64,000 nt of DNA. It comes from Streptomyces sp. 6-11-2 (GTDB lineage Bacteria > Actinomycetota > Actinomycetes > Streptomycetales > Streptomycetaceae). This document shows, piece by piece, positions 1-64,000 of the stretch. A program made the position numbers and the translations under genes. Each line of letters begins with the position of its first letter. The stretch's first letter is position 1. The DNA lies in the NCBI RefSeq assembly GCF_006540305.1, contig NZ_BJOR01000001.1, positions 2,914,001-2,978,000 on the forward strand, in the 5' to 3' direction. The notes under the pieces are model-generated. The model ran no database searches. It was not told the origin of the DNA and worked only from the letters and a program-made list of their open reading frames with translations.

Positions 1-99
1 GCCCCACCGGCTGGTGACGTGCTCCAGGACCAGGCGGTACGGACACATCGCCGCGTCGGCGACGACGTCCCTTGCCGCTCTTCCAGCGCTTACTGCCAT
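1..99 (-). CDS. HxlR-family transcriptional regulator, N-terminal part
   Basis: Only the first 33 codons lie in the window; the gene runs off the left edge. The minus strand reads ATG (99-97) into a peptide containing CPYRLVLEHVTSRWG, the start of the HxlR winged-helix domain, where a conserved cysteine opens helix 1. HxlR proteins are small dimeric DNA-binding regulators, often responding to electrophiles or quinones through that cysteine. It is transcribed away from the NAD(P)-binding oxidoreductase at 190, an arrangement in which the regulator usually controls the enzyme gene from the shared intergenic region. The family is called with good confidence; the inducer is unknown. Confidence 0.85.
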   Translation of the reverse strand, partial: MAVSAGRAARDVVADAAMCPYRLVLEHVTSRWG

Positions 100-102
100 G
101 AC

Positions 103-127
103 AGTACCTTACTTCAAAGTGGGTACT
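103..127. promoter_or_regulatory. Putative HxlR operator (imperfect inverted repeat)
   Basis: Arms AGTACC (103-108) and GGTACT (122-127) are exact reverse complements, and a nested ACTT/AAGT pair (111-114, 117-120) lies between them. The site sits between the divergent HxlR start at 99 and the oxidoreductase start at 190. Position and symmetry fit an HxlR dimer site; the assignment is inference. Confidence 0.5.
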
Positions 128-189
128 TTCGAAGAGTTAGCGCATCTCCTAGCGTTAGCGCACAGGCACCCCACAAGGAGACTTCCGTC

Positions 190-1044
190 ATGAGCATCGT
201 CGTCACCGGAGCCACCGGACACCTCGGCCGCCACGTCGTGGAACAGCTGCTGGAGAGGGTCCCGGCCGACCAGGTCACCGCCGTCGTACGCACCCCGGAG
301 AAGGCCGCCGGCCTCGCCGAGCGCGGCGTGCGGATCGCGGTCGCCGACTACAACGCGCCCGAGACCTTCGACGGCCTGTTCTCGGCCGGCGACAAGGTCC
401 TGCTGATCTCCGGCAACGAGTTCGACAAGGGCCGGGTCCAGCAACACCGGGTCGTCATCGACGCGGCCCGTGCCGCCGGTGTCGCGCTGCTCGCCTACAC
501 CAGCGCCCCCGGCACCCTGAAGGCCGCCCTCGCCGACGACCACCACGGCACCGAGGAGGCCGTGCTGGCCTCCGGAGTGCCCTACGTGCTGCTGCGCAAC
601 GGCTGGTACCACGAGAACTACACCGAGCAACTCGCCCCCGTCCTGGAGCACGGCGCCGTCGTCCACGCCGCCGGCGAGGGCCGCATCTCCTCCGCCCCGC
701 GCGCCGAGTACGCGGCCGCCGCCGTCGCCGTCCTGACCGGCGAGGGCCACGAGAACAAGACGTACGAGCTGGGCGGGGACGAGGCGTGGAGCCTCGCCGA
801 GTATGCCGCCGAGCTGAGCAGGCAGACCGGCAGGCGGATCACGTCCAACCCGGTCACCGTCGAGGAGTACGCGGGCATCCTGACCGGCGCCGGGCTTCCC
901 GGGCCGCTCGCCGCGATCCTGGCGGGCGTGGACGCCTCCATCGAGAAGGGCGAGCTGGTCATCACCTCCGGCGATCTGTCCCGCCTGATCGGGCGCCCCA
1001 CCAGCCCGGTCTCGGAGGCGATCGCCGCCGCGCTCGGGGCCTGA
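190..1044 (+). CDS. NmrA/QorB-like NAD(P)-binding oxidoreductase
   Basis: The product is a 284-aa cytosolic atypical short-chain dehydrogenase fold. The N-terminus VVTGATGHLGRHVV is the glycine-rich dinucleotide-binding loop (GxTGxxG). The rest matches NmrA-like/quinone oxidoreductase 2 (QorB) proteins in length and layout, with no classical YxxxK catalytic pair evident. ATG 190 is chosen because AAGGAG lies about 8 nt upstream (176-181); the open frame continues upstream to 19, but that part overlaps the operator and the HxlR gene. With the divergent HxlR regulator this is a typical redox-stress pair, probably reducing quinones or similar electrophiles. The substrate cannot be read from sequence. 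Confidence 0.85.
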   Translation: MSIVVTGATGHLGRHVVEQLLERVPADQVTAVVRTPEKAAGLAERGVRIAVADYNAPETFDGLFSAGDKVLLISGNEFDKGRVQQHRVVIDAARAAGVALLAYTSAPGTLKAALADDHHGTEEAVLASGVPYVLLRNGWYHENYTEQLAPVLEHGAVVHAAGEGRISSAPRAEYAAAAVAVLTGEGHENKTYELGGDEAWSLAEYAAELSRQTGRRITSNPVTVEEYAGILTGAGLPGPLAAILAGVDASIEKGELVITSGDLSRLIGRPTSPVSEAIAAALGA

Positions 1045-1174
1045 GCGACACCGGGGAAACCGTCACCCGCCCGTCATGACCGTTTGACCATACGGACATG
1101 ACAGGCGGGGGCGCGTGGCGCTACCTTCTTTGATGCCCGCCGCACGTCACGCGGCCGGCACGAAGGAGGAACCA

Positions 1175-2137
1175 GTGAGCGAGCAGCCGAGGGGTGAGCG
1201 GCGCACAGGACTGCTGAACGGTGTCGCCGCCTATGGGATGTGGGGCCTCGTCCCCATCTTCTGGCCGCTGCTCAAACCCGCCGGGGCGGTCGAGATCCTC
1301 GCCCACCGCATGGTGTGGTCCCTCGCCTTCGTCGCCGTCGCCCTGCTCGTCGTACGCCGCTGGGCCTGGGCCGGCGAACTGCTGCGCCAGCCGCGCAGGC
1401 TGGCCCTCGTCGTGATCGCCGCCGCGGTGATCACCGTCAACTGGGGCGTCTACATCTGGTCCGTCAACAGCGGGCACGTGGTGGAGGCCTCCCTCGGCTA
1501 CTTCATCAACCCGCTGGTCACCATCGCGATGGGCGTGCTGCTCCTCAAGGAGCGGCTGCGGCCCGTGCAGTGGGCGGCGGTCGGCACGGGCGCCGCCGCC
1601 GTCGTCGTGCTCACCATCGGCTACGGCCGCCCGCCGTGGATCTCCCTCTGCCTCGCCTTCTCCTTCGCCACCTACGGCCTGGTGAAGAAGAAGGTCAACC
1701 TGGGCGGCATCGAGTCGCTGGCCGCCGAGACCGCGGTCCAGTTCCTGCCCGCTCTGGGCTATCTGGTGTGGCTGGGCGCCCACGGCACCTCGACGTTCGC
1801 CGCCGAGGGCGCCGGGCACGCCGCGCTGCTCGCCTCCACCGGCATCGTCACCGCGCTGCCGATGGTCTGCTTCGGGGCGGCCGCGATACGCGTGCCGCTG
1901 TCCACCCTGGGCCTGCTCCAGTACATGGCCCCGGTCTTCCAGTTCCTGATCGGCGTCGCCTACTTCCACGAGTCCATGCCGGCCGAACGCTGGGCCGGCT
2001 TCGCCCTGGTCTGGCTGGCCCTGACCCTGCTGACCTGGGACGGGCTGCGCACGGCCCGGCGGGCGGCACGGCTCAGGGCCCGGCTCGCCGCCCCCAGGAC
2101 CGCGACGGCGGCGAAGACCGACCCGGTGGAGGCGTAG
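1175..2137 (+). CDS. rarD: RarD-type EamA/DMT family transporter
   Basis: This 320-aa integral membrane protein has about ten hydrophobic helices and belongs to the drug/metabolite transporter superfamily. The N-terminal NGVAAYGMWGLVPIFWPLL and the following AVEILAHRMVWSL are typical of RarD. Family members were named from chloramphenicol-sensitivity phenotypes and are assumed to export or import small metabolites; the substrate is unknown. GTG 1175 is preferred over the upstream in-frame codons because AAGGAGGA (1164-1171) sits just before it. The gene stands alone; the C-terminal ~25 residues are Ala/Arg-rich and presumably cytoplasmic. Confidence 0.88.
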   Translation: MSEQPRGERRTGLLNGVAAYGMWGLVPIFWPLLKPAGAVEILAHRMVWSLAFVAVALLVVRRWAWAGELLRQPRRLALVVIAAAVITVNWGVYIWSVNSGHVVEASLGYFINPLVTIAMGVLLLKERLRPVQWAAVGTGAAAVVVLTIGYGRPPWISLCLAFSFATYGLVKKKVNLGGIESLAAETAVQFLPALGYLVWLGAHGTSTFAAEGAGHAALLASTGIVTALPMVCFGAAAIRVPLSTLGLLQYMAPVFQFLIGVAYFHESMPAERWAGFALVWLALTLLTWDGLRTARRAARLRARLAAPRTATAAKTDPVEA

Positions 2138-2230
2138 CCGCTGCCGCGGGTGGTGCGGGCCCGGTGTGCTCGCACCTTCTCCTTGGTGAAGTTCCAGCCC
2201 CGGGGCGAGCCCGCGCATATAACTGGGTGC

Positions 2231-2710
2231 ATGACTCCGACACCCACGGGCGCCGCGCCCGCCCCGCTGCACTGGAAGCTCGTCATCGACGCCGCCGACC
2301 CGCACGCGCAGGCCGACTTCTGGGCCGCCGCGCTGCACTACGAGGTGGAGGACAACAGCGCGTTAATCGAACGGCTGCTGGAGCTCGGGGCGCTGCCGGG
2401 CGAGGCCACCGTCGAGTTCCACGGCCGCCCGGCCTTCCGGGATCTGATCGGCGTACGGCACCCCGACGACCCGTACGACGAGGAACGCGGCACCGGTCTG
2501 GGGCGGCGGCTGCTGTTCCAGCGGGTGCCGGAGGCGAAGTCCGGCAAGAACCGGCTCCACCTCGACCTGCACCCCGGCGAGGGCCGGCGCGCGGACGAGG
2601 TGGAGCGGCTGAAGGGGCTCGGGGCGCGCGTGCTGCGGCATGTGCGGGAGCACGGCGGGGAGTGGATGGTGATGGAGGACCCGGAGGGCAACGTGTTCTG
2701 CGTGGCGTAG
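2231..2710 (+). CDS. VOC (glyoxalase-like) family protein
   Basis: This 159-aa protein has the vicinal-oxygen-chelate layout: an N-terminal beta strand LHWKLVIDAADPHAQADFW, a central His-containing strand NRLHLDLHP and a C-terminal strand that ends in VMEDPEGNVFCVA, the usual closing motif of glyoxalase/bleomycin-resistance folds. Such proteins bind a metal through His and Glu and act as lyases, dioxygenases or resistance proteins. Many streptomycete copies have no assigned substrate, and none can be assigned here. ATG 2231 is the start that places the first strand correctly. The gene converges on 2720-4579 with only 9 nt between stops. Confidence 0.85.
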   Translation: MTPTPTGAAPAPLHWKLVIDAADPHAQADFWAAALHYEVEDNSALIERLLELGALPGEATVEFHGRPAFRDLIGVRHPDDPYDEERGTGLGRRLLFQRVPEAKSGKNRLHLDLHPGEGRRADEVERLKGLGARVLRHVREHGGEWMVMEDPEGNVFCVA

Positions 2711-2719
2711 GACGCCGGG

Positions 2720-4579
2720 TCAGCTCGGGGGTGGCGGGGTCGCGTCGCGGGCCCGTTCGGCCAGGCGGCCCATGCGGGCGCGGGCGGACTCCAGTTGCTC
2801 GATGTCGTCGGCGGCGGGGCCGTCCTCGGCGGTGAGTTCGGCCCACAGGTCGATCAGGTCACGGCCGAGCCGCAGGCCCTGCTCGGGGTCGCGGACCGCT
2901 CGCCAGGCGGTGGCCGCGCTCTGCACGTCGCCGTAGGCCGCCGCCGCGTCGCCGGCGCGGCGGCGGATGCGGGCGAGGCCGAGGGAGACACCGAAGGAAC
3001 GGAGCGGATCGCCCGCCAAGTAGGCGATGTACGCCGTGAGTTCGCGCGCCCGCAGCACCTCGGGGTGCTCCGGGCCGAGCACGCCGGACGCGTCCGCGAC
3101 GGTGCGTTCGGCCAGGGCCGCCGCCTCCTCGATCCGGCCCTCCTTCACGGCGTCGTTGACCCGCGCCAGGGGTTCGGCGAGCAGGACGGCGCCCGCTTCA
3201 CCGGCCGCGGTCCTGGGATCCTCCCCGAGCACCGCCTCGGCCACGGCGTCGAACCCGCGGGCGGGGGTGGGGGTGGGCTTGGGCCCGGATTCGTCCAGAC
3301 CGGGGTCGGCCGGGTCGGGGTCCGGGTGCTGGTACTGATGCTGGTACTGGTGCGGAGTCGTTGCGGACGCGGGGGCACCGGGCGCGGGGGCGTGGGCGCC
3401 AGGCGCCGGGGCATGCTCGGCGGGCGCGGCCGGTTCCGGCCACGCGTTCACGTCGGCCGGGCCCGCGTCCATCACCGGTGGCGGGCCGAACACCCCCGTG
3501 GGGGCGACCGCCGTACCGAGGGGCGTGTCACCCGCTGATTCCGGCAGCGGCCGCAGCGCGAACGCCGGCGCCACCTCGCTGGACGGCGCCGGCGACTCGG
3601 AAACCGCCCGCAGCGGGAAAGTGGGCGCACTCTCGCCATACGGCATACCGCCACCGACCCGGGGCTCGCCCTCCGGCCCGGACCCCGGCAACTCCCGCAC
3701 AGGAAACACAGGAACCCCGTCAGCGGACGGCGCCAACGACTCGAGAGCCGCACGCAACGGGAAAACGGGCGCACTCTCGCCATACGGCATACCGCCACCG
3801 ACCCGGGGCTCGCCCTCCGGCCCGGACCCCGGCAACTCCCGCACAGGAAACACAGGAACCCCGTCAGCGGACGGCGCCAACGACTCGAGAGCCGCACGCA
3901 ACGGGAAAACGGGCGCACTCTCGCCATACGGCATACCGCCACCGACCCGGGGCTCGCCCTCCGGCCCGGACCCCGGCAACTCCCGCACAGGAAACACAGG
4001 AACCCCGTCAGCGGACGGCGCCGACGACTCGGGAACCGCACGCAACGGGAAAGTCGGCGCGCTCTCGCTGTGCGGTGTACTGCCAGCGGCCAGGGGCTCG
4101 TTGTGCGGCTCGGGTGGCGGGAACGCGGGCGCGGGCGGCGGGGAGGGCGGTTCCGTGTCGGGCTCGCGGGCCGGGTCCGGGGCCTGCCTCAGTACGTGTG
4201 TCACCCCGTCGTCCTCCGGTCGCGGGGCCGGGCCCGGCCGGGGTGCGTCGGCGGGTGGGTCCGGCGGTGCCGTGCGCAGGGGCTCCGCGGCGAACGCGCT
4301 GGAGCCGTCGGTGTGGACCTGGAGGGGGACGACGTAGCCGATGCGCTCGTCGGTGACCGTGGCGAGGACGGGGTGGCCGGAGGCGAGGGCGATGCGGTGG
4401 AGGTGGCCCAGGACGGCCTGCTGGATCTCCTCGCCGGGAACCGGGTGGACCGGCACGCCGCCGACCAAGGCCCCGGCGCCGTCCGCCGGCACATGGACGG
4501 CGACCGGCGTCGCCACGGGTGCCGCCGGCCGCGCGGCACGCTCGTGTTCCCGCTTCTTCCCGCGGCTCAGTCGAGACAT
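2720..4579 (-). CDS. TPR-like protein with long Pro-rich repeat linker
   Basis: This 619-aa protein has three visible parts. The N-terminal ~110 residues form a small globular region (motifs VHPVPGEEIQQAVLGHLH and ERIGYVVPLQVH). Residues ~110-470 are Pro/Gly/Ala-rich linker carrying tandem 48-residue repeats. The C-terminal ~150 residues are alpha-helical and TPR-like (GRIEEAAALAERTV, LGPEHPEVLRARELTAYI). The latter half resembles tetratricopeptide tails of streptomycete signalling proteins, suggesting a scaffold. There is no signal peptide or membrane helix. ATG 4579 has GAGGGA 5 nt upstream; two earlier in-frame ATGs lack such a site. It is divergent from the DUF6668 gene at 4759, so the two may share regulation. 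Function unknown. Confidence 0.75.
   Translation of the reverse strand: MSRLSRGKKREHERAARPAAPVATPVAVHVPADGAGALVGGVPVHPVPGEEIQQAVLGHLHRIALASGHPVLATVTDERIGYVVPLQVHTDGSSAFAAEPLRTAPPDPPADAPRPGPAPRPEDDGVTHVLRQAPDPAREPDTEPPSPPPAPAFPPPEPHNEPLAAGSTPHSESAPTFPLRAVPESSAPSADGVPVFPVRELPGSGPEGEPRVGGGMPYGESAPVFPLRAALESLAPSADGVPVFPVRELPGSGPEGEPRVGGGMPYGESAPVFPLRAALESLAPSADGVPVFPVRELPGSGPEGEPRVGGGMPYGESAPTFPLRAVSESPAPSSEVAPAFALRPLPESAGDTPLGTAVAPTGVFGPPPVMDAGPADVNAWPEPAAPAEHAPAPGAHAPAPGAPASATTPHQYQHQYQHPDPDPADPGLDESGPKPTPTPARGFDAVAEAVLGEDPRTAAGEAGAVLLAEPLARVNDAVKEGRIEEAAALAERTVADASGVLGPEHPEVLRARELTAYIAYLAGDPLRSFGVSLGLARIRRRAGDAAAAYGDVQSAATAWRAVRDPEQGLRLGRDLIDLWAELTAEDGPAADDIEQLESARARMGRLAERARDATPPPPS
3627..4058. 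repeat. Three tandem 144-bp repeats inside the TPR-like gene
   Basis: Units are 3627-3770, 3771-3914 and 3915-4058. Units 1 and 2 read as identical; unit 3 differs at a handful of bases near its end. The period is a multiple of three, so each unit adds 48 residues (core VPVFPVRELPGSGPEGE) without breaking the frame. More diverged flanking sequence (around 3540-3626 and 4059-4130) looks like older copies. Confidence 0.93.
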
Positions 4580-4758
4580 CGGCTCCCTCACTCGGATGAG
4601 TGCCATCCGGTCGTTCGCGTACATTCGAGTCTCTCCGCCCGCCTGCCCTCCCCGCGTCACCACGACGTCACAGACTCGCACCAGGAACCGCACTCCTGTG
4701 ACGCGGGTAACGTTTCGCGGGCAAGGATCGTCGGGATGACGCGGGAGGGGGGACAGCC

Positions 4759-5307
4759 ATGCGGACAGACGTACGACCGGGACCGGAGATCTGGGTCCGC
4801 GGACCGGTGACCGACGCCCGCGCCGAGGCCGACGGGTGGGAGGGCAGGCCGGAACGGCCCGCCGGCCGGCCCGTCACGCCCCGCCGGTTCTCCTGGCTGG
4901 CCACCCACGGCGGCGCGGGCACCACGACTCTCGCGGCCGTCTACGGCGGTCACGACTGCGGACGCGCGTGGCCGGGGCCCGGCGCCCCGGAGTCGGTGCT
5001 GCTGGTCGCCAGGACCCACGCGGCCGGTCTTGACGCCGTCACCCGCGCCCTCGAGGTGTTCCGCGGGGGCGAGGCGCCCGCCGGACTCGACCTGGACGCC
5101 GTGGTGCTCGTCGCGGACGCGCCCGGCCGGCTGCCGCGGCGGCTCGCCCAGCGGGTGAAGCCGATCGAGTCCGTGATCGACGTCTACCGCGTCCCGTGGG
5201 TGGAGGCCTGGCGGCTGGGCGACCTGAGCGGAGCGCCGCCGCGGGAGAGCGAACCGCTGGCCCGTCTCACCGGGGCGGGGAGCGCGCGGGCGGTCCCTAC
5301 GCCGTGA
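4759..5307 (+). CDS. DUF6668 family protein
   Basis: This 182-aa cytosolic protein matches the streptomycete DUF6668 pattern: an N-terminal WVRGPV, then a P-loop-like THGGAGTTTLA around residues 52-62, VLLVARTHAAGL, LVADAPGRLPRRL, and a closing VPWVEAWRLGD. The glycine-rich segment resembles a deviant ParA/MinD Walker A but lacks the usual lysine, so nucleotide binding is uncertain. DUF6668 genes tend to occur near mobile or secretion-related genes; here the only partner is the divergent TPR-like gene. ATG 4759 follows a GGGAGGGGGGA tract. The 3' end overlaps the convergent ABC permease gene by 11 nt. Confidence 0.85.
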   Translation: MRTDVRPGPEIWVRGPVTDARAEADGWEGRPERPAGRPVTPRRFSWLATHGGAGTTTLAAVYGGHDCGRAWPGPGAPESVLLVARTHAAGLDAVTRALEVFRGGEAPAGLDLDAVVLVADAPGRLPRRLAQRVKPIESVIDVYRVPWVEAWRLGDLSGAPPRESEPLARLTGAGSARAVPTP

Positions 5308-6193
5308 TGTCCTTCGCCGTGAACCGTGCCCAGGCCGCCGAGCCGAACACCGCCGCGTACAGGGCCTGCAACTCCAGGTTCTTCACCAGGCCGTCCCAGT
5401 AGACCGGCTCACGCATGAGGTCGGCGAAGGACAGCCAGTAGTGGGGGAAGAGGTACGGCTGGATCGCGTGCAGCTGGGGTATCTGGTCGACGATCTGAAC
5501 GGTGATCAGCAGGCCCACGGTCGTGGCCATCGCGGCGATCCCGCTGTTGGTCAGCGTCGAGACGAACAGGCCGAGCGCGGCGAGCCCGATCAGCGACGCG
5601 GCGACGACGAGGGCGATCAGCAGCGCCCGGCCCAGTCCGTCGGCGAAGCTGATCCGCGTGCCCGAGATGGTCGCCAGATCACCGAGCGGGAACAGCAGGG
5701 CACCCACGATGAGCGCCGAGACGGCGACCACGAGGGTGGCGACCAGGCAGAAGGCCATCGTCGTGGCGTACTTGGCGAGCAGCAGGCGAGTGCGGCCCGC
5801 GGGTGCTACCAGCAGATAGCGCAGGGTGCCCGCGTTCGCCTCCCCGGCGACGGCGTCGCCGGCGATCACGCCCACGGCCATCGGCAGGAAGAACGGCAGG
5901 GTGGCGGCCAGCGCGGTGAAGACCAGGAACAGCCCGTTGTTGGTGACCTGCGCGATGAACGCCGGACCCTCGCCGCCCCCGCCGCCGACCGACGAGCCGT
6001 CCCTCGTCTCGATCCTGACGGCCACCCCGACCAGGACCGGCACACCGGCCAGCACGCCCAGCAGCGCGAGAGTGCGCCAGCGCCGGAAGGTGGTCACCAG
6101 CTCGCTGCGCAGCAGCCCGAAGGTCCACAGCCGGCGCGGGGCGCGCACGGCCACGTCCGCGGCCTGACCCGGCGACAGCTCAGCCCGCGACAT
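5297..6193 (-). CDS. ABC transporter permease (ABC-2 type)
   Basis: This 298-aa membrane protein has about six hydrophobic helices (for example TLALLGVLAGVPVLVGVAV and LLIALVVAASLIGLAALGL) and a large extracytoplasmic loop after helix 1, the layout of ABC-2 permeases of the NatB/YhaP kind. It should pair with the ATPase encoded just upstream: its start codon lies inside the end of that gene (14-nt overlap, 6180-6193), implying translational coupling. It is the last gene of a three-gene operon that begins with a LolA-like protein at 8372. The substrate is unknown; similar systems export lipids, peptides or antibiotics. Confidence 0.88.
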   Translation of the reverse strand: MSRAELSPGQAADVAVRAPRRLWTFGLLRSELVTTFRRWRTLALLGVLAGVPVLVGVAVRIETRDGSSVGGGGGEGPAFIAQVTNNGLFLVFTALAATLPFFLPMAVGVIAGDAVAGEANAGTLRYLLVAPAGRTRLLLAKYATTMAFCLVATLVVAVSALIVGALLFPLGDLATISGTRISFADGLGRALLIALVVAASLIGLAALGLFVSTLTNSGIAAMATTVGLLITVQIVDQIPQLHAIQPYLFPHYWLSFADLMREPVYWDGLVKNLELQALYAAVFGSAAWARFTAKDITA

Positions 6194-7124
6194 CGAAGCC
6201 CTCCCCCGTGAGTGCCACGAACGCGTCCTCCAGCGAGGCCCGTTCGACCCCGAAGCCCCGTACGCGGACGCCCGCCGTCACCAGCGCGGCGTTCACGTCG
6301 GCGAGGTCGCGCTCCGGTGGGTCGCCGGACACCCGGTCCTCGCCCGCGACGACGTCGCCGACGCCCTGTTCCTTCAGCACCCGGGCCGCCTCCCCCGTGT
6401 CGGGCGTGATCACCACCAGCCGGCCGCGCGCTCCGGCGGCCAGCTCCGCCACGGCTCCCTGGGTGATCAGCCGCCCCTGCGCCATGACCGCCGCGTGGCT
6501 GCACACCTGCTCGATCTCGTCCAGCAGATGGGAGGAGAGGAAGACGGTCGTGCCGTCGGAGGCCAACTCCCGGACCAGGGAGCGGATCTCGCGCATGCCC
6601 TGCGGGTCGAGACCGTTGGTCGGCTCGTCCAGGACGAGCAGTCTGCGCGGCTGGAGCAGCGCGGCGGCCAGACCCAGGCGCTGTTTCATGCCCAGGGAGT
6701 AGGCCTTGGCCTTCTTGCCCGCCGCGGCCGTCAGGCCCACCCGGTCCAGGGCGGCGGCGACCCGGGCGCGCCGGGTGCGGGGGTCGGCGGCCGGGTCGGC
6801 GGCGTCGTAGCGCAGCAGGTTGTCCCGGCCGGACAGGAAGCCGTACAGGGCGGGGCCCTCGATGAGCGCGCCGACCTGCGGGAGCACGGTGCGCGAGGAC
6901 CGGGGCATGGGGCGCCCCAGCACTCGCGCCGTGCCGGAGGTGGGCTCGATGAGCCCCATCAGCATGCGGATGGTGGTGGTCTTGCCCGAGCCGTTCGGGC
7001 CGAGGAAGCCGAAGACGCTGCCCGCCGGGACGGTCAGGTCGAGACCGTCGACGGCGAGCTGTCCGCCGCGGTAGCGCTTGGTGAGCCCGCGCGTGTGGAT
7101 GACGCTGTCATCCCGCTCGTCCAT
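6180..7124 (-). CDS. ABC transporter ATP-binding protein
   Basis: This 314-aa cytosolic ATPase has all the family motifs in order: Walker A GPNGSGKTT (residues ~41-49), a signature stretch YSLGMKQRLGLA, Walker B RLLVLDEPTNG, and the switch histidine in FLSSHLL. The C-terminal ~85 residues form the extra domain typical of CcmA/DrrA/NatA-type ATPases that drive ABC-2 permeases. ATG 7124 has GAGGGGG just upstream. It lies 33 nt after the stop of the LolA-like gene and overlaps the permease gene, so the three form one operon. Confidence 0.92.
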   Translation of the reverse strand: MDERDDSVIHTRGLTKRYRGGQLAVDGLDLTVPAGSVFGFLGPNGSGKTTTIRMLMGLIEPTSGTARVLGRPMPRSSRTVLPQVGALIEGPALYGFLSGRDNLLRYDAADPAADPRTRRARVAAALDRVGLTAAAGKKAKAYSLGMKQRLGLAAALLQPRRLLVLDEPTNGLDPQGMREIRSLVRELASDGTTVFLSSHLLDEIEQVCSHAAVMAQGRLITQGAVAELAAGARGRLVVITPDTGEAARVLKEQGVGDVVAGEDRVSGDPPERDLADVNAALVTAGVRVRGFGVERASLEDAFVALTGEGFDVAG

Positions 7125-7157
7125 CGGCCCCCTCGATTCCTCGTGCCCGTCGCGTCC

Positions 7158-8372
7158 TTACTGCCCGGTGTTCGCCGCCTTCACCAGCGTGTCCTTGGTG
7201 ACGGCGCCGACGTACACCTTGCCGTTGTCCGTGATCAGCGCGTTGACCAGGCGGGTGGAGAAGACCGTGCCCTTGCCGAACTTGCCGCTGACCTGGTCGC
7301 CGAGCGAGCCGAGGAACCCGCTCAGGTCGCCCTTGCCGGAGGACGACGGGATGCCGCCCTTGTTACCGGTGTCGATCACGGCGATGGAGTTCCAGCCCTT
7401 GCCGAGGACCTTCGGGCCGCTCTCGGCCGGGTCCTTGTGCGACGCGCCGGGCTCGTGGAACTGCCGGTCCGGGCCGGCCTTCCGCTCGGCGTCCTTCGTG
7501 ACGTCCTTCGCGGCGTCCTTCTCCTCGGTGACCTTCGCCCCCTTGGGCGGGGTGAAGTCGAAGGTCGAGGCGGCCGGCTTGGCGAAGCTGACCTGGGTGA
7601 AGCCCGCGTCCACCACGGCGGCGCCGCCGCTCGCCGGGGTGAGCGTGAACTTCAGCGGCAGCCCGGTCTTGGCGTCCACCGCGATGCTGATCGCACCGAC
7701 CGTGGTGCCGGAGGCATGCTTCGGCTCGATGACCAGCTTGTAGGCGTCGCGGCCGGCGACCTGCGCGGTGCCGTCGACCTTCACCGAGGTGGTGTCGTCG
7801 ACCGCCTTCAGGGCCTCGTCGGCGAAGTCCTTGGGCGTGGCGGGGACCTCGTCCCGGTGCTTCTCGCCGCCGTCGGCCGCGGTGCCGTGGAAGACCTCGT
7901 TCGACTTGCTGTCGTAGCCCCAGACGTCCTTGCCGTTGTGGATGAGGCTGTACTCGGCGGCGCTCTCGATCAGCGAGACCTTCTGCCGGTCCTCGCCGTC
8001 GGCGGCGACGCGCAGGGTGTGCGTTCCGGAGGCCAGTTCGGGCAGCTTTGACATCGGGTCGGCCGACGAACCGTCACCACCCCCGGCCACGCCGGAGGCC
8101 AGGCCGCTCTCCAGGCCGCCGAGGTTCGGCAGACCCAGGTCGGTGCTGACCTTGACCGTGCCGGACAGCTGCTGGACGTCCGACTTGGCGATCTTCTCTA
8201 TGAGTTGCTGTGCGGTGATCTTCGGCAGGTCGGGGTCGCCGGACGCGGCGAGTGCGGGGACGAGCCCGATGGTCGCCGCCGCCACCCCCACCACCGTGAC
8301 CGGGACGACGTAGCGCGCGGCCTTGCGGCGCCCCGTGCGCAGGTCGTCGGCTTCGGAATCGTTCGGTGCCAT
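7158..8372 (-). CDS. LolA/RseB-like secreted protein
   Basis: This 404-aa protein has a hydrophobic segment at residues ~21-44 (RYVVPVTVVGVAAATIG) that is either a signal peptide or a membrane anchor, followed by ITAQQLIEKIAKSDVQQLSGTV, a recognisable opening of the LolA-like fold. Actinobacterial members resemble lipoprotein carrier or anti-sigma-associated RseB proteins and sit outside the membrane; their cargo in Gram-positives is unsettled. ATG 8372 is chosen for the upstream GGAGGTAGGG; codons further upstream lack a site. Being first in an operon with an ABC ATPase and permease suggests it handles the lipidic ligand of that transporter, which is inference. Confidence 0.78.
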   Translation of the reverse strand: MAPNDSEADDLRTGRRKAARYVVPVTVVGVAAATIGLVPALAASGDPDLPKITAQQLIEKIAKSDVQQLSGTVKVSTDLGLPNLGGLESGLASGVAGGGDGSSADPMSKLPELASGTHTLRVAADGEDRQKVSLIESAAEYSLIHNGKDVWGYDSKSNEVFHGTAADGGEKHRDEVPATPKDFADEALKAVDDTTSVKVDGTAQVAGRDAYKLVIEPKHASGTTVGAISIAVDAKTGLPLKFTLTPASGGAAVVDAGFTQVSFAKPAASTFDFTPPKGAKVTEEKDAAKDVTKDAERKAGPDRQFHEPGASHKDPAESGPKVLGKGWNSIAVIDTGNKGGIPSSSGKGDLSGFLGSLGDQVSGKFGKGTVFSTRLVNALITDNGKVYVGAVTKDTLVKAANTGQ

Positions 8373-8658
8373 GTGTGCCCTACCTCCGTCATCGGCGGCG
8401 GCTGTCCTTCTGCACTGGGGTGTCACCCTCAGCCGCCATTCTCACCCAGATCGGTGAGGAGTGGTGTGGTCCGTGGTTTCCATCTGACCAAATCGGCGGG
8501 GCGGAAGCGTCAGACCCCGGAGCCAACTCCGTGTACGCCTGCGGTATGACACACCAAGGGCGACGCCTCCCCCACCCCGTAGGGGTAGAGGTGGAGAGCG
8601 CCGCTCGAAGGGGCCGCCCGGCGAGGGCGGCCGGTGAGGTCGCGGAACCGGACGGGCG

Positions 8659-9669
8659 TCAGCCGGCCCGGTGCACCACCGCGTCGCACAGCTGAAGCAG
8701 TGCGGCCTTCGCCTCGCACTCCCGCAGCGGCGCCAGCGCGGCCCGCGCCTCCTCGGCGTAGCGCACGGTGTCCCGGCGGGCCTGCTCCAGCGCCGGGTGC
8801 GCCCGCAGCGCCGCCAGCGCCTCCGCGTGCCGCGCGTCGTCGCTCAGGTCGGAGTCCAGCAGCTCGCACAGGGCGATGTCCTCGGCCAGCCCCAGCCGGG
8901 CCGCGCGCTCGCGCAGCCGCAGCACCGGCAGGGTGGCGATGCCCTCGCGCAGATCGGTGCCGGGGGTCTTGCCCGACTCGTGCGAGTCGGAGGCGATGTC
9001 CAGGACGTCGTCCGCCAGCTGGAAGGCGACGCCCAGCCGCTCGCCGTACTGCGTCAGCACGTCCACGACCGTCTCGTCGGCGCCGGACATCATCGCGCCG
9101 AACCGGCACGACACCGCCACCAGCGATCCGGTCTTGCCGCCCAGCACGTCCAGGTAGTGGTCGACCGGGTGCCGGCCGTCCTGCGGACCCGCCGTCTCCA
9201 GGATCTGCCCGGTGACCAGCCGCTCGAACGCCACGGCCTGCACCCGCACGGCCTCCGGGCCGAGGTCGGCGAGGATCTGCGAGGCCCGGGCGAAGAGGAA
9301 GTCGCCGGTCAGGACCGCGACCGAGTTGCCCCAGCGGGTGTTGGCGCTGGCCACCCCGCGGCGCACGGCGGCCTCGTCCATCACGTCGTCGTGGTACAGC
9401 GTCGCCAGGTGGGTCAGCTCCACCACCACGGCCGAGGGCACGATCCCCGGCGCGTACGGATCCCCGAACTGGGACGCGAGCATCACGAGCAGTGGCCGGA
9501 ACCGCTTCCCCCCCGCCCTGACGAGATGCTGCGCGGCGCCGGTGATGAACGGGACCTCGCTCTTGGTGGCTTCGAGCAGCCCTTCCTCGACAGCCGCCAA
9601 TCCGGCCTGGACATCGGCTTCGAGAGCCTGGTCCCGCACGCTCAGCCCGAATGGCCCGACGACGGTCAC
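8659..9669 (-). CDS. Trans polyprenyl diphosphate synthase
   Basis: This 336-aa all-helical enzyme extends allylic diphosphates with isopentenyl diphosphate. It has the first aspartate-rich motif YHDDVMD (residues 92-98, followed by EA), the second motif QLADDVLD, and GGKRFRPLL near residue 53. Length and motifs fit long-chain synthases making the menaquinone or heptaprenyl/octaprenyl side chain, which agrees with the menaquinone genes later in the window, although the chain length cannot be read reliably. The start is GTG 9669, with AGGAG about 8 nt upstream. Its promoter must lie in the 9670-10129 interval. Confidence 0.9.
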   Translation of the reverse strand: MTVVGPFGLSVRDQALEADVQAGLAAVEEGLLEATKSEVPFITGAAQHLVRAGGKRFRPLLVMLASQFGDPYAPGIVPSAVVVELTHLATLYHDDVMDEAAVRRGVASANTRWGNSVAVLTGDFLFARASQILADLGPEAVRVQAVAFERLVTGQILETAGPQDGRHPVDHYLDVLGGKTGSLVAVSCRFGAMMSGADETVVDVLTQYGERLGVAFQLADDVLDIASDSHESGKTPGTDLREGIATLPVLRLRERAARLGLAEDIALCELLDSDLSDDARHAEALAALRAHPALEQARRDTVRYAEEARAALAPLRECEAKAALLQLCDAVVHRAG

Positions 9670-10124
9670 GAGGGGTCTCCTGTCTGCTGGTGTCTGCTGG
9701 GGATTACACGGTTTGTCGATAGGTCGCTGCCCTCACTCAAGTCAGCGTATCCGGTCACGTTTCGATCACCGATATCGCCCACCTATACGGGCCAGGCCAC
9801 TTCACCCGACGTGACCACCATCACGTGTCAGCCACACGGCCCATCCACACTCACACATGAAGTCCGATTCACCCCTATTGGGGTTTCAATTCTCTTTAGT
9901 GGTATTTGCTCTTCGGCCACTCGAGCCGTGACTTGGGACACACCCCCTCCCCTCCGCGCCACCTCTCGCATTCCTTCACATCCCCTTTACACCCAGTCGA
10001 GTTGAGTCTTGGCAGGTGCAAAGGATCAAGCACCACATACCCCCCGGACCAAGGTCAAACTGGACGATGTGTGATTCCAGCACTTGTTCGGGACATGTGC
10101 TCTCGCATACGTTCCCGGCACCGA
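9670..10124. other. Intergenic region between polyprenyl synthase and riboswitch
   Basis: No convincing gene is seen. The stretch is clearly more A+T-rich than the surroundings and must hold the divergent promoters of the polyprenyl synthase gene (minus) and of the riboswitch-controlled transglycosylase gene (plus). A short hairpin, ACCCC-TATT-GGGGT, lies at 9871-9884; its role is unknown. Confidence 0.5.
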
Positions 10125-10335
10125 CGGGCGGACGCCGAATCCTGCCGCCGCCCGTAATCCCAACGACCGAATGAACCACGGCAGGAGCGGGGGACCCAGG
10201 TAAGTCGCCGGGCCGGGCGTCGTACGTACCGCGTACACCGCACCGGATCGGCTTGGGGTGAAGCCGCGCCCTTCAAGGCGCGGCCGGGCACCTCCCAGCC
10301 CGAACCCGACAGCTCACCTCGCAGGCGACGGAGAG
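10125..10335 (+). promoter_or_regulatory. c-di-AMP riboswitch (ydaO/yuaA type)
   Basis: Two blocks typical of the ydaO aptamer are present in the right order: CGGCAGGAGCGGGGGACCCA at 10179-10198, then after a GC-rich variable hairpin (GCCGCGCC..GGCGCGGC around 10263-10284) the conserved 3' block CCCGAACCCGACAGCTCACC at 10299-10318 followed by TCGCAGGCGACGG. These aptamers bind cyclic di-AMP and in streptomycetes precede genes for muralytic enzymes, switching them off when the ligand is high. The transglycosylase start codon is about 10 nt past the end. The exact 5' boundary is uncertain. Confidence 0.85.
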
Positions 10336-10345
10336 GAATTCCCCC

Positions 10346-10831
10346 ATGCCTGCAAACGGTCAGCGCCGCTCTTCCCGCACCGCCCGCCTCGTCCGTGCCC
10401 TCGCCGTCACCGGCACGGGCGCAGCCGTCCTCGCCGTACCGCTGCTCGGCGCCACGACCGCGTCCGCGGCGACCCCGGCCACCGTCCGGACGGCCGCCGG
10501 CTTCGGCTACTCGAACAACCTCGACGGCTGGATCCGGGCCTCCCTGGCGGTCATGGCACAGAAGGGCATCCCGGGCTCCTACAACGGGATCCACCGCAAC
10601 ATCATCCGCGAGTCCTCCGGCAACCCGCGCGCCATCAACCTCTGGGACTCCAACGCCAAGAAGGGCATCCCGTCCAAGGGTCTGCTCCAGGTCATCGACC
10701 CGACCTTCCGGGCCTACCACGTGAACGGCACGTCCTGGGACATCTACGACCCGGTCGCCAACATCACCGCCGCCTGCAACTACGCGGCCAAGCGGTACGG
10801 CTCCATCGACAACGTCTTCGGCGCGTACTGA
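10346..10831 (+). CDS. Secreted SLT-domain lytic transglycosylase
   Basis: This 161-aa exported enzyme has a signal peptide at residues 1-41 (basic RTARLVR, hydrophobic core, ATTASAA cleavage site), then one SLT/lysozyme-like domain. The catalytic glutamate is probably E89 in NIIRESSGNP, followed by GLLQVIDPTF and the IYDPVANITAACNYA helix, standard for SLT folds. It cleaves peptidoglycan glycan strands and likely acts in growth, germination or spore separation. There is no LysM or other wall-binding module, so it is a minimal version. RBS GAGAGGA precedes ATG 10346. Expression is presumably controlled by the upstream c-di-AMP riboswitch. Confidence 0.9.
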   Translation: MPANGQRRSSRTARLVRALAVTGTGAAVLAVPLLGATTASAATPATVRTAAGFGYSNNLDGWIRASLAVMAQKGIPGSYNGIHRNIIRESSGNPRAINLWDSNAKKGIPSKGLLQVIDPTFRAYHVNGTSWDIYDPVANITAACNYAAKRYGSIDNVFGAY

Positions 10832-10858
10832 CCGGACCGCGGCCGGCGCACGCACCGG

Positions 10859-11088
10859 CTAGTGCTGTGGCCGGGAAGGTTTGCCGGGAAGCTCGCGGCG
10901 TCCGGTGCTGGGGGGCACCTCCCACGCCGTTCAGGCAGTGGGGGAGCATCGCAAGGCGGAGCATTGCCCGCGTACTGGATGTACTCGGGTGATGCGACAA
11001 CGCGGCGTGGGGGTACCCCCGGCCGAAGGCTGGGGGAGTGCCGTGCCGGGCGTCGCGAGCCGGTGAACCTTTCCGGTCACAGCACTAG
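10859..11088. mobile_element. MITE-like element with terminal inverted repeats
   Basis: The left end CTAGTGCTGTGGCCGGGAAG (10859-10878, continuing GTTTGC) and the reverse complement of the right end, CTAGTGCTGTGACCGGAAAG, agree at all but two of 20 positions. The ~230-bp interior has no gene but holds two strong hairpins (TCCCAC/GTGGGGGA around 10918-10945; TACCCCC/GGGGGA around 11014-11038). CTAG at both ends could be a target duplication. The right end supplies the TAG stop codon of the HAD gene. This matches the look of non-autonomous elements common in Streptomyces intergenic regions. Confidence 0.75.
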
Positions 11089-11888
11089 ACAAACAGTCGT
11101 TCGAGGACGACGGCGATGCCGTCGTCCTCGTTCGACGTCGTGACCTCGTCGGCCACCGCCTTGAGCTCGGGGTGGGCGTTGGCCATGGCGACCCCCCGGG
11201 CGGCCCACTGGAACATCGGGACGTCGTTCGGCATGTCGCCGAAGGCGAGGGCGCTCTCGCGGCCCAGTCCCAGGTGTTCGGCGGCCAGCGCCAGTCCGGT
11301 CGCCTTGGTGACGCCGCACGGTTGGAGTTCGACGGTCCCGGGGCCCGACATGGTGACCGTGGCGAGGGAACCCACCGCGCCGCGGGCCGCCTGCGCCAGC
11401 TCGTCGTCGGACAGCACCGGGTGACGCAGCAGCACCTTGCTGATGGGCGCGCGCCACAGGTCGTCGCGCCGTTCGACCCGTACGGCGGGCAGCGCCGGGT
11501 GCGGCATGAGATACCCCGGCTCGATGAGCGTGAGCCCCTCGACCCCGTCCTGGTCGACCGCGGCGTACACCTCCCCCACCTCGGCCTCGATCTTGCCGAG
11601 CGCGGTCTCGGCCTGCTCCCGGTCCAGGGTGACCGACCACAGCAGGCGGTCACTGCCGGCGTCGTAGAGCTGTGCGCCCTGACCGCACACCGCGAGCCCC
11701 GTGGTACCGAGGACGTCGAGCAGTTCCCGCACTCTCGGTGCCGGCCGTCCGGTCACCACGAGGTGCCGGGCACCTGCGGCCGCCGCCCCCGAGAGCGCGG
11801 CGAGGGACCGTTCGGACACGGTGTGGTCGCCGCGCAGCAGCGTTCCGTCCAGGTCGGTGGCGATGAGGGCATATGCGAGGGCGGCCAT
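11085..11888 (-). CDS. HAD-superfamily (Cof-like) phosphatase
   Basis: This 267-aa cytosolic hydrolase has HAD motif I DLDGTLLRGD (residues 12-21, nucleophile D12, acid/base D14), motif II TGR at ~46-48, a conserved lysine before the last third, and motif IV GDMPNDVPMF near residue 217. The mid-sequence cap of mixed alpha/beta type places it in the Cof/IIB group, which dephosphorylates sugar phosphates or flavin and pyridoxal precursors; the substrate is unpredictable. ATG is at 11888. Its stop codon TAG falls inside the terminal repeat of the MITE at 10859-11088, so the original 3' end may have been altered by the insertion. Confidence 0.88.
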   Translation of the reverse strand: MAALAYALIATDLDGTLLRGDHTVSERSLAALSGAAAAGARHLVVTGRPAPRVRELLDVLGTTGLAVCGQGAQLYDAGSDRLLWSVTLDREQAETALGKIEAEVGEVYAAVDQDGVEGLTLIEPGYLMPHPALPAVRVERRDDLWRAPISKVLLRHPVLSDDELAQAARGAVGSLATVTMSGPGTVELQPCGVTKATGLALAAEHLGLGRESALAFGDMPNDVPMFQWAARGVAMANAHPELKAVADEVTTSNEDDGIAVVLERLFV

Positions 11889-12023
11889 GATCAGAGAATA
11901 CGGATGCCCCGGCCCGCCGACTCGACCGGAACCGGACGACCGCGACGGCCACCGTGCTCCCGGCTCCCTCTCCTCAACTCCCTTACCTGTGAGAGCGCTT
12001 CGGCGCCGCGGACGAGGTTGCCC

Positions 12024-13226
12024 TCAACCGTGCGCCGCCGCGAGGTGTGCGGCCAGCCGCGGCGAGGCGAACTCCGTGCCGCACACGAACCGCATCACCG
12101 GCCCGTACGAGGCCGCCGCCGGCAACCCCGTGAAGTAGAGGCCGGGTACCGAGGAGACGTAGCCCGCGCCGAGCCTCGGGGCGCCGCGGCTGACCGCGAG
12201 TCCGCTGCGCAGCTCGGGGCCGAGGAAGCCCATCGCGGCGATGTCGACGCGGTAGCCGGTGGCCGCCATGACGTGGTCCGCCTCCAGTTGCCGGCTCTCG
12301 CCCGCGAGGGTGCGCACCGTCAGTACCGGACGCCCGCCCGTGACCTCGGCACGCACGATGCCGCTCACCTCGTGGACCGGCACCGCCGACTCGAAGCGCT
12401 CGCGCAGCCACCAGGCGCCGAGCGGGCCGAGGACCCGGCGGACCAGATGGTGGCGGACCCCGGCCGGGAGGTACCGGAAGGGCTGCGGGTGGTAGCTCAG
12501 CGCCCACAGCGACCAGGCGCGGCCGAAGGGCGACTCGGGCCGGAACCTCGGCTGCTCCCAGGGCGGGGCGCCGAAGGCGACCGCGCCTCGGCCCCGCGCC
12601 ACCACCCGCACCCGCGCGCCGGCCTCCGCCGCGAGCACCGCCGTCTCCAGCGCGGACTGGCCGGCGCCGACGACGATCAGTTCCTTCCCGGCGAACCGGC
12701 CGAGGTCGTGGTGCTGGGAGCTGTGCGAGAGCGGCCCGGTGGGCGTGGGGCCGTCCGGTACCGCCGCGGCCAGTTCCGGCGGCAGATGGGACAGGCCCGA
12801 CAAGCCCGTCGCCACCACGACCGCCCGGGCGGTGAACTGCTCCCCGGAGTCCGGCTTCAGCTCGAAGCCGCCGCCCGGCCGCCGGTCGACCGACACCACC
12901 CGCACCCGCTCCAGCTCGGGCACCAGCCTGCGCTGGAACCACTCGCCGTAGGCGATGAAGGTCTCCACCGGGATGATGTCCTCGTCGGTCACCAGCGGTC
13001 CGATGCCGGCCGCGGCGCAGTAGTCGGCGAGGGTGTGGCCGCGCTGCGGGCAGTCGATGCCGGAGGCGGCCGGGGTCGACTTCAGCAGCATTCCGGCGGG
13101 CATGTGGTCGCGCCAGGCGACCATGGGCTCGCCGAAGACGCGGACCGGGATGCCCCGGGCGCGCAGATGCGCGGCGGTGGACAGGCCGAACGGCCCGGCA
13201 CCGATGACTGCCACCGGTTGGTTCAC
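12024..13226 (-). CDS. FAD-dependent NAD(P)H oxidoreductase/monooxygenase
   Basis: This 400-aa two-dinucleotide-domain flavoprotein has an N-terminal FAD motif VIGAGPFGLSTAAHL (residues 8-22), a second Rossmann motif VVGAGQSALETAVLAAEAG near residue 180, and an ATGYRVD motif near 325, the pattern of flavin monooxygenases and ornithine/lysine N-hydroxylase-like proteins. Length and order fit monooxygenases more than thioredoxin-reductase types (no CxxC). It lies 87 nt downstream of the ATP-grasp gene on the same strand and is likely co-transcribed. The pair may modify an amino-acid-like metabolite; this is inference. ATG is at 13226. Confidence 0.85.
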   Translation of the reverse strand: MNQPVAVIGAGPFGLSTAAHLRARGIPVRVFGEPMVAWRDHMPAGMLLKSTPAASGIDCPQRGHTLADYCAAAGIGPLVTDEDIIPVETFIAYGEWFQRRLVPELERVRVVSVDRRPGGGFELKPDSGEQFTARAVVVATGLSGLSHLPPELAAAVPDGPTPTGPLSHSSQHHDLGRFAGKELIVVGAGQSALETAVLAAEAGARVRVVARGRGAVAFGAPPWEQPRFRPESPFGRAWSLWALSYHPQPFRYLPAGVRHHLVRRVLGPLGAWWLRERFESAVPVHEVSGIVRAEVTGGRPVLTVRTLAGESRQLEADHVMAATGYRVDIAAMGFLGPELRSGLAVSRGAPRLGAGYVSSVPGLYFTGLPAAASYGPVMRFVCGTEFASPRLAAHLAAAHG

Positions 13227-13313
13227 GAAGTCCCTCCCCAGGACGTGCTCACGTCACTTCGTGGGCCGGCTCGGGCGGCGGGACGCGCCGCCCGCACACG
13301 GTCGTGCTGCGCC

Positions 13314-14585
13314 CTAACCGGTCGTGCCGCCCCGGCGGTTGGTCCGCCACAGCTGATAGAGGTGCCGGGCGCCCGGCCGCACGAAGCGGGCGAGCATCGT
13401 GAGGAACGGCAGCGGGTCGTCGCCCGCGAGCCAGGCCAGCTCCGTGCCGCTCGGCCTCGCCGGCGCGTGCGGCGTGGTGTAGCCGCTGCGGCGGTAGGCG
13501 AGCAGGGCGGGCAGGTCGATGTTCTCCACGACGTACCGGTGGCCTGCGCGCTGCTCGCCCTCCGGGACGGGCCGCCCGGTCAGGTCGAGGTGCATGGCCC
13601 GCACGACGTCCACGCCCGACTCGCTCTCGAAGAGCCGGAACTGCGCGCCCATGCGCGGATTGAAGTCGAGGAGCTTGTACTGCCCGTCGCGCCGGTCGAA
13701 ACGCAGGTCGAGGTCGACGATGCCGGTGAAGCCGATCTGCTTGATGAACCGCGCGGCGAGGTCGGCGAGTTCCGGGTTGTCGACGACGTACGCGTTCGCC
13801 GTCATGCCCGCGTGCGGCGGCCAGGAGCGGACCTTGACGCCGGTGAACATCGCGAGCGGGACCGAGTCCTGGTCGAAGTAGGCGTGCACGATCCAGTCCT
13901 CGGCCTCCTCCCGCGGCAGATACTCCTGGAGGATCACGCCCGGCCGCTCGCCCCAGTCCCGGGCCAGGGCCAGCAGGCCCTCGCGGCTGTTGATCCTCGT
14001 GGTGCCGTTCACCGCGGGGCTGCTGCGCCGGACGAACGCCTCGCGGTTCTTGGCCACCACCGGGAAGCAGGCCTTCTCGGCGAACGCCACGATGTCGTCG
14101 TACGACTGCGGGAAGGCGGCAGTGGGGCTCGGGATGCCGTGCTCCACGCACAGTTCGTGCAGGCCCTGCTTGCTGGCCAGACGGCGCGGCAGGCCGGGGG
14201 CGACGGGCGGGAAGAGGAAGTGGCCTTCGAGTTCGTCCTGGTGCTCGGCGATCAGGACGGCGGCCTCCTCGTCGGTGGGCACCAGGACGGTGGGCCGGCC
14301 GATGCGGCGGCCGATCCGCAGCAGGCCCTCCACCAGACGGTCCGCACCCTCCGTGCCCCTGGTCGGCCAGACGAACGCGCGTTTGAGATACCGGGATGAG
14401 GCCGCCGGTGTGTAGGCGTCCTCGGTGATCGCGTACATCGGCACGCCCAGCCGGCCGAGGCTGCGGATCGCGCCCACCCCGCCGTGGTGCAGCGGGTAGT
14501 CGCCGAACTTCACGATCAGGCCCGGGACCTCACGGTCGGCCCGGAAAGGCACACTGACGGCATTCCTGGCCACGGGTCCCCCCAC
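13314..14585 (-). CDS. ATP-grasp family carboxylate-amine ligase-like protein
   Basis: This 423-aa protein has the ATP-grasp organisation: an N-terminal pre-ATP domain (GGVGAIRSLGRLGVPMYAI), a lysine-bearing segment CFPVVAKNREAF, the swap loop LQEYLPREEAEDWIVHAYF, and metal-binding residues in IVDLDLRFDRRDGQYKLLDFNPRMG (the Asp and Glu/Asn of the catalytic region, seen as D...N). Such enzymes join a carboxylate to an amine through an acylphosphate. The start is GTG 14585 with AGGGGGG upstream; an in-frame GTG at 14573 is nearly as good and would drop four residues. It is divergent from fahA and leads the two-gene unit with the flavoprotein at 12024. Substrate unknown. Confidence 0.82.
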   Translation of the reverse strand: MGGPVARNAVSVPFRADREVPGLIVKFGDYPLHHGGVGAIRSLGRLGVPMYAITEDAYTPAASSRYLKRAFVWPTRGTEGADRLVEGLLRIGRRIGRPTVLVPTDEEAAVLIAEHQDELEGHFLFPPVAPGLPRRLASKQGLHELCVEHGIPSPTAAFPQSYDDIVAFAEKACFPVVAKNREAFVRRSSPAVNGTTRINSREGLLALARDWGERPGVILQEYLPREEAEDWIVHAYFDQDSVPLAMFTGVKVRSWPPHAGMTANAYVVDNPELADLAARFIKQIGFTGIVDLDLRFDRRDGQYKLLDFNPRMGAQFRLFESESGVDVVRAMHLDLTGRPVPEGEQRAGHRYVVENIDLPALLAYRRSGYTTPHAPARPSGTELAWLAGDDPLPFLTMLARFVRPGARHLYQLWRTNRRGGTTG

Positions 14586-14766
14586 GTGTCCCCCCTATGG
14601 AGCGGACCCACCCCGTCCGCACCCCCAGAGGACGCTAAGCCGGAATTGCCCCCTCCCACAAGACCAATTCGGACATTGCAAACTCTTTAGACACTGCCCA
14701 AGACATGCGAAGCCCCCGTAACGTGTGGCCCGATCACATGGAATTCCGGAAAGGAAGGCAGTACCC

Positions 14767-15978
14767 ATGCCCCCCTTCGAGGTCCCCGAGGGCGACCCCT
14801 TCGGTCCGCACAACCTTCCCTACGGCGTCTTCTCCCACGCCGGGTCATCGGAGAGGACCGTGGGCGTCCGGCTCGGCGACCACGTGCTCGACGCGGGGGC
14901 GGCGGCGCGGGCACTCGGTTCGCCGTACGCCGGACTGCTCGCGCGGCCGACCCTGAACCCACTGCTGGCCGCGGGCCGCACCGCGTGGTCCGACGTGCGG
15001 CGCGCGCTGACGTCGTGGGTGACGGTGCCGGCCCACCGGGAGACCGTCGCGCCCTTCCTGCACCCCCTGTCCTCGGTGACCCTGCACCTCCCCTTCGAGG
15101 TCGCGGACTACGTCGACTTCTACGCCTCGGAGAACCACGCCCGGAACGTGGGGCAGATCTTCCGCCCGGACGCCGAGGACTCTCTGACGCCCAACTGGAA
15201 GCACATTCCGATCGGTTACCACGGCCGCTCCGGCACGGTGGTGGTCTCCGGCACGGACGTGATGCGCCCGTCGGGCCAGCGGAAGGCTCCCACGGACCCC
15301 GCGCCGGTGTTCGGCCCCTCGGTCCGGCTGGACATCGAGGCGGAGGTCGGCTTCGTGGTGGGCGTGCCCTCGCGGATGGGGCAGCCGGTCGCGCTCGGCG
15401 ACTTCCGCGAGCACGTCTTCGGGCTGTGCCTGCTGAACGACTGGTCGGCGCGCGACATCCAGGCCTGGGAGTACGTCCCGCTCGGGCCCTTCCTCGGCAA
15501 GTCCTTCGCCACGTCGGTGTCGGCGTGGATCACTCCGCTGGACGCGCTGGAGGAGGCGCGGGTGGCCCCGCCGCGGCGGACGCACCCGCTGCTGCCCTAC
15601 CTCGACGACTCCGCGGACGAGCCCGGCGGTTACGACCTGCGGATCTCCGTCGCGATCAACGGTCACGTGGTGTCCGAGCCGCCCTTCTCCACCATGTACT
15701 GGACGGCCGCGCAGCAGCTCGCCCACATGACGGTCAACGGCGCGTCCCTGCGCACGGGCGACCTGTACGGCTCGGGCACGGTGAGCGGACCCGCCGAGCA
15801 CGAGCGCGGCTCGCTGCTGGAGCTGACCTGGAACGGCCGGGAGCCGCTGGAACTCCCCGACGGCAAGCGGGCGTTCCTGGAGGACGGCGACGTGGTGACG
15901 CTCTCGGCCTGGGCACCGGGCGCGAACGGCACGCGGGTGGGGCTCGGGGAGGTGAGGGGGCGGATCGTCTCGGGCTGA
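14767..15978 (+). CDS. fahA: Fumarylacetoacetase
   Basis: This 403-aa cytosolic hydrolase completes tyrosine/homogentisate degradation by splitting fumarylacetoacetate into fumarate and acetoacetate. The FAH catalytic block DYVDFYASENHARNVG is at residues 114-129, with metal ligand D117 and catalytic base H124. The later DIEAEVGFVVG and LLNDWSARDIQAWEYVPLG segments carry the Glu/Asp metal ligands. Full length and collinear with the family. ATG 14767 has AAGGAAGG about 10 nt upstream; an earlier in-frame ATG (14725) lacks a site and would add a non-conserved tail. No other tyrosine-catabolic genes are adjacent. Confidence 0.95.
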   Translation: MPPFEVPEGDPFGPHNLPYGVFSHAGSSERTVGVRLGDHVLDAGAAARALGSPYAGLLARPTLNPLLAAGRTAWSDVRRALTSWVTVPAHRETVAPFLHPLSSVTLHLPFEVADYVDFYASENHARNVGQIFRPDAEDSLTPNWKHIPIGYHGRSGTVVVSGTDVMRPSGQRKAPTDPAPVFGPSVRLDIEAEVGFVVGVPSRMGQPVALGDFREHVFGLCLLNDWSARDIQAWEYVPLGPFLGKSFATSVSAWITPLDALEEARVAPPRRTHPLLPYLDDSADEPGGYDLRISVAINGHVVSEPPFSTMYWTAAQQLAHMTVNGASLRTGDLYGSGTVSGPAEHERGSLLELTWNGREPLELPDGKRAFLEDGDVVTLSAWAPGANGTRVGLGEVRGRIVSG

Positions 15979-16163
15979 GTGGAGCCCTGCGGCCCTTCCC
16001 ACGCCGGGGATTCGGTGGTGGCGGACCCCTGACTCCCGGTGCCCGTGGCCGTCATACTGGCGGCAGGCCGTGCGCGTCCGGCGCGCCGGCCGGCCGCACA
16101 GCACCGCTCCACCGCACGACCCCGACACCCGCCCACCTCCGACGAGGATCCGGAGTCCGAGGC

Positions 16164-17102
16164 ATGACCGCCTGCCTGCTCCTGCTGAGCGCCGTCGCGC
16201 TGACGCTCGCCGTGCCGGTCCCCCGCACACTGGCCCGGGCGGGGTGGCCCGAACGGGAGCCCGTCGTCGCGCTGTGGGTGTGGCAGTGCCTGGTCGCCAC
16301 CGTCCTGCTGAGCTGCCTCGCGGGGCTCGTGCTGGGCACCGCGGCCGTCTTCAGCACCGTTCACGACCGGGTCTTCGCCCCCGCGCCGCCGGCCGTGACG
16401 GCCGCCTACGACCTTTCGGTGGCGCCCGTCTGGGCCGCCGGCCTCACCCTGCTGCTGGCCGGCGGCGCCGCCTGGACCACCGCGATGCTCGCCCGCGAGC
16501 TCGTCGAGGCCCGCCGCCGGCGCGGCCTGGCCCTCGCGCATCTGCGCGAACGTGCCCCCGACCTGCCCGCGGGCCTTCCGTCGGCCCGCGGACCGCTGCT
16601 GGTGCTGGAGGACGAGTACCCCGACGCCTGGTGGATGCCCGGTCACCCGCCCCAGCTCGTCGTCACCACCGGCGCCCTGCACCGGCTCACCGGCCACCAG
16701 CTCGACGCCGTCCTCGCGCACGAGCGCGGCCACGCCCGCGCCCACCACGACTGGCTGCTGCACCTGTCGACCGCGCTGGCCACCGGCTTCCCGCGCATCC
16801 CGCTGTTCACCCAGTTCTGCGAGCAGACCCACCGCCTGGTGGAACTGGCAGCCGACGACACGGCTTCCCGCCGCCACGGCCACCTCACCACGGCCCTCGC
16901 CCTGATCGAGCTCAACCAACACCGCGGGGTACTGTCCTGCGCCTCCAGCAACCGCCTCCTGAGCGAGCGGGTGGACCGCCTGCTGGAGCCCCCGCCGCGG
17001 CTGGACCGCAGGCGACGGGCACTGACCACGGCGGTCGCCGCCCTGGTGCCGCTGCTCCCGCTCCTGATCACGTTCGCCCCCGGCCTGACGGCACTGGGCT
17101 GA
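16164..17102 (+). CDS. M56-family (BlaR1/HtpX-like) membrane metallopeptidase
   Basis: This 312-aa protein has hydrophobic helices at ~3-20, 40-64 and 88-110, then a cytoplasmic zinc-peptidase domain with HERGH at residues 186-190 (HExxH), a likely third ligand in VELAADDTA, and a final membrane helix near the C-terminus. Family members include BlaR1-type sensors and HtpX-type proteases. Actinobacterial copies are usually paired with a BlaI-type repressor gene; none is visible here. ATG 16164 follows a weak GGAG-like site. It converges on recQ with a 40-nt gap. Confidence 0.88.
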   Translation: MTACLLLLSAVALTLAVPVPRTLARAGWPEREPVVALWVWQCLVATVLLSCLAGLVLGTAAVFSTVHDRVFAPAPPAVTAAYDLSVAPVWAAGLTLLLAGGAAWTTAMLARELVEARRRRGLALAHLRERAPDLPAGLPSARGPLLVLEDEYPDAWWMPGHPPQLVVTTGALHRLTGHQLDAVLAHERGHARAHHDWLLHLSTALATGFPRIPLFTQFCEQTHRLVELAADDTASRRHGHLTTALALIELNQHRGVLSCASSNRLLSERVDRLLEPPPRLDRRRRALTTAVAALVPLLPLLITFAPGLTALG

Positions 17103-17142
17103 GCAGCGGCCCCGTCGCCGTGACCGGCGCGGCGCGGCGCGG

Positions 17143-19146
<2,004 letters not shown>

Positions 19147-19343
19147 CGCCTCGTCCCCCACACCTCGCTCCTCGACCACTGCCTCCACGATAGGGGCCCG
19201 CACGGACACCCCCGGACTTGTCCACAGGCCGGCCCGGTAACCCACGGTCAACGACACGACAGTCGTTCACACGTACGCGGGAGACTCGTCCGCATCCGGC
19301 CGGCGGTGTGAATGAACCGGCGAGACTGCCTCCTGTGGGAGCG

Positions 19344-19945
19344 ATGAACGCCACACCGAATGCCGCCAAGCCTTCTGGCCGGTCCCTCCTGAGGGTGGAT
19401 GGACCGCTGATGACCTGGACCGCCTCCCGAACCTGCCGGCACACACCCAGCTGATCGACGCGAGTCTGGTTTTCCGGTGCCCGCACTCGGTCTTTCACGA
19501 GCGCGCGATGAGCTTCTTCGCCCGGCACCTCGACAGCGCCGCCCCGCCCGAGCTCGACGCGCTCTGCAGGTTCACCGTCGACATCGACCGGCAGAACAGA
19601 CCCGAACCGGATGTGGCCGTTTTACGAAGCGACGCCCTGGGCAGCCACGAGCAGACCCGAGTCCCCGCGACAGCTGTCGTACTGGTCGTCGAGGTCGTCG
19701 GGCCGGACTCCGTCTCCCGGGACCGCGAGACCAAGCCGCTGAAGTACGCGCGGGCCAAGATCCCCCACTACTGGCGGGTCGAGAACGAGGACGGCCGCGC
19801 CGCGGTGCATGTCTTCGAACTGGAACCCACGACCGGCTCCTACACCAGCGTCGGCATCTTCAGGGAGCGGATGAAGGCGGACGCCCCGTTCTCCGTGAAC
19901 CTGGACCTCACCGGGATCAGGACGCGCCATGGCAGAGGCAAGTAG
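19344..19945 (+). pseudogene. Uma2-family (DUF820) endonuclease-like gene, N-terminal frameshift
   Basis: The frame of the main ORF (ATG 19508) already encodes typical Uma2 N-terminal sequence from about 19376 (WPVPPEGGWTADDLDRLPNL, then ELID-like QLIDASLVF), yet that frame has no start codon before its upstream stop at 19313. The only credible start, ATG 19344 with GGGAGC just before, is in a different frame. A 1-nt shift between 19344 and ~19376 would join them. The remaining part is intact: FTVDIDRQNRPEPDV and VLVVEVVGPDS carry the restriction-endonuclease-fold acidic residues. Uma2 proteins are abundant in streptomycetes with little known biology. An internal start at 19508 could still give a truncated product. 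Confidence 0.65.
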
Positions 19946-19956
19946 GTCCGAGCAGA

Positions 19957-20006
19957 CCTGAACGCGGTGGCCCGGCCCCACCAGGGGCCGGGCCACCGCG
20001 TTCAGG
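19957..20006. terminator. Bidirectional terminator, perfect 23-bp stem
   Basis: Arm 19957-19979 and arm 19984-20006 are exact reverse complements with the loop ACCA. It lies 11 nt after the Uma2 stop and 7 nt past the nuoN stop, so it can terminate both converging transcripts. There is no U-tract, as usual in streptomycetes. Confidence 0.9.
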
Positions 20007-20013
20007 CGCTGCC

Positions 20014-21663
20014 TCAGCGCACGAACACTCCCGCCTGGTTGGCCAGGTCCAGGAAGTACTGCGGGGCCACGCCGAGTACCACCGTGACCGCCACGCCCAC
20101 GCCGATCGCGGTCATCGTCAGCGGGGAAGGCACCGCCACCGTCGGGCCCTCCGGGTGGGGATCGCTGAAGAACATGAGCACGATGACGCGGATGTAGAAG
20201 AAGGCCGCGATCGCCGACGAGATCACACCGATCACGACCAGCGGCACCGCGCCGCCCTCGGCCGCCGCCTTGAACACCGCGAACTTCCCGGCGAAGCCGG
20301 AGGTCAGTGGAATGCCCGCGAAGGCCAGCAGGAACACCGCGAACACGGCCGCCACCAGCGGGGAACGCCGGCCCAGCCCCGCCCACTTGGACAGGTGCGT
20401 CGCCTCGCCGCCCGCGTCGCGCACCAGCGTGACCACGGCGAACGCGCCGATCGTCACGAAGGAGTACGCGGCCAGGTAGAACAGCACGGACGAGACGCCG
20501 TCCTTCGAGGTCGCGATGACACCGGCGAGGATGAAGCCCGCGTGCGCGATCGACGAGTACGCGAGCAGCCGCTTGATGTCGGTCTGGGTGATCGCGACGA
20601 TCGCACCGCCCAGCATGGTGACGATCGCGACCCCCCACATGACCGGCCGCCAGTCCCAGCGCATGCCCGGCAGCACGACGTACAGCAGCCGCAGCAGCGC
20701 GCCGAAGGCCGCCACCTTGGTGGCCGCCGCCATGAACCCGGTGACCGGAGTCGGAGCGCCCTGGTAGACGTCCGGCGTCCACATGTGGAACGGGACCGCG
20801 CCCACCTTGAACAGCAGACCCATCACGACCATCGCGGCGCCGATGAGCAGCAGCGCGTCGTTGCCCATGGTGTTGGCGAGTGCCGGGTCGACGTTCGGCA
20901 CGTTGCCGTCGACGACCTGCGCGATCCGGGCGTACGACACCGAGCCCGCGTACCCGTACAGCAGCGCGATGCCGAACAGGGTGAACGCGGAGGCGAAGGC
21001 GCCCAGCAGGAAGTACTTGACCGCGGCCTCCTGCGACATGAGCCGCTTGCGGCGGGCCAGCGCGCACAGGAGGTACAGCGGCAGGGAGAAGACCTCCAGG
21101 GCCACGAACAGGGTCAGCAGGTCGTTGGCCGAGGGGAACACCAGCATGCCGGCGACCGCGAAGAGCAGGAGCGGGAAGACCTCGGTGGTGGTGAAACCGG
21201 CCTTGACCGCGGCCTTCTCGCTCTCGCCGCCCGGTACCGCCGCCGCCTGCGCGGCGAAGGAGTCGACGCGGTTGCCGTGCGCCGCCGGATCCAGTCGCCG
21301 CTCGGCGAAGGTGAACAGGGAGACCAGGCTCGCCAGCAGGATCGTGCCCTGGAGGAAGAGCGAGGGTCCGTCGACGGAGATGGCCCCCATGGCCGCGATG
21401 TGCGCCTTGGTGGTGCCGTATCCGTCCGCCGCGAGCGCGACGACCGCGGCGAACGCGGCGGCGAGCGCGACGACGGACACGAACACCTGCGCGTAGTAGC
21501 GCGACTTGCGCGGGACGAACGCCTCGATGAGCATTCCGACGATCGCCGCGCCCACGACGATCAGGGTGGGCGACAACTGCCCGTATTCGATCTTCGGCGC
21601 CTCGATCTTCGAGATCGGGTCGGCCGCGGTTGTCCACAGGCTGTGGACGGCTGCTCCGCTCAC
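20014..21663 (-). CDS. nuoN: NADH-quinone oxidoreductase subunit N
   Basis: This 549-aa antiporter-like membrane subunit belongs to complex I. About 14 helices are visible, with the Proton_antipo_M region around FVALEVFSLPLYLLCALARR (conserved Glu in the helix-5 position) and KVGAVPFHMWTPDVYQGAPTPVTG carrying the key lysine of the discontinuous helix. It forms part of the proton-pumping arm next to NuoM. The GTG start at 21663 overlaps the nuoM stop by 4 nt. It is the last gene of the operon and is followed by a strong hairpin. The N-terminus is slightly longer than the enterobacterial form. Confidence 0.97.
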   Translation of the reverse strand: MSGAAVHSLWTTAADPISKIEAPKIEYGQLSPTLIVVGAAIVGMLIEAFVPRKSRYYAQVFVSVVALAAAFAAVVALAADGYGTTKAHIAAMGAISVDGPSLFLQGTILLASLVSLFTFAERRLDPAAHGNRVDSFAAQAAAVPGGESEKAAVKAGFTTTEVFPLLLFAVAGMLVFPSANDLLTLFVALEVFSLPLYLLCALARRKRLMSQEAAVKYFLLGAFASAFTLFGIALLYGYAGSVSYARIAQVVDGNVPNVDPALANTMGNDALLLIGAAMVVMGLLFKVGAVPFHMWTPDVYQGAPTPVTGFMAAATKVAAFGALLRLLYVVLPGMRWDWRPVMWGVAIVTMLGGAIVAITQTDIKRLLAYSSIAHAGFILAGVIATSKDGVSSVLFYLAAYSFVTIGAFAVVTLVRDAGGEATHLSKWAGLGRRSPLVAAVFAVFLLAFAGIPLTSGFAGKFAVFKAAAEGGAVPLVVIGVISSAIAAFFYIRVIVLMFFSDPHPEGPTVAVPSPLTMTAIGVGVAVTVVLGVAPQYFLDLANQAGVFVR

Positions 21664-23231
21664 TTGGCCGCCTCCACTGCGGGCTTCGGGTCGGTCTTGT
21701 GTACGTCGGACATGGTCTGCTGGACCGCCGGGTTGACGATGTCCGTGACGGGCTTCGGATAGACGCCCAGGAAGATCAGCAGCACCACCAGCGGTGCCAC
21801 GACCACCAGCTCCCGCACCCGCAGGTCCGGCATGGCCGAGACCTCCGGCTTCACGGGGCCGGTCATCGTCCGCTGGTACAGGACGAGTGTGTAGAGCGCG
21901 GCGAGCACGATGCCGAAGGTGGCGACGATGCCGATCGCCGGGTAGCGCGTGAACGTGCCGACCAGCACCAGGAACTCACTGACGAAGGGCGCCAGTCCCG
22001 GCAGGGACAGGGTGGCGAGGCTGCCGATCAGGAACGTGCCGGCGAGCACCGGAGCGACCTTCTGGACACCGCCGTAGTCGGAGATGAGTCGGGAGCCGCG
22101 CCGGGAGATCAGGAAGCCGGCGATCAGCATGAGCACGGCCGTCGACAGGCCGTGGTTGACCATGTAGAGCGTCGCTCCGGACTGGCCCTGGCTGGTCATC
22201 GCGAAGATGCCCATGATGATGAAGCCGAAGTGCGAGATCGACGCGTACGCGATCAGGCGCTTGATGTCCCGCTGGCCCACCGCGAGCAGCGCCCCGTAGA
22301 TGATGCTGATCAGGGCGAGGACGAGGATGGCCGGCGTGGCCCATTTGCTCGCCTCCGGGAACAGCTGGAGGCAGAAGCGGAGCATCGCGAAGGTGCCCAC
22401 CTTGTCGACGACCGCGGTGATGAGGACGGCGACCGGCGCGGTCGACTCCTGCATCGCATTGGGCAGCCAGGTGTGCAGCGGCCACAGCGGCGCCTTCACC
22501 GCGAAGGCGAAGAAGAAGCCGAGGAACAGCCAGCGTTCGACGTCGGTCGCCATGTGCAGCGAGCCGTTGGCGCGGGCCTGCGCGATCTCGGTGAGCGAGA
22601 AGCTCCCGGCGACCACGTACAGCCCGATCACCGCGGCCAGCATGATCAGACCGCCGGTCAGGTTGTAGAGCAGGAACTTCACCGCCGCGTACGACCGCTG
22701 GGTCGACGCCGTCTCCTCGCCGTGCGCGTGGGCACGGTCGCCGAAGCCGCCGATGAGGAAGTACATCGGGATCAGCATGGCTTCGAAGAAGATGTAGAAG
22801 AGGAAGACGTCGGTGGCCTCGAAGGAGATGATCACCATCGCCTCGACGGCCAGGATCAGCGCGAAGAAGCCCTGTGTCGGCCGCCAGCGGCGGCTTCCGG
22901 TCTCCAGCGGGTCGGCGTCGTGCCAGCCGGCCAGGATCACGAACGGGATGAGCAGGGCGGTCAGCCCGACCAGCGCCACCCCGATGCCGTCGACGCCCAG
23001 TTCGTACCTGACGCCGAAGGACGCGATCCAGGAGTGGGACTCGGTGAGCTGGTAACGGGCGCCACCCGGGTCGAAGCGGACCAGGACGGTGACGGCCAGC
23101 GCGAGCGTGGCCAGCGAGGCGACCAGCGCGAGCCACTTCGCGGCGGTGCGCCGGGCGGCCGGCACGGCGGCCGTGGCGATGGCCCCGAGAGCCGGGAGCA
23201 CCGCCGTCGCTGTCAGCAGAGGAAAGGACAT
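21660..23231 (-). CDS. nuoM: NADH-quinone oxidoreductase subunit M
   Basis: This 523-aa, 14-helix antiporter-like subunit of the complex I membrane arm includes the stretch FYIFFEAMLIPMYFLIGGFG (conserved Glu of TM5) and KAPLWPLHTWLPNAMQES (the lysine and amphipathic loop), both diagnostic for NuoM. It drives proton translocation coupled to quinone reduction. ATG 23231 lies 5 nt downstream of the nuoL stop. The frame remains open far upstream through nuoL and nuoK, but only by base composition; the conserved protein begins at 23231. Confidence 0.97.
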   Translation of the reverse strand: MSFPLLTATAVLPALGAIATAAVPAARRTAAKWLALVASLATLALAVTVLVRFDPGGARYQLTESHSWIASFGVRYELGVDGIGVALVGLTALLIPFVILAGWHDADPLETGSRRWRPTQGFFALILAVEAMVIISFEATDVFLFYIFFEAMLIPMYFLIGGFGDRAHAHGEETASTQRSYAAVKFLLYNLTGGLIMLAAVIGLYVVAGSFSLTEIAQARANGSLHMATDVERWLFLGFFFAFAVKAPLWPLHTWLPNAMQESTAPVAVLITAVVDKVGTFAMLRFCLQLFPEASKWATPAILVLALISIIYGALLAVGQRDIKRLIAYASISHFGFIIMGIFAMTSQGQSGATLYMVNHGLSTAVLMLIAGFLISRRGSRLISDYGGVQKVAPVLAGTFLIGSLATLSLPGLAPFVSEFLVLVGTFTRYPAIGIVATFGIVLAALYTLVLYQRTMTGPVKPEVSAMPDLRVRELVVVAPLVVLLIFLGVYPKPVTDIVNPAVQQTMSDVHKTDPKPAVEAAK

Positions 23232-23236
23232 CGGTA

Positions 23237-25150
23237 TCAGACCGCCCTCATCAGCAGGGTCGCGGCGACCAGCAGTGCCGCACCGCCGAACATCGAGACC
23301 GCGTAGGAGCGCGCGAAGCCGTTCTGCAGCCGGCGCATCCGCCCGGACAGGCCGCCGACCGAGGCCGCCGTGCCGTTGACGACTCCGTCGACCAGGGTGT
23401 GGTCGACGTAGACCAGGGACCGTGTGAGGTGCTCGCCGCCGCGGACCAGGACGATGTGGTTGAAGTCGTCCTGGAGCAGGTCCCGCCGGGCGGCCCGGGT
23501 GAGCAGCGAGCCGCGCGGGGCGACGGCCGGGACCGGCTTGCGGCCGTACTGGGCCCAGGCGATGGCCACGCCGACGACCAGGCACACCATCGTCGCGCCG
23601 GTCACCGTCCACGCGCTGAGCGGCGAGTTGCCCTCGCTGTGCCCGGTGACCGGCTCCAGCCAGTGCAGGAAGCGGTCGCCGATGCTGAAGAACGCGCCGC
23701 CCAGGACCGAGCCGACGGCCAGCACGATCATCGGGATCGTCATGGCCTTGGGCGACTCGTGCGGGTGCGGCTCGTTGCCGTTCTCGTCGGGCTGCCAGCG
23801 CTTCTCGCCGAAGAACGTCATCAGCATCACGCGCGTCATGTAGAACGCCGTGATGGCCGCGCCCAGCAGGGCCGCGCCGCCGAGGATCCAGCCCTCGGTG
23901 CCGCCCTTGGCGAAGGCCGCCTCGATGATCTTGTCCTTGGAGAAGAAGCCGGACAGGCCCGGGAATCCGATGATGGCGAGGTAACCGAGGCCGAAGGTGA
24001 TGAAGGTGACCGGCATGTACGCGCGCAGCCCGCCGTACTTGCGCATGTCCACCTCGTCGTTCATGCCGTGCATGACCGAACCGGCGCCGAGGAACAGCCC
24101 GGCCTTGAAGAAGCCGTGCGTCACCAGGTGCATGATCGCGAAGACGTAGCCGATGGGGCCGAGGCCCGCGGCCAGCACCATGTAGCCGATCTGCGACATG
24201 GTCGAGCCGGCCAGCGCCTTCTTGATGTCGTCCTTCGCGCAACCGACGATCGCACCGAACAGCAGCGTGACCGCGCCTACGACGGTGACCACGAGCTGCG
24301 CGTTCGGCGCCGCGTTGAAGATCGCCGCGGAGCGGACGATGAGGTAGACACCCGCCGTCACCATGGTCGCGGCGTGGATGAGGGCCGAGACCGGGGTCGG
24401 GCCCTCCATCGCGTCCCCGAGCCAGGACTGCAGCGGCACCTGGGCGGACTTGCCGCACGCGGCGAGCAGCAGCATCAGCGCGACGGCGGTGAGCTTGCCC
24501 TCGGTGGCGCCGCCCACGAGACCGGGTTCGGCGTGGGTGCCGAGCAGCGGACCGAAGGCGAAGGTGCCGAACGTCGCGAACATCAGCATGATCGCGATGG
24601 ACAGGCCCATGTCGCCGACCCGGTTGACCAGGAAGGCCTTCTTCGCCGCGGTCGCCGCGCTGGGCTTGTGCTGCCAGAAGCCGATCAGCAGGTAGGAGGC
24701 GAGACCGACGCCCTCCCAGCCGACGTACAGCAGCAGGTAGTTGTCGGCGAGGACGAGCACCAGCATCGCCGCGAGGAACAGGTTGAGGTAGCCGAAGAAG
24801 CGGCGGCGCCGCTCGTCGTGCTCCATGTACGCGACCGAGTACAGGTGGATCAGCGAGCCGACACCGGTGATCAGCAGGACGAACGTCATCGACAGCTGAT
24901 CGAGACGGAACGTGACGTCCGCCTGGAAGCCGGCCACCGGGATCCAGCTGAACAGGTGCTGGGTCAGGGTCCGTTGGTCGGCGCTTCTGCCGAGCAGGTC
25001 GGCGAAGAGGACCAGGCCGATCACGAAGGAGACGGCCGCGAGCAGGGTGCCGAGCCAGTGGCCGACGGCGTCGAGTCGCCGGCCGCCGACCAGGAGGACG
25101 GCCGCTCCGAGCAGGGGCGCCGCGATCAGCAGCGCAATCAGGTTCTCCAC
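23237..25150 (-). CDS. nuoL: NADH-quinone oxidoreductase subunit L
   Basis: This 637-aa protein is the largest proton-pumping subunit, at the distal end of the membrane arm, with a C-terminal lateral helix and anchor helix. Diagnostic segments are [18 protein letters not shown] (TM5 Glu), [20 protein letters not shown] (the lysine-bearing helix) and [16 protein letters not shown]. The start is GTG 25150, 15 nt after the nuoK stop. The length agrees with actinobacterial NuoL. Confidence 0.97.
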
Positions 25151-25165
25151 GATTCTTCCGACCCC

Positions 25166-25465
25166 TTACAGCTTCATCAGGCTGGCGTCGTCGACCGAGG
25201 CCGAGTGACGGGAACGGAACACCGACACGATGATCGCGAGCCCGACCACGACCTCCGCCGCGGCGACGACCATCGTGAAGAACGCGATGATCTGGCCGTC
25301 GAGGTTGCCGTGCATCCGCGAGAAGGTGACAAGCGCGAGGTTGCAGGCGTTCAGCATCAACTCGATGCACATGAAGACCACGATGGCGTTGCGCCGGATC
25401 AGCACGCCGGTGGCGCCGATCGTGAACAACAGGGCGGCGAGATAGAGGTAGTTCACAGGGTTCAC
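25166..25465 (-). CDS. nuoK: NADH-quinone oxidoreductase subunit K
   Basis: This 99-aa, three-helix membrane subunit carries the two conserved glutamates: [14 protein letters not shown] (TM2) and [13 protein letters not shown] (TM3). Together with NuoJ and NuoA it forms the proton channel next to the quinone site. The GTG start at 25465 overlaps the nuoJ stop by 4 nt. Confidence 0.97.
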
Positions 25466-26304
25466 TTCGACGCCTCCTCGGGCCGCTTGAAGGCCGTCGG
25501 CTCGATCGCGGTGCGCTCCAGTCGTTCCGCGGCGCGCTGCTCCAGGGCCTTGAGGTCGTTGAGGGCCTCGGCCGAGACGTCACGGATCTGCCCGCGCTCG
25601 CGCAGCGTCTTGCTGACGGTGAGCTCGGACGGGGTGCCGTCGGGCAGCAGTCCGGCGATGTCCACGGCGTTGTGCCGGGCGTAGACGCCGGGCGCCGGCA
25701 GCGGCGGTACGTGCCGTCCCTCACGCACGCGCTGCTCGGCCAGCTCGCGCTGGGTTTTGGCCCGCTCGGTGCGCTCCCGGTGGGTGAGCACCATGGCGCC
25801 GACGGTGGCCGTGATCAGCAGCGCGCCGGTGAGCTCGAAGGCGAAGACGTACCGGGTGAAGAGGAGGGAGGCCAGGCCCTCCACGTTGCCGCCCGCGTTG
25901 GCCCTGCCGGTGCCGTTGAACTCCTTCAGGGAGGCGTTGGCGATGCCCGCGACGAGCAGGACGCCGAAGCCGAGCCCGCACAGCAGGGCCAGCCAGCGCT
26001 GGCCCTTGATGGTCTCCTTCAGGGAGTCCGCCGCGGTCACGCCGACGAGCATCACCACGAACAGGAACAGCATCATGATCGCGCCGGTGTAGACGACGAT
26101 CTGCACGATGCCCAGGAAGTAGGCGCCGTTGGTGAGGTAGAACACCGCCAGGACGATCATGGTGGCGGCCAGGCACAGCGCGCTGTGCACGGCCCTCTTC
26201 ATGAAGACGGTGCACAGGGCGCCGATCACCGCGACGGTGCCGAGTACCCAGAACTGGAAGGCCTCTCCGGTGGAGGTGGAGTAGGCGGCGAGCTGCGCGC
26301 TCAT
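25462..26304 (-). CDS. nuoJ: NADH-quinone oxidoreductase subunit J
   Basis: This 280-aa membrane subunit has five N-terminal helices, including the pi-bulge helix region [18 protein letters not shown]. The last ~110 residues are a polar extension (arginine-rich linker, then [19 protein letters not shown]) absent from enterobacterial NuoJ and typical of actinobacterial forms. The ATG at 26304 overlaps the nuoI stop by 4 nt. Confidence 0.95.
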
Positions 26305-26930
26305 GCGTCAGCCCCCTGTTCCTCGGCCGCGCCCGAAGGGCCCGCCATGTGCTCCTGTTCTCCCTTGGAGACGGCGACCTGGCGCACCGTGCCGGGCGCG
26401 GCCTCCGTCACCAGGCCGCGGTAGTAGTCCTGCTCGTCCGTCCCCGGGTAGATGGCGTGCGGTGTGTCGACCATGCCCTCTTCGAGACCGGCGAGCAGCT
26501 GCTCCTTGGTGTAGATGAGGTTGGCGCGGCTGGAGTCGGCCAGTTCGAACTCGTTGGTCATCGTCAGCGCGCGCGTGGGGCACGCCTCGATGCACAGGCC
26601 GCACAGGATGCAGCGGGCGTAGTTGATCTGGTAGACGCGGCCGTACCGCTCGCCCGGCGAGTAGCGCTCCTCGTCGGTGTTGTCGGCGCCCTCCACGTAG
26701 ATGGCGTCGGCGGGGCAGGCCCAGGCGCACAGCTCGCAGCCGACGCACTTCTCCAGGCCGTCCGGATGGCGGTTGAGCTGGTGCCGTCCGTGGAAGCGCG
26801 GAGCCGTGGTCTTCTGCTGCTCCGGGTACTGCTCGGTCAGCCGCTTCTTGAACATGGCCTTGAAGGTCACGCCGAAGCCGGCCACGGGGTTCTGGAAACC
26901 GGGTTTGGTCTCCTTGGGCTCCTCAGCCAT
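26301..26930 (-). CDS. nuoI: NADH-quinone oxidoreductase subunit I (2[4Fe-4S])
   Basis: This 209-aa ferredoxin-like peripheral subunit carries clusters N6a and N6b. The two motifs [12 protein letters not shown] and [12 protein letters not shown] are intact. It passes electrons from NuoG to NuoB. The start ATG 26930 is preceded by GGAGGCG and lies 8 nt inside the end of nuoH. The C-terminal ~50 residues are a poorly conserved acidic tail. Confidence 0.97.
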
Positions 26931-28287
26931 CGGACGCCTCCTTTCCATCCAGAGGTCCGTCACTGGCAGTGTCCGTCCCGCCACTGACAATCAACTCCCG
27001 CTCGCGGCGCGAGCGGCGCCGCGGCACCGGCGGCAGCTCCTGCCCCGGCAGCGGCGGTACGGGGAATCCGCCGGCCATCGCGTCGAAGGCGGCCGGCTGG
27101 GCTTCGGGCTGCTCGGCGCTCTTCGTACGCTCGCGGAACATGTCGGCGACGAAGGACAGGACCAGCACGACCAGCACGGCACCGGCGACGTAGAGGGCGA
27201 TGTCGGCGAAGCCGTAGTTCTCGTTGCGCAGGACCCGGACGGTCGCGACGAGCATCAGCCAGGCCACGGAGACCGGGATGAGGACCTTCCAGCCGAGCTT
27301 CATCAGCTGGTCGTAGCGGACCCGCGGGAGCGTGCCGCGCAGCCAGATGAAGAAGAACAGCAGCAGCTGGACCTTGATCACGAACCAGAGCAGCGGCCAC
27401 CAGCCGTGGTTGGCGCCCTCCCAGAAGGTGCTGATCGGCCAGGGGGCCCGCCAGCCGCCCAGGAAGAGCGTGGTCGACACCGCGGAGACCGTCACCATGT
27501 TCACGTACTCGGCGAGCATGAACATCGCGAACTTGATCGACGAGTATTCGGTGTTGAAGCCGCCGACCAGGTCGCCCTCGGACTCCGGCATGTCGAACGG
27601 CGCGCGGTTGGTCTCCCCGACCATCGTGACGATGTAGAGGAGGAAGGAGACCGGCAGCAGCAGGATGTACCAGCGGTCGTGCTGCTGCTCGACGATCGCC
27701 GACGTCGACATCGAGCCCGAGTACAGGAAGACCGAGGCGAACGCGGCGCCCATGGCGATCTCGTAGGAGATCATCTGCGCGCAGGACCGCAGTCCGCCCA
27801 GGAGCGGGTAGGTCGATCCGGAGCTCCAGCCCGCCAGCACGATGCCGTAGATGCCGACGGAGGCGACCGCGAGGATGTAGAGCATCGCGATCGGCAGGTC
27901 GGTCAGCTGCATCGCGGTGCGGTGGCCGAAGATCGAGATCTCGTTGTTCGCCGGTCCGAAGGGGATCACCGCGATCGCCATGAAGGCCGGGATGGCCGCG
28001 ACGATCGGCGCGAGGACGTACACGACCTTGTCGGCGCGCTTGACGACGACGTCTTCCTTGAGCATCAGCTTGATGCCGTCGGCGAGCGACTGGAGCATGC
28101 CCCAGGGCCCGTGCCGGTTGGGGCCGATGCGCAGCTGCATCCAGGCGACGACCTTGCGCTCCCAGACGATGGAGAACAGCACCGTCACCATCAGGAAGGC
28201 GAAGCAGAACACCGCCTTGACGACGACCAGCCACCAGGGATCGGTGCCGAACATCGACAGGTTCTCAGCGGCGAGGTACGGGCTCAT
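26923..28287 (-). CDS. nuoH: NADH-quinone oxidoreductase subunit H
   Basis: This 454-aa membrane subunit forms most of the quinone cavity. Conserved blocks are [51 protein letters not shown] and the acidic loop region of the E-channel. It is about 100 residues longer than the E. coli protein; the extra C-terminal part is a low-complexity, Pro/Arg-rich cytoplasmic tail ([20 protein letters not shown]). ATG 28287 overlaps the nuoG stop by 4 nt. Confidence 0.96.
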
Positions 28288-30788
28288 GCCTCCACCTCCT
28301 TGGGGGCCTCGGTCGAGGACGTCGCCGGGCCGATACGGACCAGGGAGCCGGGCAGCGCCCCGGTGTCGGAGGCGACGCCCCCGCCGACGGAGTTCAGCGG
28401 GAGCCACACCACCCGGTCGGGCATCTCGGTGATCTCCAGCGGGAGCTCGACCGTGCCGGCGGGACCGGTCACGGCGAGCGCGGCGGAGTCCGCGACACCC
28501 GCCTCGGCGGCCGTGGCGGCCGACACGCGTGCGCGTGCGGCGTGCCGGGTCCCGGCGAGCGCCTCGTCGCCCTCCTGGAGGACACCCTGGTCGAGCAGCA
28601 GCCGGTGTCCGGCGAGCAGTGCCTCCCCGGCGGCCGGGCGCGGCGCAGCGCCCGCGCTGTGCACCGGGTCGTCGGCGCGCGGTCCGGTCCAGGCACCCAG
28701 CCGGTCCAGCTCCGCGCGCACGGTCCGCAGGTCCGGCAGGCCCAGGTGCACGTCCATGGCGTCGGACAGCATCTGCAGCACGCGCGCGTCGGTGGGCGAC
28801 AGGGTGCGGGTCATCTGCTCCGGTTTGAGCGCGGCCTCGAAGAAGCGGACCCTGCCCTCCCAGTTGAGGAAGGTGCCGGCCTTCTCGGCGACGGCGGCGA
28901 CGGGCAGGACCACGTCCGCGTGTTCCGTGACCTCGCTGGGCCGCAGCTCCAGCGACACCACGAAGCCCGCCTCGGTCAGAGCCGCACGCGCGCGTGCCGG
29001 ATCGGGCAGGTCGGCGATCTCCACGCCCGCGACCAGCAGGGCCTGGAGCTGGCCTCCCGTCACGGCCTCGATGATCTGCCCGGTGTCGCGGCCGTAGCGG
29101 TGCGGGAGTTCGGCGATGCCCCAGAGCGCGGCGACCTCCTCCCGCGCACGCGGGTCGGTGGCCGGGCGCCCGCCCGGCAGCAGCGACGGCAGCGCGCCGG
29201 CCTCGACGGCGCCGCGCTCGCCGGCCCGGCGCGGGATCCACACCAGCTGTGCGCCGGTCGCGGCGGCGGCCCGTACGGCGGCGGTCGGGCCGCCGGCCAC
29301 TCCGGCGAGCCGCTCGCCGACGACGATGACCGAGCCCTCGGCCCGCAGGGCCTCGGCGGCCCGGGTGCCGTCGTCCTCCAGTCCGACGCCGCCCGCCAGC
29401 GCGTCCAGCCACTCGTTCTCGGTGCCCGGCGCGGCCGGCAGCAGGGTGCCACCCGCCTTCTCCAGGCCCCGCGTAGCGTGCGTGGCCAGCGCGAACACCT
29501 TCTGCCCGTGCCCCCGCCAGGCCTTGCGCAGCCGGAGGAAGACGCCGGGCGCCTCCTCCTCGGACTCGAACCCGACGAGCAGCACGGCGGGCGCCTTCTC
29601 CAGCGCGGTGTACGTGACACCGCTGCCGTCGAGGTCCCGGCCGCGGCCGGCGACCCGGGAGGCGAGGAAGTCGGCCTCCTCACCGCTGTGCACGCGCGCG
29701 CGGAAGTCGATGTCGTTGGTGTCGAGCGCCACGCGTGCGAACTTGCTGTACGCGTAGGCGTCCTCGACGGTGAGCCGGCCGCCGGTGAGGACACCGGTCC
29801 GCCCGCGCGAGGCGAGCAGTCCCTGGGCGGCGATCTCCAGCGCCTCCGGCCAGGACGCCGGCACCAGCTCGCCCTCGGGGTTGCGCACGAGCGGCGTGGT
29901 CAGCCGGTCCTTCATCTGCGCGTACCGGAACGCGAAGCGCCCCTTGTCGCAGATCCACTCCTCGTTGACCTCGGGGTCGTTGGCGGCGAGCCGCCGCATG
30001 ACCTTGCCGCGCCGGTGGTCGGTGCGGGTGGCGCAGCCGCCCGAGCAGTGCTCGCACACCGACGGCGAGGAGACCAGGTCGAAGGGGCGGGAGCGGAAGC
30101 GGTACGCCGCCGAGGTGAGCGCCCCGACAGGGCAGATCTGGATGGTGTTGCCGGAGAAGTACGACTCGAAGGGGTCGCCCTCGCCGGTGCCGACCTGCTG
30201 GAGCGCGCCCCGCTCGATCAGCTCGATCATCGGGTCGCCGGCGATCTGGTTGGAGAACCGGGTGCAGCGGGCGCACAGCACGCACCGCTCCCGGTCGAGG
30301 AGCACCTGCGTGGAGATCGGCACGGGCTTCTCGTAGGTCCGCTTCCTGCCCTCGAAGCGGGACTCGGCGTTGCCGTGCGACATGGCCTGGTTCTGCAGCG
30401 GGCACTCGCCGCCCTTGTCGCAGACCGGGCAGTCCAGCGGGTGGTTGATGAGCAGCAGCTCCATCACGCCGTGCTGGGCCTTCTCGGCGACCGGGGAGGT
30501 GAGCTGGGTCTTGACGACCATCCCGTCCGTGCAGGTGATCGTGCAGGAGGCCATCGGCTTGCGCTGGCCCTCGACCTCGACGATGCACTGGCGGCAGGCG
30601 CCGGCCGGGTCGAGGAGGGGGTGGTCGCAGAACCGGGGGATCTCGATGCCGAGCTGTTCGGCGGCCCGGATGACCAGGGTGCCCTTGGGCACGCTGATCT
30701 CGGCCCCGTCGATCGTCAGTGTCACGAGATCTTCCGGCGGGACCGCCGCCTCTCCCCCGCCCGCGGGAGCGTTGGTGGTCACGGTCAT
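28284..30788 (-). CDS. nuoG: NADH-quinone oxidoreductase subunit G
   Basis: This 834-aa peripheral subunit has three iron-sulfur regions. An N-terminal [2Fe-2S] ferredoxin domain carries CDHPLL and GACRQC, then comes [13 protein letters not shown]. Two [4Fe-4S] sites are the His-Cys type ([14 protein letters not shown] region) and CVLCARC, and an extra site CEHCSGGC belongs to the molybdopterin-oxidoreductase-like domain (cluster N7 ligands). The C-terminal two thirds keep that fold without molybdenum. It takes electrons from NuoF and hands them to NuoI. ATG 30788; the stop overlaps nuoH by 4 nt. Confidence 0.96.
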
Positions 30789-32131
30789 GCTTTCACCTCC
30801 GTGCGATCGGCCCAGGCCGTGGACTTGGCCGGGTCGAAGGGGCAGCCCCGGCCCGTGATGTGCTGCTCGTACTCCTCGCGGAAGAACTTCAGGGAGGAGA
30901 AGATCGGGGAGGCGGCGCCGTCACCGAGGGCGCAGAAGGACTTGCCGTTGATGTTGTCGGCGATGTCGTTCAGCTTGTCGAGGTCGGACATGACGCCCTT
31001 GCCGGCCTCGATGTCCCGCATCAACTGCACCAGCCAGTACGTTCCTTCACGGCACGGCGTGCACTTGCCGCAGGACTCGTGGGCGTAGAACTCGGTCCAC
31101 CGGGTCACCGCCCGCACCACGCAGGTCGTCTCGTCGAAGCACTGGAGGGCCTTGGTGCCGAGCATCGAGCCCGCGGCGCCCACGCCCTCGTAGTCGAGCG
31201 GCACGTCGAGGTGCTCGTCGGTGAACATCGGCGTCGACGAGCCGCCCGGCGTCCAGAACTTCAGCCGGTGCCCGGGGCGCATGCCGCCGCTCATGTCGAG
31301 CAGCTGACGCAGCGTGATGCCGAGCGGGGCCTCGTACTGGCCGGGGTTGGCGACATGGCCGCTGAGCGAGTAGAGCGTGAAGCCGGGGGACTTCTCGCTG
31401 CCCATCGACCGGAACCATTCCTTGCCGTTGTGCAGGATCGCGGGAACCGACGCGATGGACTCGACGTTGTTCACCACAGTCGGGCACGCGTAGAGGCCCG
31501 CGACGGCGGGGAAGGGAGGACGCAGCCGCGGTTGACCACGGCGGCCTTCGAGCGAGTCCAGCAGCGCGGTCTCCTCACCGCAGATGTACGCGCCGGCGCC
31601 GGCGTGCACGGTGAGGTCGAGGTCGAGGCCACTGCCCAGGATGTTCTCGCCGAGGTAGCCGGCCGCGTAGGCCTCGCGCACGGCCTCGTGCAACCGCCGC
31701 AGTACGGGGACGACTTCACCCCGCAGATAGATGAAGGCATGCGACGACCTGATGGCGTAGCACGCGATGACGATGCCCTCGATGAGGCTGTGCGGGTTCG
31801 CGAAGAGGAGCGGGATGTCCTTGCAGGTCCCGGGCTCCGATTCGTCGGCGTTGACAACAAGATAGTGCGGCTTGCCATCACCCTGGGGGATGAACTGCCA
31901 CTTCATTCCCGTGGGGAACCCCGCGCCGCCGCGGCCGCGCAGACCGGAGTCCTTGACGTACGCGATGACGTCGTCCGGCGACATGGCGAGGGCCTTGCGG
32001 AGTCCCTCGTACCCCTCGTGCCTCCGGTACACGTCCAGCGTCCAGGACCTGTCCTCGTCCCAGAAGGCCGACAGCACGGGTACGAGCAGCTTCTCGGGGC
32101 TGCTCTCGTCGATTTCCGGTGCCAAGGTCAT
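30785..32131 (-). CDS. nuoF: NADH-quinone oxidoreductase subunit F
   Basis: This 448-aa subunit is the NADH-binding flavoprotein. It has the FMN/NADH Rossmann motif [13 protein letters not shown], a nucleotide segment [25 protein letters not shown], and the N3 [4Fe-4S] motif [19 protein letters not shown] is oxidised here and electrons pass to NuoG. ATG 32131 has GGAGGGGGA just upstream and overlaps the nuoE stop by 4 nt; upstream open frame is not conserved. Confidence 0.97.
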
Positions 32132-33000
32132 CCCTCCCCCTCCTCTCCGACGTCTCCGACGGGTCCCTGCGGATGGGACGGATCGGAGGCCGATGTGGCC
32201 TGCGGCGCGTCGTGCGAGCTCAGGTGCTCGGACGGCGACGGCTGGTGCACGGCTGCGTCGTGCGGTCCTCCGTCGCGCGGGTGGACCACGCGCACGGGCG
32301 CGGCCTCCCCCTTGGCCAGGCGGAGGCCCACCAGCGAGGCGGGTCCCGCGCTGCCGCCGGCCTCCGTCGCCCCTTCGCGCTCGTCGGGGAAGCCCGCCAG
32401 GATGCGGGCGGTCTCCTTGAACGTGCACAGGGGCGCGCCGCGCGTGGGCGTCACCGGCCGTCCCGCGCGCAGGTCGTCGACCAGGCGCTTGACGCTCGCC
32501 GGGTTCTGGTTGTCGAAGAACTCCCAGTTGACCATCACGACCGGCGCGTAGTCGCAGGCCGCGTTGCACTCGATGTGCTCGAGGGTGACCTTGCCGTCGT
32601 CGGTGGTCTCGCCGTTGCCGACGCCGAGGTGCTCCTGGAGGGCCTCGAAGATGGCGTCGCCGCCCATCACGGCGCACAGGGTGTTGGTGCAGACGCCCAC
32701 CTGGTAGTCACCGGACGGCTTGCGCCGGTACATGGTGTAGAAGGTGGCGACCGCGGTGACCTCGGCCGTGGTCAGGCCGAGCACGTCCGCGCAGAACCGC
32801 ATTCCGGTGCGCGTGACGTGGCCCTCCTCCGACTGCACCAGGTGCAGCAGCGGAAGGAGGGCGGACCGGGAGTCCGGGTAGCGGGCGATGATCTCGCGCG
32901 CGTCCCGCTCGAGCCGGGTGCGGACGTCGTCCGGGTAGTCGGGCGCGGGCAGTTCGGGCATGCCCAGGCTGACGCCCTGCTCCGAAGAACTGGTGGTCAC
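32128..33000 (-). CDS. nuoE: NADH-quinone oxidoreductase subunit E
   Basis: This 290-aa thioredoxin-like [2Fe-2S] subunit has the four ligands in [12 protein letters not shown] and [12 protein letters not shown]. It partners NuoF in the NADH module. The conserved part ends near residue ~200; the remaining ~90 residues are a disordered His/Ser/Pro/Gly-rich tail that makes this protein much longer than the usual ~170-240 aa. The GTG start at 33000 overlaps the nuoD stop by 4 nt. Confidence 0.96.
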
Positions 33001-34328
33001 CGGTCGACGCCTCCCATCACGGGGTCGATGGACGCGACGGCGACGATGACGTCGGCGACCTGGCCGCCCTCGCACATCGCCGCCATCGCCTGAAGGTTGG
33101 TGAAGGACGGGTCCCGGAAGTGGACCCGGTAGGGGCGGGTGCCGCCGTCGGAGACGACGTGCACCCCGAGTTCGCCCTTGGGCGACTCGACCGCCGCGTA
33201 CGCCTGTCCCGGCGGGACGCGGAAGCCCTCGGTGACCAGCTTGAAGTGGTGGATCAGGGCCTCCATGGAGGTGCCCATGATCTTCTTGATGTGGTCGAGG
33301 GAGTTGCCGAGTCCGTCCGGTCCCAGGGCGAGCTGCGCGGGCCAGGCGATCTTCTTGTCGGCGACCATCACCGGGCCCGGCTCCAGCCGGTCCAGGCACT
33401 GCTCGACGATCCTGAGCGACTGGCGCATCTCCTCCAGGCGGATCAGGAAGCGGCCGTAGGAGTCGCAGGTGTCGGCGGTCGGGATGTCGAAGTCGTACGT
33501 CTCGTAGCCGCAGTAGGGCTGCGTCTTGCGCAGGTCGTGCGGCAGGCCGGTGGAGCGCAGGATCGGGCCGGTGGCGCCGAGGGCCATGCAGCCGGCCAGA
33601 TCGAGGTAGCCGACGTCCTGCATACGGGCCTTGAAGATGGGGTTCCCGGTGGCGAGCTTGTCGTACTCCGGGAGGTTCTTCGTCATCTTCTTCACGAACT
33701 CGCGGATCTGGTCCACCGCGCCGGGCGGCAGGTCCTGGGCGAGTCCGCCGGGCCGGATGTACGCGTGGTTCATCCGCAGGCCCGTGATGAGCTCGTAGAG
33801 GTCGAGAATCATTTCACGATCGCGGAATCCGTAGATCATGATCGTGGTGGCGCCCAGCTCCATGCCGCCGGTGGCGATGCACACCAGGTGGGAGGAGAGC
33901 CGGTTCAGCTCCATCAGGAGCACCCGGATGATCTTGGCACGCTCGGTGATCTGGTCCTCGATGCCGAGGAGTTTCTCGACGGCGAGGCAGTAGGCGGTCT
34001 CGTTGAAGAAGGACGTCAGGTAGTCCATGCGCGTGACGAAGGTGGTGCCCTGCGTCCACGTGCGGAACTCGAGGTTCTTCTCGATGCCGGTGTGCAGGTA
34101 GCCGATGCCGCAGCGGGCCTCGGTGACCGTCTCGCCGTCGATCTCCAGGATCAGCCGGAGCACGCCGTGGGTGGACGGGTGCTGGGGGCCCATGTTGACG
34201 ACGATGCGCTCGTCGTCGGCGCGGGCCGCGGACCGGGCGACCTCGTCCCAGTCGCCACCGGTGACCGTGTAGACCGTGCCCTCGGTGGTCTCGCGCGCGG
34301 AGGCCGACGACGGGGTGTGCGTGCTCAT
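32997..34328 (-). CDS. nuoD: NADH-quinone oxidoreductase subunit D
   Basis: This 443-aa '49-kDa' subunit is related to [NiFe]-hydrogenase large subunits without the metal ligands and lines the quinone pocket with NuoB. Conserved blocks: [14 protein letters not shown] near residue 45 (the quinone-site His), GYLHTGIEK, and the C-terminal [20 protein letters not shown] and [12 protein letters not shown] 34328 overlaps nuoC by 4 nt. Confidence 0.97.
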
Positions 34329-35091
34329 GAGTACGACCTCCGCTGGTCCGGAGCCGGGATCTGGGCGCCCTTGTACTCGACGGGGATGCCGCCGAGGGGG
34401 TAGTCCTTGCGCTGCGGATGGCCCTGCCAGTCGTCCGGCATCATGATCCGCGTCAGGGCCGGGTGGCCGTCGAAGACGATCCCGAAGAAGTCGTACGTCT
34501 CGCGCTCGTGCCAGTCGTTGGTCGGGTAGACGGGGACCAGCGACGGGATGTGCGGGTCGGCGTCGGGGGCGCTGACCTCCAGGCGGACCAGCCGGTTGTG
34601 GGTGATCGAGCGCAGGTGGTACACGGCGTGCAGCTCGCGGCCCTTGTCCTGCGGGTAGTGGACACCGCTGACGCCGGTGCACAGCTCGAAGCGCAGGGCG
34701 GGGTCGTCGCGCAGGGTGCGGGCGACGCGCACCAGGTGCTCGCGCTCGATGTGGAAGGTCAGTTCGCCGCGGTCGACGACCGTCTTCTCGATCGCGTTCT
34801 CCGGGAGGAGGCCCTGTTCCTCCAGCGCGCCCTCGAGTTCGTCGGCGATCTCGTCGAAGCATCCGCCCGGGCCGCCGTAGGGACGGCTCGCCGGACCCGG
34901 GAGCCGGACCGAGCGGACCAGGCCGCCGTATCCGGAGGTGTCGCCGCCGTTGTTGGCGCCGAACATGCCGCGCTGGACGCGGATCTCCTCGCCGCCCTGG
35001 CCGCGCTGGCCGGGGAGGTTGTCGGCGGACAGGTCCTTCTCGGGGTTCACCCCGTTCGCGGACCCGTTCACGTCCTTGCCGTGTCCGTCGC

Positions 35092-35095
<4 letters not shown>
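34325..35095 (-). CDS. nuoC: NADH-quinone oxidoreductase subunit C
   Basis: This 256-aa '30-kDa' structural subunit of the peripheral arm has the signature [20 protein letters not shown] and a following [16 protein letters not shown]. The N-terminal ~70 residues are Gly/Asn-rich and not conserved. ATG 35095 overlaps the nuoB stop by 4 nt. In this operon C and D are separate genes, unlike the fused form in E. coli. Confidence 0.96.
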
Positions 35096-35646
<551 letters not shown>

Positions 35647-35661
35647 GTCGTTAAAGGCCCC

Positions 35662-36021
35662 TCAGTCCCATTCCAGGCCGCCGCGCCGCCATACGTACGC
35701 GTACGCGACGAAGACGGTGAGCACGAAGAGCAGCATCTCCACGAGCCCGAAAACACCCAGGGCGTCGAAGCTGACGGCCCACGGGTAGAGGAAGACGATC
35801 TCGATGTCGAAGACGATGAAGAGCATCGCCGTCAGGTAGTACTTGATGGGGAAGCGCCCGCCGCCGGCCGGCGTTGGGGTCGGCTCGATACCGCACTCGT
35901 ATGCCTCGAGTTTGGCGCGGTTGTACCGCTTCGGTCCGATCAGCGTGGCCATGACCACGGAGAAGATCGCAAAGCCTGCCCCGAGGGCTCCCAGTACGAG
36001 GATGGGCGCATAAGCGTTCAC
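35662..36021 (-). CDS. nuoA: NADH-quinone oxidoreductase subunit A
   Basis: This 119-aa, three-helix membrane subunit is at the junction of the two arms. The conserved loop YECGIEP and the helix IVFDIEIVFLYPWAV, with the conserved Asp/Glu, are diagnostic. GTG 36021 is the first start of the 14-gene nuoA-N operon; the promoter lies in the 36022-36823 interval, where two Rex-like sites are found. Confidence 0.97.
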   Translation of the reverse strand: MNAYAPILVLGALGAGFAIFSVVMATLIGPKRYNRAKLEAYECGIEPTPTPAGGGRFPIKYYLTAMLFIVFDIEIVFLYPWAVSFDALGVFGLVEMLLFVLTVFVAYAYVWRRGGLEWD

Positions 36022-36125
36022 CGCTCCTCGCTCCTCTCAGTCGGCACTGACTGCTGGCGGTCGCCGGGCCCACGGCTGCCTCACCCGTCCCCTGTTCCCG
36101 GCTCGTACGGCCAAGATCGAGAACA

Positions 36126-36141
36126 TGTGAAGCAGGTCACA
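36126..36141. promoter_or_regulatory. Candidate Rex operator proximal to nuoA
   Basis: TGTGAAGCAGGTCACA keeps both half-sites of the Streptomyces Rex consensus TGTGAACGCGTTCACA, with about 12 of 16 positions matching. It lies ~105 nt upstream of the nuoA start. Rex senses NADH/NAD+ and represses respiratory genes when NADH is low. Confidence 0.6.
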
Positions 36142-36430
36142 AGCCCAACTGCCTCGCATCTTATGCCCGACGCTCTGTGATCTGCGACACGGGGTATTGC
36201 ATGAGCTTTGTGATCTCCACCACCTGACGAACGATCATCAAGTCGGATGAGCGGTGATCTTCACACGCGAAGCACCTGCGTGATCACTACTGGTCACATT
36301 TTACCTCGTAGTTGCAGGTCGGAGGGGGTGCGCACTATCAGATGCCCGGCGCCCGGCGCAAAGTGGCGAACGGTGTCAAGACCTTGATATGGGCCTGCTT
36401 TTCACACATCAGGGGGACGGCGACGCGAGA

Positions 36431-36446
36431 TGTGGACGCGTTCACT
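36431..36446. promoter_or_regulatory. Candidate Rex operator distal to nuoA
   Basis: TGTGGACGCGTTCACT matches 14 of 16 positions of TGTGAACGCGTTCACA, including the whole central ACGCGT. It is followed 3 nt later by a further half-site TTCACAA. It lies ~410 nt upstream of nuoA, so it fits a distal nuo promoter, or the NlpC/P60 gene on the other side. Confidence 0.65.
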
Positions 36447-36823
36447 CGTTCACAAGGTCGATGTGCGACTCGGGAGGCTGCTCGGGCGCAGTTTCGCCAA
36501 TGGGACTCAAGTGACAAATGGGACCAGTGAGTCCACCGCGCGGACGCGCCGCGGGGCGGTGACCGTTCCGTGACCTCCGTCACGTTCATGAGAGGAGTCT
36601 GAGAGTCGGGCTTGGCCAACGATCCGCACGGATGGTAGGCCGAGAGCAATTCGGGCGTAACAGCGAAAGACCATGATCAAAGGCATGATCACGCACGCCC
36701 GCAATGTCCGTTACGGCGTCAATAAGGAAACTCGGCCCCGGGATTTGGCCGCCCCATTGAGCAAATGTGGCGCAGCACACGTTTCTTGAAGATATGAAGG
36801 AGCCCCTGGTACCGGTTGTTCCC

Positions 36824-37648
36824 ATGTCCCACACCGCTCACATACGCAGCCACCGGAAGCCTCGCCGTAGCGCGTCGAGAGTCGCGATGCGGGCCGGTGT
36901 TGCCGGCGGCGTCCTCGGCACCCTGGCAGTGGCCGGCACGTCGGCCTCGTCGGCGAACGCCGCCGAGCCGGTGACCCAGACGCTCGAACTGCCCACACTG
37001 ACCTCCGACCTGGCCGCCCAGGTGGCCCAGTCGGCGGAGGCCACGGAGCAGGCCGCCGCCAACTACCGGCTGGGCGCCGAGCGCGACGCGGCCGCCGCAA
37101 AGGCCGCGAAGCAGGCCAAGGCGGACCTGGCCGACGCCAAGAAGAAGGCGGCGGCCCGCAAGAAGGCCGCCGAGACCGCCCGGAAGAAGGCCGCCGAGGC
37201 CGCCGCCCTGCGTGCCTCGCGCACGGCCGAGCGACCGACGCTCAGCGCCTCGGCGAGCGTGGGCAGCACCTCCGCGAGCGTGTCCACGGCGACCGGTTCG
37301 GCCGCGGCCGTGGTCTCGTTCGTCAAGTCCCAGGTCGGCAAGGCCTACGTCTCCGGCGCCACCGGCCCGTCCGCCTACGACTGCTCCGGCCTGGTCCAGA
37401 CCGCCTTCAAGCAGGTGGGCATCAGCCTGCCGCGTGTCTCCCAGGACCAGTCGACCGCCGGCACCCAGGTGTCGCTGTCCAACCTCCAGGTGGGCGACAT
37501 CCTCTACTGGGGCGGCGCGGGCAGCGCGTACCACGTGGGTGTCTACGTCGGGAACGGTATGTTCGTCGGTGCGCAGAACCCGTCCACGGGCGTCGTCGAG
37601 CGCCCGCTGTCCTACGACCCGCCGTCCGGCGCGGTCCGGGTGCTCTGA
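36824..37648 (+). CDS. Secreted NlpC/P60 peptidoglycan endopeptidase
   Basis: This 274-aa exported wall hydrolase has a twin-Arg-free signal peptide (RKPRRSASR then a hydrophobic run to ~47, SSANAAE), a Lys/Ala-rich coiled coil at ~85-132, a Ser/Thr linker, and a C-terminal NlpC/P60 domain. Catalytic Cys187 lies in AYDCSGLVQTAF and His237 in AYHVGVYVG. It cuts stem peptides between D-Glu and the diamino acid. The start is uncertain: ATG 36824 has no close RBS, while AAGGAG lies at 36797-36802, and ATG 36794 in the same frame would add ten residues. A strong terminator follows. Confidence 0.88.
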   Translation: MSHTAHIRSHRKPRRSASRVAMRAGVAGGVLGTLAVAGTSASSANAAEPVTQTLELPTLTSDLAAQVAQSAEATEQAAANYRLGAERDAAAAKAAKQAKADLADAKKKAAARKKAAETARKKAAEAAALRASRTAERPTLSASASVGSTSASVSTATGSAAAVVSFVKSQVGKAYVSGATGPSAYDCSGLVQTAFKQVGISLPRVSQDQSTAGTQVSLSNLQVGDILYWGGAGSAYHVGVYVGNGMFVGAQNPSTGVVERPLSYDPPSGAVRVL

Positions 37649-37677
37649 AGACACCCGCGGACAGCCGTAACGGACTG

Positions 37678-37711
37678 AAGGGCCGCAGCCGCTCGGGGGC
37701 AGCGGCCCTTC
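37678..37711. terminator. Rho-independent-like hairpin after NlpC/P60 gene
   Basis: GAAGGGCCGC (37678-37687) pairs exactly with GCGGCCCTTC (37702-37711) across a 14-nt loop, 30 nt after the NlpC/P60 stop. Confidence 0.75.
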
Positions 37712-37748
37712 CGGCTTTCCCGATTCGCCCGCTTCACCCTCGTACGAC

Positions 37749-37786
37749 ACGGAGGGGCCGGCTCGCCAACGAGCCGGCCCCTCCGT
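37749..37786. terminator. Perfect 17-bp hairpin after the reductase gene
   Basis: Arms 37749-37765 and 37770-37786 are exact reverse complements with loop CCAA. It lies just past the stop (37802) of the minus-strand flavoprotein and can stop transcription in both directions. Confidence 0.85.
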
Positions 37787-37801
37787 CGTCCCCGCGTGTG
37801 C

Positions 37802-39091
37802 TCACGCCTTCGGGGCCACCTTGCTCAGGCCGTTGATGATGCGGTCCATCGCGTCGCCGCCCGTCGGGTCGGTGAGGTTGGCGAGCAGCTTGAGGGTGAA
37901 CTTCATCAGCAGCGGGTGGGTCAGCCCGCGCTGGGCGGCGATCTGCATGACCTTCGGGTTGCCGATGAGCTTCACGAAGGCGCGGCCCAGCGTGTAGTAG
38001 CCGCCGTAGGTGTCCTTCAGGACGCGCGGGTAGCGCCGCAGGGCGAGTTCGCGCTGGGCCGGGGTGGCCCGGGAGTGGGCCTGGACGATGACGTCGGCGG
38101 CGAGCTGGCCGGACTCCATCGCATAGGCGATGCCCTCGCCGTTGAAGGGGTTGACCAGACCGCCCGCGTCGCCGACGAGCAGCAGGCCCCGCGTGTAGTG
38201 GGGCTGGCGGTTGAAGGCCATGGGCAGGGCGGCGCCGCGGATCGGGCCCGTCATGTTGTCCGGGGTGTAGCCCCAGTCCTCGGGCATCGACGCACACCAG
38301 GCCTTGAGCACCTCGCGCCAGTCCAGTTCCTTGAAGGACTCGGAGGTGTTGAGCACGCCCAGGCCGACGTTGGAGGTGCCGTCGCCCATGCCGAAGATCC
38401 AGCCGTAACCGGGCAGCAGCCGGTCCTGGGGGCCGCGCCGGTCCCACAGCTCCAGCCAGGACTCCAGGTAGTCGTCGTCGTGGCGCGGGCTGGTGAAGTA
38501 GGTGCGCACCGCGACGCCCATCGGGCGGTCCTCGCGGCGGTGCAGGCCCATCGCCAGGGACAGCCGGGTGGAGTTGCCGTCGGCGGCGACGACGAGCGGC
38601 GCGTGGAAGGTGACCTCGCGCTTCTCCTCACCCAGTTTGGCCTTGACCCCGGTGATGCGGCCGGTGCGGTCGTCGACGAGGGGCGCGGACACGTTGCAGC
38701 GCTCGAACAGCCGCGCGCCCGCCTTCTGCGCCTGCCGGGCGAGCTGCTCGTCGAAGTCGTCGCGCTTGCGCACGAGTCCGTAGTCGGGGAAGGAGGCGAG
38801 GTCGGGCCAGTCCAGCTGGAGGCGGACGCCGCCGCCGATGATCCTCAGGCCCTTGTTGCGCAGCCAGCCGGCCTCCTCGGAGATGTCGATGCCCATCGCG
38901 ACGAGTTGCTTGACGGCGCGCGGGGTGAGGCCGTCGCCGCAGACCTTCTCCCGCGGGAACTCGGTCTTCTCCAGCAGGAGTACGTCGAGTCCGGCCCGGG
39001 CGAGGTGGTAGGCGGTGGTGGACCCGGCCGGCCCCGCGCCCACGACGATCACATCGGCGGTGTTCTCGGAGAGGGGCTCAGTCACGGTCAC
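37802..39091 (-). CDS. Geranylgeranyl reductase family flavoprotein (menaquinone reductase-like)
   Basis: This 429-aa FAD protein has VIVVGAGPAGSTTAYHLA near the N-terminus, the family motif REKVCGDGLTPRAVKQL, and a GDAGGLVNPFNGEGI block that binds FAD near residue 300. The family reduces isoprenoid double bonds; mycobacterial MenJ, which saturates one isoprene unit of menaquinone, belongs to it. Streptomycetes make partly saturated MK-9(H6/H8), and menG, mqnC and nuo lie close by, so a role in menaquinone tail reduction is likely but inferred; phospholipid or other prenyl substrates are alternatives. GTG 39091 has GGGGAG 8 nt upstream. Confidence 0.82.
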   Translation of the reverse strand: MTVTEPLSENTADVIVVGAGPAGSTTAYHLARAGLDVLLLEKTEFPREKVCGDGLTPRAVKQLVAMGIDISEEAGWLRNKGLRIIGGGVRLQLDWPDLASFPDYGLVRKRDDFDEQLARQAQKAGARLFERCNVSAPLVDDRTGRITGVKAKLGEEKREVTFHAPLVVAADGNSTRLSLAMGLHRREDRPMGVAVRTYFTSPRHDDDYLESWLELWDRRGPQDRLLPGYGWIFGMGDGTSNVGLGVLNTSESFKELDWREVLKAWCASMPEDWGYTPDNMTGPIRGAALPMAFNRQPHYTRGLLLVGDAGGLVNPFNGEGIAYAMESGQLAADVIVQAHSRATPAQRELALRRYPRVLKDTYGGYYTLGRAFVKLIGNPKVMQIAAQRGLTHPLLMKFTLKLLANLTDPTGGDAMDRIINGLSKVAPKA

Positions 39092-39189
39092 GGCGGGATC
39101 TCCCCAAGGTTCGGAATCTGTGTGCCGACCGGCACTGGACATGGGCAGTCTATGCAGCAGAATTGATCACCCGGCTGAAGGGCTGCCCC

Positions 39190-39696
39190 GTGAACCGAGC
39201 TCTCCCCGTCGTACGTCTGCGTGTGCCCACCGATGAGGACGCCGTGGCCTGGCACCGGATCTTCGCCGACCCGGACGTCATGGAGTTCCAGGGCGGCAGT
39301 CCCGCGGAGCTTTCCGTCTACGAGGAACTCACCGCCCGTCAGCGGCGGCACGACGCCGAACGCGGCTTCTGCCTGTGGACGATGCTCGACGAGACCGGCC
39401 GTGTCATCGGCTTCACCGGCGCCCAGCCGTGGGAGCGGGACTGGGGTCCCACGGGCGAGATCGAGATCGGCTGGCGGCTCGGCCGCGAACACTGGGGCCG
39501 CGGATACGTCACGGCGGCGGCCCACATGACCCTGGAGCGGCTGCGCGCGACCGGCCTGACGGGCGTGGTGGCCATGGTCGACTCCCGCAACAAGCGGTCC
39601 ATCGCGGTCACCGAGCGCCTCGGCATGCGGCTGGCGCAGACCTTCGTGACGCCGGTGTCGCAGCGGCAGGGGCACTGCTACCGGCTGGACCTGTGA
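39190..39696 (+). CDS. GNAT-family N-acetyltransferase
   Basis: This 168-aa protein resembles RimJ/RimL-type acetyltransferases: LRVPTDEDAVAWHRIFADP at the start, then GWRLGREHWGRGYVTAAA, which carries the acetyl-CoA pyrophosphate loop (R-x-x-W-G-R-G-Y), and VDSRNKRSIAVTERLGMR at the end. Substrate unknown. GTG 39190 has only a weak RBS; TTG 39163 in the same frame would add nine residues. It starts 98 nt from the divergent reductase gene. Confidence 0.88.
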   Translation: MNRALPVVRLRVPTDEDAVAWHRIFADPDVMEFQGGSPAELSVYEELTARQRRHDAERGFCLWTMLDETGRVIGFTGAQPWERDWGPTGEIEIGWRLGREHWGRGYVTAAAHMTLERLRATGLTGVVAMVDSRNKRSIAVTERLGMRLAQTFVTPVSQRQGHCYRLDL

Positions 39697-39802
39697 CCGC
39701 GACCCATTACCTTGCGTAATCGAGTGTCACAGAAAGACACTTGGCGCTTCCGGGTGGCACCCCCGGCCGGTTACCCTGCCAGTACCGCTGGGGGTGACGT
39801 CT

Positions 39803-40138
39803 GTGTACATGACACCCAAGACGCCCGAAGTACGCGTGCCGCGCCTGGTAGGGCTGATGGCCGTGGACGCGCGCGAGACCGCCCGTGCCCAGGGCCTGTT
39901 CCTCAACGCGCCGGACCGCCCGGACTTGCATCTCGCGGTCGTCGACCACGTCGTCCGCCAGTACCCGCAGCCCGGTGCCGAGGTGCCGCGGGACTCCATG
40001 GTGTACGTGTGGTTCGACTTCGGCACGGGCGAGGGCGGCGGAGGCGTCCGCGAGCCGCGCGTCCCGCGTCCGCCCACGGGCGGCCTCCAGCGCGAAGCCG
40101 ACGAACCGGGCGATCCGTACGCGGTCAGTCCCGTGTGA
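39803..40138 (+). CDS. Small PASTA-domain protein
   Basis: This ~111-aa protein has one PASTA domain at residues ~12-75: VPRLVGLMAVDARETARAQG, then VVRQYPQPGAEVPRDSMVYVWF, the usual 'P-G-x-x-V-x-x-G-x-V' ending. The C-terminal tail is Gly/Pro-rich. PASTA domains bind muropeptides or beta-lactams when outside the cell, but no signal peptide or membrane segment is visible, so this one seems cytosolic and its role is unclear. Starts GTG 39794, GTG 39803 and ATG 39809 are all in frame; 39803 has the best spacing to GGGGGTGA. Confidence 0.75.
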   Translation: MYMTPKTPEVRVPRLVGLMAVDARETARAQGLFLNAPDRPDLHLAVVDHVVRQYPQPGAEVPRDSMVYVWFDFGTGEGGGGVREPRVPRPPTGGLQREADEPGDPYAVSPV

Positions 40139-40153
40139 CGGCCCGCGCGGCCG

Positions 40154-40846
40154 TCAGCCCTTGAAACCCCGGTGCAGGGAGACGATTCCGCCGCTGAGGT
40201 TGCGCCAGGCCACCTTCGACCAGCCGGCCGTCCGCAGCAGCCCGGCCAGCGCGGGCTGGTCGGGCCAGGCCCGGATGGACTCGGCGAGGTAGACGTACGC
40301 GTCCGGGTTGGAGGACACCGCGCGCGCCACGGGCGGCAGGGCCCGCATCAGGTACTCGGTGTAGACGGTGCGGAACGGCGCCCAGGTGGGGTGCGAGAAC
40401 TCGCAGATGACCACCCGGCCGCCGGGCCGGGTCACCCGGTACATCTCGCGCAGGGCCGTCTCCGTGTCCTGCACGTTGCGCAGCCCGAAGGAGATGGTGA
40501 CGGCGTCGAAGGTGTCGTCCTTGAACGGCAGCCGCGTCGCGTCGCCCGCCGTGAACGGCAGCCAGGCGTGCCGCCGCTTCCCGACCTGGAGCATCCCGAG
40601 CGAGAAGTCGCAGGGGACGACGTAGGCGCCGGCGCGGGTGAAGGGCAGCGAGGAGGTGGCCGTGCCGGCGGCGAGATCGAGGATCTTCTGCGCCGGCCGG
40701 GCGTCGACCGCCCTGGCGACCTCCTTCCGCCACCGCCGGTCCTGCCCCAGGGACAGCACGTCGTTGGTCAGGTCGTACCGTTCCGCCACGTCGTCGAACA
40801 TCGAGGCGACGTCGTGCGGCTGCTTCTCCAGGGATGCGCGGGTCAC
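40154..40846 (-). CDS. menG: Demethylmenaquinone methyltransferase
   Basis: This 230-aa SAM-dependent enzyme of the UbiE/MenG family makes the last step of menaquinone synthesis by methylating demethylmenaquinone. It has the UbiE start region [23 protein letters not shown] motif [13 protein letters not shown], and the family signature [15 protein letters not shown], then [12 protein letters not shown]. Present also in futalosine-pathway organisms, it complements mqnC at 42839. GTG start at 40846. It converges on the PASTA gene with a 15-nt gap. Confidence 0.93.
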
Positions 40847-41016
40847 CGGCCCATTGTGGCAGGCGGGGGTGGCGGTTGACGGAAGTGCCCCGGCGGCACG
40901 GCTTTCGATGGCAGGCTCGGAACGCGGTTCCCGGTCCGGAGACAGGCTCTCTCCGGACCGGGATCCCGCCGTGTTTGGATTCCCGTACGGACGTCACGAG
41001 GGCTGGTGCATGCGCA

Positions 41017-42012
41017 ATGAGGAGTTTCCTGACGCCGGTGGCCGGGCTCACCTGCCTGTTCGCCCTGGCCACCACGGGCTGCTCCGCGATGTCCGACGGC
41101 ACCTCGGACGCGGCCCCCAAGGCCCCTGAGTCCAGCACCTCGTACGCCCCGTACGTGAGCGCGACGACGGCCTCGGGCACCGATTCCGCGGGCTCGCCCG
41201 CGACGTACAACCTCGCCTTCGTCATCTCCGGCGGCAGCGGCTGCACACCCGAGTGGGACGGCATGATGGGGCTGGACGACGCCGAGGTGAAGTCCCGGAC
41301 CGGAAAGCTGAGGAAGTCGGGCGCCACGGTGCGCGTCTCCTTCGGCGGGGCCTCCGGCAAGGAGCTGGCGACGACCTGTGAGAACGCCTCCGCGCTGGCG
41401 GACGCGTACGGGAAGGCCCTGGACGCGGCGGGCTCGACCCAGGCCGACTTCGACATCGAGGGCCGTACGCTGACCGACTCGGCCTCCGTCGACCTGCGCT
41501 CGCGGGCGATCGCCCTGCTGCAGAAGCGGCGCCCCGGCCTGGAGGTGTCCTTCACGCTGCCCGTCATGCCGTCCGGGCTGGACTCCCACGGCCTGGCCCT
41601 GCTGGAGTCCGCGAACGTGCACGACGTGCAGGTCTCGACCGTCAACCTCATGACGATGAACTACGCCGAGTCATACACCGGCGACATGGGCGACTACGCC
41701 CTGTCCGCCGCGAAGGCCGCCCACACCCAGCTGAAGAAGGTCTTCGGGTTGTCGAACGCCGCCGCCTGGGAGGGAATGGCGCTCACCTCGATGATCGGCG
41801 CCAACGACATCGCCGGCGAGACCTTCACGCTCGAGGACGCGGCCCAGGTGCGCTCCTTCGCCGAGGAGAAGCGGATCGCCTGGGTCTCGATGTGGTCCAC
41901 CTTCCGCGACCGGCAGTGCGAGAAGGGCGTCCCGTCCCGGGAGGACGCGGCGACGGATTGCAGCGGGGTGAAGCAGAAGCCGGGAGCGTTTGCTCGGGTG
42001 TTGGGCGGATGA
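41017..42012 (+). CDS. Secreted GH18-like (chitinase-fold) protein
   Basis: This 331-aa exported protein, probably a lipoprotein, has a hydrophobic signal ending in ALATTGC (lipobox-like, C22), a Ser/Thr/Ala linker to ~62, and a single catalytic barrel. The GH18 motif appears as ADFDIEG with DFDIE at residues 144-148 (D-x-D-x-E; catalytic Glu148), preceded by VRVSFGGASG and followed by NLMTMNYAES. These features match bacterial GH18 proteins acting on chitin or related amino-sugar polymers, or non-catalytic glycan-binding relatives. ATG 41017 places the signal peptide correctly; no strong RBS precedes it. Confidence 0.85.
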   Translation: MRSFLTPVAGLTCLFALATTGCSAMSDGTSDAAPKAPESSTSYAPYVSATTASGTDSAGSPATYNLAFVISGGSGCTPEWDGMMGLDDAEVKSRTGKLRKSGATVRVSFGGASGKELATTCENASALADAYGKALDAAGSTQADFDIEGRTLTDSASVDLRSRAIALLQKRRPGLEVSFTLPVMPSGLDSHGLALLESANVHDVQVSTVNLMTMNYAESYTGDMGDYALSAAKAAHTQLKKVFGLSNAAAWEGMALTSMIGANDIAGETFTLEDAAQVRSFAEEKRIAWVSMWSTFRDRQCEKGVPSREDAATDCSGVKQKPGAFARVLGG

Positions 42013-42384
42013 GGCGGGGACGGGCGCGCGGGGGCGGGGCGAGCGCTCCTGGAGGCGGGGGGCGGGCGCACGGGGGCGGGCGCGCGGGGACGGGGGCGAG
42101 GGCTCCTGGAGGCGGGGGCGGGCGCCCGAAGGCTGAGGCGGGCTTCACGGCTTCAACAGCCGAGGGGGAGGGCGGCGGCTGAGACGGGCGCCTGGCAATG
42201 TGGCGGGTTTTTCGGGCCAGCCGAGACGGGCGGGCGGCGACTGAGACGAGCGCCCCGCGACGTGGCGGACGCCCGGGGCCGAGGCGGGCCTCACGACTTC
42301 AACAGCCGAGACGGGCGGACAGCGGCTGAGGCAGGCACCCGGCGGCGTGGCGGGCGCCCAGCGGCTGGGCGAGCGGCGGGCGCC
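42013..42384. repeat. GC-rich degenerate tandem repeats, no gene
   Basis: This stretch has no supported gene. It holds two repeat periods: a ~57-bp unit (GAGCGCTCCTGGAGGCGGGG at 42041 and a near copy at 42098), and a ~146-bp unit carrying TTCAACAGCCGAG (42135-42164 area; again at 42281-42310). It separates the convergent GH18-like and composite-domain genes and could act as a transcription barrier. Confidence 0.75.
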
Positions 42385-42831
42385 TCAGCGTCTGCGGTGC
42401 ACCAGGCGCCCCGCGCACACGGTGGCGAGGCAGGCACCGCCGTCGTCGAAGACGGCGAGGTCGGCACGGCCGCCCTCCACCACCGCCGCCGGCCGGGGTC
42501 CGGCGAGGACGGCGACGTCGTTGCGGGCGGCGGCCTCCCGCAGTCCGGGCGCGTCCGCGTGCCCGGCGAGCACGGCCGTCGCGCCGAGCTTGAGGACCGC
42601 GTGGACACGCTCGCGCGGACTCGGCGCGTCCGGCAGCGGCCCGTCGTGGACGCGCGCGGGACCGAGCACGCCCGGCCAACGCCGCACGCGCGCGTGCGGA
42701 AACCGCCGCTCCAGCTCGGCGAGCGTCCCCACGGCCGCGACCCGGGCGCCCTCGACGGCGACCGCACCGCCCTCGACGGGTTCCGCGTCCCAGCCGGCGC
42801 GGAACTCGTCCGCCGCGTGAATCGTCAGCAC
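42385..42831 (-). CDS. Imidazolonepropionase-like composite-domain protein
   Basis: This 148-aa protein matches only the beta-sandwich 'composite' part of amidohydrolases: LTIHAADEFRAG at the start, GGAVAVEGARVAAVGTLAEL, and the closing GGRADLAVFDD and GRLVHRRR. The metal-binding TIM barrel that should lie between is absent, replaced by ~60 residues including ARVHDGPLPDAPSPRERVHAV. It is therefore a stand-alone domain, probably not catalytic. It starts 7 nt after the mqnC stop (GTG 42831) and must be co-transcribed with it, so a role near menaquinone synthesis is possible but unproven. Confidence 0.72.
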   Translation of the reverse strand: MLTIHAADEFRAGWDAEPVEGGAVAVEGARVAAVGTLAELERRFPHARVRRWPGVLGPARVHDGPLPDAPSPRERVHAVLKLGATAVLAGHADAPGLREAAARNDVAVLAGPRPAAVVEGGRADLAVFDDGGACLATVCAGRLVHRRR

Positions 42832-42838
42832 CCGTACC

Positions 42839-44053
42839 TCAGTTGGAGGCGAGCAGCTTCAGCTCGGGGTGGGCCGTCCCACCCGCGATCGCCGTCGACG
42901 AGATGTGCGACATCACGCGGTCGTCGACCGGGTCGTTCGCCGGGTCGTCGTGGACGACGAGGTGCTCGTACGTCGTCGCCCGCTGCGCCGGAACCCGTCC
43001 CGCCTTCCGGATGAGTTCGATGATCTCCATCCGGTTGGAGCGGTGCTTGGCGCCGGCCGACGACACGACGTTCTCCTCGAGCATGATCGAGCCCAGGTCG
43101 TCGGCGCCGTAGTGCAGGGTCAGCTGGCCGACCTCCTTGCCCGTGGTCAGCCAGGAGCCCTGGATGTGCATCACGTTGTCGAGGAAGAGGCGCGCGATCG
43201 CGATCATCCGCAGGTACTCGAAGAGGGTGGCCTGCGTACGGCCCTTCAGGTGGTTGTTCTCCGGCTGGTAGGTGTACGGGATGAACGCCCGGAAGCCGCC
43301 GGTGCGGTCCTGCACGTCACGGATCATCCGCAGGTGCTCGATCCGCTCGGCGTTCGTCTCGCCGGTGCCCATGAGCATCGTCGAGGTGGACTCCACGCCC
43401 AGCCGGTGCGCGGCCTCCATGATCTCCAGCCAGCGCTCACCGGACTCCTTCAGCGGGGCGATGGCCTTGCGCGGCCGCTCCGGCAGCAGCTCGGCACCGG
43501 CGCCGGCGAAGGAGTCCAGGCCGGCCTCGTGGATGCGCGTGATGGCCTCCTCCACCGACACACCCGAGATCCGCGCCATGTGCTCCACCTCGGAGGCACC
43601 CAGCGAGTGGATCACCAGCTGCGGGAAGGCCTCCTTGATGGCGCTGAAGTGCTTCTCGTAGTACTCGACGCCGTAGTCCGGGTGGTGGCCGCCCTGGAAC
43701 ATGATCTGCGTGCCGCCGAGTTCGACGGTCTCGGCGCAGCGCCGCAGGATGTCGTCGAGGTCGCGGGTCCACCCCTTCGCTGTGTCCTTGGGGGCGGCGT
43801 AGAAGGCACAGAACCTGCACGCGGTGACGCACACGTTCGTGTAGTTGATGTTGCGTTCGATGATGTAGGTCGCGATGTGCTCGGTACCCGCGTACTTCCG
43901 GCGGCGCACGGCGTCGGCGGCGGCGCCCAGCGCGTGCAGCGGTGCGTGGCGGTAGAGGTCGAGCGCTTCCTCGGGGGTGATCCGTCCGCCCGCGGCGGCA
44001 CGGTCGAGGACGGCTGTGACATCAGGAGATGTGAGGTCGGCCTTCTCGGTCAC
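42839..44053 (-). CDS. mqnC: Cyclic dehypoxanthinyl futalosine synthase
   Basis: This 404-aa radical SAM enzyme of the futalosine menaquinone pathway cyclises dehypoxanthinyl futalosine to its cyclic form. The [4Fe-4S]-SAM motif CVTACRFC has C75, C79 and C82. The MqnC-specific blocks FQGGHHPDYGVEYYE, SLGASEVEHMA and GAGAELLPERPRKAI are present. Length and collinearity are full. GTG 44053. It leads a two-gene unit with the composite-domain gene. Confidence 0.95.
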   Translation of the reverse strand: MTEKADLTSPDVTAVLDRAAAGGRITPEEALDLYRHAPLHALGAAADAVRRRKYAGTEHIATYIIERNINYTNVCVTACRFCAFYAAPKDTAKGWTRDLDDILRRCAETVELGGTQIMFQGGHHPDYGVEYYEKHFSAIKEAFPQLVIHSLGASEVEHMARISGVSVEEAITRIHEAGLDSFAGAGAELLPERPRKAIAPLKESGERWLEIMEAAHRLGVESTSTMLMGTGETNAERIEHLRMIRDVQDRTGGFRAFIPYTYQPENNHLKGRTQATLFEYLRMIAIARLFLDNVMHIQGSWLTTGKEVGQLTLHYGADDLGSIMLEENVVSSAGAKHRSNRMEIIELIRKAGRVPAQRATTYEHLVVHDDPANDPVDDRVMSHISSTAIAGGTAHPELKLLASN

Positions 44054-44131
44054 CGGCGTCCCTTTCGCAGGATTCGTAAGGGTTGTGGACAGACCGAACC
44101 AGCCTACGTCAGCCGTTTCGCGGTGCTGACC

Positions 44132-44917
44132 TCAGGTTGCGTACGCGCCGATCAGAACTCCCGTGAACGCCCCCGCGATCAGAAACGGCCCGAACGCGAT
44201 GGCCGTCTTGCGGCCGGCGCGCTGTACGACGACGAGCGCGCCGCCGTACAGCGCGCCGAACAGGAAACCGGCGAAGGTGCCCAGCAGGACGACGGGCCAG
44301 CCGTACCAGCCGAGGACGGCGCCCGCCCCGAGGGCCAGCTTCACGTCGCCGAACCCCATCCCGGCGGGGTTGACGAGGAACAGCACGAAGTAGCCGCCGC
44401 CGAGCGCGAGGGCGCCGTACAGCGCGGTCGGCCAGTGGCCGTCGTGTCCGGGAACCAGGGCGGCCAGGCCGAGGAGCGCGAGGGCGGCGCCCGCGAGGGG
44501 CAGGGTCAGCACGTCGGGCAGCCGCCGCACCCGGAAGTCGACCACCGCGAGCAGCACGCCGACCGGCGCGAGCAGCAACCAGACGGCGAGTTCGGGCCGG
44601 CCACCGGTGGCAGCGGCGAGCGCGCCGCAGACGAGAGCGGTGACGGCGGCAGCCGGCAGGGCGCGCGGGCCGTAGGAGGCGCGGTCGCGGACGGGAGTGG
44701 TGGCCGGGGCGTCGGCGGAGGCGGCGGCACACTGCCCGCACCGTCCGCGCCCGATCCAGCCCCGTACCGGATGTCCGCCCGGGCAGCGCTCCCGCCACGA
44801 CTCCCCCGACGGCACGGAGAACCGGTACGCGGCCCGCGGCAGCGACGCGCCCGCCACCGCGCCCCACAGCGCGGCGGCGGCGACCAGCGGCAGACCGGTC
44901 GACGGCACGGTGCTCAT
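44132..44917 (-). CDS. tadV: A24 prepilin peptidase (TadV-like)
   Basis: This 261-aa polytopic membrane protease cleaves Flp prepilins. The two catalytic aspartates are in VVDFRVRRLPD and GMGFGDVKLALG, both canonical for type IV prepilin peptidases. A Cys-rich segment (RCPGGHP.. RGRCGQC) before the membrane core recalls the zinc motif of PilD-type enzymes, although Flp-type peptidases usually lack it. ATG 44917 overlaps the regulator gene by 4 nt, so the two are coupled. It serves the Tad pilus locus at 50-57 kb. Confidence 0.9.
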   Translation of the reverse strand: MSTVPSTGLPLVAAAALWGAVAGASLPRAAYRFSVPSGESWRERCPGGHPVRGWIGRGRCGQCAAASADAPATTPVRDRASYGPRALPAAAVTALVCGALAAATGGRPELAVWLLLAPVGVLLAVVDFRVRRLPDVLTLPLAGAALALLGLAALVPGHDGHWPTALYGALALGGGYFVLFLVNPAGMGFGDVKLALGAGAVLGWYGWPVVLLGTFAGFLFGALYGGALVVVQRAGRKTAIAFGPFLIAGAFTGVLIGAYAT

Positions 44918-47889
44918 CCCGCCGCGGCGACGGCGCTGCGCCAGGCCGGCAGCAGTTCGTCGAGCAGGGCCTCGGTGCGCGGCGGCAGACCGCGGGCGCC
45001 GCCGCGGCCGACGAGGTCGGCGGCGAGCGCCTGGAGGCGGGCGGTGTCACCGGTGGCGTGCGCGGCGCGCAGCAGCTCGTTCCACAGGCGCTCGTCGGCC
45101 GGGGCGGTGCGCAGCGCGGCGTCCAGCGCCTCGATCGCCTTCTCCGCGCGGTCCTTCTCCAGGTGGAAGGAGGACAGGGCGAGCCCGATGTCCGCGACGA
45201 TGAGCGGCAGTTGGGCGTCGACGATCTCGTGGGTGAGCCACCGGTAGCGGCCCTCGGGCCGGTCGGCGAGCAGCGGTCCGCGCACCACCACCAGCGCGTC
45301 GGTGAGCAGCCGGCCGCGTACGGCCCGGCTGTCCGCGCCCTTGCCCTGTGTGGCCTCGTGGTACAGCGAGCGCAGCACGTCCAGGTCGGAGACGACGGAC
45401 TTGGCGAGGGTGAGCCGCCCGGTGTCGTCCGTACCGAGCCTGGGGGTGCCGTCGGGGTCGCTGCCGAGCCAGGAGCGCAGCCGCTCGACGAGCGCGTCCC
45501 GCACGTCGTCGGTGACCCCGCGCGGCCACAGCGCGGAGGACAGCACCCGCGGATGCACGCCCTCCCGGTGCAACAGCAGCAGTGCCAGCGCCTCGTGCAG
45601 CGGCGCGCTGCGTTCGTCGTCCGGGGTGTCGAGGCCGATGATCTCGTACGGGCCCACGAGCCGCGCGTACACCGCCGGCCGCCCCTGCTCGCTGATGTCG
45701 ACGAGGAACGGCGGGGTGGGCGCAGGACCGTCGGGCCCGCTCTCCGGGTCGGCCTCGACGAACAGCTCGACCACCGCCTGCTGTTCGGCCGACGGCAGCA
45801 TCTGGGCGTCGAGTTCGAGCCCGAGCAGTGGAGCGAGCAGCCTGCCCTCGCTGGTGATCTCCATCTCCCAGGCGGCGCCCGGCAGTTCGTCGGACTCGGT
45901 GCCGACGAGGTAGCCGATGCCCAACCGGCTGGCATCGGCGGCGAGTTCGGCGAGCCTACGGGCATCCTCGGCCGAGGGCTGAGCGGCCAGCAGCACCAGG
46001 TGCGGGGCCCAACGAGTGTGCTGGGCGGGCCCGGTGCGGCCGGTGAGCACGGAGTCGTGCCCGGCGGCGCCCAGCGCGCCGCGCCGCTGCCGCGTCTCGG
46101 CCTCCATGGTCTCGAGGAGCGCCTCGATGCCGTCGAGGTGGCGCAGGCGGCTGGGAGCCAGCGGGGTCAGGTCCTGACCGAAGCCGACAAGGGTGACGGT
46201 CATGCGATCCGACCAGCCGTTGGTGGCGAGTTCGGCCGCGACCGAGGCGAACACGGCGGCCCGGTCGGAGGCGCGGCCGCTCAGCGAGACGATGCCGGGC
46301 ACGGCCTCCAGGTTGAGCAGCAGGCGGGAGTCGTCCATGGTGCCGAGGCTGACGAGCCCGGGGTACGGGGCGGCGGTTTCGGTCTCCTCGTACTGCTCGG
46401 CTTCGGCGCGCGCCAGCATCCAGAACGTCTCGTCCTGCCCGGTCCGCCAGGGCGCGGGCGGCTTGCCGGCCGGCTGTGCGAGCTGGAGGTGCAGGTCGCC
46501 TCCGGTGAGCCAGGCGGCGTAGACGACGGGCAGCGGCCGGGACTCGGCGGCGAGGGCGGCGGCGAGGGCGCGCAGGGACCGGTCGAGCCGCCGTACGCCC
46601 TCGGGGTCGGCGCCCACCAGCAGCGCGTCCTGGACGTCCAGCGCGTCCCCGGTCGGCGTCGGCGGCTCCATGCCGCGCCGCCCGCCGACGGCACCGAGCG
46701 CCGACTGCCACAGCGCCTGCCGGCGCCGGTGACCGAGTGCGCCGAGGAGACCGGCGGCGAGGAGCGGGGCGCCGAGGAGGGCTTCGGGCAGTCCGAAGGA
46801 ACGCCCGGAGGAGGCGGGGGTGGCGGCGGTGGCGCCGTCGCCGGCGGGCCGCTGCCGGTCCTGCTCGGCGTCGGGGGCGGGCCGCTGGGCGGGTACGGAG
46901 GCGTGGGAGCCACCGCCCTGTTGATGGCCGCCGCCCTGCGCGTGGTCGCCTCCGCCCTGGGCGTGGTCGCCGGTCCTGGCGTAGTCGTGGATCTGCTGCC
47001 GCACCTGCTCGGAGACGTCCGGCGCGCCGTCGGGCATCTCGACGAGCTCACCGCCGTGCGCGTCCGCGGGCATCTCCATGATCCAGCCGGGCCGGATGAG
47101 GCTGGCCTCGGACAGCCGGGAGCCGTCGGGCTGGACCCGGTCCTTGTTGAGTTGGTAGATCTCCTTGTACCGGCGCCCGTCGCCGAGGTGCCGCTGGGCG
47201 ATCTCCCAGAGCGAGTCGTGGTGGCGTCCCTCGGGCGGCTGGATCCGGTAGTACTTCGTGTCGCCCTGCTTGGCCTCCGCCTGCGCGGCGGCACTCGCGG
47301 CCTGCTCGGCGACGGCCGCCGCGGTGTTCGCGGCCTGCTCCCGCTGCTGCCCGAACAGCCCGCCCGGCGTCTGCTGCGCGGCGGCGACGGTCCCCTTCTG
47401 GTTTCCCTCCAGGCCGTGCCCGAGCTGCGACAGCCCCGGCGTGAGGCTGGCGGCCGTGGCCCCGACGAGCAGCAGCGCGGCGACGAGTTGCCGCGCGAGA
47501 AGCTGGCTGGGGCCGGCGCCGGGAACCCGCCCCGGCACCCCGACACCGGACAGCGCGGCCTTCATCTCCACGAGCACACAGGCGGTGAACTGCGCCCAGG
47601 CGAGCCAGACGACGACCGTCAGGATGCTCAGGAAGGTCTGGACGGTGATCTCCTGCTGGAGCCAGTCCAGGCTCGGCACGCCGTGCGGGAGCGGCCACCC
47701 GAACTGCACGGCCAGCGCCAGCGGTACGCCGACGAGCAGGACGAGCAGGGCCAGGAAGGCGAGAAACGCCTTCACGAAGTCCCCGACCGTACGCCGCCGC
47801 ACCCGCACCGGCTGGGGCGTCCGGTTCCTCGGGGCCGTCGAGCCTCCCGTCGGGCTTCCCGTCGAGCTTGAACTACGGCGTCGCGGCAT
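44914..47889 (-). CDS. Membrane-anchored LysM/BTAD-domain regulator
   Basis: This 991-aa protein has an Arg-rich N-terminus, helices at ~37-62 and ~83-107, and another near 135-150, then a LysM-like segment (~210-280; HDSLWEIAQRHLGDGRRYKEIYQLN). After a low-complexity stretch and a long conserved middle region comes a SARP/AfsR-like end with a winged-helix-like part (LVGPYEIIGLD .. LHEALALLLLHREGVHPRVL) and a bacterial transcriptional activator domain, helical, TPR-like (LALSSFHLEKDRAEKAIEAL). It may link wall state to pilus gene expression. ATG 47889; the stop overlaps the prepilin peptidase start. Confidence 0.8.
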   Translation of the reverse strand: MPRRRSSSSTGSPTGGSTAPRNRTPQPVRVRRRTVGDFVKAFLAFLALLVLLVGVPLALAVQFGWPLPHGVPSLDWLQQEITVQTFLSILTVVVWLAWAQFTACVLVEMKAALSGVGVPGRVPGAGPSQLLARQLVAALLLVGATAASLTPGLSQLGHGLEGNQKGTVAAAQQTPGGLFGQQREQAANTAAAVAEQAASAAAQAEAKQGDTKYYRIQPPEGRHHDSLWEIAQRHLGDGRRYKEIYQLNKDRVQPDGSRLSEASLIRPGWIMEMPADAHGGELVEMPDGAPDVSEQVRQQIHDYARTGDHAQGGGDHAQGGGHQQGGGSHASVPAQRPAPDAEQDRQRPAGDGATAATPASSGRSFGLPEALLGAPLLAAGLLGALGHRRRQALWQSALGAVGGRRGMEPPTPTGDALDVQDALLVGADPEGVRRLDRSLRALAAALAAESRPLPVVYAAWLTGGDLHLQLAQPAGKPPAPWRTGQDETFWMLARAEAEQYEETETAAPYPGLVSLGTMDDSRLLLNLEAVPGIVSLSGRASDRAAVFASVAAELATNGWSDRMTVTLVGFGQDLTPLAPSRLRHLDGIEALLETMEAETRQRRGALGAAGHDSVLTGRTGPAQHTRWAPHLVLLAAQPSAEDARRLAELAADASRLGIGYLVGTESDELPGAAWEMEITSEGRLLAPLLGLELDAQMLPSAEQQAVVELFVEADPESGPDGPAPTPPFLVDISEQGRPAVYARLVGPYEIIGLDTPDDERSAPLHEALALLLLHREGVHPRVLSSALWPRGVTDDVRDALVERLRSWLGSDPDGTPRLGTDDTGRLTLAKSVVSDLDVLRSLYHEATQGKGADSRAVRGRLLTDALVVVRGPLLADRPEGRYRWLTHEIVDAQLPLIVADIGLALSSFHLEKDRAEKAIEALDAALRTAPADERLWNELLRAAHATGDTARLQALAADLVGRGGARGLPPRTEALLDELLPAWRSAVAAAG

Positions 47890-48139
47890 GGCGGGTGTCC
47901 TGATGGTGTGTGAAGTGGGTGCGGTAAATGGGGCGTACTGAGCCTACAGAGATCCTATTGACGGGGGCGACACAGCTTCCGCCCCTCAACCCCGGACGCC
48001 CCCACGCCGTTCACAACAACCACGCCGTACCTCTCGACTTCCCCCACAATCCCCCGCCGAGCACCCAAATCCTCTCCTGTCGCCCCTGATAGCTTCGTTG
48101 TCCGCTGCACACGTCGTCGTCCTCCGGGGGAGATCCACC

Positions 48140-48781
48140 GTGGCCCGCCGCGCCCTACCCGTAACCGCCAGCGCACTCACCGCCATCGCGACCCTCACGC
48201 TGACCGCGTGCGGCGGGGGCGGGGACGCCAAGTCCGATGACATCAAGGGGGCAGACACGGGGGCGGCTACGCCTACGGTTTCGGCGTCCTCAGCCGCTGA
48301 CGCACAGCGTCCCGAGGTCACCATCCCGAGCAGCTTCCGGCTGACCTTCGCGAACTGGAGGAGCAGCGACCCCGACGAGCAGGCCGTCCTGAACGACGGC
48401 AAGGAGCAGCTGCGGGCCGGTTACGCAGCGATCATCGCGAACAACCCGGACAGCGAGGCCCTCGCCTTCTACGACACCAAGGCGGGCCTCTCCCAGGACC
48501 GTGAGTGGATCAAGTCGTACACGGGCAAGAACGTCACCGTCATCGGGGCGCTCCCCGTGTTCGACCCCAAGGTCGCGCTCTTCGCGAAGAACACGAAGGC
48601 CCAGCTCGCCTACTGCACGGACGAGAGCAACGCCCGTACGAAGAACCGGGAGACGGGCAAGGTCGTGGGCAATCCGGCAGGCATGGACCCCAAGGTCGCC
48701 TACACCGTCACCATGCAGAAGGACGGACAGGGTGTGTGGCAGACCGTGTCCACCACCTCGAAGAGGGGCGGCTGCTCCTGA
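48140..48781 (+). CDS. Lipoprotein of the paralogous Tad-flanking module (copy 1)
   Basis: This 213-aa protein has a lipobox LTAC at residues 21-24 (lipid-modified C24), a short Ser/Ala linker, then a ~150-residue exported domain with signature IPSSFRLTFANW, SEALAFYDTKAG and LPVFDPKVALFAKN, and two cysteines (LAYCTDES and the final GGCS) that could form a disulfide. It is clearly homologous to 57963-58619. The start is GTG 48140 with GGGGGAG upstream. The next gene begins at the last base of its stop (TGATG), so the two are coupled. No family name is recognised. Confidence 0.8.
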   Translation: MARRALPVTASALTAIATLTLTACGGGGDAKSDDIKGADTGAATPTVSASSAADAQRPEVTIPSSFRLTFANWRSSDPDEQAVLNDGKEQLRAGYAAIIANNPDSEALAFYDTKAGLSQDREWIKSYTGKNVTVIGALPVFDPKVALFAKNTKAQLAYCTDESNARTKNRETGKVVGNPAGMDPKVAYTVTMQKDGQGVWQTVSTTSKRGGCS

Positions 48782-49860
48782 TGTCGCGGCCCACCGGCAT
48801 CGTGGCCGTGGCTCTCGCATCGGCCGTGGCGGTCACCCTCTCCACCACGTCGGCTCACGCCTTCGGCGAAGGCAACACCAAGAACAACGGCAAGAGCAGC
48901 GCCAAAGGGAACGCCGGTGGCGACGGAAGCCTTTCGGCCTCCGTCTCCAATATCCGGATCACTTACGTGAGCGGCGGAAACGGCAGGGGCAAGCAGGGCA
49001 ACCTCGGTACCGTGGACCCCAACTGGAAGCCCCCCGCCTGCTGGTACGAACCGGCCTTCACCCCGGCCGGACTCAAGAAGTTCGTGGACACGGACGGCGG
49101 GGGCGACGTCGGCATCCACGAATCATGGTTCGGCAAGGAACTGTGGACGGACCACTACCGCGACGGCAAACCCGCGGACAACTTCGACCTCCACTCACCG
49201 ACCAACAGCAGCGCCGACGGCTACAAGGACTACAACCTCGACCAAAAGGGCTACTTCTGGCGCGGCGTCGCACCCGACCCCGCCGACCCGGCCTCCTGGG
49301 ACTGCGGCCGCGTCATGTTCTGGGTCGACGCGGGCAGACTCCCGAACGACCCGAACACCCCCACCCCCAAGACACTCGCCGAGTACGCCTACAACAAGGT
49401 CAAGGTCCCCGAGACGGAGATCGAGCTCAAACCGCAGGCGAAGTCCACGGTGAATCTCCCGACCTGGGCCTGGCTGGACAAGGGCACCTTCAAAGAGGTC
49501 AAGGTCAGGGCCGACCTCCCGAACACCGGCCTGTGGGCCGAGACCACGGCCAAGCCAGTAGCCCTCCACCTCAACCCGGGCACGGAGGACGCCGAGACCT
49601 ACCCGTCCTCCGGCGACTGCACGATCAACGACGACGGCTCGATCGGCACCCCGTACGCGAAGGGCAACGCGGACAAGACCCCGCCGTGCGGCATCAGGTA
49701 CCTCCGCGCCACGAACGGACAGCCGTACCGCCTCAAGGCATCGATCACCTGGCAGATCACCTGGCAAGGCACCGGCGGCGCCAAGGGCGACCTCCCCGAC
49801 GGCACCTTCGAGACGACCCAGGACATGAACGTCCAGGAAATCCAGTCGATCAACCGCTGA
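48781..49860 (+). CDS. Secreted four-cysteine protein of the Tad-flanking module (copy 1)
   Basis: This 359-aa protein has a Sec signal peptide (1-28, ending TSAHAF), a Gly/Asn/Ser-rich linker and a conserved domain. The recurrent blocks, shared with 58607-59650, are PPACWYEP, KDYNLDQKGYFWRG, LPTWAWLD, TAKPVALHLNPG, DAETYPSSGDCTINDDGSIG, PPCGIRYLR and a closing VQEIQSINR. Four cysteines are at equal places in both copies. The function is unknown; co-transcription with a lipoprotein and location beside the pilus operon suggest a surface complex. Confidence 0.8.
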   Translation: MSRPTGIVAVALASAVAVTLSTTSAHAFGEGNTKNNGKSSAKGNAGGDGSLSASVSNIRITYVSGGNGRGKQGNLGTVDPNWKPPACWYEPAFTPAGLKKFVDTDGGGDVGIHESWFGKELWTDHYRDGKPADNFDLHSPTNSSADGYKDYNLDQKGYFWRGVAPDPADPASWDCGRVMFWVDAGRLPNDPNTPTPKTLAEYAYNKVKVPETEIELKPQAKSTVNLPTWAWLDKGTFKEVKVRADLPNTGLWAETTAKPVALHLNPGTEDAETYPSSGDCTINDDGSIGTPYAKGNADKTPPCGIRYLRATNGQPYRLKASITWQITWQGTGGAKGDLPDGTFETTQDMNVQEIQSINR

Positions 49861-49909
49861 GACGGGCCCGGCCGCAGCCTTCGCCATCTTCCTCGACTCC
49901 CTCACATCG

Positions 49910-50499
49910 TCAGAGTGAGAGCGTCTTCGCGATGTCGTCGGCCATCTGCTCGGCCGGCTCGCCAGGACCGGTTCCGTCCAGGAGACCAGCATCGTGAGGG
50001 CCGTCTCCATGCCGTCCGGGCGGACGCCGTAGAACACCGTGTGGACCACCGGGCGGGGGCCGAAGAAGCCCTTCTTCTCGCCGATGAGGTTCTGGCGGAT
50101 GCGGACGGCGTCGCCGAGGGGGAGCCGTACCTCGCGTACGTCCGGTTCGCCGAAGTCGTGGCTCGCCATGTGCTCGGCCAGCAGCGAGAGGGAGACCTCG
50201 GGGAACGCCTCGTCGGGGTGGATGGCGTCGAGTTCCATGATGGCCGCCACCGTCTCGTGACCGCTCACGTACCAGCCGAAGGCCGCCAGCGGATCGCGGG
50301 TGTAGCAGTCGGCGACCGTGCGCTTGAGGCTCCGGGCCAGGCGGCGGGCGTCGCCCGGCGCACCGTCCTGCGCGTATCGCTCGGCGAGTTCCTGGCCCTG
50401 TTGCTTGGCCCAGGAGTCCAGGTCCACGCTCCCGGCGGCGGGGAAGGGCAGCCAGTCCTCCGAGAACTCCAGGCCGAGGTTCGAGAGGTCGTCGGTCAT
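49910..50499 (-). pseudogene. Conserved Tad-locus protein with 3' frameshift
   Basis: The frame from ATG 50499 encodes a ~180-aa soluble protein (LEFSEDWLPFPAAGS, CYTRDPLAAFGWYVSGHE, VRLPLGDAVRIRQNLIGEKKG) ending with LVSWTEPVL. There, near 49958-49965, the frame runs on into sequence that is only antisense of the neighbouring secreted-protein gene, for another ~250 codons. A single missing base restores a natural end, EPAEQMADDIAKTLSL and a TGA at 49910-49912. The protein family is unknown to me; it is the last gene of the pilus operon. Sequencing error is the main alternative. Confidence 0.7.
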
Positions 50500-50566
50500 G
50501 CTGTCGGTCACTCCGTCCAGGTAGGCGAGTCGGCGATCGCGTCGAAGAGCCACGCTGATGAATGCG

Positions 50567-51049
50567 TCACCCCACCTCGTTCCTGGCCACGGCCCGACCG
50601 TGGACGGCCACGTTGCCGCCGTAGAACATGCCGGTGAAGACGGGCGAGTACGTCAGCTGGATCTCGACCTGTACCTGGTCGGCGTCGGCTGCCACGCAGT
50701 GGCTCGCGGCGATGTCGGCGCCCGTCATGCTCACCTCCCGGGCGAAGGCCTTCACGCGGGCGTCGCAGTTCTCGTAGTTGATCGGGGCGGGGCCGCCCTC
50801 GTTGTCGTAGAGGGCCTCGCGGTCGATGTCCTGGGCGGCGTAGCGGGCCGCCTGTTCCGCTATGTCCGCGGCTCGTTCGCGCTTGGAGATGGACAGGCCG
50901 CCGTCGATGACGAAGGCGGACAGGGCGAGGAAGACCAGCGCGAAGATGATGACCGCGCCGGCGCCCGAGCCGCGGTCGTCCAGTGCCGTGGCCCGGGTGG
51001 ACCACCAGGTGCGCACGCGATCGGCCGCGGCGGCGCTCACGTTCCTCAC
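50567..51049 (-). CDS. tadG: TadG/TadE-like pilus assembly protein
   Basis: This 160-aa bitopic membrane protein has a basic N-terminus followed by GSGAGAVIIFALVFLALSAFVIDGG, the TadG-type helix, and then a periplasm-like domain. Its shorter-than-usual length (most TadG are over 300 aa) suggests the minimal actinobacterial form. GTG 51049 overlaps the preceding tadE stop by 4 nt. Probably a pseudopilin-like or anchoring component of the Flp pilus. Confidence 0.82.
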   Translation of the reverse strand: MRNVSAAAADRVRTWWSTRATALDDRGSGAGAVIIFALVFLALSAFVIDGGLSISKRERAADIAEQAARYAAQDIDREALYDNEGGPAPINYENCDARVKAFAREVSMTGADIAASHCVAADADQVQVEIQLTYSPVFTGMFYGGNVAVHGRAVARNEVG

Positions 51050-51474
51050 GCCGACCTCCGGAAGGGGTCCAGCGGCGAACTGAAGCTCGCGGACAGCCGC
51101 GTCGGGATGTTCAGGCCCAGTGACGCCAGGCCGCGCACCTGGCAGCTGACCTCGACGGTGAACAGGGTGTCGGGGGCGAAGCCCGCGCTCGTCTGCACCA
51201 CCGAGACCGGCCCCGTGCAGACGTCGGCCAGGTCCGCCTCCGCCGCCTTGCGCGCCTCGGACATGGCCGTCGCATGGTCCTTCTGGATGGAGCCCGCTCG
51301 TGCCGCGTCCCGTGCCGCGCCGTCGACCGCGCCGCGGCCCTCGACGAGTTGGCCGAAGGCCACCAGCACCAGGATGAACAGGATCATCACCGGGGCGAGG
51401 ATCACGACCTCCACGGTGGACAGGCCGCCGTCGTCACGGGCGGACGGAAAAGACGGCCGGGAAGAGCGGTTCAT
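51046..51474 (-). CDS. tadE: TadE-like pseudopilin 1
   Basis: This 142-aa protein has the TadE signature DDGGLSTVEVVILAPVMILFILVLVA: a class of prepilin-like helix with conserved Glu after the small-residue stretch. The C-terminal extracytoplasmic part holds two cysteines (VCTGPVS, VEVSCQV). ATG 51474 directly follows the stop of the other tadE gene (TAGATG). It is presumably processed by the A24 peptidase or anchored unprocessed, as is known for TadE proteins. Confidence 0.85.
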   Translation of the reverse strand: MNRSSRPSFPSARDDGGLSTVEVVILAPVMILFILVLVAFGQLVEGRGAVDGAARDAARAGSIQKDHATAMSEARKAAEADLADVCTGPVSVVQTSAGFAPDTLFTVEVSCQVRGLASLGLNIPTRLSASFSSPLDPFRRSA

Positions 51475-51948
51475 CTAGTTTCCGTCCTCCCGCACGAACC
51501 TCTCCACCGGCCCCGAGGACTGCGCGTGCACCGTCAGGTTCAGGCCCGGGAACACCGTCGGGATCCGCGCCGAGATCTCCACGCCCACGGTGTTCTGCTC
51601 CGGTTGCAGCATCTTCACGTCCGGCGACAGCACCAGTTGCGGGCCCAGCTGGCGGATGTAGGCGTCGACGACGTTCCGCGCCTCGCCCCGCCAGGCGCCG
51701 GGCTGCTCGTCGGCCGTGGCGCGGGCCTTGCGGGCGCCGGCCTGGGCCGCCGCCTGGGCGACGTGGTCGGCGAAGAAGTACAGCGCGAACTGCACCGTCG
51801 CAAAGATCATGAAGAACAGTACGGGGGTGAGCAGCACGAACTCGATCGCGGTCATCCCGCGGTCGCCGCCGGTGGCCGCCGCCTCACGCGCGGCCCGCAC
51901 CCTGCGGCGTACCGCGCGTCGCACCCGTCCGCCCACGTCCGCCAGCAT
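51475..51948 (-). CDS. TadE-like pseudopilin 2
   Basis: This 157-aa protein has an Arg-rich N-terminus and the TadE/TadF-type helix GMTAIEFVLLTPVLFFMIFATVQ, including the conserved Glu at the pilin-like +5 position, then an extracytoplasmic domain with no cysteines. The ATG at 51948 is chosen because GGACGGGG sits just before it; further upstream the frame is repetitive. It is separated from the flp gene by 110 nt containing short tandem repeats. Confidence 0.83.
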   Translation of the reverse strand: MLADVGGRVRRAVRRRVRAAREAAATGGDRGMTAIEFVLLTPVLFFMIFATVQFALYFFADHVAQAAAQAGARKARATADEQPGAWRGEARNVVDAYIRQLGPQLVLSPDVKMLQPEQNTVGVEISARIPTVFPGLNLTVHAQSSGPVERFVREDGN

Positions 51949-51970
51949 CCCCGTCCACCCCGTCGCGCTT

Positions 51971-52058
51971 CCTCGCCGTACGTGCGTCGTACGTGCACGC
52001 GTCCTACGTACGCTCGCCGTACATGCACTCGCCGTGCGTGCCCTCGCCGTACGCCCGG
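51971..52058. repeat. Short direct repeats between flp and tadE
   Basis: TCGCCGT recurs at exact 15-bp spacing (52014, 52029, 52044) within units like TCGCCGTACATGCAC, and looser CGTACGTGC copies lie at 51973-52010. This is the only sizeable non-coding gap in the pilus operon. Function unknown; it could contain an RNA processing or attenuation site that separates abundant pilin from downstream genes. Confidence 0.6.
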
Positions 52059-52310
52059 TCAGCAGGTCTTGCCCGCGTCCGCGCCCTTGATGCAGTCGCC
52101 CACCTTGTTGGCGCCCTCGCTCAGCGCCGAGTTGATGATGGCGGCCACCACGCCGACGATCGCCACGACGACCGCGGAGATGATGACCCACTCGACCGCG
52201 GAGGCACCACGGTCCAGTTCGCCGGAGCGGGCGCGCTGCACACGGCCGCCCAGGAAGGTGACCAGGAAGTCCACGGTCGGGATCCCGATGTGGAAGTCTC
52301 GTCCGTTCAT
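52059..52310 (-). CDS. flp: Flp-type pilin
   Basis: This 83-aa small pilin has a basic, hydrophilic leader of ~35 residues, then GASAVEWVIISAVVVAIVGVVAA, the Flp hydrophobic helix with the conserved Glu after the cleavage region, and a short C-terminus with two cysteines (GDCIKG, GKTC) that could be disulfide-linked. The leader is long for a Flp pilin, as in other actinobacteria. ATG 52310; 56 nt after the tadC stop. It is the probable major structural subunit of the pilus. Confidence 0.87.
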   Translation of the reverse strand: MNGRDFHIGIPTVDFLVTFLGGRVQRARSGELDRGASAVEWVIISAVVVAIVGVVAAIINSALSEGANKVGDCIKGADAGKTC

Positions 52311-52366
52311 GACAGTCGTTTCCTCTCGAATTCAGGGCAGTTGGCAGGGTCTGGCAGGGGCGGCGC

Positions 52367-53290
52367 TCACACCTGGAACACCCGCATCGCCGCCGGGAAG
52401 ATCAGGAACACCAGGAAACCCGCGCACAGCAGCAGCTGGGCCACGAGCATCGACTGGGACTTCTCGCCCGCGCTGCCCTCGATCTCGGCCAGTTCGCGGT
52501 GGCGCATGGTCTCGGCGCGCGAGGCGAGCGACTCGCGCACCTTCGCGCCGTCGTCCGCGACCAGGGCCAGGGAGGCCGAAAGATCCTTCAGCTCCTCCAC
52601 GCCCAGCTCCTCGCCGAGCTGCCCGAGCGCCTGCCACTGGCTGATGCCGGTGATCCGGGCGTCGGCGAGGGCGTTGCGGATCCGCTGGTTCGCCCAGCCG
52701 TCGGACACCTCGGCCGCCGCCATCAGCGCCTCCGGCAGACCACGGCCGCCGGCCAGGCTCATGGACACCAGGTCCAGATACGCGCCGATGACCCGGCGCA
52801 GGTCACGGCGCTTGTCGGCCGCGTCCCGCCGGATCTCCAGATCGGGCAGGAAGAAGAACAGCGCCGCGCACAGCAGCGCCAGCCAGACCGGGATGACCGG
52901 GCTGCGGCCGAAGCCCAGCGAGTAGACCACGGCGAACAGCAGCGGACCGAAGAACAGCCCCGCGACCGACAGCAGCACCTTCGTCGCGAGGAACCTCTCC
53001 CAGCTGCGCTCCAGCACCGCGAGATCGGCGCGCAACGAGCGCTGTTCCCAGCCCTGCTGAAGGTAGAACTCGGCGACGCGAGCGCCGACCTGGGCGCGGA
53101 ACGTACCGAATCGGCCCGTCTCCTCCCGGGTCTGGTGCCGCGTCTCGTACGCCGCGCCCCGCGCCCGCATCGCGTCGATCCGCGCGACCTGCGCGACCGC
53201 GCTCCGCCTGGACGGCATCAGGGCGCGTACGAGGGCGTAGACGCCGAGGCCGAGGACCGCTCCGACCACGACCGGCATCGTCAGGTTCAC
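52367..53290 (-). CDS. tadC: Tad platform protein TadC (T2SS GspF family)
   Basis: This 307-aa inner-membrane platform protein has a single N-terminal helix (VVVGAVLGLGVYALVRAL), a paired central helix around LLSVAGLFFGPLLFAVVYSLGFG, a cytoplasmic F domain (YLDLVSMSLAGGRGLPEALM) and a final helix AQLLLCAGFLVFLIFPAAM. With TadB it forms the pilus assembly platform turned by TadA. The GTG start at 53290 overlaps the tadB stop by 4 nt. Confidence 0.9.
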   Translation of the reverse strand: MNLTMPVVVGAVLGLGVYALVRALMPSRRSAVAQVARIDAMRARGAAYETRHQTREETGRFGTFRAQVGARVAEFYLQQGWEQRSLRADLAVLERSWERFLATKVLLSVAGLFFGPLLFAVVYSLGFGRSPVIPVWLALLCAALFFFLPDLEIRRDAADKRRDLRRVIGAYLDLVSMSLAGGRGLPEALMAAAEVSDGWANQRIRNALADARITGISQWQALGQLGEELGVEELKDLSASLALVADDGAKVRESLASRAETMRHRELAEIEGSAGEKSQSMLVAQLLLCAGFLVFLIFPAAMRVFQV

Positions 53291-54255
53291 CGGCGTACCC
53301 CTTCCTCCTGCTGGGCGGGTGTGCGCGGCCGTACGAACTGGACCGCCGCCTCGTCCCGCACCAGGAAGCGTTCGGGCGTCTCGATCGTGGACAGCTTGCG
53401 CAGCCACCAGAAGCCGAGCGCGAACAGACCGCAGACGACCGCGAGGACCAACTGGCCGACCGGGGTGCCGTACGGCGACACGAAGTCGCGGTTGAAGACG
53501 GACAGTCCGAGCACGAAGGCGACGGAGACGGCGACGACGATCTGCACCGAGCGTCGGGTCGAGGCCCGCTGGGCCATCACGCGCTGACGCATGTCGACCT
53601 CCTCGCGCGACGACTTGGCCAGTGCGCCGAGGACCTGGCGCAGACCGGGGCCGCGCAGCCGGGCATTGAGGATGAGCGCGGCGACGATGATGTCGGCGGA
53701 GGCGTCGTCGATCTCGTCGGCGAGCAGTTGCAGCGCCTCGGGCAGCGGAGTGCGGGCGCGCAACCGGTCGACCAATGCGTCCAGATGGGGCCGCAGGACC
53801 GGGGCGGCGGCGCGCGCCGAGGCCGGGATGGCCTGCTCCAGGCCGACCGCGCCGGCGATCGTGTCGCGCAGCGACTCCGTCCAGGAGGCCAGGGCCTCCA
53901 CACGGCGCATCGCGGCCCGTTCCTCCGCGGCACCGCCGAAGAGGCGGTCCCAGAAGAAGACGAGGACACCGGCCGCGATCCCGGCGACCGCCCACCGGGT
54001 GAGCAGCAGGACGGCGAGGCCGACGAGAGCGGCGACGGAGCCGCGCTGCCCGGCGAAACGGAGCAGTTCGCTCGCCCGCCGACTCGCCCGCTGCTTCTCG
54101 TGCTCGGGCTTGGGGGGCAGTCCGCGTACGGCGACGACCAGCAGGGCGAGACCGCCGCCGACGGCGACGCCGGAACCGATCGAGTACAGCACGGTGGTGG
54201 AGAACAGGCCCCCCATGGAGCCGAGCGGGGCCAGTGCGGCAGACGTCATGGTCAC
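53287..54255 (-). CDS. tadB: Tad platform protein TadB (T2SS GspF family)
   Basis: This 322-aa membrane protein has two N-terminal helices (VLYSIGSGVAVGGGLALLVVAV; GSVAALVGLAVLLLTRW), the cytoplasmic F domain (SWTESLRDTIAGAVGLEQAI .. LPEALQLLADEIDDASADI) and a C-terminal helix pair. It is the partner of TadC. ATG 54255 overlaps the tadA stop by 4 nt, and its own stop overlaps tadC. Confidence 0.9.
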   Translation of the reverse strand: MTMTSAALAPLGSMGGLFSTTVLYSIGSGVAVGGGLALLVVAVRGLPPKPEHEKQRASRRASELLRFAGQRGSVAALVGLAVLLLTRWAVAGIAAGVLVFFWDRLFGGAAEERAAMRRVEALASWTESLRDTIAGAVGLEQAIPASARAAAPVLRPHLDALVDRLRARTPLPEALQLLADEIDDASADIIVAALILNARLRGPGLRQVLGALAKSSREEVDMRQRVMAQRASTRRSVQIVVAVSVAFVLGLSVFNRDFVSPYGTPVGQLVLAVVCGLFALGFWWLRKLSTIETPERFLVRDEAAVQFVRPRTPAQQEEGVRR

Positions 54256-55559
54256 CCCCAGGTTCCGTGGGGCTGGTAACCGTGCGCCATGAGGTCCTCC
54301 AGGCAGGCTATGGGCGCGTGCGGCACGACCCGGCCGTCGGGCGTTTCGGCGAACACCTCGCTGGACAGCACGCGGCCGTCGACGCCGTTGACCTCGCGGA
54401 CCGAGGTCACCATGCGCTGAAGCCGGCCGCCGGTCTGGAAGTTGTTGCGCCGCTGGATGAAGACGACGAAGTTCACCGCGCCCGCGATCAGCATCTGGCT
54501 GGCCTCGATGGGCAGCCGCTCCGTCGCCTGCAACGCGTAGGTGGAGATGCGGTTGAAGACCTCGCTGGAGCTGTTGGCGTGGATCGTGGACAGCGAGCCG
54601 TCGTTGCCCTGCGACATCGCGTTCAGCATGGTCACGATCTCGTCGCCGAGCACCTCGCCGACGATGACGCGGGAGGGGTTCATACGGAGGGACCGACGCA
54701 CCAGCTCGGCCATGGAAATGGTGCCCTGGCCCTCGGAGTTGGGCAGCCGTTCCTCGAACGCCACCGCGTTGGGGTGCAGTTCAGGGAAGGTGTCCAACCC
54801 GAGCTCCAGCGCCCGCTCGACCGTGATGAGCCGCTCGTGCGGCGGGATCTCGTTGGCGAGGGCGCGCAGCAGTGTCGTCTTTCCGGCGTTCGTGGCGCCC
54901 GCGATCATGATGTTCTTGCGGGCGCGGACCGCGCAGGCCAGGAAGTGCCCCAGCTCCGGCGCGAGCGTGCCGTTGCCGACCAGGTCGGAGATGAACACCT
55001 TGCCCATCCGGGCCCGGCGGATGGACAGCGCGGGCCGGCGGGTCACGTCCATGACGGCCGACAGACGCGAACCGTCCGGCAGCCGCAGGTCGAGCTGCGG
55101 GTTGGCGGAGTCGAAGGGGCGGGACGACAGGCCCGAGTAGGCGCCGAGCACCTGGATGAGCTCGATCAGCTCCTCGTCGGTCTCGGCGACCGGCTCGCCC
55201 TTGACCTCGCGCCCGTCGGCGTATCCGACGAACACCTGGTCGCAGCCGTTGATGTCGATGTTCTCGACCTGCGGGTCGTCGAGCAGCGGCTGGAGCCGGC
55301 CGACGCCGAACAGCGCCGCGTGCACGGCGGCCGCGTACTGCTCCTCGGTCTCGGCGTCCAGCGGCGTACGGCCCGCGTTGATCTCGGCGCGGGCGTACTC
55401 CTCCAGTATCTGCGCTATGACCGCGCGGGCGTACTGCCGCTCGTCCTCGCCGGACATCGGCGTGACGCCGTTGACCTGGTCGAGTCGGCGCTGCTCCGCG
55501 ATGCGGTCACCGGCGTCCTGCCGGAACCGCTTGACCAGCTGGTGATCGACAGCCGTCAT
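54252..55559 (-). CDS. tadA: Tad pilus assembly ATPase TadA (CpaF)
   Basis: This 435-aa secretion ATPase has an N-terminal domain to ~180, then Walker A GATNAGKTT at residues 221-229, the Asp/Glu box in RALELGLDTFPELHPN, Walker B SRVIVGEVLGDE, and a conserved His box STIHANSS. It powers assembly (and in some species retraction) of Flp pili. ATG 55559 overlaps the tadZ stop by 4 nt, and its stop overlaps tadB. Confidence 0.93.
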   Translation of the reverse strand: MTAVDHQLVKRFRQDAGDRIAEQRRLDQVNGVTPMSGEDERQYARAVIAQILEEYARAEINAGRTPLDAETEEQYAAAVHAALFGVGRLQPLLDDPQVENIDINGCDQVFVGYADGREVKGEPVAETDEELIELIQVLGAYSGLSSRPFDSANPQLDLRLPDGSRLSAVMDVTRRPALSIRRARMGKVFISDLVGNGTLAPELGHFLACAVRARKNIMIAGATNAGKTTLLRALANEIPPHERLITVERALELGLDTFPELHPNAVAFEERLPNSEGQGTISMAELVRRSLRMNPSRVIVGEVLGDEIVTMLNAMSQGNDGSLSTIHANSSSEVFNRISTYALQATERLPIEASQMLIAGAVNFVVFIQRRNNFQTGGRLQRMVTSVREVNGVDGRVLSSEVFAETPDGRVVPHAPIACLEDLMAHGYQPHGTWG

Positions 55560-56548
55560 CGCCCGGCTCCTGGCTGACCATTCGTGTGGGGCTGGTACGG
55601 CTGCTGGGCCTGGGGCATCTGCTGACCCTGGGCCGCTTGCTGCGCTTGGGCCGCTTGCTGGGCTTGGGGAGCCTGTTGCGTCTGGCGGGCTTGCTGAACC
55701 TGGTGGGCCTGCTGCGTTTGGTGGGCTTGTTGCGCCTGTGCGGATACGGCCCAGGCGGCACCGTACTGCTGGTACAGGTCGGCGGCGACCTTGCGGGCCG
55801 AGCGGATCAGCAAGGACTTGTCCAGGCGGCCGCGCCTGCGCCCGGCCAACTGCTCGGCGCCCGCCGGGTCGTCGGCGATGGTGCCGACGACGCGGGCACC
55901 GGTCTGGGCGTGCACCAGCATGTCGTTGACCTGACCGGAGACCTTGCCCGCGGTGTTCGGGTCGGCGACCAGGACGACGCCGACCACCGGGGTCGCCAGG
56001 CTCGCGGCACCGCGCGGGCCGCCGTGCAGCTTCGCGGACAGCGCGGCGGCGCGGTCGCGGACGCGGGCGATGGCCTCCGGCTCGGTGCGCGAGATCAGCA
56101 GCAGGAGGGAGGCGTGCGGGAACAGTTCCACGGCGGGGGTGTCCCCGCTGATCCGGCCGCAGTCGGCGATGACGTCGGCGGGCGCGCTCGGGGAGTCGGC
56201 GAGCGAGGCGAAGGCGTGCCCCAGGGTGGGCCACAGGCCGGCGAGACCGGCGGCCTGCTCGGCGATGCCGAGCCCGACGAGGACCTCCAGGCCGCCGTTC
56301 AACGGCTGTACGTGATCCCAGAGTTGGTCCGGCACGAGTCCGCGGCGCGCGGTCGCGGCGATGGACAGCATGCCGACGTTCGGGTTGAGCGGCCCGCCGT
56401 GGGCCGCGGCGCTGCGGTAGACGAGGTCACCGCCGGCCGGGTCCGTCTCGGCGAGCAGCACGCGCCGCGGCCAGACGGCGGCCAGCGCGACGGCGGCGGT
56501 GGTGACGCCGGGCGAACCCTTGTCGGCGGCCAGTGCGATGAGGGCCAT
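55556..56548 (-). CDS. tadZ: TadZ/CpaE-type ParA-like ATPase with Q-rich tail
   Basis: This 330-aa MinD/ParA-fold protein opens with LAADKGSPGVTTAAVALAA, a deviant Walker A lacking the second lysine, and LLAETDPAGGDLVYR (switch I, Asp). TadZ proteins place the Tad machinery at its cell site. The last ~70 residues are a Gln/Ala-rich tail built of AQQAHQTQQAHQVQQ-like heptads, unusual for the family and likely disordered or coiled. ATG 56548, 16 nt after the cpaB stop; overlaps tadA by 4 nt. Confidence 0.85.
   Translation of the reverse strand: MALIALAADKGSPGVTTAAVALAAVWPRRVLLAETDPAGGDLVYRSAAAHGGPLNPNVGMLSIAATARRGLVPDQLWDHVQPLNGGLEVLVGLGIAEQAAGLAGLWPTLGHAFASLADSPSAPADVIADCGRISGDTPAVELFPHASLLLLISRTEPEAIARVRDRAAALSAKLHGGPRGAASLATPVVGVVLVADPNTAGKVSGQVNDMLVHAQTGARVVGTIADDPAGAEQLAGRRRGRLDKSLLIRSARKVAADLYQQYGAAWAVSAQAQQAHQTQQAHQVQQARQTQQAPQAQQAAQAQQAAQGQQMPQAQQPYQPHTNGQPGAGR
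55593..55741. repeat. Gln/Ala-coding short repeats in tadZ
   Basis: The stretch consists of variants of CTGGGCCTG/CTGTTGCGC triplet-rich units on the plus strand, giving the AQQAHQ-type tail of TadZ. It is a probable length-variable region. Confidence 0.65.
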
Positions 56549-56564
56549 GGATGCGCTGCCGCCC

Positions 56565-57281
56565 TCAGTTGCCGGGAACGACGACGACGGCGACGGAACC
56601 CACGGACGCGGCCTGGGCGACGGCGGCGGCGTCGGACTGGTCGACGAGGAGGGTGAGCGACAGGTTGCCGGTGCTCACGGCGGCGTCGCCGTTGTCACTC
56701 TTGGAACTGACGCGCGCCTTGTCGACGATGAGGCTGCCGCCTGCGGACGTGCCCGTGGAACCGCTGCCGGAGTTGGAACTCGACGCGTGGTCGCCGACGC
56801 GGTAGACGGCGACGATGTCACCGTTCTTGATGTCCGCCGGGTACTGGCCCTCCTTGAGAGCGACTCCGACGAAGGCCTTGCCGTCCGGCAGGCTGCTCTT
56901 CGCGCCGAACATCTGCCCCATCACGACCGTGTCCGCGTAGATGGTGGACTTGGCCTTGAGGGTCTTGAGGGTGCCCAGTTTGACCCACGGGATGTAGTTG
57001 ATGGAGTCGTCCGCGGCCACCATCACCGAGGTCACGTCATCGGAGGTGACGGACTCTCCGGCCGGGATGTCCTTCGTCACCTTGACGACCTCGATCCGGT
57101 CCCCGGCCTGGAGCACGAGCATCGTGGCGCCCAGCGCGCCCACCAGGATGAGCAGCACCGCCAGGGCCGCGAGCGCCGGTTTGCGCTCGCGAGGCGATGT
57201 GGGAAGCCGGTCACCGACCGTCGGCTGAGCCGGAGCCGCGGCGCGTCCCGCGCCCGCCCCCGTACGCTCCTGGATCTTCAC
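56565..57281 (-). CDS. cpaB: CpaB/RcpC-like SAF-domain pilus protein
   Basis: This 238-aa protein is membrane-anchored by a helix at ~34-58 (ALAALAVLLILVGALGATML) followed by a SAF domain (VVKVTKDIPAGESVTSDDVTSV), as in CpaB/RcpC proteins of Tad pili, which sit outside the membrane and stabilise the pilus channel; here it lacks an outer membrane to act on. A Ser/Gly-rich insert lies at ~165-180 (SSSNSGSGSTGTSAGG). GTG 57281. It is the first gene of the pilus operon, so the promoter lies in 57282-57962. Confidence 0.85.
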   Translation of the reverse strand: MKIQERTGAGAGRAAAPAQPTVGDRLPTSPRERKPALAALAVLLILVGALGATMLVLQAGDRIEVVKVTKDIPAGESVTSDDVTSVMVAADDSINYIPWVKLGTLKTLKAKSTIYADTVVMGQMFGAKSSLPDGKAFVGVALKEGQYPADIKNGDIVAVYRVGDHASSSNSGSGSTGTSAGGSLIVDKARVSSKSDNGDAAVSTGNLSLTLLVDQSDAAAVAQAASVGSVAVVVVPGN

Positions 57282-57962
57282 GCAACCGCTCCCCGTACAC
57301 CCAAGATGTCGTCTGCCAAGCTCTTTGCCTGGGCTGCAAACCCGGACACTTCACCAGCGATCCGGGCGATGTCGCGGCTATCCGGCGCGGTGTCGAGTGT
57401 CAAGCCATCGCACGGTATCAGCCGCACATAAGCCCCTCAAGGCGAGTCAGGCCCCGTGGTCCACGGCTGACTTGACGTTATCCGTCAGCAACTCGGGCAT
57501 AAGCCTGACCCCATGGGGTGCGACCGAATTACAGTCAAGCCAGTGTGCGACCGCGAACCCGTCGTCACGGTGACCCTCTGGAGTCCCGGCTCACGCCTGG
57601 CCCGCGACCACTGGGAACGCACCATGCCTGCACGAATTGCTCACAAGGGAGCGGATCAGTCATGCCGTGATCTTCCCCATGAAGCAAGCACCACTGACTT
57701 TGACCGGCTCTGAGCTGGTCGCCGTCGCGCTGCCCGCCTGCTTGAACGATGCAGAGGACATCGCCGCCGCCGACAAGGCGACCGCCCCGCCGTGACCCAC
57801 TGGCACCGCCGCCACTGGGCCGATCAGGCTGCGCTGCATCACACCTTGGCAGCAAGAAGTCCGAAATTGACCTACCCGGAGAGGGGCCCGGCTTGGCGGA
57901 AGCAACCGCAGCACCGATACCGTCGAACTCCCTGACTAACTCAGTGCTCACGGGGAGTCACA
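57282..57962. other. Divergent intergenic region before cpaB and lipoprotein copy 2
   Basis: No certain gene is seen. It must contain the pilus-operon promoter (leftward) and the promoter of the lipoprotein module (rightward). One short frame, ATG 57679 to TGA 57795 (38 codons), could be a remnant or a small protein but has no recognisable family or RBS. GC content drops here compared with the pilus genes. Confidence 0.45.
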
Positions 57963-58619
57963 GTGAAGCGACGCTCTTTGCCCGTTGCTGCCGCGCTCGT
58001 CGCAGCCGCAGCCTTGTTGACGACGGCTTGCAGTGGCGGAGGCGGCAACTCCAAGGCCGACGACGCGATCCCGGGCGCCGACACCCGCGGTACCCAGGCG
58101 TCGCCATCGCCCAGCGCTGACACTTCGGACGAGCCTCATCGACCAGACATCACGCTGCCCGGCGACGTCAAGGACGTCTTTGAGGGATGGCATACCGGCA
58201 ATCCGACCAATGACGCCATCCTCGCCGATGCCGGCCGTGCGCAGACTGCCACCAACTACGCAATCATCAAGGGGAACCCCGACGAACCGGCTCTCGCGTT
58301 CTACCGGCAGGGGAACGCACTCGTCGGCGGCGCCAAGTGGGTCAAGTCCTTTGTGGATGCTGGGATCACCTACACGGGCACTGTGCGGTACTTCAACCCC
58401 GACGTGATCATCTACAGCAAGACCTCGGCAGGGGTGACGTTCTGCACGGATGAAACGAAGGCGTTCAACAAGGACACGAAGACGCAGAAGGTCGACAGGA
58501 CGCCCCCGGACAGCGACTCGTACGTCTACTACAACACGCACCTGAAGCGGAACAAGGACGGCGTCTGGCAGACCACGGAGCTCGTTTCCGACAGGGGGAA
58601 CGCGAAGTGCACGCCGTGA
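57963..58619 (+). CDS. Lipoprotein of the paralogous Tad-flanking module (copy 2)
   Basis: This 218-aa exported protein has a lipobox-like TTAC at 20-23 (C23) and a domain homologous to 48140-48781: RPDITLPGDVKDVFEGW, EPALAFYRQGNA, TYTGTVRYFNPDVIIYSKT, FCTDETKAFN and a final NAKCTP with the same two cysteines. Identity is partial, so the duplication is old. GTG 57963 with GGGGAG upstream. The downstream gene starts inside its 3' end (13-nt overlap), repeating the coupled arrangement of copy 1. Confidence 0.8.
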   Translation: MKRRSLPVAAALVAAAALLTTACSGGGGNSKADDAIPGADTRGTQASPSPSADTSDEPHRPDITLPGDVKDVFEGWHTGNPTNDAILADAGRAQTATNYAIIKGNPDEPALAFYRQGNALVGGAKWVKSFVDAGITYTGTVRYFNPDVIIYSKTSAGVTFCTDETKAFNKDTKTQKVDRTPPDSDSYVYYNTHLKRNKDGVWQTTELVSDRGNAKCTP

Positions 58620-59650
58620 GGTTGCACCACGCGGGGGCTGCTGTCGGCATGCTTGCCGCTGCATGCCTGCTGGTCTCGAGCCCCGCCTACGCGAAGCGCG
58701 GTCCGGGCGGTTCCGACGGCGGCGCGAAGACGTCGGGGACAAGATCGGGGAACACGCTTGAGTCACGCATCACCTATTCCAACCGCATGGGTGGGGTCAA
58801 CGGCACCTCGACAGGCAACGTAGCCCCCATCGGCAATTGGAACCCGCCCGCGTGCTGGTACGAACCCGTGTCAGCCAAGGATTTCCAGAACCAGGTCGAG
58901 AGCCAGTACGCCGAGGTCGTCAACGACCCACGGCAACCCAACTATGCCAAGGCGGCGACGGGCCAGTTCCGGAACACCTACAAGGATGACAAGTACAAGA
59001 ACTACAATCTTGACAAGGCCGATGAAGGCAACTGGTGGGTAGCAGTCCAGGACCCCAACCGCCTCGACGACCCAGGCGCGTTCACCTGTGACAAGCTGCC
59101 TTTTTGGGTCCAAAACGGCGACACGCCGGCCGTGCAGAACGCCATCACGCCACAGGTCCTCGCGGAACTCGCCTACAGCAGAATCCTGCTCCCCGACACC
59201 AAGGTCACCCTCGCACCCCAGAACGTGACCAAAGTCAACCTCCCGACCTGGGCGTGGCTTGACCCGTCCGCGTTCAAGCCGGTCCAAGTGACCGCTTCCC
59301 TCAACGTGGCCGGCCTCAACATCCAGGCGACGACCACCGCCAAGCCGGTCTCCCTCAAGCTCCAGCCCGGAACCGCTGACGCAGAGACCTACCCCGCCTC
59401 GGGTGAGTGCTCGATCAATAACGATGGTTCGATCGGCGAGTCATACACCAGGGGCAAGTCCGACCAAGCACCACCTTGCGGAATCAAGTACCTCCGGTCC
59501 TCCGGCAACGGAACGTACAACCTCAAAGCGACCATCACCTGGCGGATCAACTGGACCGGCACCGGCGGCGCCGGCGGAGAGCTTCCCGATGGCACCTTCG
59601 GGGCGACACAGAACGTCACCGTCCAGGAGATTCAGTCCGTCAACCGTTGA
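58607..59650 (+). CDS. Secreted four-cysteine protein of the Tad-flanking module (copy 2)
   Basis: This 347-aa protein has a signal peptide (to ~29, VSSPAYA) and the same domain as 48781-49860: NPPACWYEP, KNYNLDKADEGNWW, FTCDKLPFWV, LPTWAWLDPSAF, TAKPVSLKLQPG, DAETYPASGECSINNDGSIG, PPCGIKYLR and VQEIQSVNR. The four cysteines are preserved. GTG 58607 is the first in-frame start; GTG 58616 is an alternative. Lower GC than copy 1. Function unknown. Confidence 0.8.
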   Translation: MHAVRLHHAGAAVGMLAAACLLVSSPAYAKRGPGGSDGGAKTSGTRSGNTLESRITYSNRMGGVNGTSTGNVAPIGNWNPPACWYEPVSAKDFQNQVESQYAEVVNDPRQPNYAKAATGQFRNTYKDDKYKNYNLDKADEGNWWVAVQDPNRLDDPGAFTCDKLPFWVQNGDTPAVQNAITPQVLAELAYSRILLPDTKVTLAPQNVTKVNLPTWAWLDPSAFKPVQVTASLNVAGLNIQATTTAKPVSLKLQPGTADAETYPASGECSINNDGSIGESYTRGKSDQAPPCGIKYLRSSGNGTYNLKATITWRINWTGTGGAGGELPDGTFGATQNVTVQEIQSVNR

Positions 59651-59689
59651 GCAACTGATGCTGTCGAAAACGAGGCAGAAGCGATGACA

Positions 59690-59928
59690 GGCTGTTCTCC
59701 CTACTCAACAACGGCGGCGTTCAGCGCTTCCCGACTGTTCTGTCCCTCACCGTCTCGTACGTCGATACCGCCGCGGGAACCGCCGGCATCGGCGCGAACT
59801 ACGCCGCGATGCCGGTCGCGGTGTACAAGGACGTCCGGGTTGGCGACACGGTGGAGTTTGCGGGGGTGATGTTCGAGATGTCGGACCTCGCCAAGAAGGG
59901 CGTGTGGTTGAGACAGGCAAGCAAGTAA
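59690..59928 (+). pseudogene. C-terminal remnant of an unrecognised gene
   Basis: A frame ending in TAA 59926-59928 reads as plausible protein (TVSYVDTAAGTAGIGANYA, then VGDTVEFAGVMFEMSDLAKK) back to about 59690, but has no start codon until an internal ATG at 59809, and no upstream partner in frame (stop just before 59665). It looks like the 3' end of a gene whose 5' part was lost. A short product from 59809 cannot be excluded. Confidence 0.45.
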
Positions 59929-60057
59929 GACAGGAAGGCCGCGCCGCCGTCCGTGCTGCCTTCTATCTCCTCGCCTGCCTAGCCCGCGTCGAGCACAGTT
60001 CGAGCCTGTCACGGCGACGGGCCACCAAGGTTGTCCGCAGTGTCCAACGTGCCATCA

Positions 60058-60077
60058 CCGAGCCTTTTCGGGCTCGG
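60058..60077 (+). terminator. Small terminator-like hairpin
   Basis: CCGAGCC (60058-60064) and GGCTCGG (60071-60077) form a 7-bp stem with a TTTTCG loop, between the remnant at 59928 and the gene at 60149. Confidence 0.4.
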
Positions 60078-60148
60078 CCCCGCCAGGTTCGATGGTTCCT
60101 CTACAGTCGTGTCGTTCCCTGATGCACAGGTCGCGATAGGAGTCAGGT

Positions 60149-60841
60149 ATGGCGTTCGGCAGGAGCAGCAAGGCGAAGGCAGCGGAAGAGCCCCCTCTCG
60201 AGCCTGTCGCATGGCAGAGCGTCCGGAGGTTCGTCGTGGGGTCGGTGGAACGGCCTCTGTCACCCAAGCGGTCCCAGGCGGTGTCGGGCGGGCCCGCCGT
60301 TCGTGTGCCCATGGGCTCCAAGGATCTGCCGGTTCTGGCACCATGCGCGTTTTTGGGATCGTCATCCCTAGTGCACCTTCCGTCACGTCCGGACTTCACG
60401 CTGTACGAAGATCCCGACGCGCAGTGCCTTCTTTGCTTCGTCGAGGAGCCACAGGAGGTGGACGGCGAGCGGCACTACGTCGTCCGAGACCCACAAGGGC
60501 AGGCAATCGGCACCCTCCGGCGGATCCCTCCGAAGCGGCCTTTCAAGCACACCTGGCGTATAGACCAGCCGGGACACCCGGAGATCGTCGGACGCAACGA
60601 GTGGGCCAGTGGCGGCGCGAAGGACATTGCCGGGCGGGCGGCGGGTCGCTTCGTCAACGGCCTCGTCGATGACCTGTTGAATCCCGGCGATGGTGACACA
60701 CCGAGCAAAGGCCGCTCTTTGGAGTGGCGAGCCGGTGACGAGGTCGTGATGATCTCGGAGGGCAGTGCGGAAGTCCGAGTACGGAAGGACTGGGTGGACC
60801 GTCGGCTGGCCTTCGCCTTCGCTCTGGTGGGCGACAAGTGA
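60149..60841 (+). CDS. Unrecognised protein, scramblase/LURP-like core suspected
   Basis: This 230-aa soluble protein has a Lys/Glu-rich N-terminus. A central beta-rich region (HYVVRDPQGQAIGTLRRI, FKHTWRIDQPGHPEIVGRNE) and a later ELRVRKDW-like strand AEVRVRKDW resemble the twelve-strand barrel pattern of LURP-one/phospholipid-scramblase-like proteins, where 'D-x-x-G-x-x-x-G' turns repeat. This is inference from pattern only. ATG 60149 has AGGAGTC just upstream. It starts a plus-strand run of accessory genes; no operon partner is close. Confidence 0.6.
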   Translation: MAFGRSSKAKAAEEPPLEPVAWQSVRRFVVGSVERPLSPKRSQAVSGGPAVRVPMGSKDLPVLAPCAFLGSSSLVHLPSRPDFTLYEDPDAQCLLCFVEEPQEVDGERHYVVRDPQGQAIGTLRRIPPKRPFKHTWRIDQPGHPEIVGRNEWASGGAKDIAGRAAGRFVNGLVDDLLNPGDGDTPSKGRSLEWRAGDEVVMISEGSAEVRVRKDWVDRRLAFAFALVGDK

Positions 60842-60968
60842 GCATTGCGTGCACATCGCTGTCCGCGTCGTTTTCCTGATTCGTAGCATGACAAGCGCAC
60901 GTAGGGTATGAGGCCCACCCGCGGCCACTCCGGTACCAGCGGGACAAAGGACTTTAGGGGGACCGAAC

Positions 60969-61802
60969 GTGAGGGTCGTCAATCCGGAAGACGTGGAGCA
61001 ACTCGCCAAGCTTCTGGATGGTCGGGGCGGCCTTCAGGACAAGCTCAACGAAGCCTTCACCAGGGCCTCCCTGCTAGGCGTATCCAGCAAGTTGTCCTCG
61101 CTCAAGCCGCTACGGGGCTGGGTTACCGATACCGCGCCGGACCTTCGCAAGCGTGCGGCGATCGCCCGACTGGAAAGCGGCGACCCCGAAGCCGGGTTGC
61201 GCTGGGCCGGTTTCAGCGCCAAGGACATTGAGAGGTACCTCAAGGATCACAAGGACAAGGGCCTTTCTCCCGGCGAGATTCTTCTCGCCAACTCCGTTGC
61301 TGCCAGCGACGATCCAAACGCCGACGTCTTCAAGCGAGATCCCCATGAGTCCCTGGACGACTGGGTCTTGCGGATCAAGACTCACGCGCTGGAGCAGATC
61401 CCCGGGCTCAAGCCTCACGCCGCGACGATCACGAGCGTGATCGACCTCTACGGCGACTGGAATTCGACCACCAAGACCATGGCCACCGTGACAATTCAGG
61501 GAACGGCTCTGACCAAGGTTCTCCTTTTCAATTCTCTCGCGCAAGGATCGCTGCGGACCTGGAAGACCCGCATCGGAGTCGCGCTCAGAGGGTCGAATAA
61601 CGGGCTGCTGCGCTGGTCCGGAACAAAGCTGATCAAGATAACCCCCAAGGTCCGTTCCCTCGGCGCACCCGGCAGCTGGTTTCCCAGCAAACTCAGCCAA
61701 TGGGCCCAAAAAATCCCGGGCACCAAGGGCACGATCATCGATTGGACGGGCAGCGCCTACGACGCGGTCCGGGGCCTGAAGATCATGGACTCCCCCATCT
61801 GA
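60969..61802 (+). CDS. Unrecognised accessory protein, N-terminal half of a split gene
   Basis: This 277-aa product reads VVNPEDVEQLAKLLDGRGG at the start (a residue pattern seen in secreted or T7-like effectors that begin with a helical WXG-type module), then helical sequence to EQIPGLKPHAATITSVIDLYG and a last part TIIDWTGSAYDAVRGLKIMD. It has no signal peptide. The GTG start 60969 follows GGGGGA. It ends with TGA 61800-61802, but the same frame continues open to 62381, so this is probably the first part of a 470-codon gene interrupted by a nonsense change. Confidence 0.65.
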   Translation: MRVVNPEDVEQLAKLLDGRGGLQDKLNEAFTRASLLGVSSKLSSLKPLRGWVTDTAPDLRKRAAIARLESGDPEAGLRWAGFSAKDIERYLKDHKDKGLSPGEILLANSVAASDDPNADVFKRDPHESLDDWVLRIKTHALEQIPGLKPHAATITSVIDLYGDWNSTTKTMATVTIQGTALTKVLLFNSLAQGSLRTWKTRIGVALRGSNNGLLRWSGTKLIKITPKVRSLGAPGSWFPSKLSQWAQKIPGTKGTIIDWTGSAYDAVRGLKIMDSPI

Positions 61803-62381
61803 AAAGGGGTTTCGGTCAACAGGGCCATCAACTTCTTGGTGGGCTCGGACGAGCTGGCCAAGAAGTTCGGTGCGCTCACCCACTCCAGTCAGGCTGTGAC
61901 GCGGGCGGGTAATGCGAATCTCCTGACAGTCACAAGCAAGGCGTTCGCAGAGTCACGCGGAGCCGGCCTCAGCCGTACGGCCGCGCTCACCAAGGGACTC
62001 TCGACCGCGGGTAAAGTCTCAGGCCTCCTGCGCGGAGCGGGCATCGCGGGAAGCGCGGCCTCGACGGTGTGGAGTACCGCCAACGTCATTTCGCAGGGCA
62101 ACCCGGTCGATGCCTTCAAACGTAAGGGTGCCGGGTATGTGGCCGACGTAGCCGAGGTCGGCTTCAACGCATCCATGACCGCGGCCATGATCGCCCCCAA
62201 CCCGATCACCATCGGCCTCGCCGTGGGAACCGGCGTCATCTATGCCGGCGCCAAGGTCGTCGAGCACTGGGACGACATCAAGAAGGGGGCGGGGAAGGCT
62301 GCCGACTGGGTGGGAAACAAGACGAAGGACCTGGGCAAGAGCATCGCCAAGTCCAAGGTGAACCCAATGAACTGGTTCTGA
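61803..62381 (+). pseudogene. C-terminal half of the split accessory gene
   Basis: In the same frame as 60969-61802 and separated from it only by TGA 61800-61802. It reads GVSVNRAINFLVGSDELAKK immediately after the stop, with no in-frame ATG or GTG until GTG 61839 (TTG 61836), and no RBS at the right distance. Two hydrophobic stretches (GLLRGAGIAGSAASTVW; MTAAMIAPNPITIGLAVG) and an Asp/Lys-rich C-terminus (EHWDDIKKGAGKAADWVG) suggest a membrane-active or transported domain. A separate reinitiated protein is possible. Confidence 0.6.
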
Positions 62382-62400
62382 CCGCGGGGAGCAGGACGAG

Positions 62401-63036
62401 CTACGCCCGCCGCCGCAGGCGCCCGTAGAGGACGAAAGCCTCCATCGAAACGAACAACCCGCCACTGACCCACACCTGAGACGGGGACACCCCGGTAACC
62501 TCCGTGCTCATCCGCGGGGCGAGCCAGTCCTGCGGGTCGGTCACCACCGTGACGCGCTGTCCGGTCTTGAGTTCCTCACCGCAACCGTCGGTACCGTCCA
62601 CGTCGTAGGAGCGGGAACCGGCCTCCGCCGTGTCCAGCGGTACGACCGTGCACGTCCGACCGTCAGCTCTCGTGTGTCTTGTGCGATAGGTGCCGGTCTC
62701 GACAATCACCGCGTCTTTCCGCAGCCCACGCTGGTCCAAGACGTAGTCGCCCAGCGCAGGCCCCACGAAGAGCATGAAGGCAAAGCCGGAGGCTGCCACG
62801 AGAGCACCCGGCCCCGCACCGCACATCGTCCAGGCGGTGATCAGAACGAGCATTGCCAAGAACGCTCCGAGGAGGAGCACGAGCGTCCCCTGCTTCTGTG
62901 CGAGCCATGAACAGCCCACCATCACAGCTGGAGTGAGGACCAAGACGGCCACGGTGCCGGGCCACCGGCGCGGCCTCGCCACGTGCAGTGCGGTCTCCGT
63001 CCCGGTCGCCGGGCGCTCACTCTTCCAGGTTGTCAT
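62401..63036 (-). CDS. Four-helix membrane protein of unknown function
   Basis: This 211-aa protein has hydrophobic helices at ~29-45 (TVAVLVLTPAVMVGCSW), ~51-70 (TLVLLLGAFLAMLVLITAW), ~77-95 and ~185-203, with an exposed ~85-residue beta-rich loop between the third and fourth (RTCTVVPLDTAEAGSRSYDV, DGCGEELKTGQRVTVV) that has two cysteines. The shape resembles DUF3592-like membrane proteins. ATG 63036. It converges on the split gene (19-nt gap). Confidence 0.6.
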   Translation of the reverse strand: MTTWKSERPATGTETALHVARPRRWPGTVAVLVLTPAVMVGCSWLAQKQGTLVLLLGAFLAMLVLITAWTMCGAGPGALVAASGFAFMLFVGPALGDYVLDQRGLRKDAVIVETGTYRTRHTRADGRTCTVVPLDTAEAGSRSYDVDGTDGCGEELKTGQRVTVVTDPQDWLAPRMSTEVTGVSPSQVWVSGGLFVSMEAFVLYGRLRRRA

Positions 63037-63084
63037 CGTGTTGTTCGGTCCTTCAATGCTTCCCGGTCGGCTGCGGCGCCATCG

Positions 63085-63924
63085 TCACTCGCTGCCGATC
63101 AGAAGCTCGTTCCTGTCCGGCAGCAGGTCCGTGATCTTGTCCCAGACCTCGGCAGAATCGGATTTCACCAGGACGAGTGGACTGTCCGGGCCTACCTGAC
63201 CCGGCATGATGGGCTCCTCCGGCTGCTCCCGGATCCAGTAACCGAGTGGACCGCAGTCCCAGACGGCCAGGGCTCGGATCATCGCGGCGCGCTCGCCGTC
63301 GTGCTCGCCGTCCCAGGCCGTGGTGATGCGCCAAGTGGCATTGAGGGAGACGACCAGATCCAGGAACTGAGCGAGTTGCGGGTCCTTGAGATCGGCGTCG
63401 GCCTCGGCCAGCGCCTTGCGTACCAGCGCGCGCGTCTTGTCGTCGTCGGCGTCCGGCTCCTCGAGTGCCACGAACGCGGCGTCCAGCGCTGCCATCGTCG
63501 TCCCGATGCGGACCTCGGGCGCACGTTCCTCGGGCTTGTCCCCCCGGTGCAGATTGACCTTGCGGGACAGTTCCCACACAAGTGTGTTGGGCTCGATGGA
63601 GACGTACTCGGACTCCTCCTCGCCCGGCCATCCGTCGTGCGAGATCACCGCCTCCTGGCCGACGACCACACCGTGGTTGACCGGGCCGTGCTCGCCCGTG
63701 ATTTCCACTTGGACCATGACCACCGGGTCCGCCAGAGCGCCGAGCAGGTCGCGGAGCAGAGGGGCCAGTTCACCCTCTTCTCCCACCAGACCGATGCGCT
63801 GAAGCTCGACCAACGACTCCCACAACTCCTCAGGAGGCGTCTCACCGTCCAGCAGGTGGGCGAAGACGGCGATATGGCGGTCGGCCAGCCGGAAGCGTGC
63901 TCGCGAGCTGTCGTACGAGGGCAC
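63085..63924 (-). CDS. Unrecognised protein, EspG-like suspected
   Basis: This 279-aa acidic soluble protein has no signal or membrane segment. The start LADRHIAVFAHLLDGETPPE (like the 'Leu-rich first helix' of ESX-secretion-associated EspG proteins), a mixed alpha/beta middle and ~15% Asp+Glu are visible, but no catalytic motif is recognisable, so the EspG idea is weak. GTG 63924 has GGGGAGGA 10 nt upstream. It lies 36 nt after the stop of the gene at the right edge and 48 nt from the membrane-protein start, so the three may form one minus-strand unit. Confidence 0.55.
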   Translation of the reverse strand: MPSYDSSRARFRLADRHIAVFAHLLDGETPPEELWESLVELQRIGLVGEEGELAPLLRDLLGALADPVVMVQVEITGEHGPVNHGVVVGQEAVISHDGWPGEEESEYVSIEPNTLVWELSRKVNLHRGDKPEERAPEVRIGTTMAALDAAFVALEEPDADDDKTRALVRKALAEADADLKDPQLAQFLDLVVSLNATWRITTAWDGEHDGERAAMIRALAVWDCGPLGYWIREQPEEPIMPGQVGPDSPLVLVKSDSAEVWDKITDLLPDRNELLIGSE

Positions 63925-63960
63925 TGGTCTGGATTCCTCCCCTGAGGCGGCGGCGCCGGC

Positions 63961-64000
63961 TCACTTCTTCTTTTCCTGTAGGTCCTTGGCGTCCTGAGTG
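63961..64000 (-). CDS. 3' end of an upstream minus-strand gene
   Basis: The last codons read TQDAKDLQEKKK and a TGA at 63963-63961; the rest lies beyond the window. The lysine-rich end and the tight spacing to the next gene support a real co-transcribed gene, but identity cannot be judged. Confidence 0.45.
   Translation of the reverse strand, partial: TQDAKDLQEKKK

Follow-up and report, generated by a model that had tools for sequence, protein, structure and literature searches.

LipA-SecB, a lipoprotein and secreted-protein gene pair in and beside actinobacterial tad operons

Introduction

In the Tad (type IVc) pilus machine of P. aeruginosa, RcpC is presented as a dodecameric periplasmic conduit in the available part of its description (PMC12307814). 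RcpB, RcpC, TadD, and the secretin are listed as missing from monoderms in a review that, in its accessible sections, treats the passage of type IV pili through the thick wall as an open question (PMC6916266). In the T7SSg and T7SSh of Bacillota, an EssC-type ATPase and WXG100 proteins always adjoin tad genes, and the available portion of that survey calls it unclear whether the adjacency is functional or coincidental, so that the functional tie of these tad-side T7SS variants is also an open question (PMC11217815). T7SSd is the only new type that the same portion names in Actinomycetota, and the word Streptomyces is absent from the main text as available (PMC11217815). The Kil system of Myxococcus is described, in an accessible excerpt, as a Tad-like apparatus for contact-dependent killing for which toxin secretion is open (PMC8460266).

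Here, we describe LipA-SecB, which offers two concrete genes for each of these two questions, wall passage and the tie between Tad and T7SS, in a genus for which laboratory strains exist. Literature searches at the level of titles and abstract beginnings, a scope that leaves most subscription journals outside, found nothing on Streptomyces Tad pili or LipA-SecB. The terms "lipoprotein" and "secreted protein" are absent from the available part of a paper on the Tad system of Micrococcus luteus (PMC4322843).

Two LipA-SecB pairs around a tad operon

The window, the whole stretch of 64,000 nucleotides that was analyzed, holds a minus-strand tad operon between two plus-strand LipA-SecB pairs. An earlier sequence-only reading had proposed that two modules of a lipoprotein and a secreted protein flank the operon at 48140-49860 and 57963-59650, and both are found there. 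In pair 1, LipA1 (48140..48781, plus strand; predicted lipoprotein with lipobox LTAC) is followed by the secreted SecB1 (48781..49860, plus strand). In pair 2, LipA2 (57963..58619, plus strand), a lipoprotein paralogous to LipA1, precedes SecB2 (58607..59650, plus strand), a secreted paralogue of SecB1. The translational coupling proposed for each module is borne out by overlaps of 1 bp, where the SecB1 ATG and the LipA1 stop TGA have one base in common (TGATG), and of 13 bp between the LipA2 and SecB2 reading frames. The modules had also been called paralogous, and SecB1 and SecB2 are 43% identical (E 3e-87), LipA1 and LipA2 39% (E 2e-44); judged by these alignments, the likeness is far above chance.

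Between the pairs, all on the minus strand, lie genes for a CpaB/RcpC-like protein with a SAF domain (56565..57281), a CpaE/TadZ-like protein assigned by position only and without a Pfam match (55556..56548), the TadA/CpaF ATPase (T2SSE; 54252..55559), TadB (T2SSF; 53287..54255), and TadC (T2SSF; 52367..53290). These are accompanied by an 83-aa Flp-type pilin recognized by position, size, and sequence, without a Pfam match (52059..52310), a second TadE-like protein (51475..51900), a TadE-like protein (51046..51474), and a TadG-like protein (50567..51049). Past pair 1 lie a 991-aa protein with a BTAD domain (44914..47889, minus strand), whose homologues stand at the tadG end of tad operons, and a TadV-type prepilin peptidase identified by a Peptidase_A24 profile match (44132..44917, minus strand). 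In two named plasmids, the gene in the place of the BTAD protein is named as a LysM protein. Three unclassified plus-strand ORFs (60149-60841, 60969-61802, and 61839-62381; span 60149..62381) follow pair 2, and relatives of the first two are also found beside pairs elsewhere.

Strong LipA and strong SecB matches occur at three places each in the source genome. Its third pair (G000:C1:4367257-4368932) lies 1.4 Mb from the window pairs, and tad, WXG, and toxin profiles gave no match in the surrounding 18 kb. The window TadA is the genome's single TadA match at E<=1e-60.

The integrity of the pair was assessed in 77 named loci fetched with SecB, a sample biased by its selection for SecB similarity; all are from Streptomyces, with identities up to 81%. 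After duplicates were removed by the last 60 residues, the loci held 103 distinct SecB copies. Of the 97 copies not at an edge, 93 have LipA directly 5' in the same orientation, with a median gap of 2 bp, in agreement with the claim that the coupled genes are retained together. At least one of the four SecB copies without a LipA call (L019) has a LipA dropped by the gene caller, which was home-made and misplaced some starts. Conversely, 15 of 110 LipA calls have no SecB 3' of them.

Conserved features and predicted folds

The sequence motifs noted earlier recur on closer comparison. PPACWYEP, LPTWAWLD, DAETYP, and PPCGI are present in both window SecBs, and the four aligned SecB cysteines correspond to C87, C280, and C303, which are invariant in 107 aligned SecBs, and C175, which is at least 90% conserved (SecB1 numbering). 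Two shared LipA cysteines had likewise been noted; in 87 aligned LipAs, the lipobox C23, C161, C216, and W202 are invariant (LipA2 numbering). A permissive lipobox pattern fits 95 of the 110 LipA calls, and a strict one matches LipA1 and LipA3 and not LipA2. By its lipobox cysteine, LipA is a predicted lipoprotein.

LipA is predicted to have an NTF2-like fold. The prediction, tested on LipA2, places helices on a curved beta sheet and matches solved members structurally; for the mature domain of LipA1, the fold is assigned by homology to LipA2. The C-terminus of SecB is predicted to form a PKD-like domain (residues ~207-354 in SecB1). Among 20 type-2 SecB members, Pfam PKD models PF18911 and PF00801 matched four and two, respectively, at E<=0.1 (best 4.6e-6), and Pfam PKD models gave no match in window SecB1 or SecB2. 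Foldseek with the predicted SecB1 structure returned no match at E<=0.001, and the N-terminal half, folded as part of the whole protein, gave no convincing one. Solved structures searched by sequence with SecB profiles yielded nothing useful. An identification of LipA with TadD, a TPR-repeat pilotin lipoprotein, was rejected: LipA1 and LipA2 have no Pfam match, TPR or other, and the predicted fold is NTF2-like.

Pfam gave no family above cut-off for LipA1, LipA2, SecB1, and SecB2, nor did NCBIfam for LipA1, SecB1, and SecB2, consistent with the earlier statement that no described family could be recognized. By these profile searches, LipA-SecB is an undescribed and overlooked family pair; a database search gave at least 1,720 matches at E<=0.001. 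Misleading database names are in use, "enoyl reductase" and, for plasmid relatives, "ATP/GTP-binding protein", which recognition of the family would correct.

Co-occurrence with Tad

Forty-one genomes were drawn evenly from the genus (taken as Streptomyces). SecB (E<=1e-10) and TadA (E<=1e-60) each occur in 15 of the 41, and the 15 genomes are identical (Fisher 1.6e-11); here as elsewhere, the co-occurrence counts ignore kinship among genomes. Twelve of the 15 carry tad type 1 (TadA at least 86% identical to that of the window) and three carry type 2 only (TadA 40-51%). Two of the type-2-only genomes have SecB before CpaB (G001, G023); the third (G036) has a SecB-like piece there and the pair on another contig. 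The genus sample gave 51 SecB matches, counting fragments, and for 30 of them TadA is no more than 25 kb away.

In 148 class-level genomes, the type-2 SecB profile matched 51 at E<=1e-5, spread over 21 of 67 genera. A first pass that scored few candidates per genome counted SecB (E<1e-8) in 46, TadA (E<=2e-100) in 48, and both in 41. Four of the seven genomes first counted as TadA-only hold the pair (G082, G140, G158, G167). Four of the five SecB-only genomes were read, G151 being left out: in G132 and G141 the pair adjoins a divergent tad, and G084 and G114 show no tad near it. Among 20 class-level SecB loci, 15 abut a tad operon; LipA was recognized adjoining SecB in 15, and an unrecognized small gene stands there in four of the rest. 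From the other side, 51 TadA places have no SecB within 15 kb. Of 20 that were read, two of them on short contigs, the pair is present at six and absent from 14, of which three have a LipA-like gene alone and one a weak SecB-like match.

Forty-seven plasmid records match SecB2. Profiles match both genes of the pair on named linear plasmids of S. albidoflavus, Curtobacterium, and Kitasatospora, where the pair either opens the operon or stands between tadG and a large operon-ending gene. Window pair 1 occupies the same tadG-BTAD slot, but inverted.

The proposal that the pair is always beside tad was rejected, since 21 of the 51 SecB matches are on a different contig from TadA or over 25 kb away from it and four of the 20 class-level loci show the pair without tad within ~7-8 kb. 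Pairs distant from tad thus exist, the third copy of the source genome included. Such stand-alone pairs are what a chance clustering of common Streptomyces surface proteins would produce, an explanation made extremely improbable by the identical presence pattern in 41 genomes and by the pair's place inside operons of other genera and of plasmids. The profile search for SecB and TadA suggested in the sequence-only reading, with 15 of 15 genomes shared in the genus and 41 holding both at class level, sustains its link to the pilus, as do the 30 of 51 SecB matches near TadA and the 15 of 20 loci in other genera. As far as profile matches tell, the pair is encoded in or beside tad operons and co-occurs with tadA, though not universally, and on this comparative evidence the pilus link is not accidental.

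Toxin genes and an EccC-like ATPase

At some loci, an extra pair stands ahead of a WXG100-like gene that is followed by a T7SS-signal or RHS toxin. The order lipA-secB-WXG-toxin occurs at L056, L066, L080, L088, and other loci; a WXG gene is directly 3' of SecB in 14 of the 103 copies, and a toxin lies within two genes in 14 of 103. These arrangements suit an alternative in which the pair is part of a T7SS-like toxin system, serving WXG toxins as surface conduit, receptor, or chaperone, and owes its nearness to tad solely to a common island. A divergent EccC-type ATPase fits the same alternative. It has FtsK stretches and a stretch matching PF16697, which in our own reading may be FHA-like, and the source genome encodes it ~4-8 kb past the window end (G000:C1:2981627-2986108). 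With 13 candidates scored per genome, this ATPase was found in 18 of 41 genomes: 12 of 12 with type-1 tad, none of the three with type 2 only, and six of 26 without tad (12/12 against 6/29 others, Fisher 2.4e-6). The distance from this ATPase to tad is at most 40 kb in 11 of the 12 type-1 genomes (the exception is G010), and nine of the 20 TadA places read have both in one 20-kb stretch. Divergent T7SS_signal matches number 59, with 44 in tad genomes, and 20 of these 44 have SecB within 5 kb or TadA within 30 kb.

Against the toxin-system alternative, the three type-2-only genomes have SecB but not the ATPase, WXG, toxin, and EccC profiles gave no match on 28 type-2 and class-level loci, and tad-less genomes have the ATPase (6/26) and EccB (26/26) but never SecB (0/26). 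In this sample, then, the pair accompanies Tad whether or not the ATPase is there, and genomes that have the ATPase but not Tad lack the pair. We regard the toxin-system alternative as unlikely.

Three further proposals were rejected. A canonical T7SS (ESX, T7SSa) as partner fails because EccB is present in 26 of 26 tad-less genomes and missing in six tad genomes, all with type-1 tad, namely the source genome and five others; in addition, the tad-side EccC-like gene falls below the TIGR03924 cut-off. EccB is present in the other nine of the 15 tad genomes, and G008 and G038 have a separate EccC above that cut-off. Toxins are not confined to tad: of the 59 divergent T7SS_signal matches, 15 come from genomes that lack it, and 24 of the other 44 are near neither SecB nor TadA by the distance limits given above. 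LipA-SecB as a toxin immunity protein conflicts with tad operons that contain the pair but give no WXG or toxin match, and with the pair's position 5' of the WXG gene in WXG operons.

Exchange of LipA alleles

At the BTAD-side position, 30 pairs were compared with the window copy. BTAD is 71-87% and SecB 60-85% identical, while LipA identity is bimodal: eight at 57-80%, two at 44-45%, and 20 at 22-30%. With LipA below 170 aa or SecB below 280 aa left out, the sequences form two LipA classes of 20 and 11 members, window included; LipA1 belongs to class 2. Signal peptide, lipobox, and linker are common to both classes, and the mature domains are highly diverged. The class changes at least nine times on a BTAD tree of 25 rows, with one row holding both classes uncounted. 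Five comparisons between the classes give DNA identities of 63-93% over lipA codons 1-40 and ~31-58% from lipA codon 40 to secB codon ~25-45, with a rise further into secB; two same-class controls have no such trough. The pattern looks like repeated cassette exchange of two divergent LipA alleles at one locus.

SecB columns co-vary with LipA class most strongly at residues 20-37 (seven columns with z>5 of 382 tested) and more weakly at residues 2, 192, and 209. A recombination tract accounts for this covariation as well as an interface does.

A bimodal LipA beside conserved BTAD and SecB, its two classes, their switches on the tree, and the DNA trough would be expected if the pair were a variable surface determinant carried along with Tad, be it for self-recognition, for immunity, or as a phage receptor, with LipA as specificity module and SecB constant. 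The LipA calls without SecB (15/110) point the same way. However, the pair lies in tad operons with no nearby WXG or toxin match and is therefore not simply immunity, and we consider this explanation quite improbable.

A model for LipA-SecB

Comparative evidence shows pairing and coupling, operon membership, co-occurrence, and apparent allele exchange. From it we infer complex formation, disulfides, location, and function of the two proteins. LipA-SecB is probably an envelope component of actinomycete Tad machines, a wall-side scaffold or guide, which a T7SS-like toxin system has co-opted in Streptomyces. LipA and SecB would form a two-protein extracytoplasmic part of the Tad (type IVc) pilus machine. 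LipA would be lipid-anchored on the external face of the membrane and display its NTF2-like domain; SecB would be secreted and held by LipA, perhaps via a short N-terminal tail, so that its PKD-like domain, with the conserved cysteines, extends into the cell wall. Beside CpaB/RcpC, the pair may serve as a wall-side scaffold or guide for the Flp pilus and may substitute for the outer-membrane parts RcpA, RcpB, and TadD, missing in monoderms.

In Streptomyces, extra copies would have been recruited into WXG/T7SS-signal toxin operons near the EccC-like ATPase, where the pair may link the toxin system to the pilus. The presence of the pair with Tad pili of many actinobacteria and beside toxin genes hints that a pilus and a toxin-export machine may cooperate. 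The step from scaffold to toxin coupling is speculative, and worth testing given the T7SSg/h-Tad co-location in Bacillota, as the available portion of the survey reports it (PMC11217815). A doubtful but more far-reaching idea is that in actinomycetes Tad pilus and divergent T7SS-like (EccC-type) exporter act as one contact-dependent toxin delivery machine, in which a LipA-SecB adaptor would couple each WXG/RHS toxin to the pilus and the exchangeable LipA domain would set specificity. If true, Actinomycetota would have their own equivalent of the Tad-T7SSg/h co-location that is unexplained in Bacillota.

Comparison with known systems

We know of no Tad counterpart of SecB. LipA differs from the TadD pilotin in being predicted as NTF2-like rather than TPR. 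In the match rows that name them, the NTF2-like envelope scaffolds VirB8/TrwG/TraM of T4SS and ARC6/PARC6 have 6-16% sequence identity to LipA, and LipA is distinguished from them as a lipoprotein paired with SecB. Kil is a diderm system, and the accessible excerpt of its description mentions neither WXG toxins nor a LipA-SecB-like pair (PMC8460266). T7SSg and T7SSh belong to Bacillota, whereas here, in Actinomycetota, one gene pair occurs in both tad and WXG-toxin operons. LipA-SecB also resembles the Tad/Flp (type IVc) machinery of RcpC/CpaB, the RcpA secretin, the TadD pilotin, and RcpB: the pair is found in the same operons, is extracytoplasmic by prediction, and is often beside cpaB. In contrast to the absence of RcpC from monoderms stated in the accessible sections of the review (PMC6916266), the CpaB gene is nevertheless present in the window tad operon.

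Variation within and among the LipA-SecB pairs

Each pair consists of the lipoprotein LipA and its secreted partner SecB. The lipA copy beside the 991-aa BTAD protein gene is set between two conserved genes, and LipA identity at this position is bimodal across the window copy (48140-48781) and 30 pairs from public Streptomyces loci. From this sequence pattern, the site looks like one where two allele classes are exchanged recurrently. Tandem pairs show a similar SecB beside a distant LipA, with distances of 0.07 for SecB vs 0.53 for LipA in locus L078 and 0.22 vs 0.72 in L021; either SecB gene conversion or LipA replacement would account for both cases. Additional LipA genes lacking SecB are found in L018, L024, and L072. 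The SecB search of same-genus genomes also recovered partial or split copies (G008:C1:5736659 and 5767360; G012:C60:10435; G022:C60 and C126; G009:C7:504426), which may reflect the birth and death of copies; several of them lie near tad, near other copies, or at contig ends.

Gene neighborhoods of the pairs

Stand-alone pairs, whose loci contain no tad gene, occur in L063, L068, L069, L073, L076, and L078. Their neighborhood recurs and includes several of a set of genes encoding ~519-522, 75, 150, 322-339, and 707-733 aa. Downstream of pair 2, two plus-strand ORFs (window 60149-61802) have no match in a Pfam search; their relatives adjoin pairs, jointly or one alone, in L061, L068, L069, L073, L076, and L090.

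Between SecB1 and TadG, the minus-strand ORF at 49915-50553 belongs to a family with 11 matches among SecB-bearing Streptomyces loci, often adjoining WXG toxins. The gene looks broken because its reading frame continues into the antiparallel SecB1 (full ORF, 49195-50553), and it is perhaps a toxin-module remnant.

Type VII secretion markers in same-genus genomes

EccC exceeds the curated cut-off (TIGR03924) at G008:C1:2898236 and G038:C1:9520416, and a search for EccB, a canonical T7SS (ESX) marker, gave no match in these two genomes. T7SS_signal is detected at E<1e-20 in 19 of the 41 same-genus genomes, among which only G029 carries tad. A partial, divergent T7SS_signal class is present in 10 of the 15 tad genomes vs 7 of the 26 tad-less genomes.
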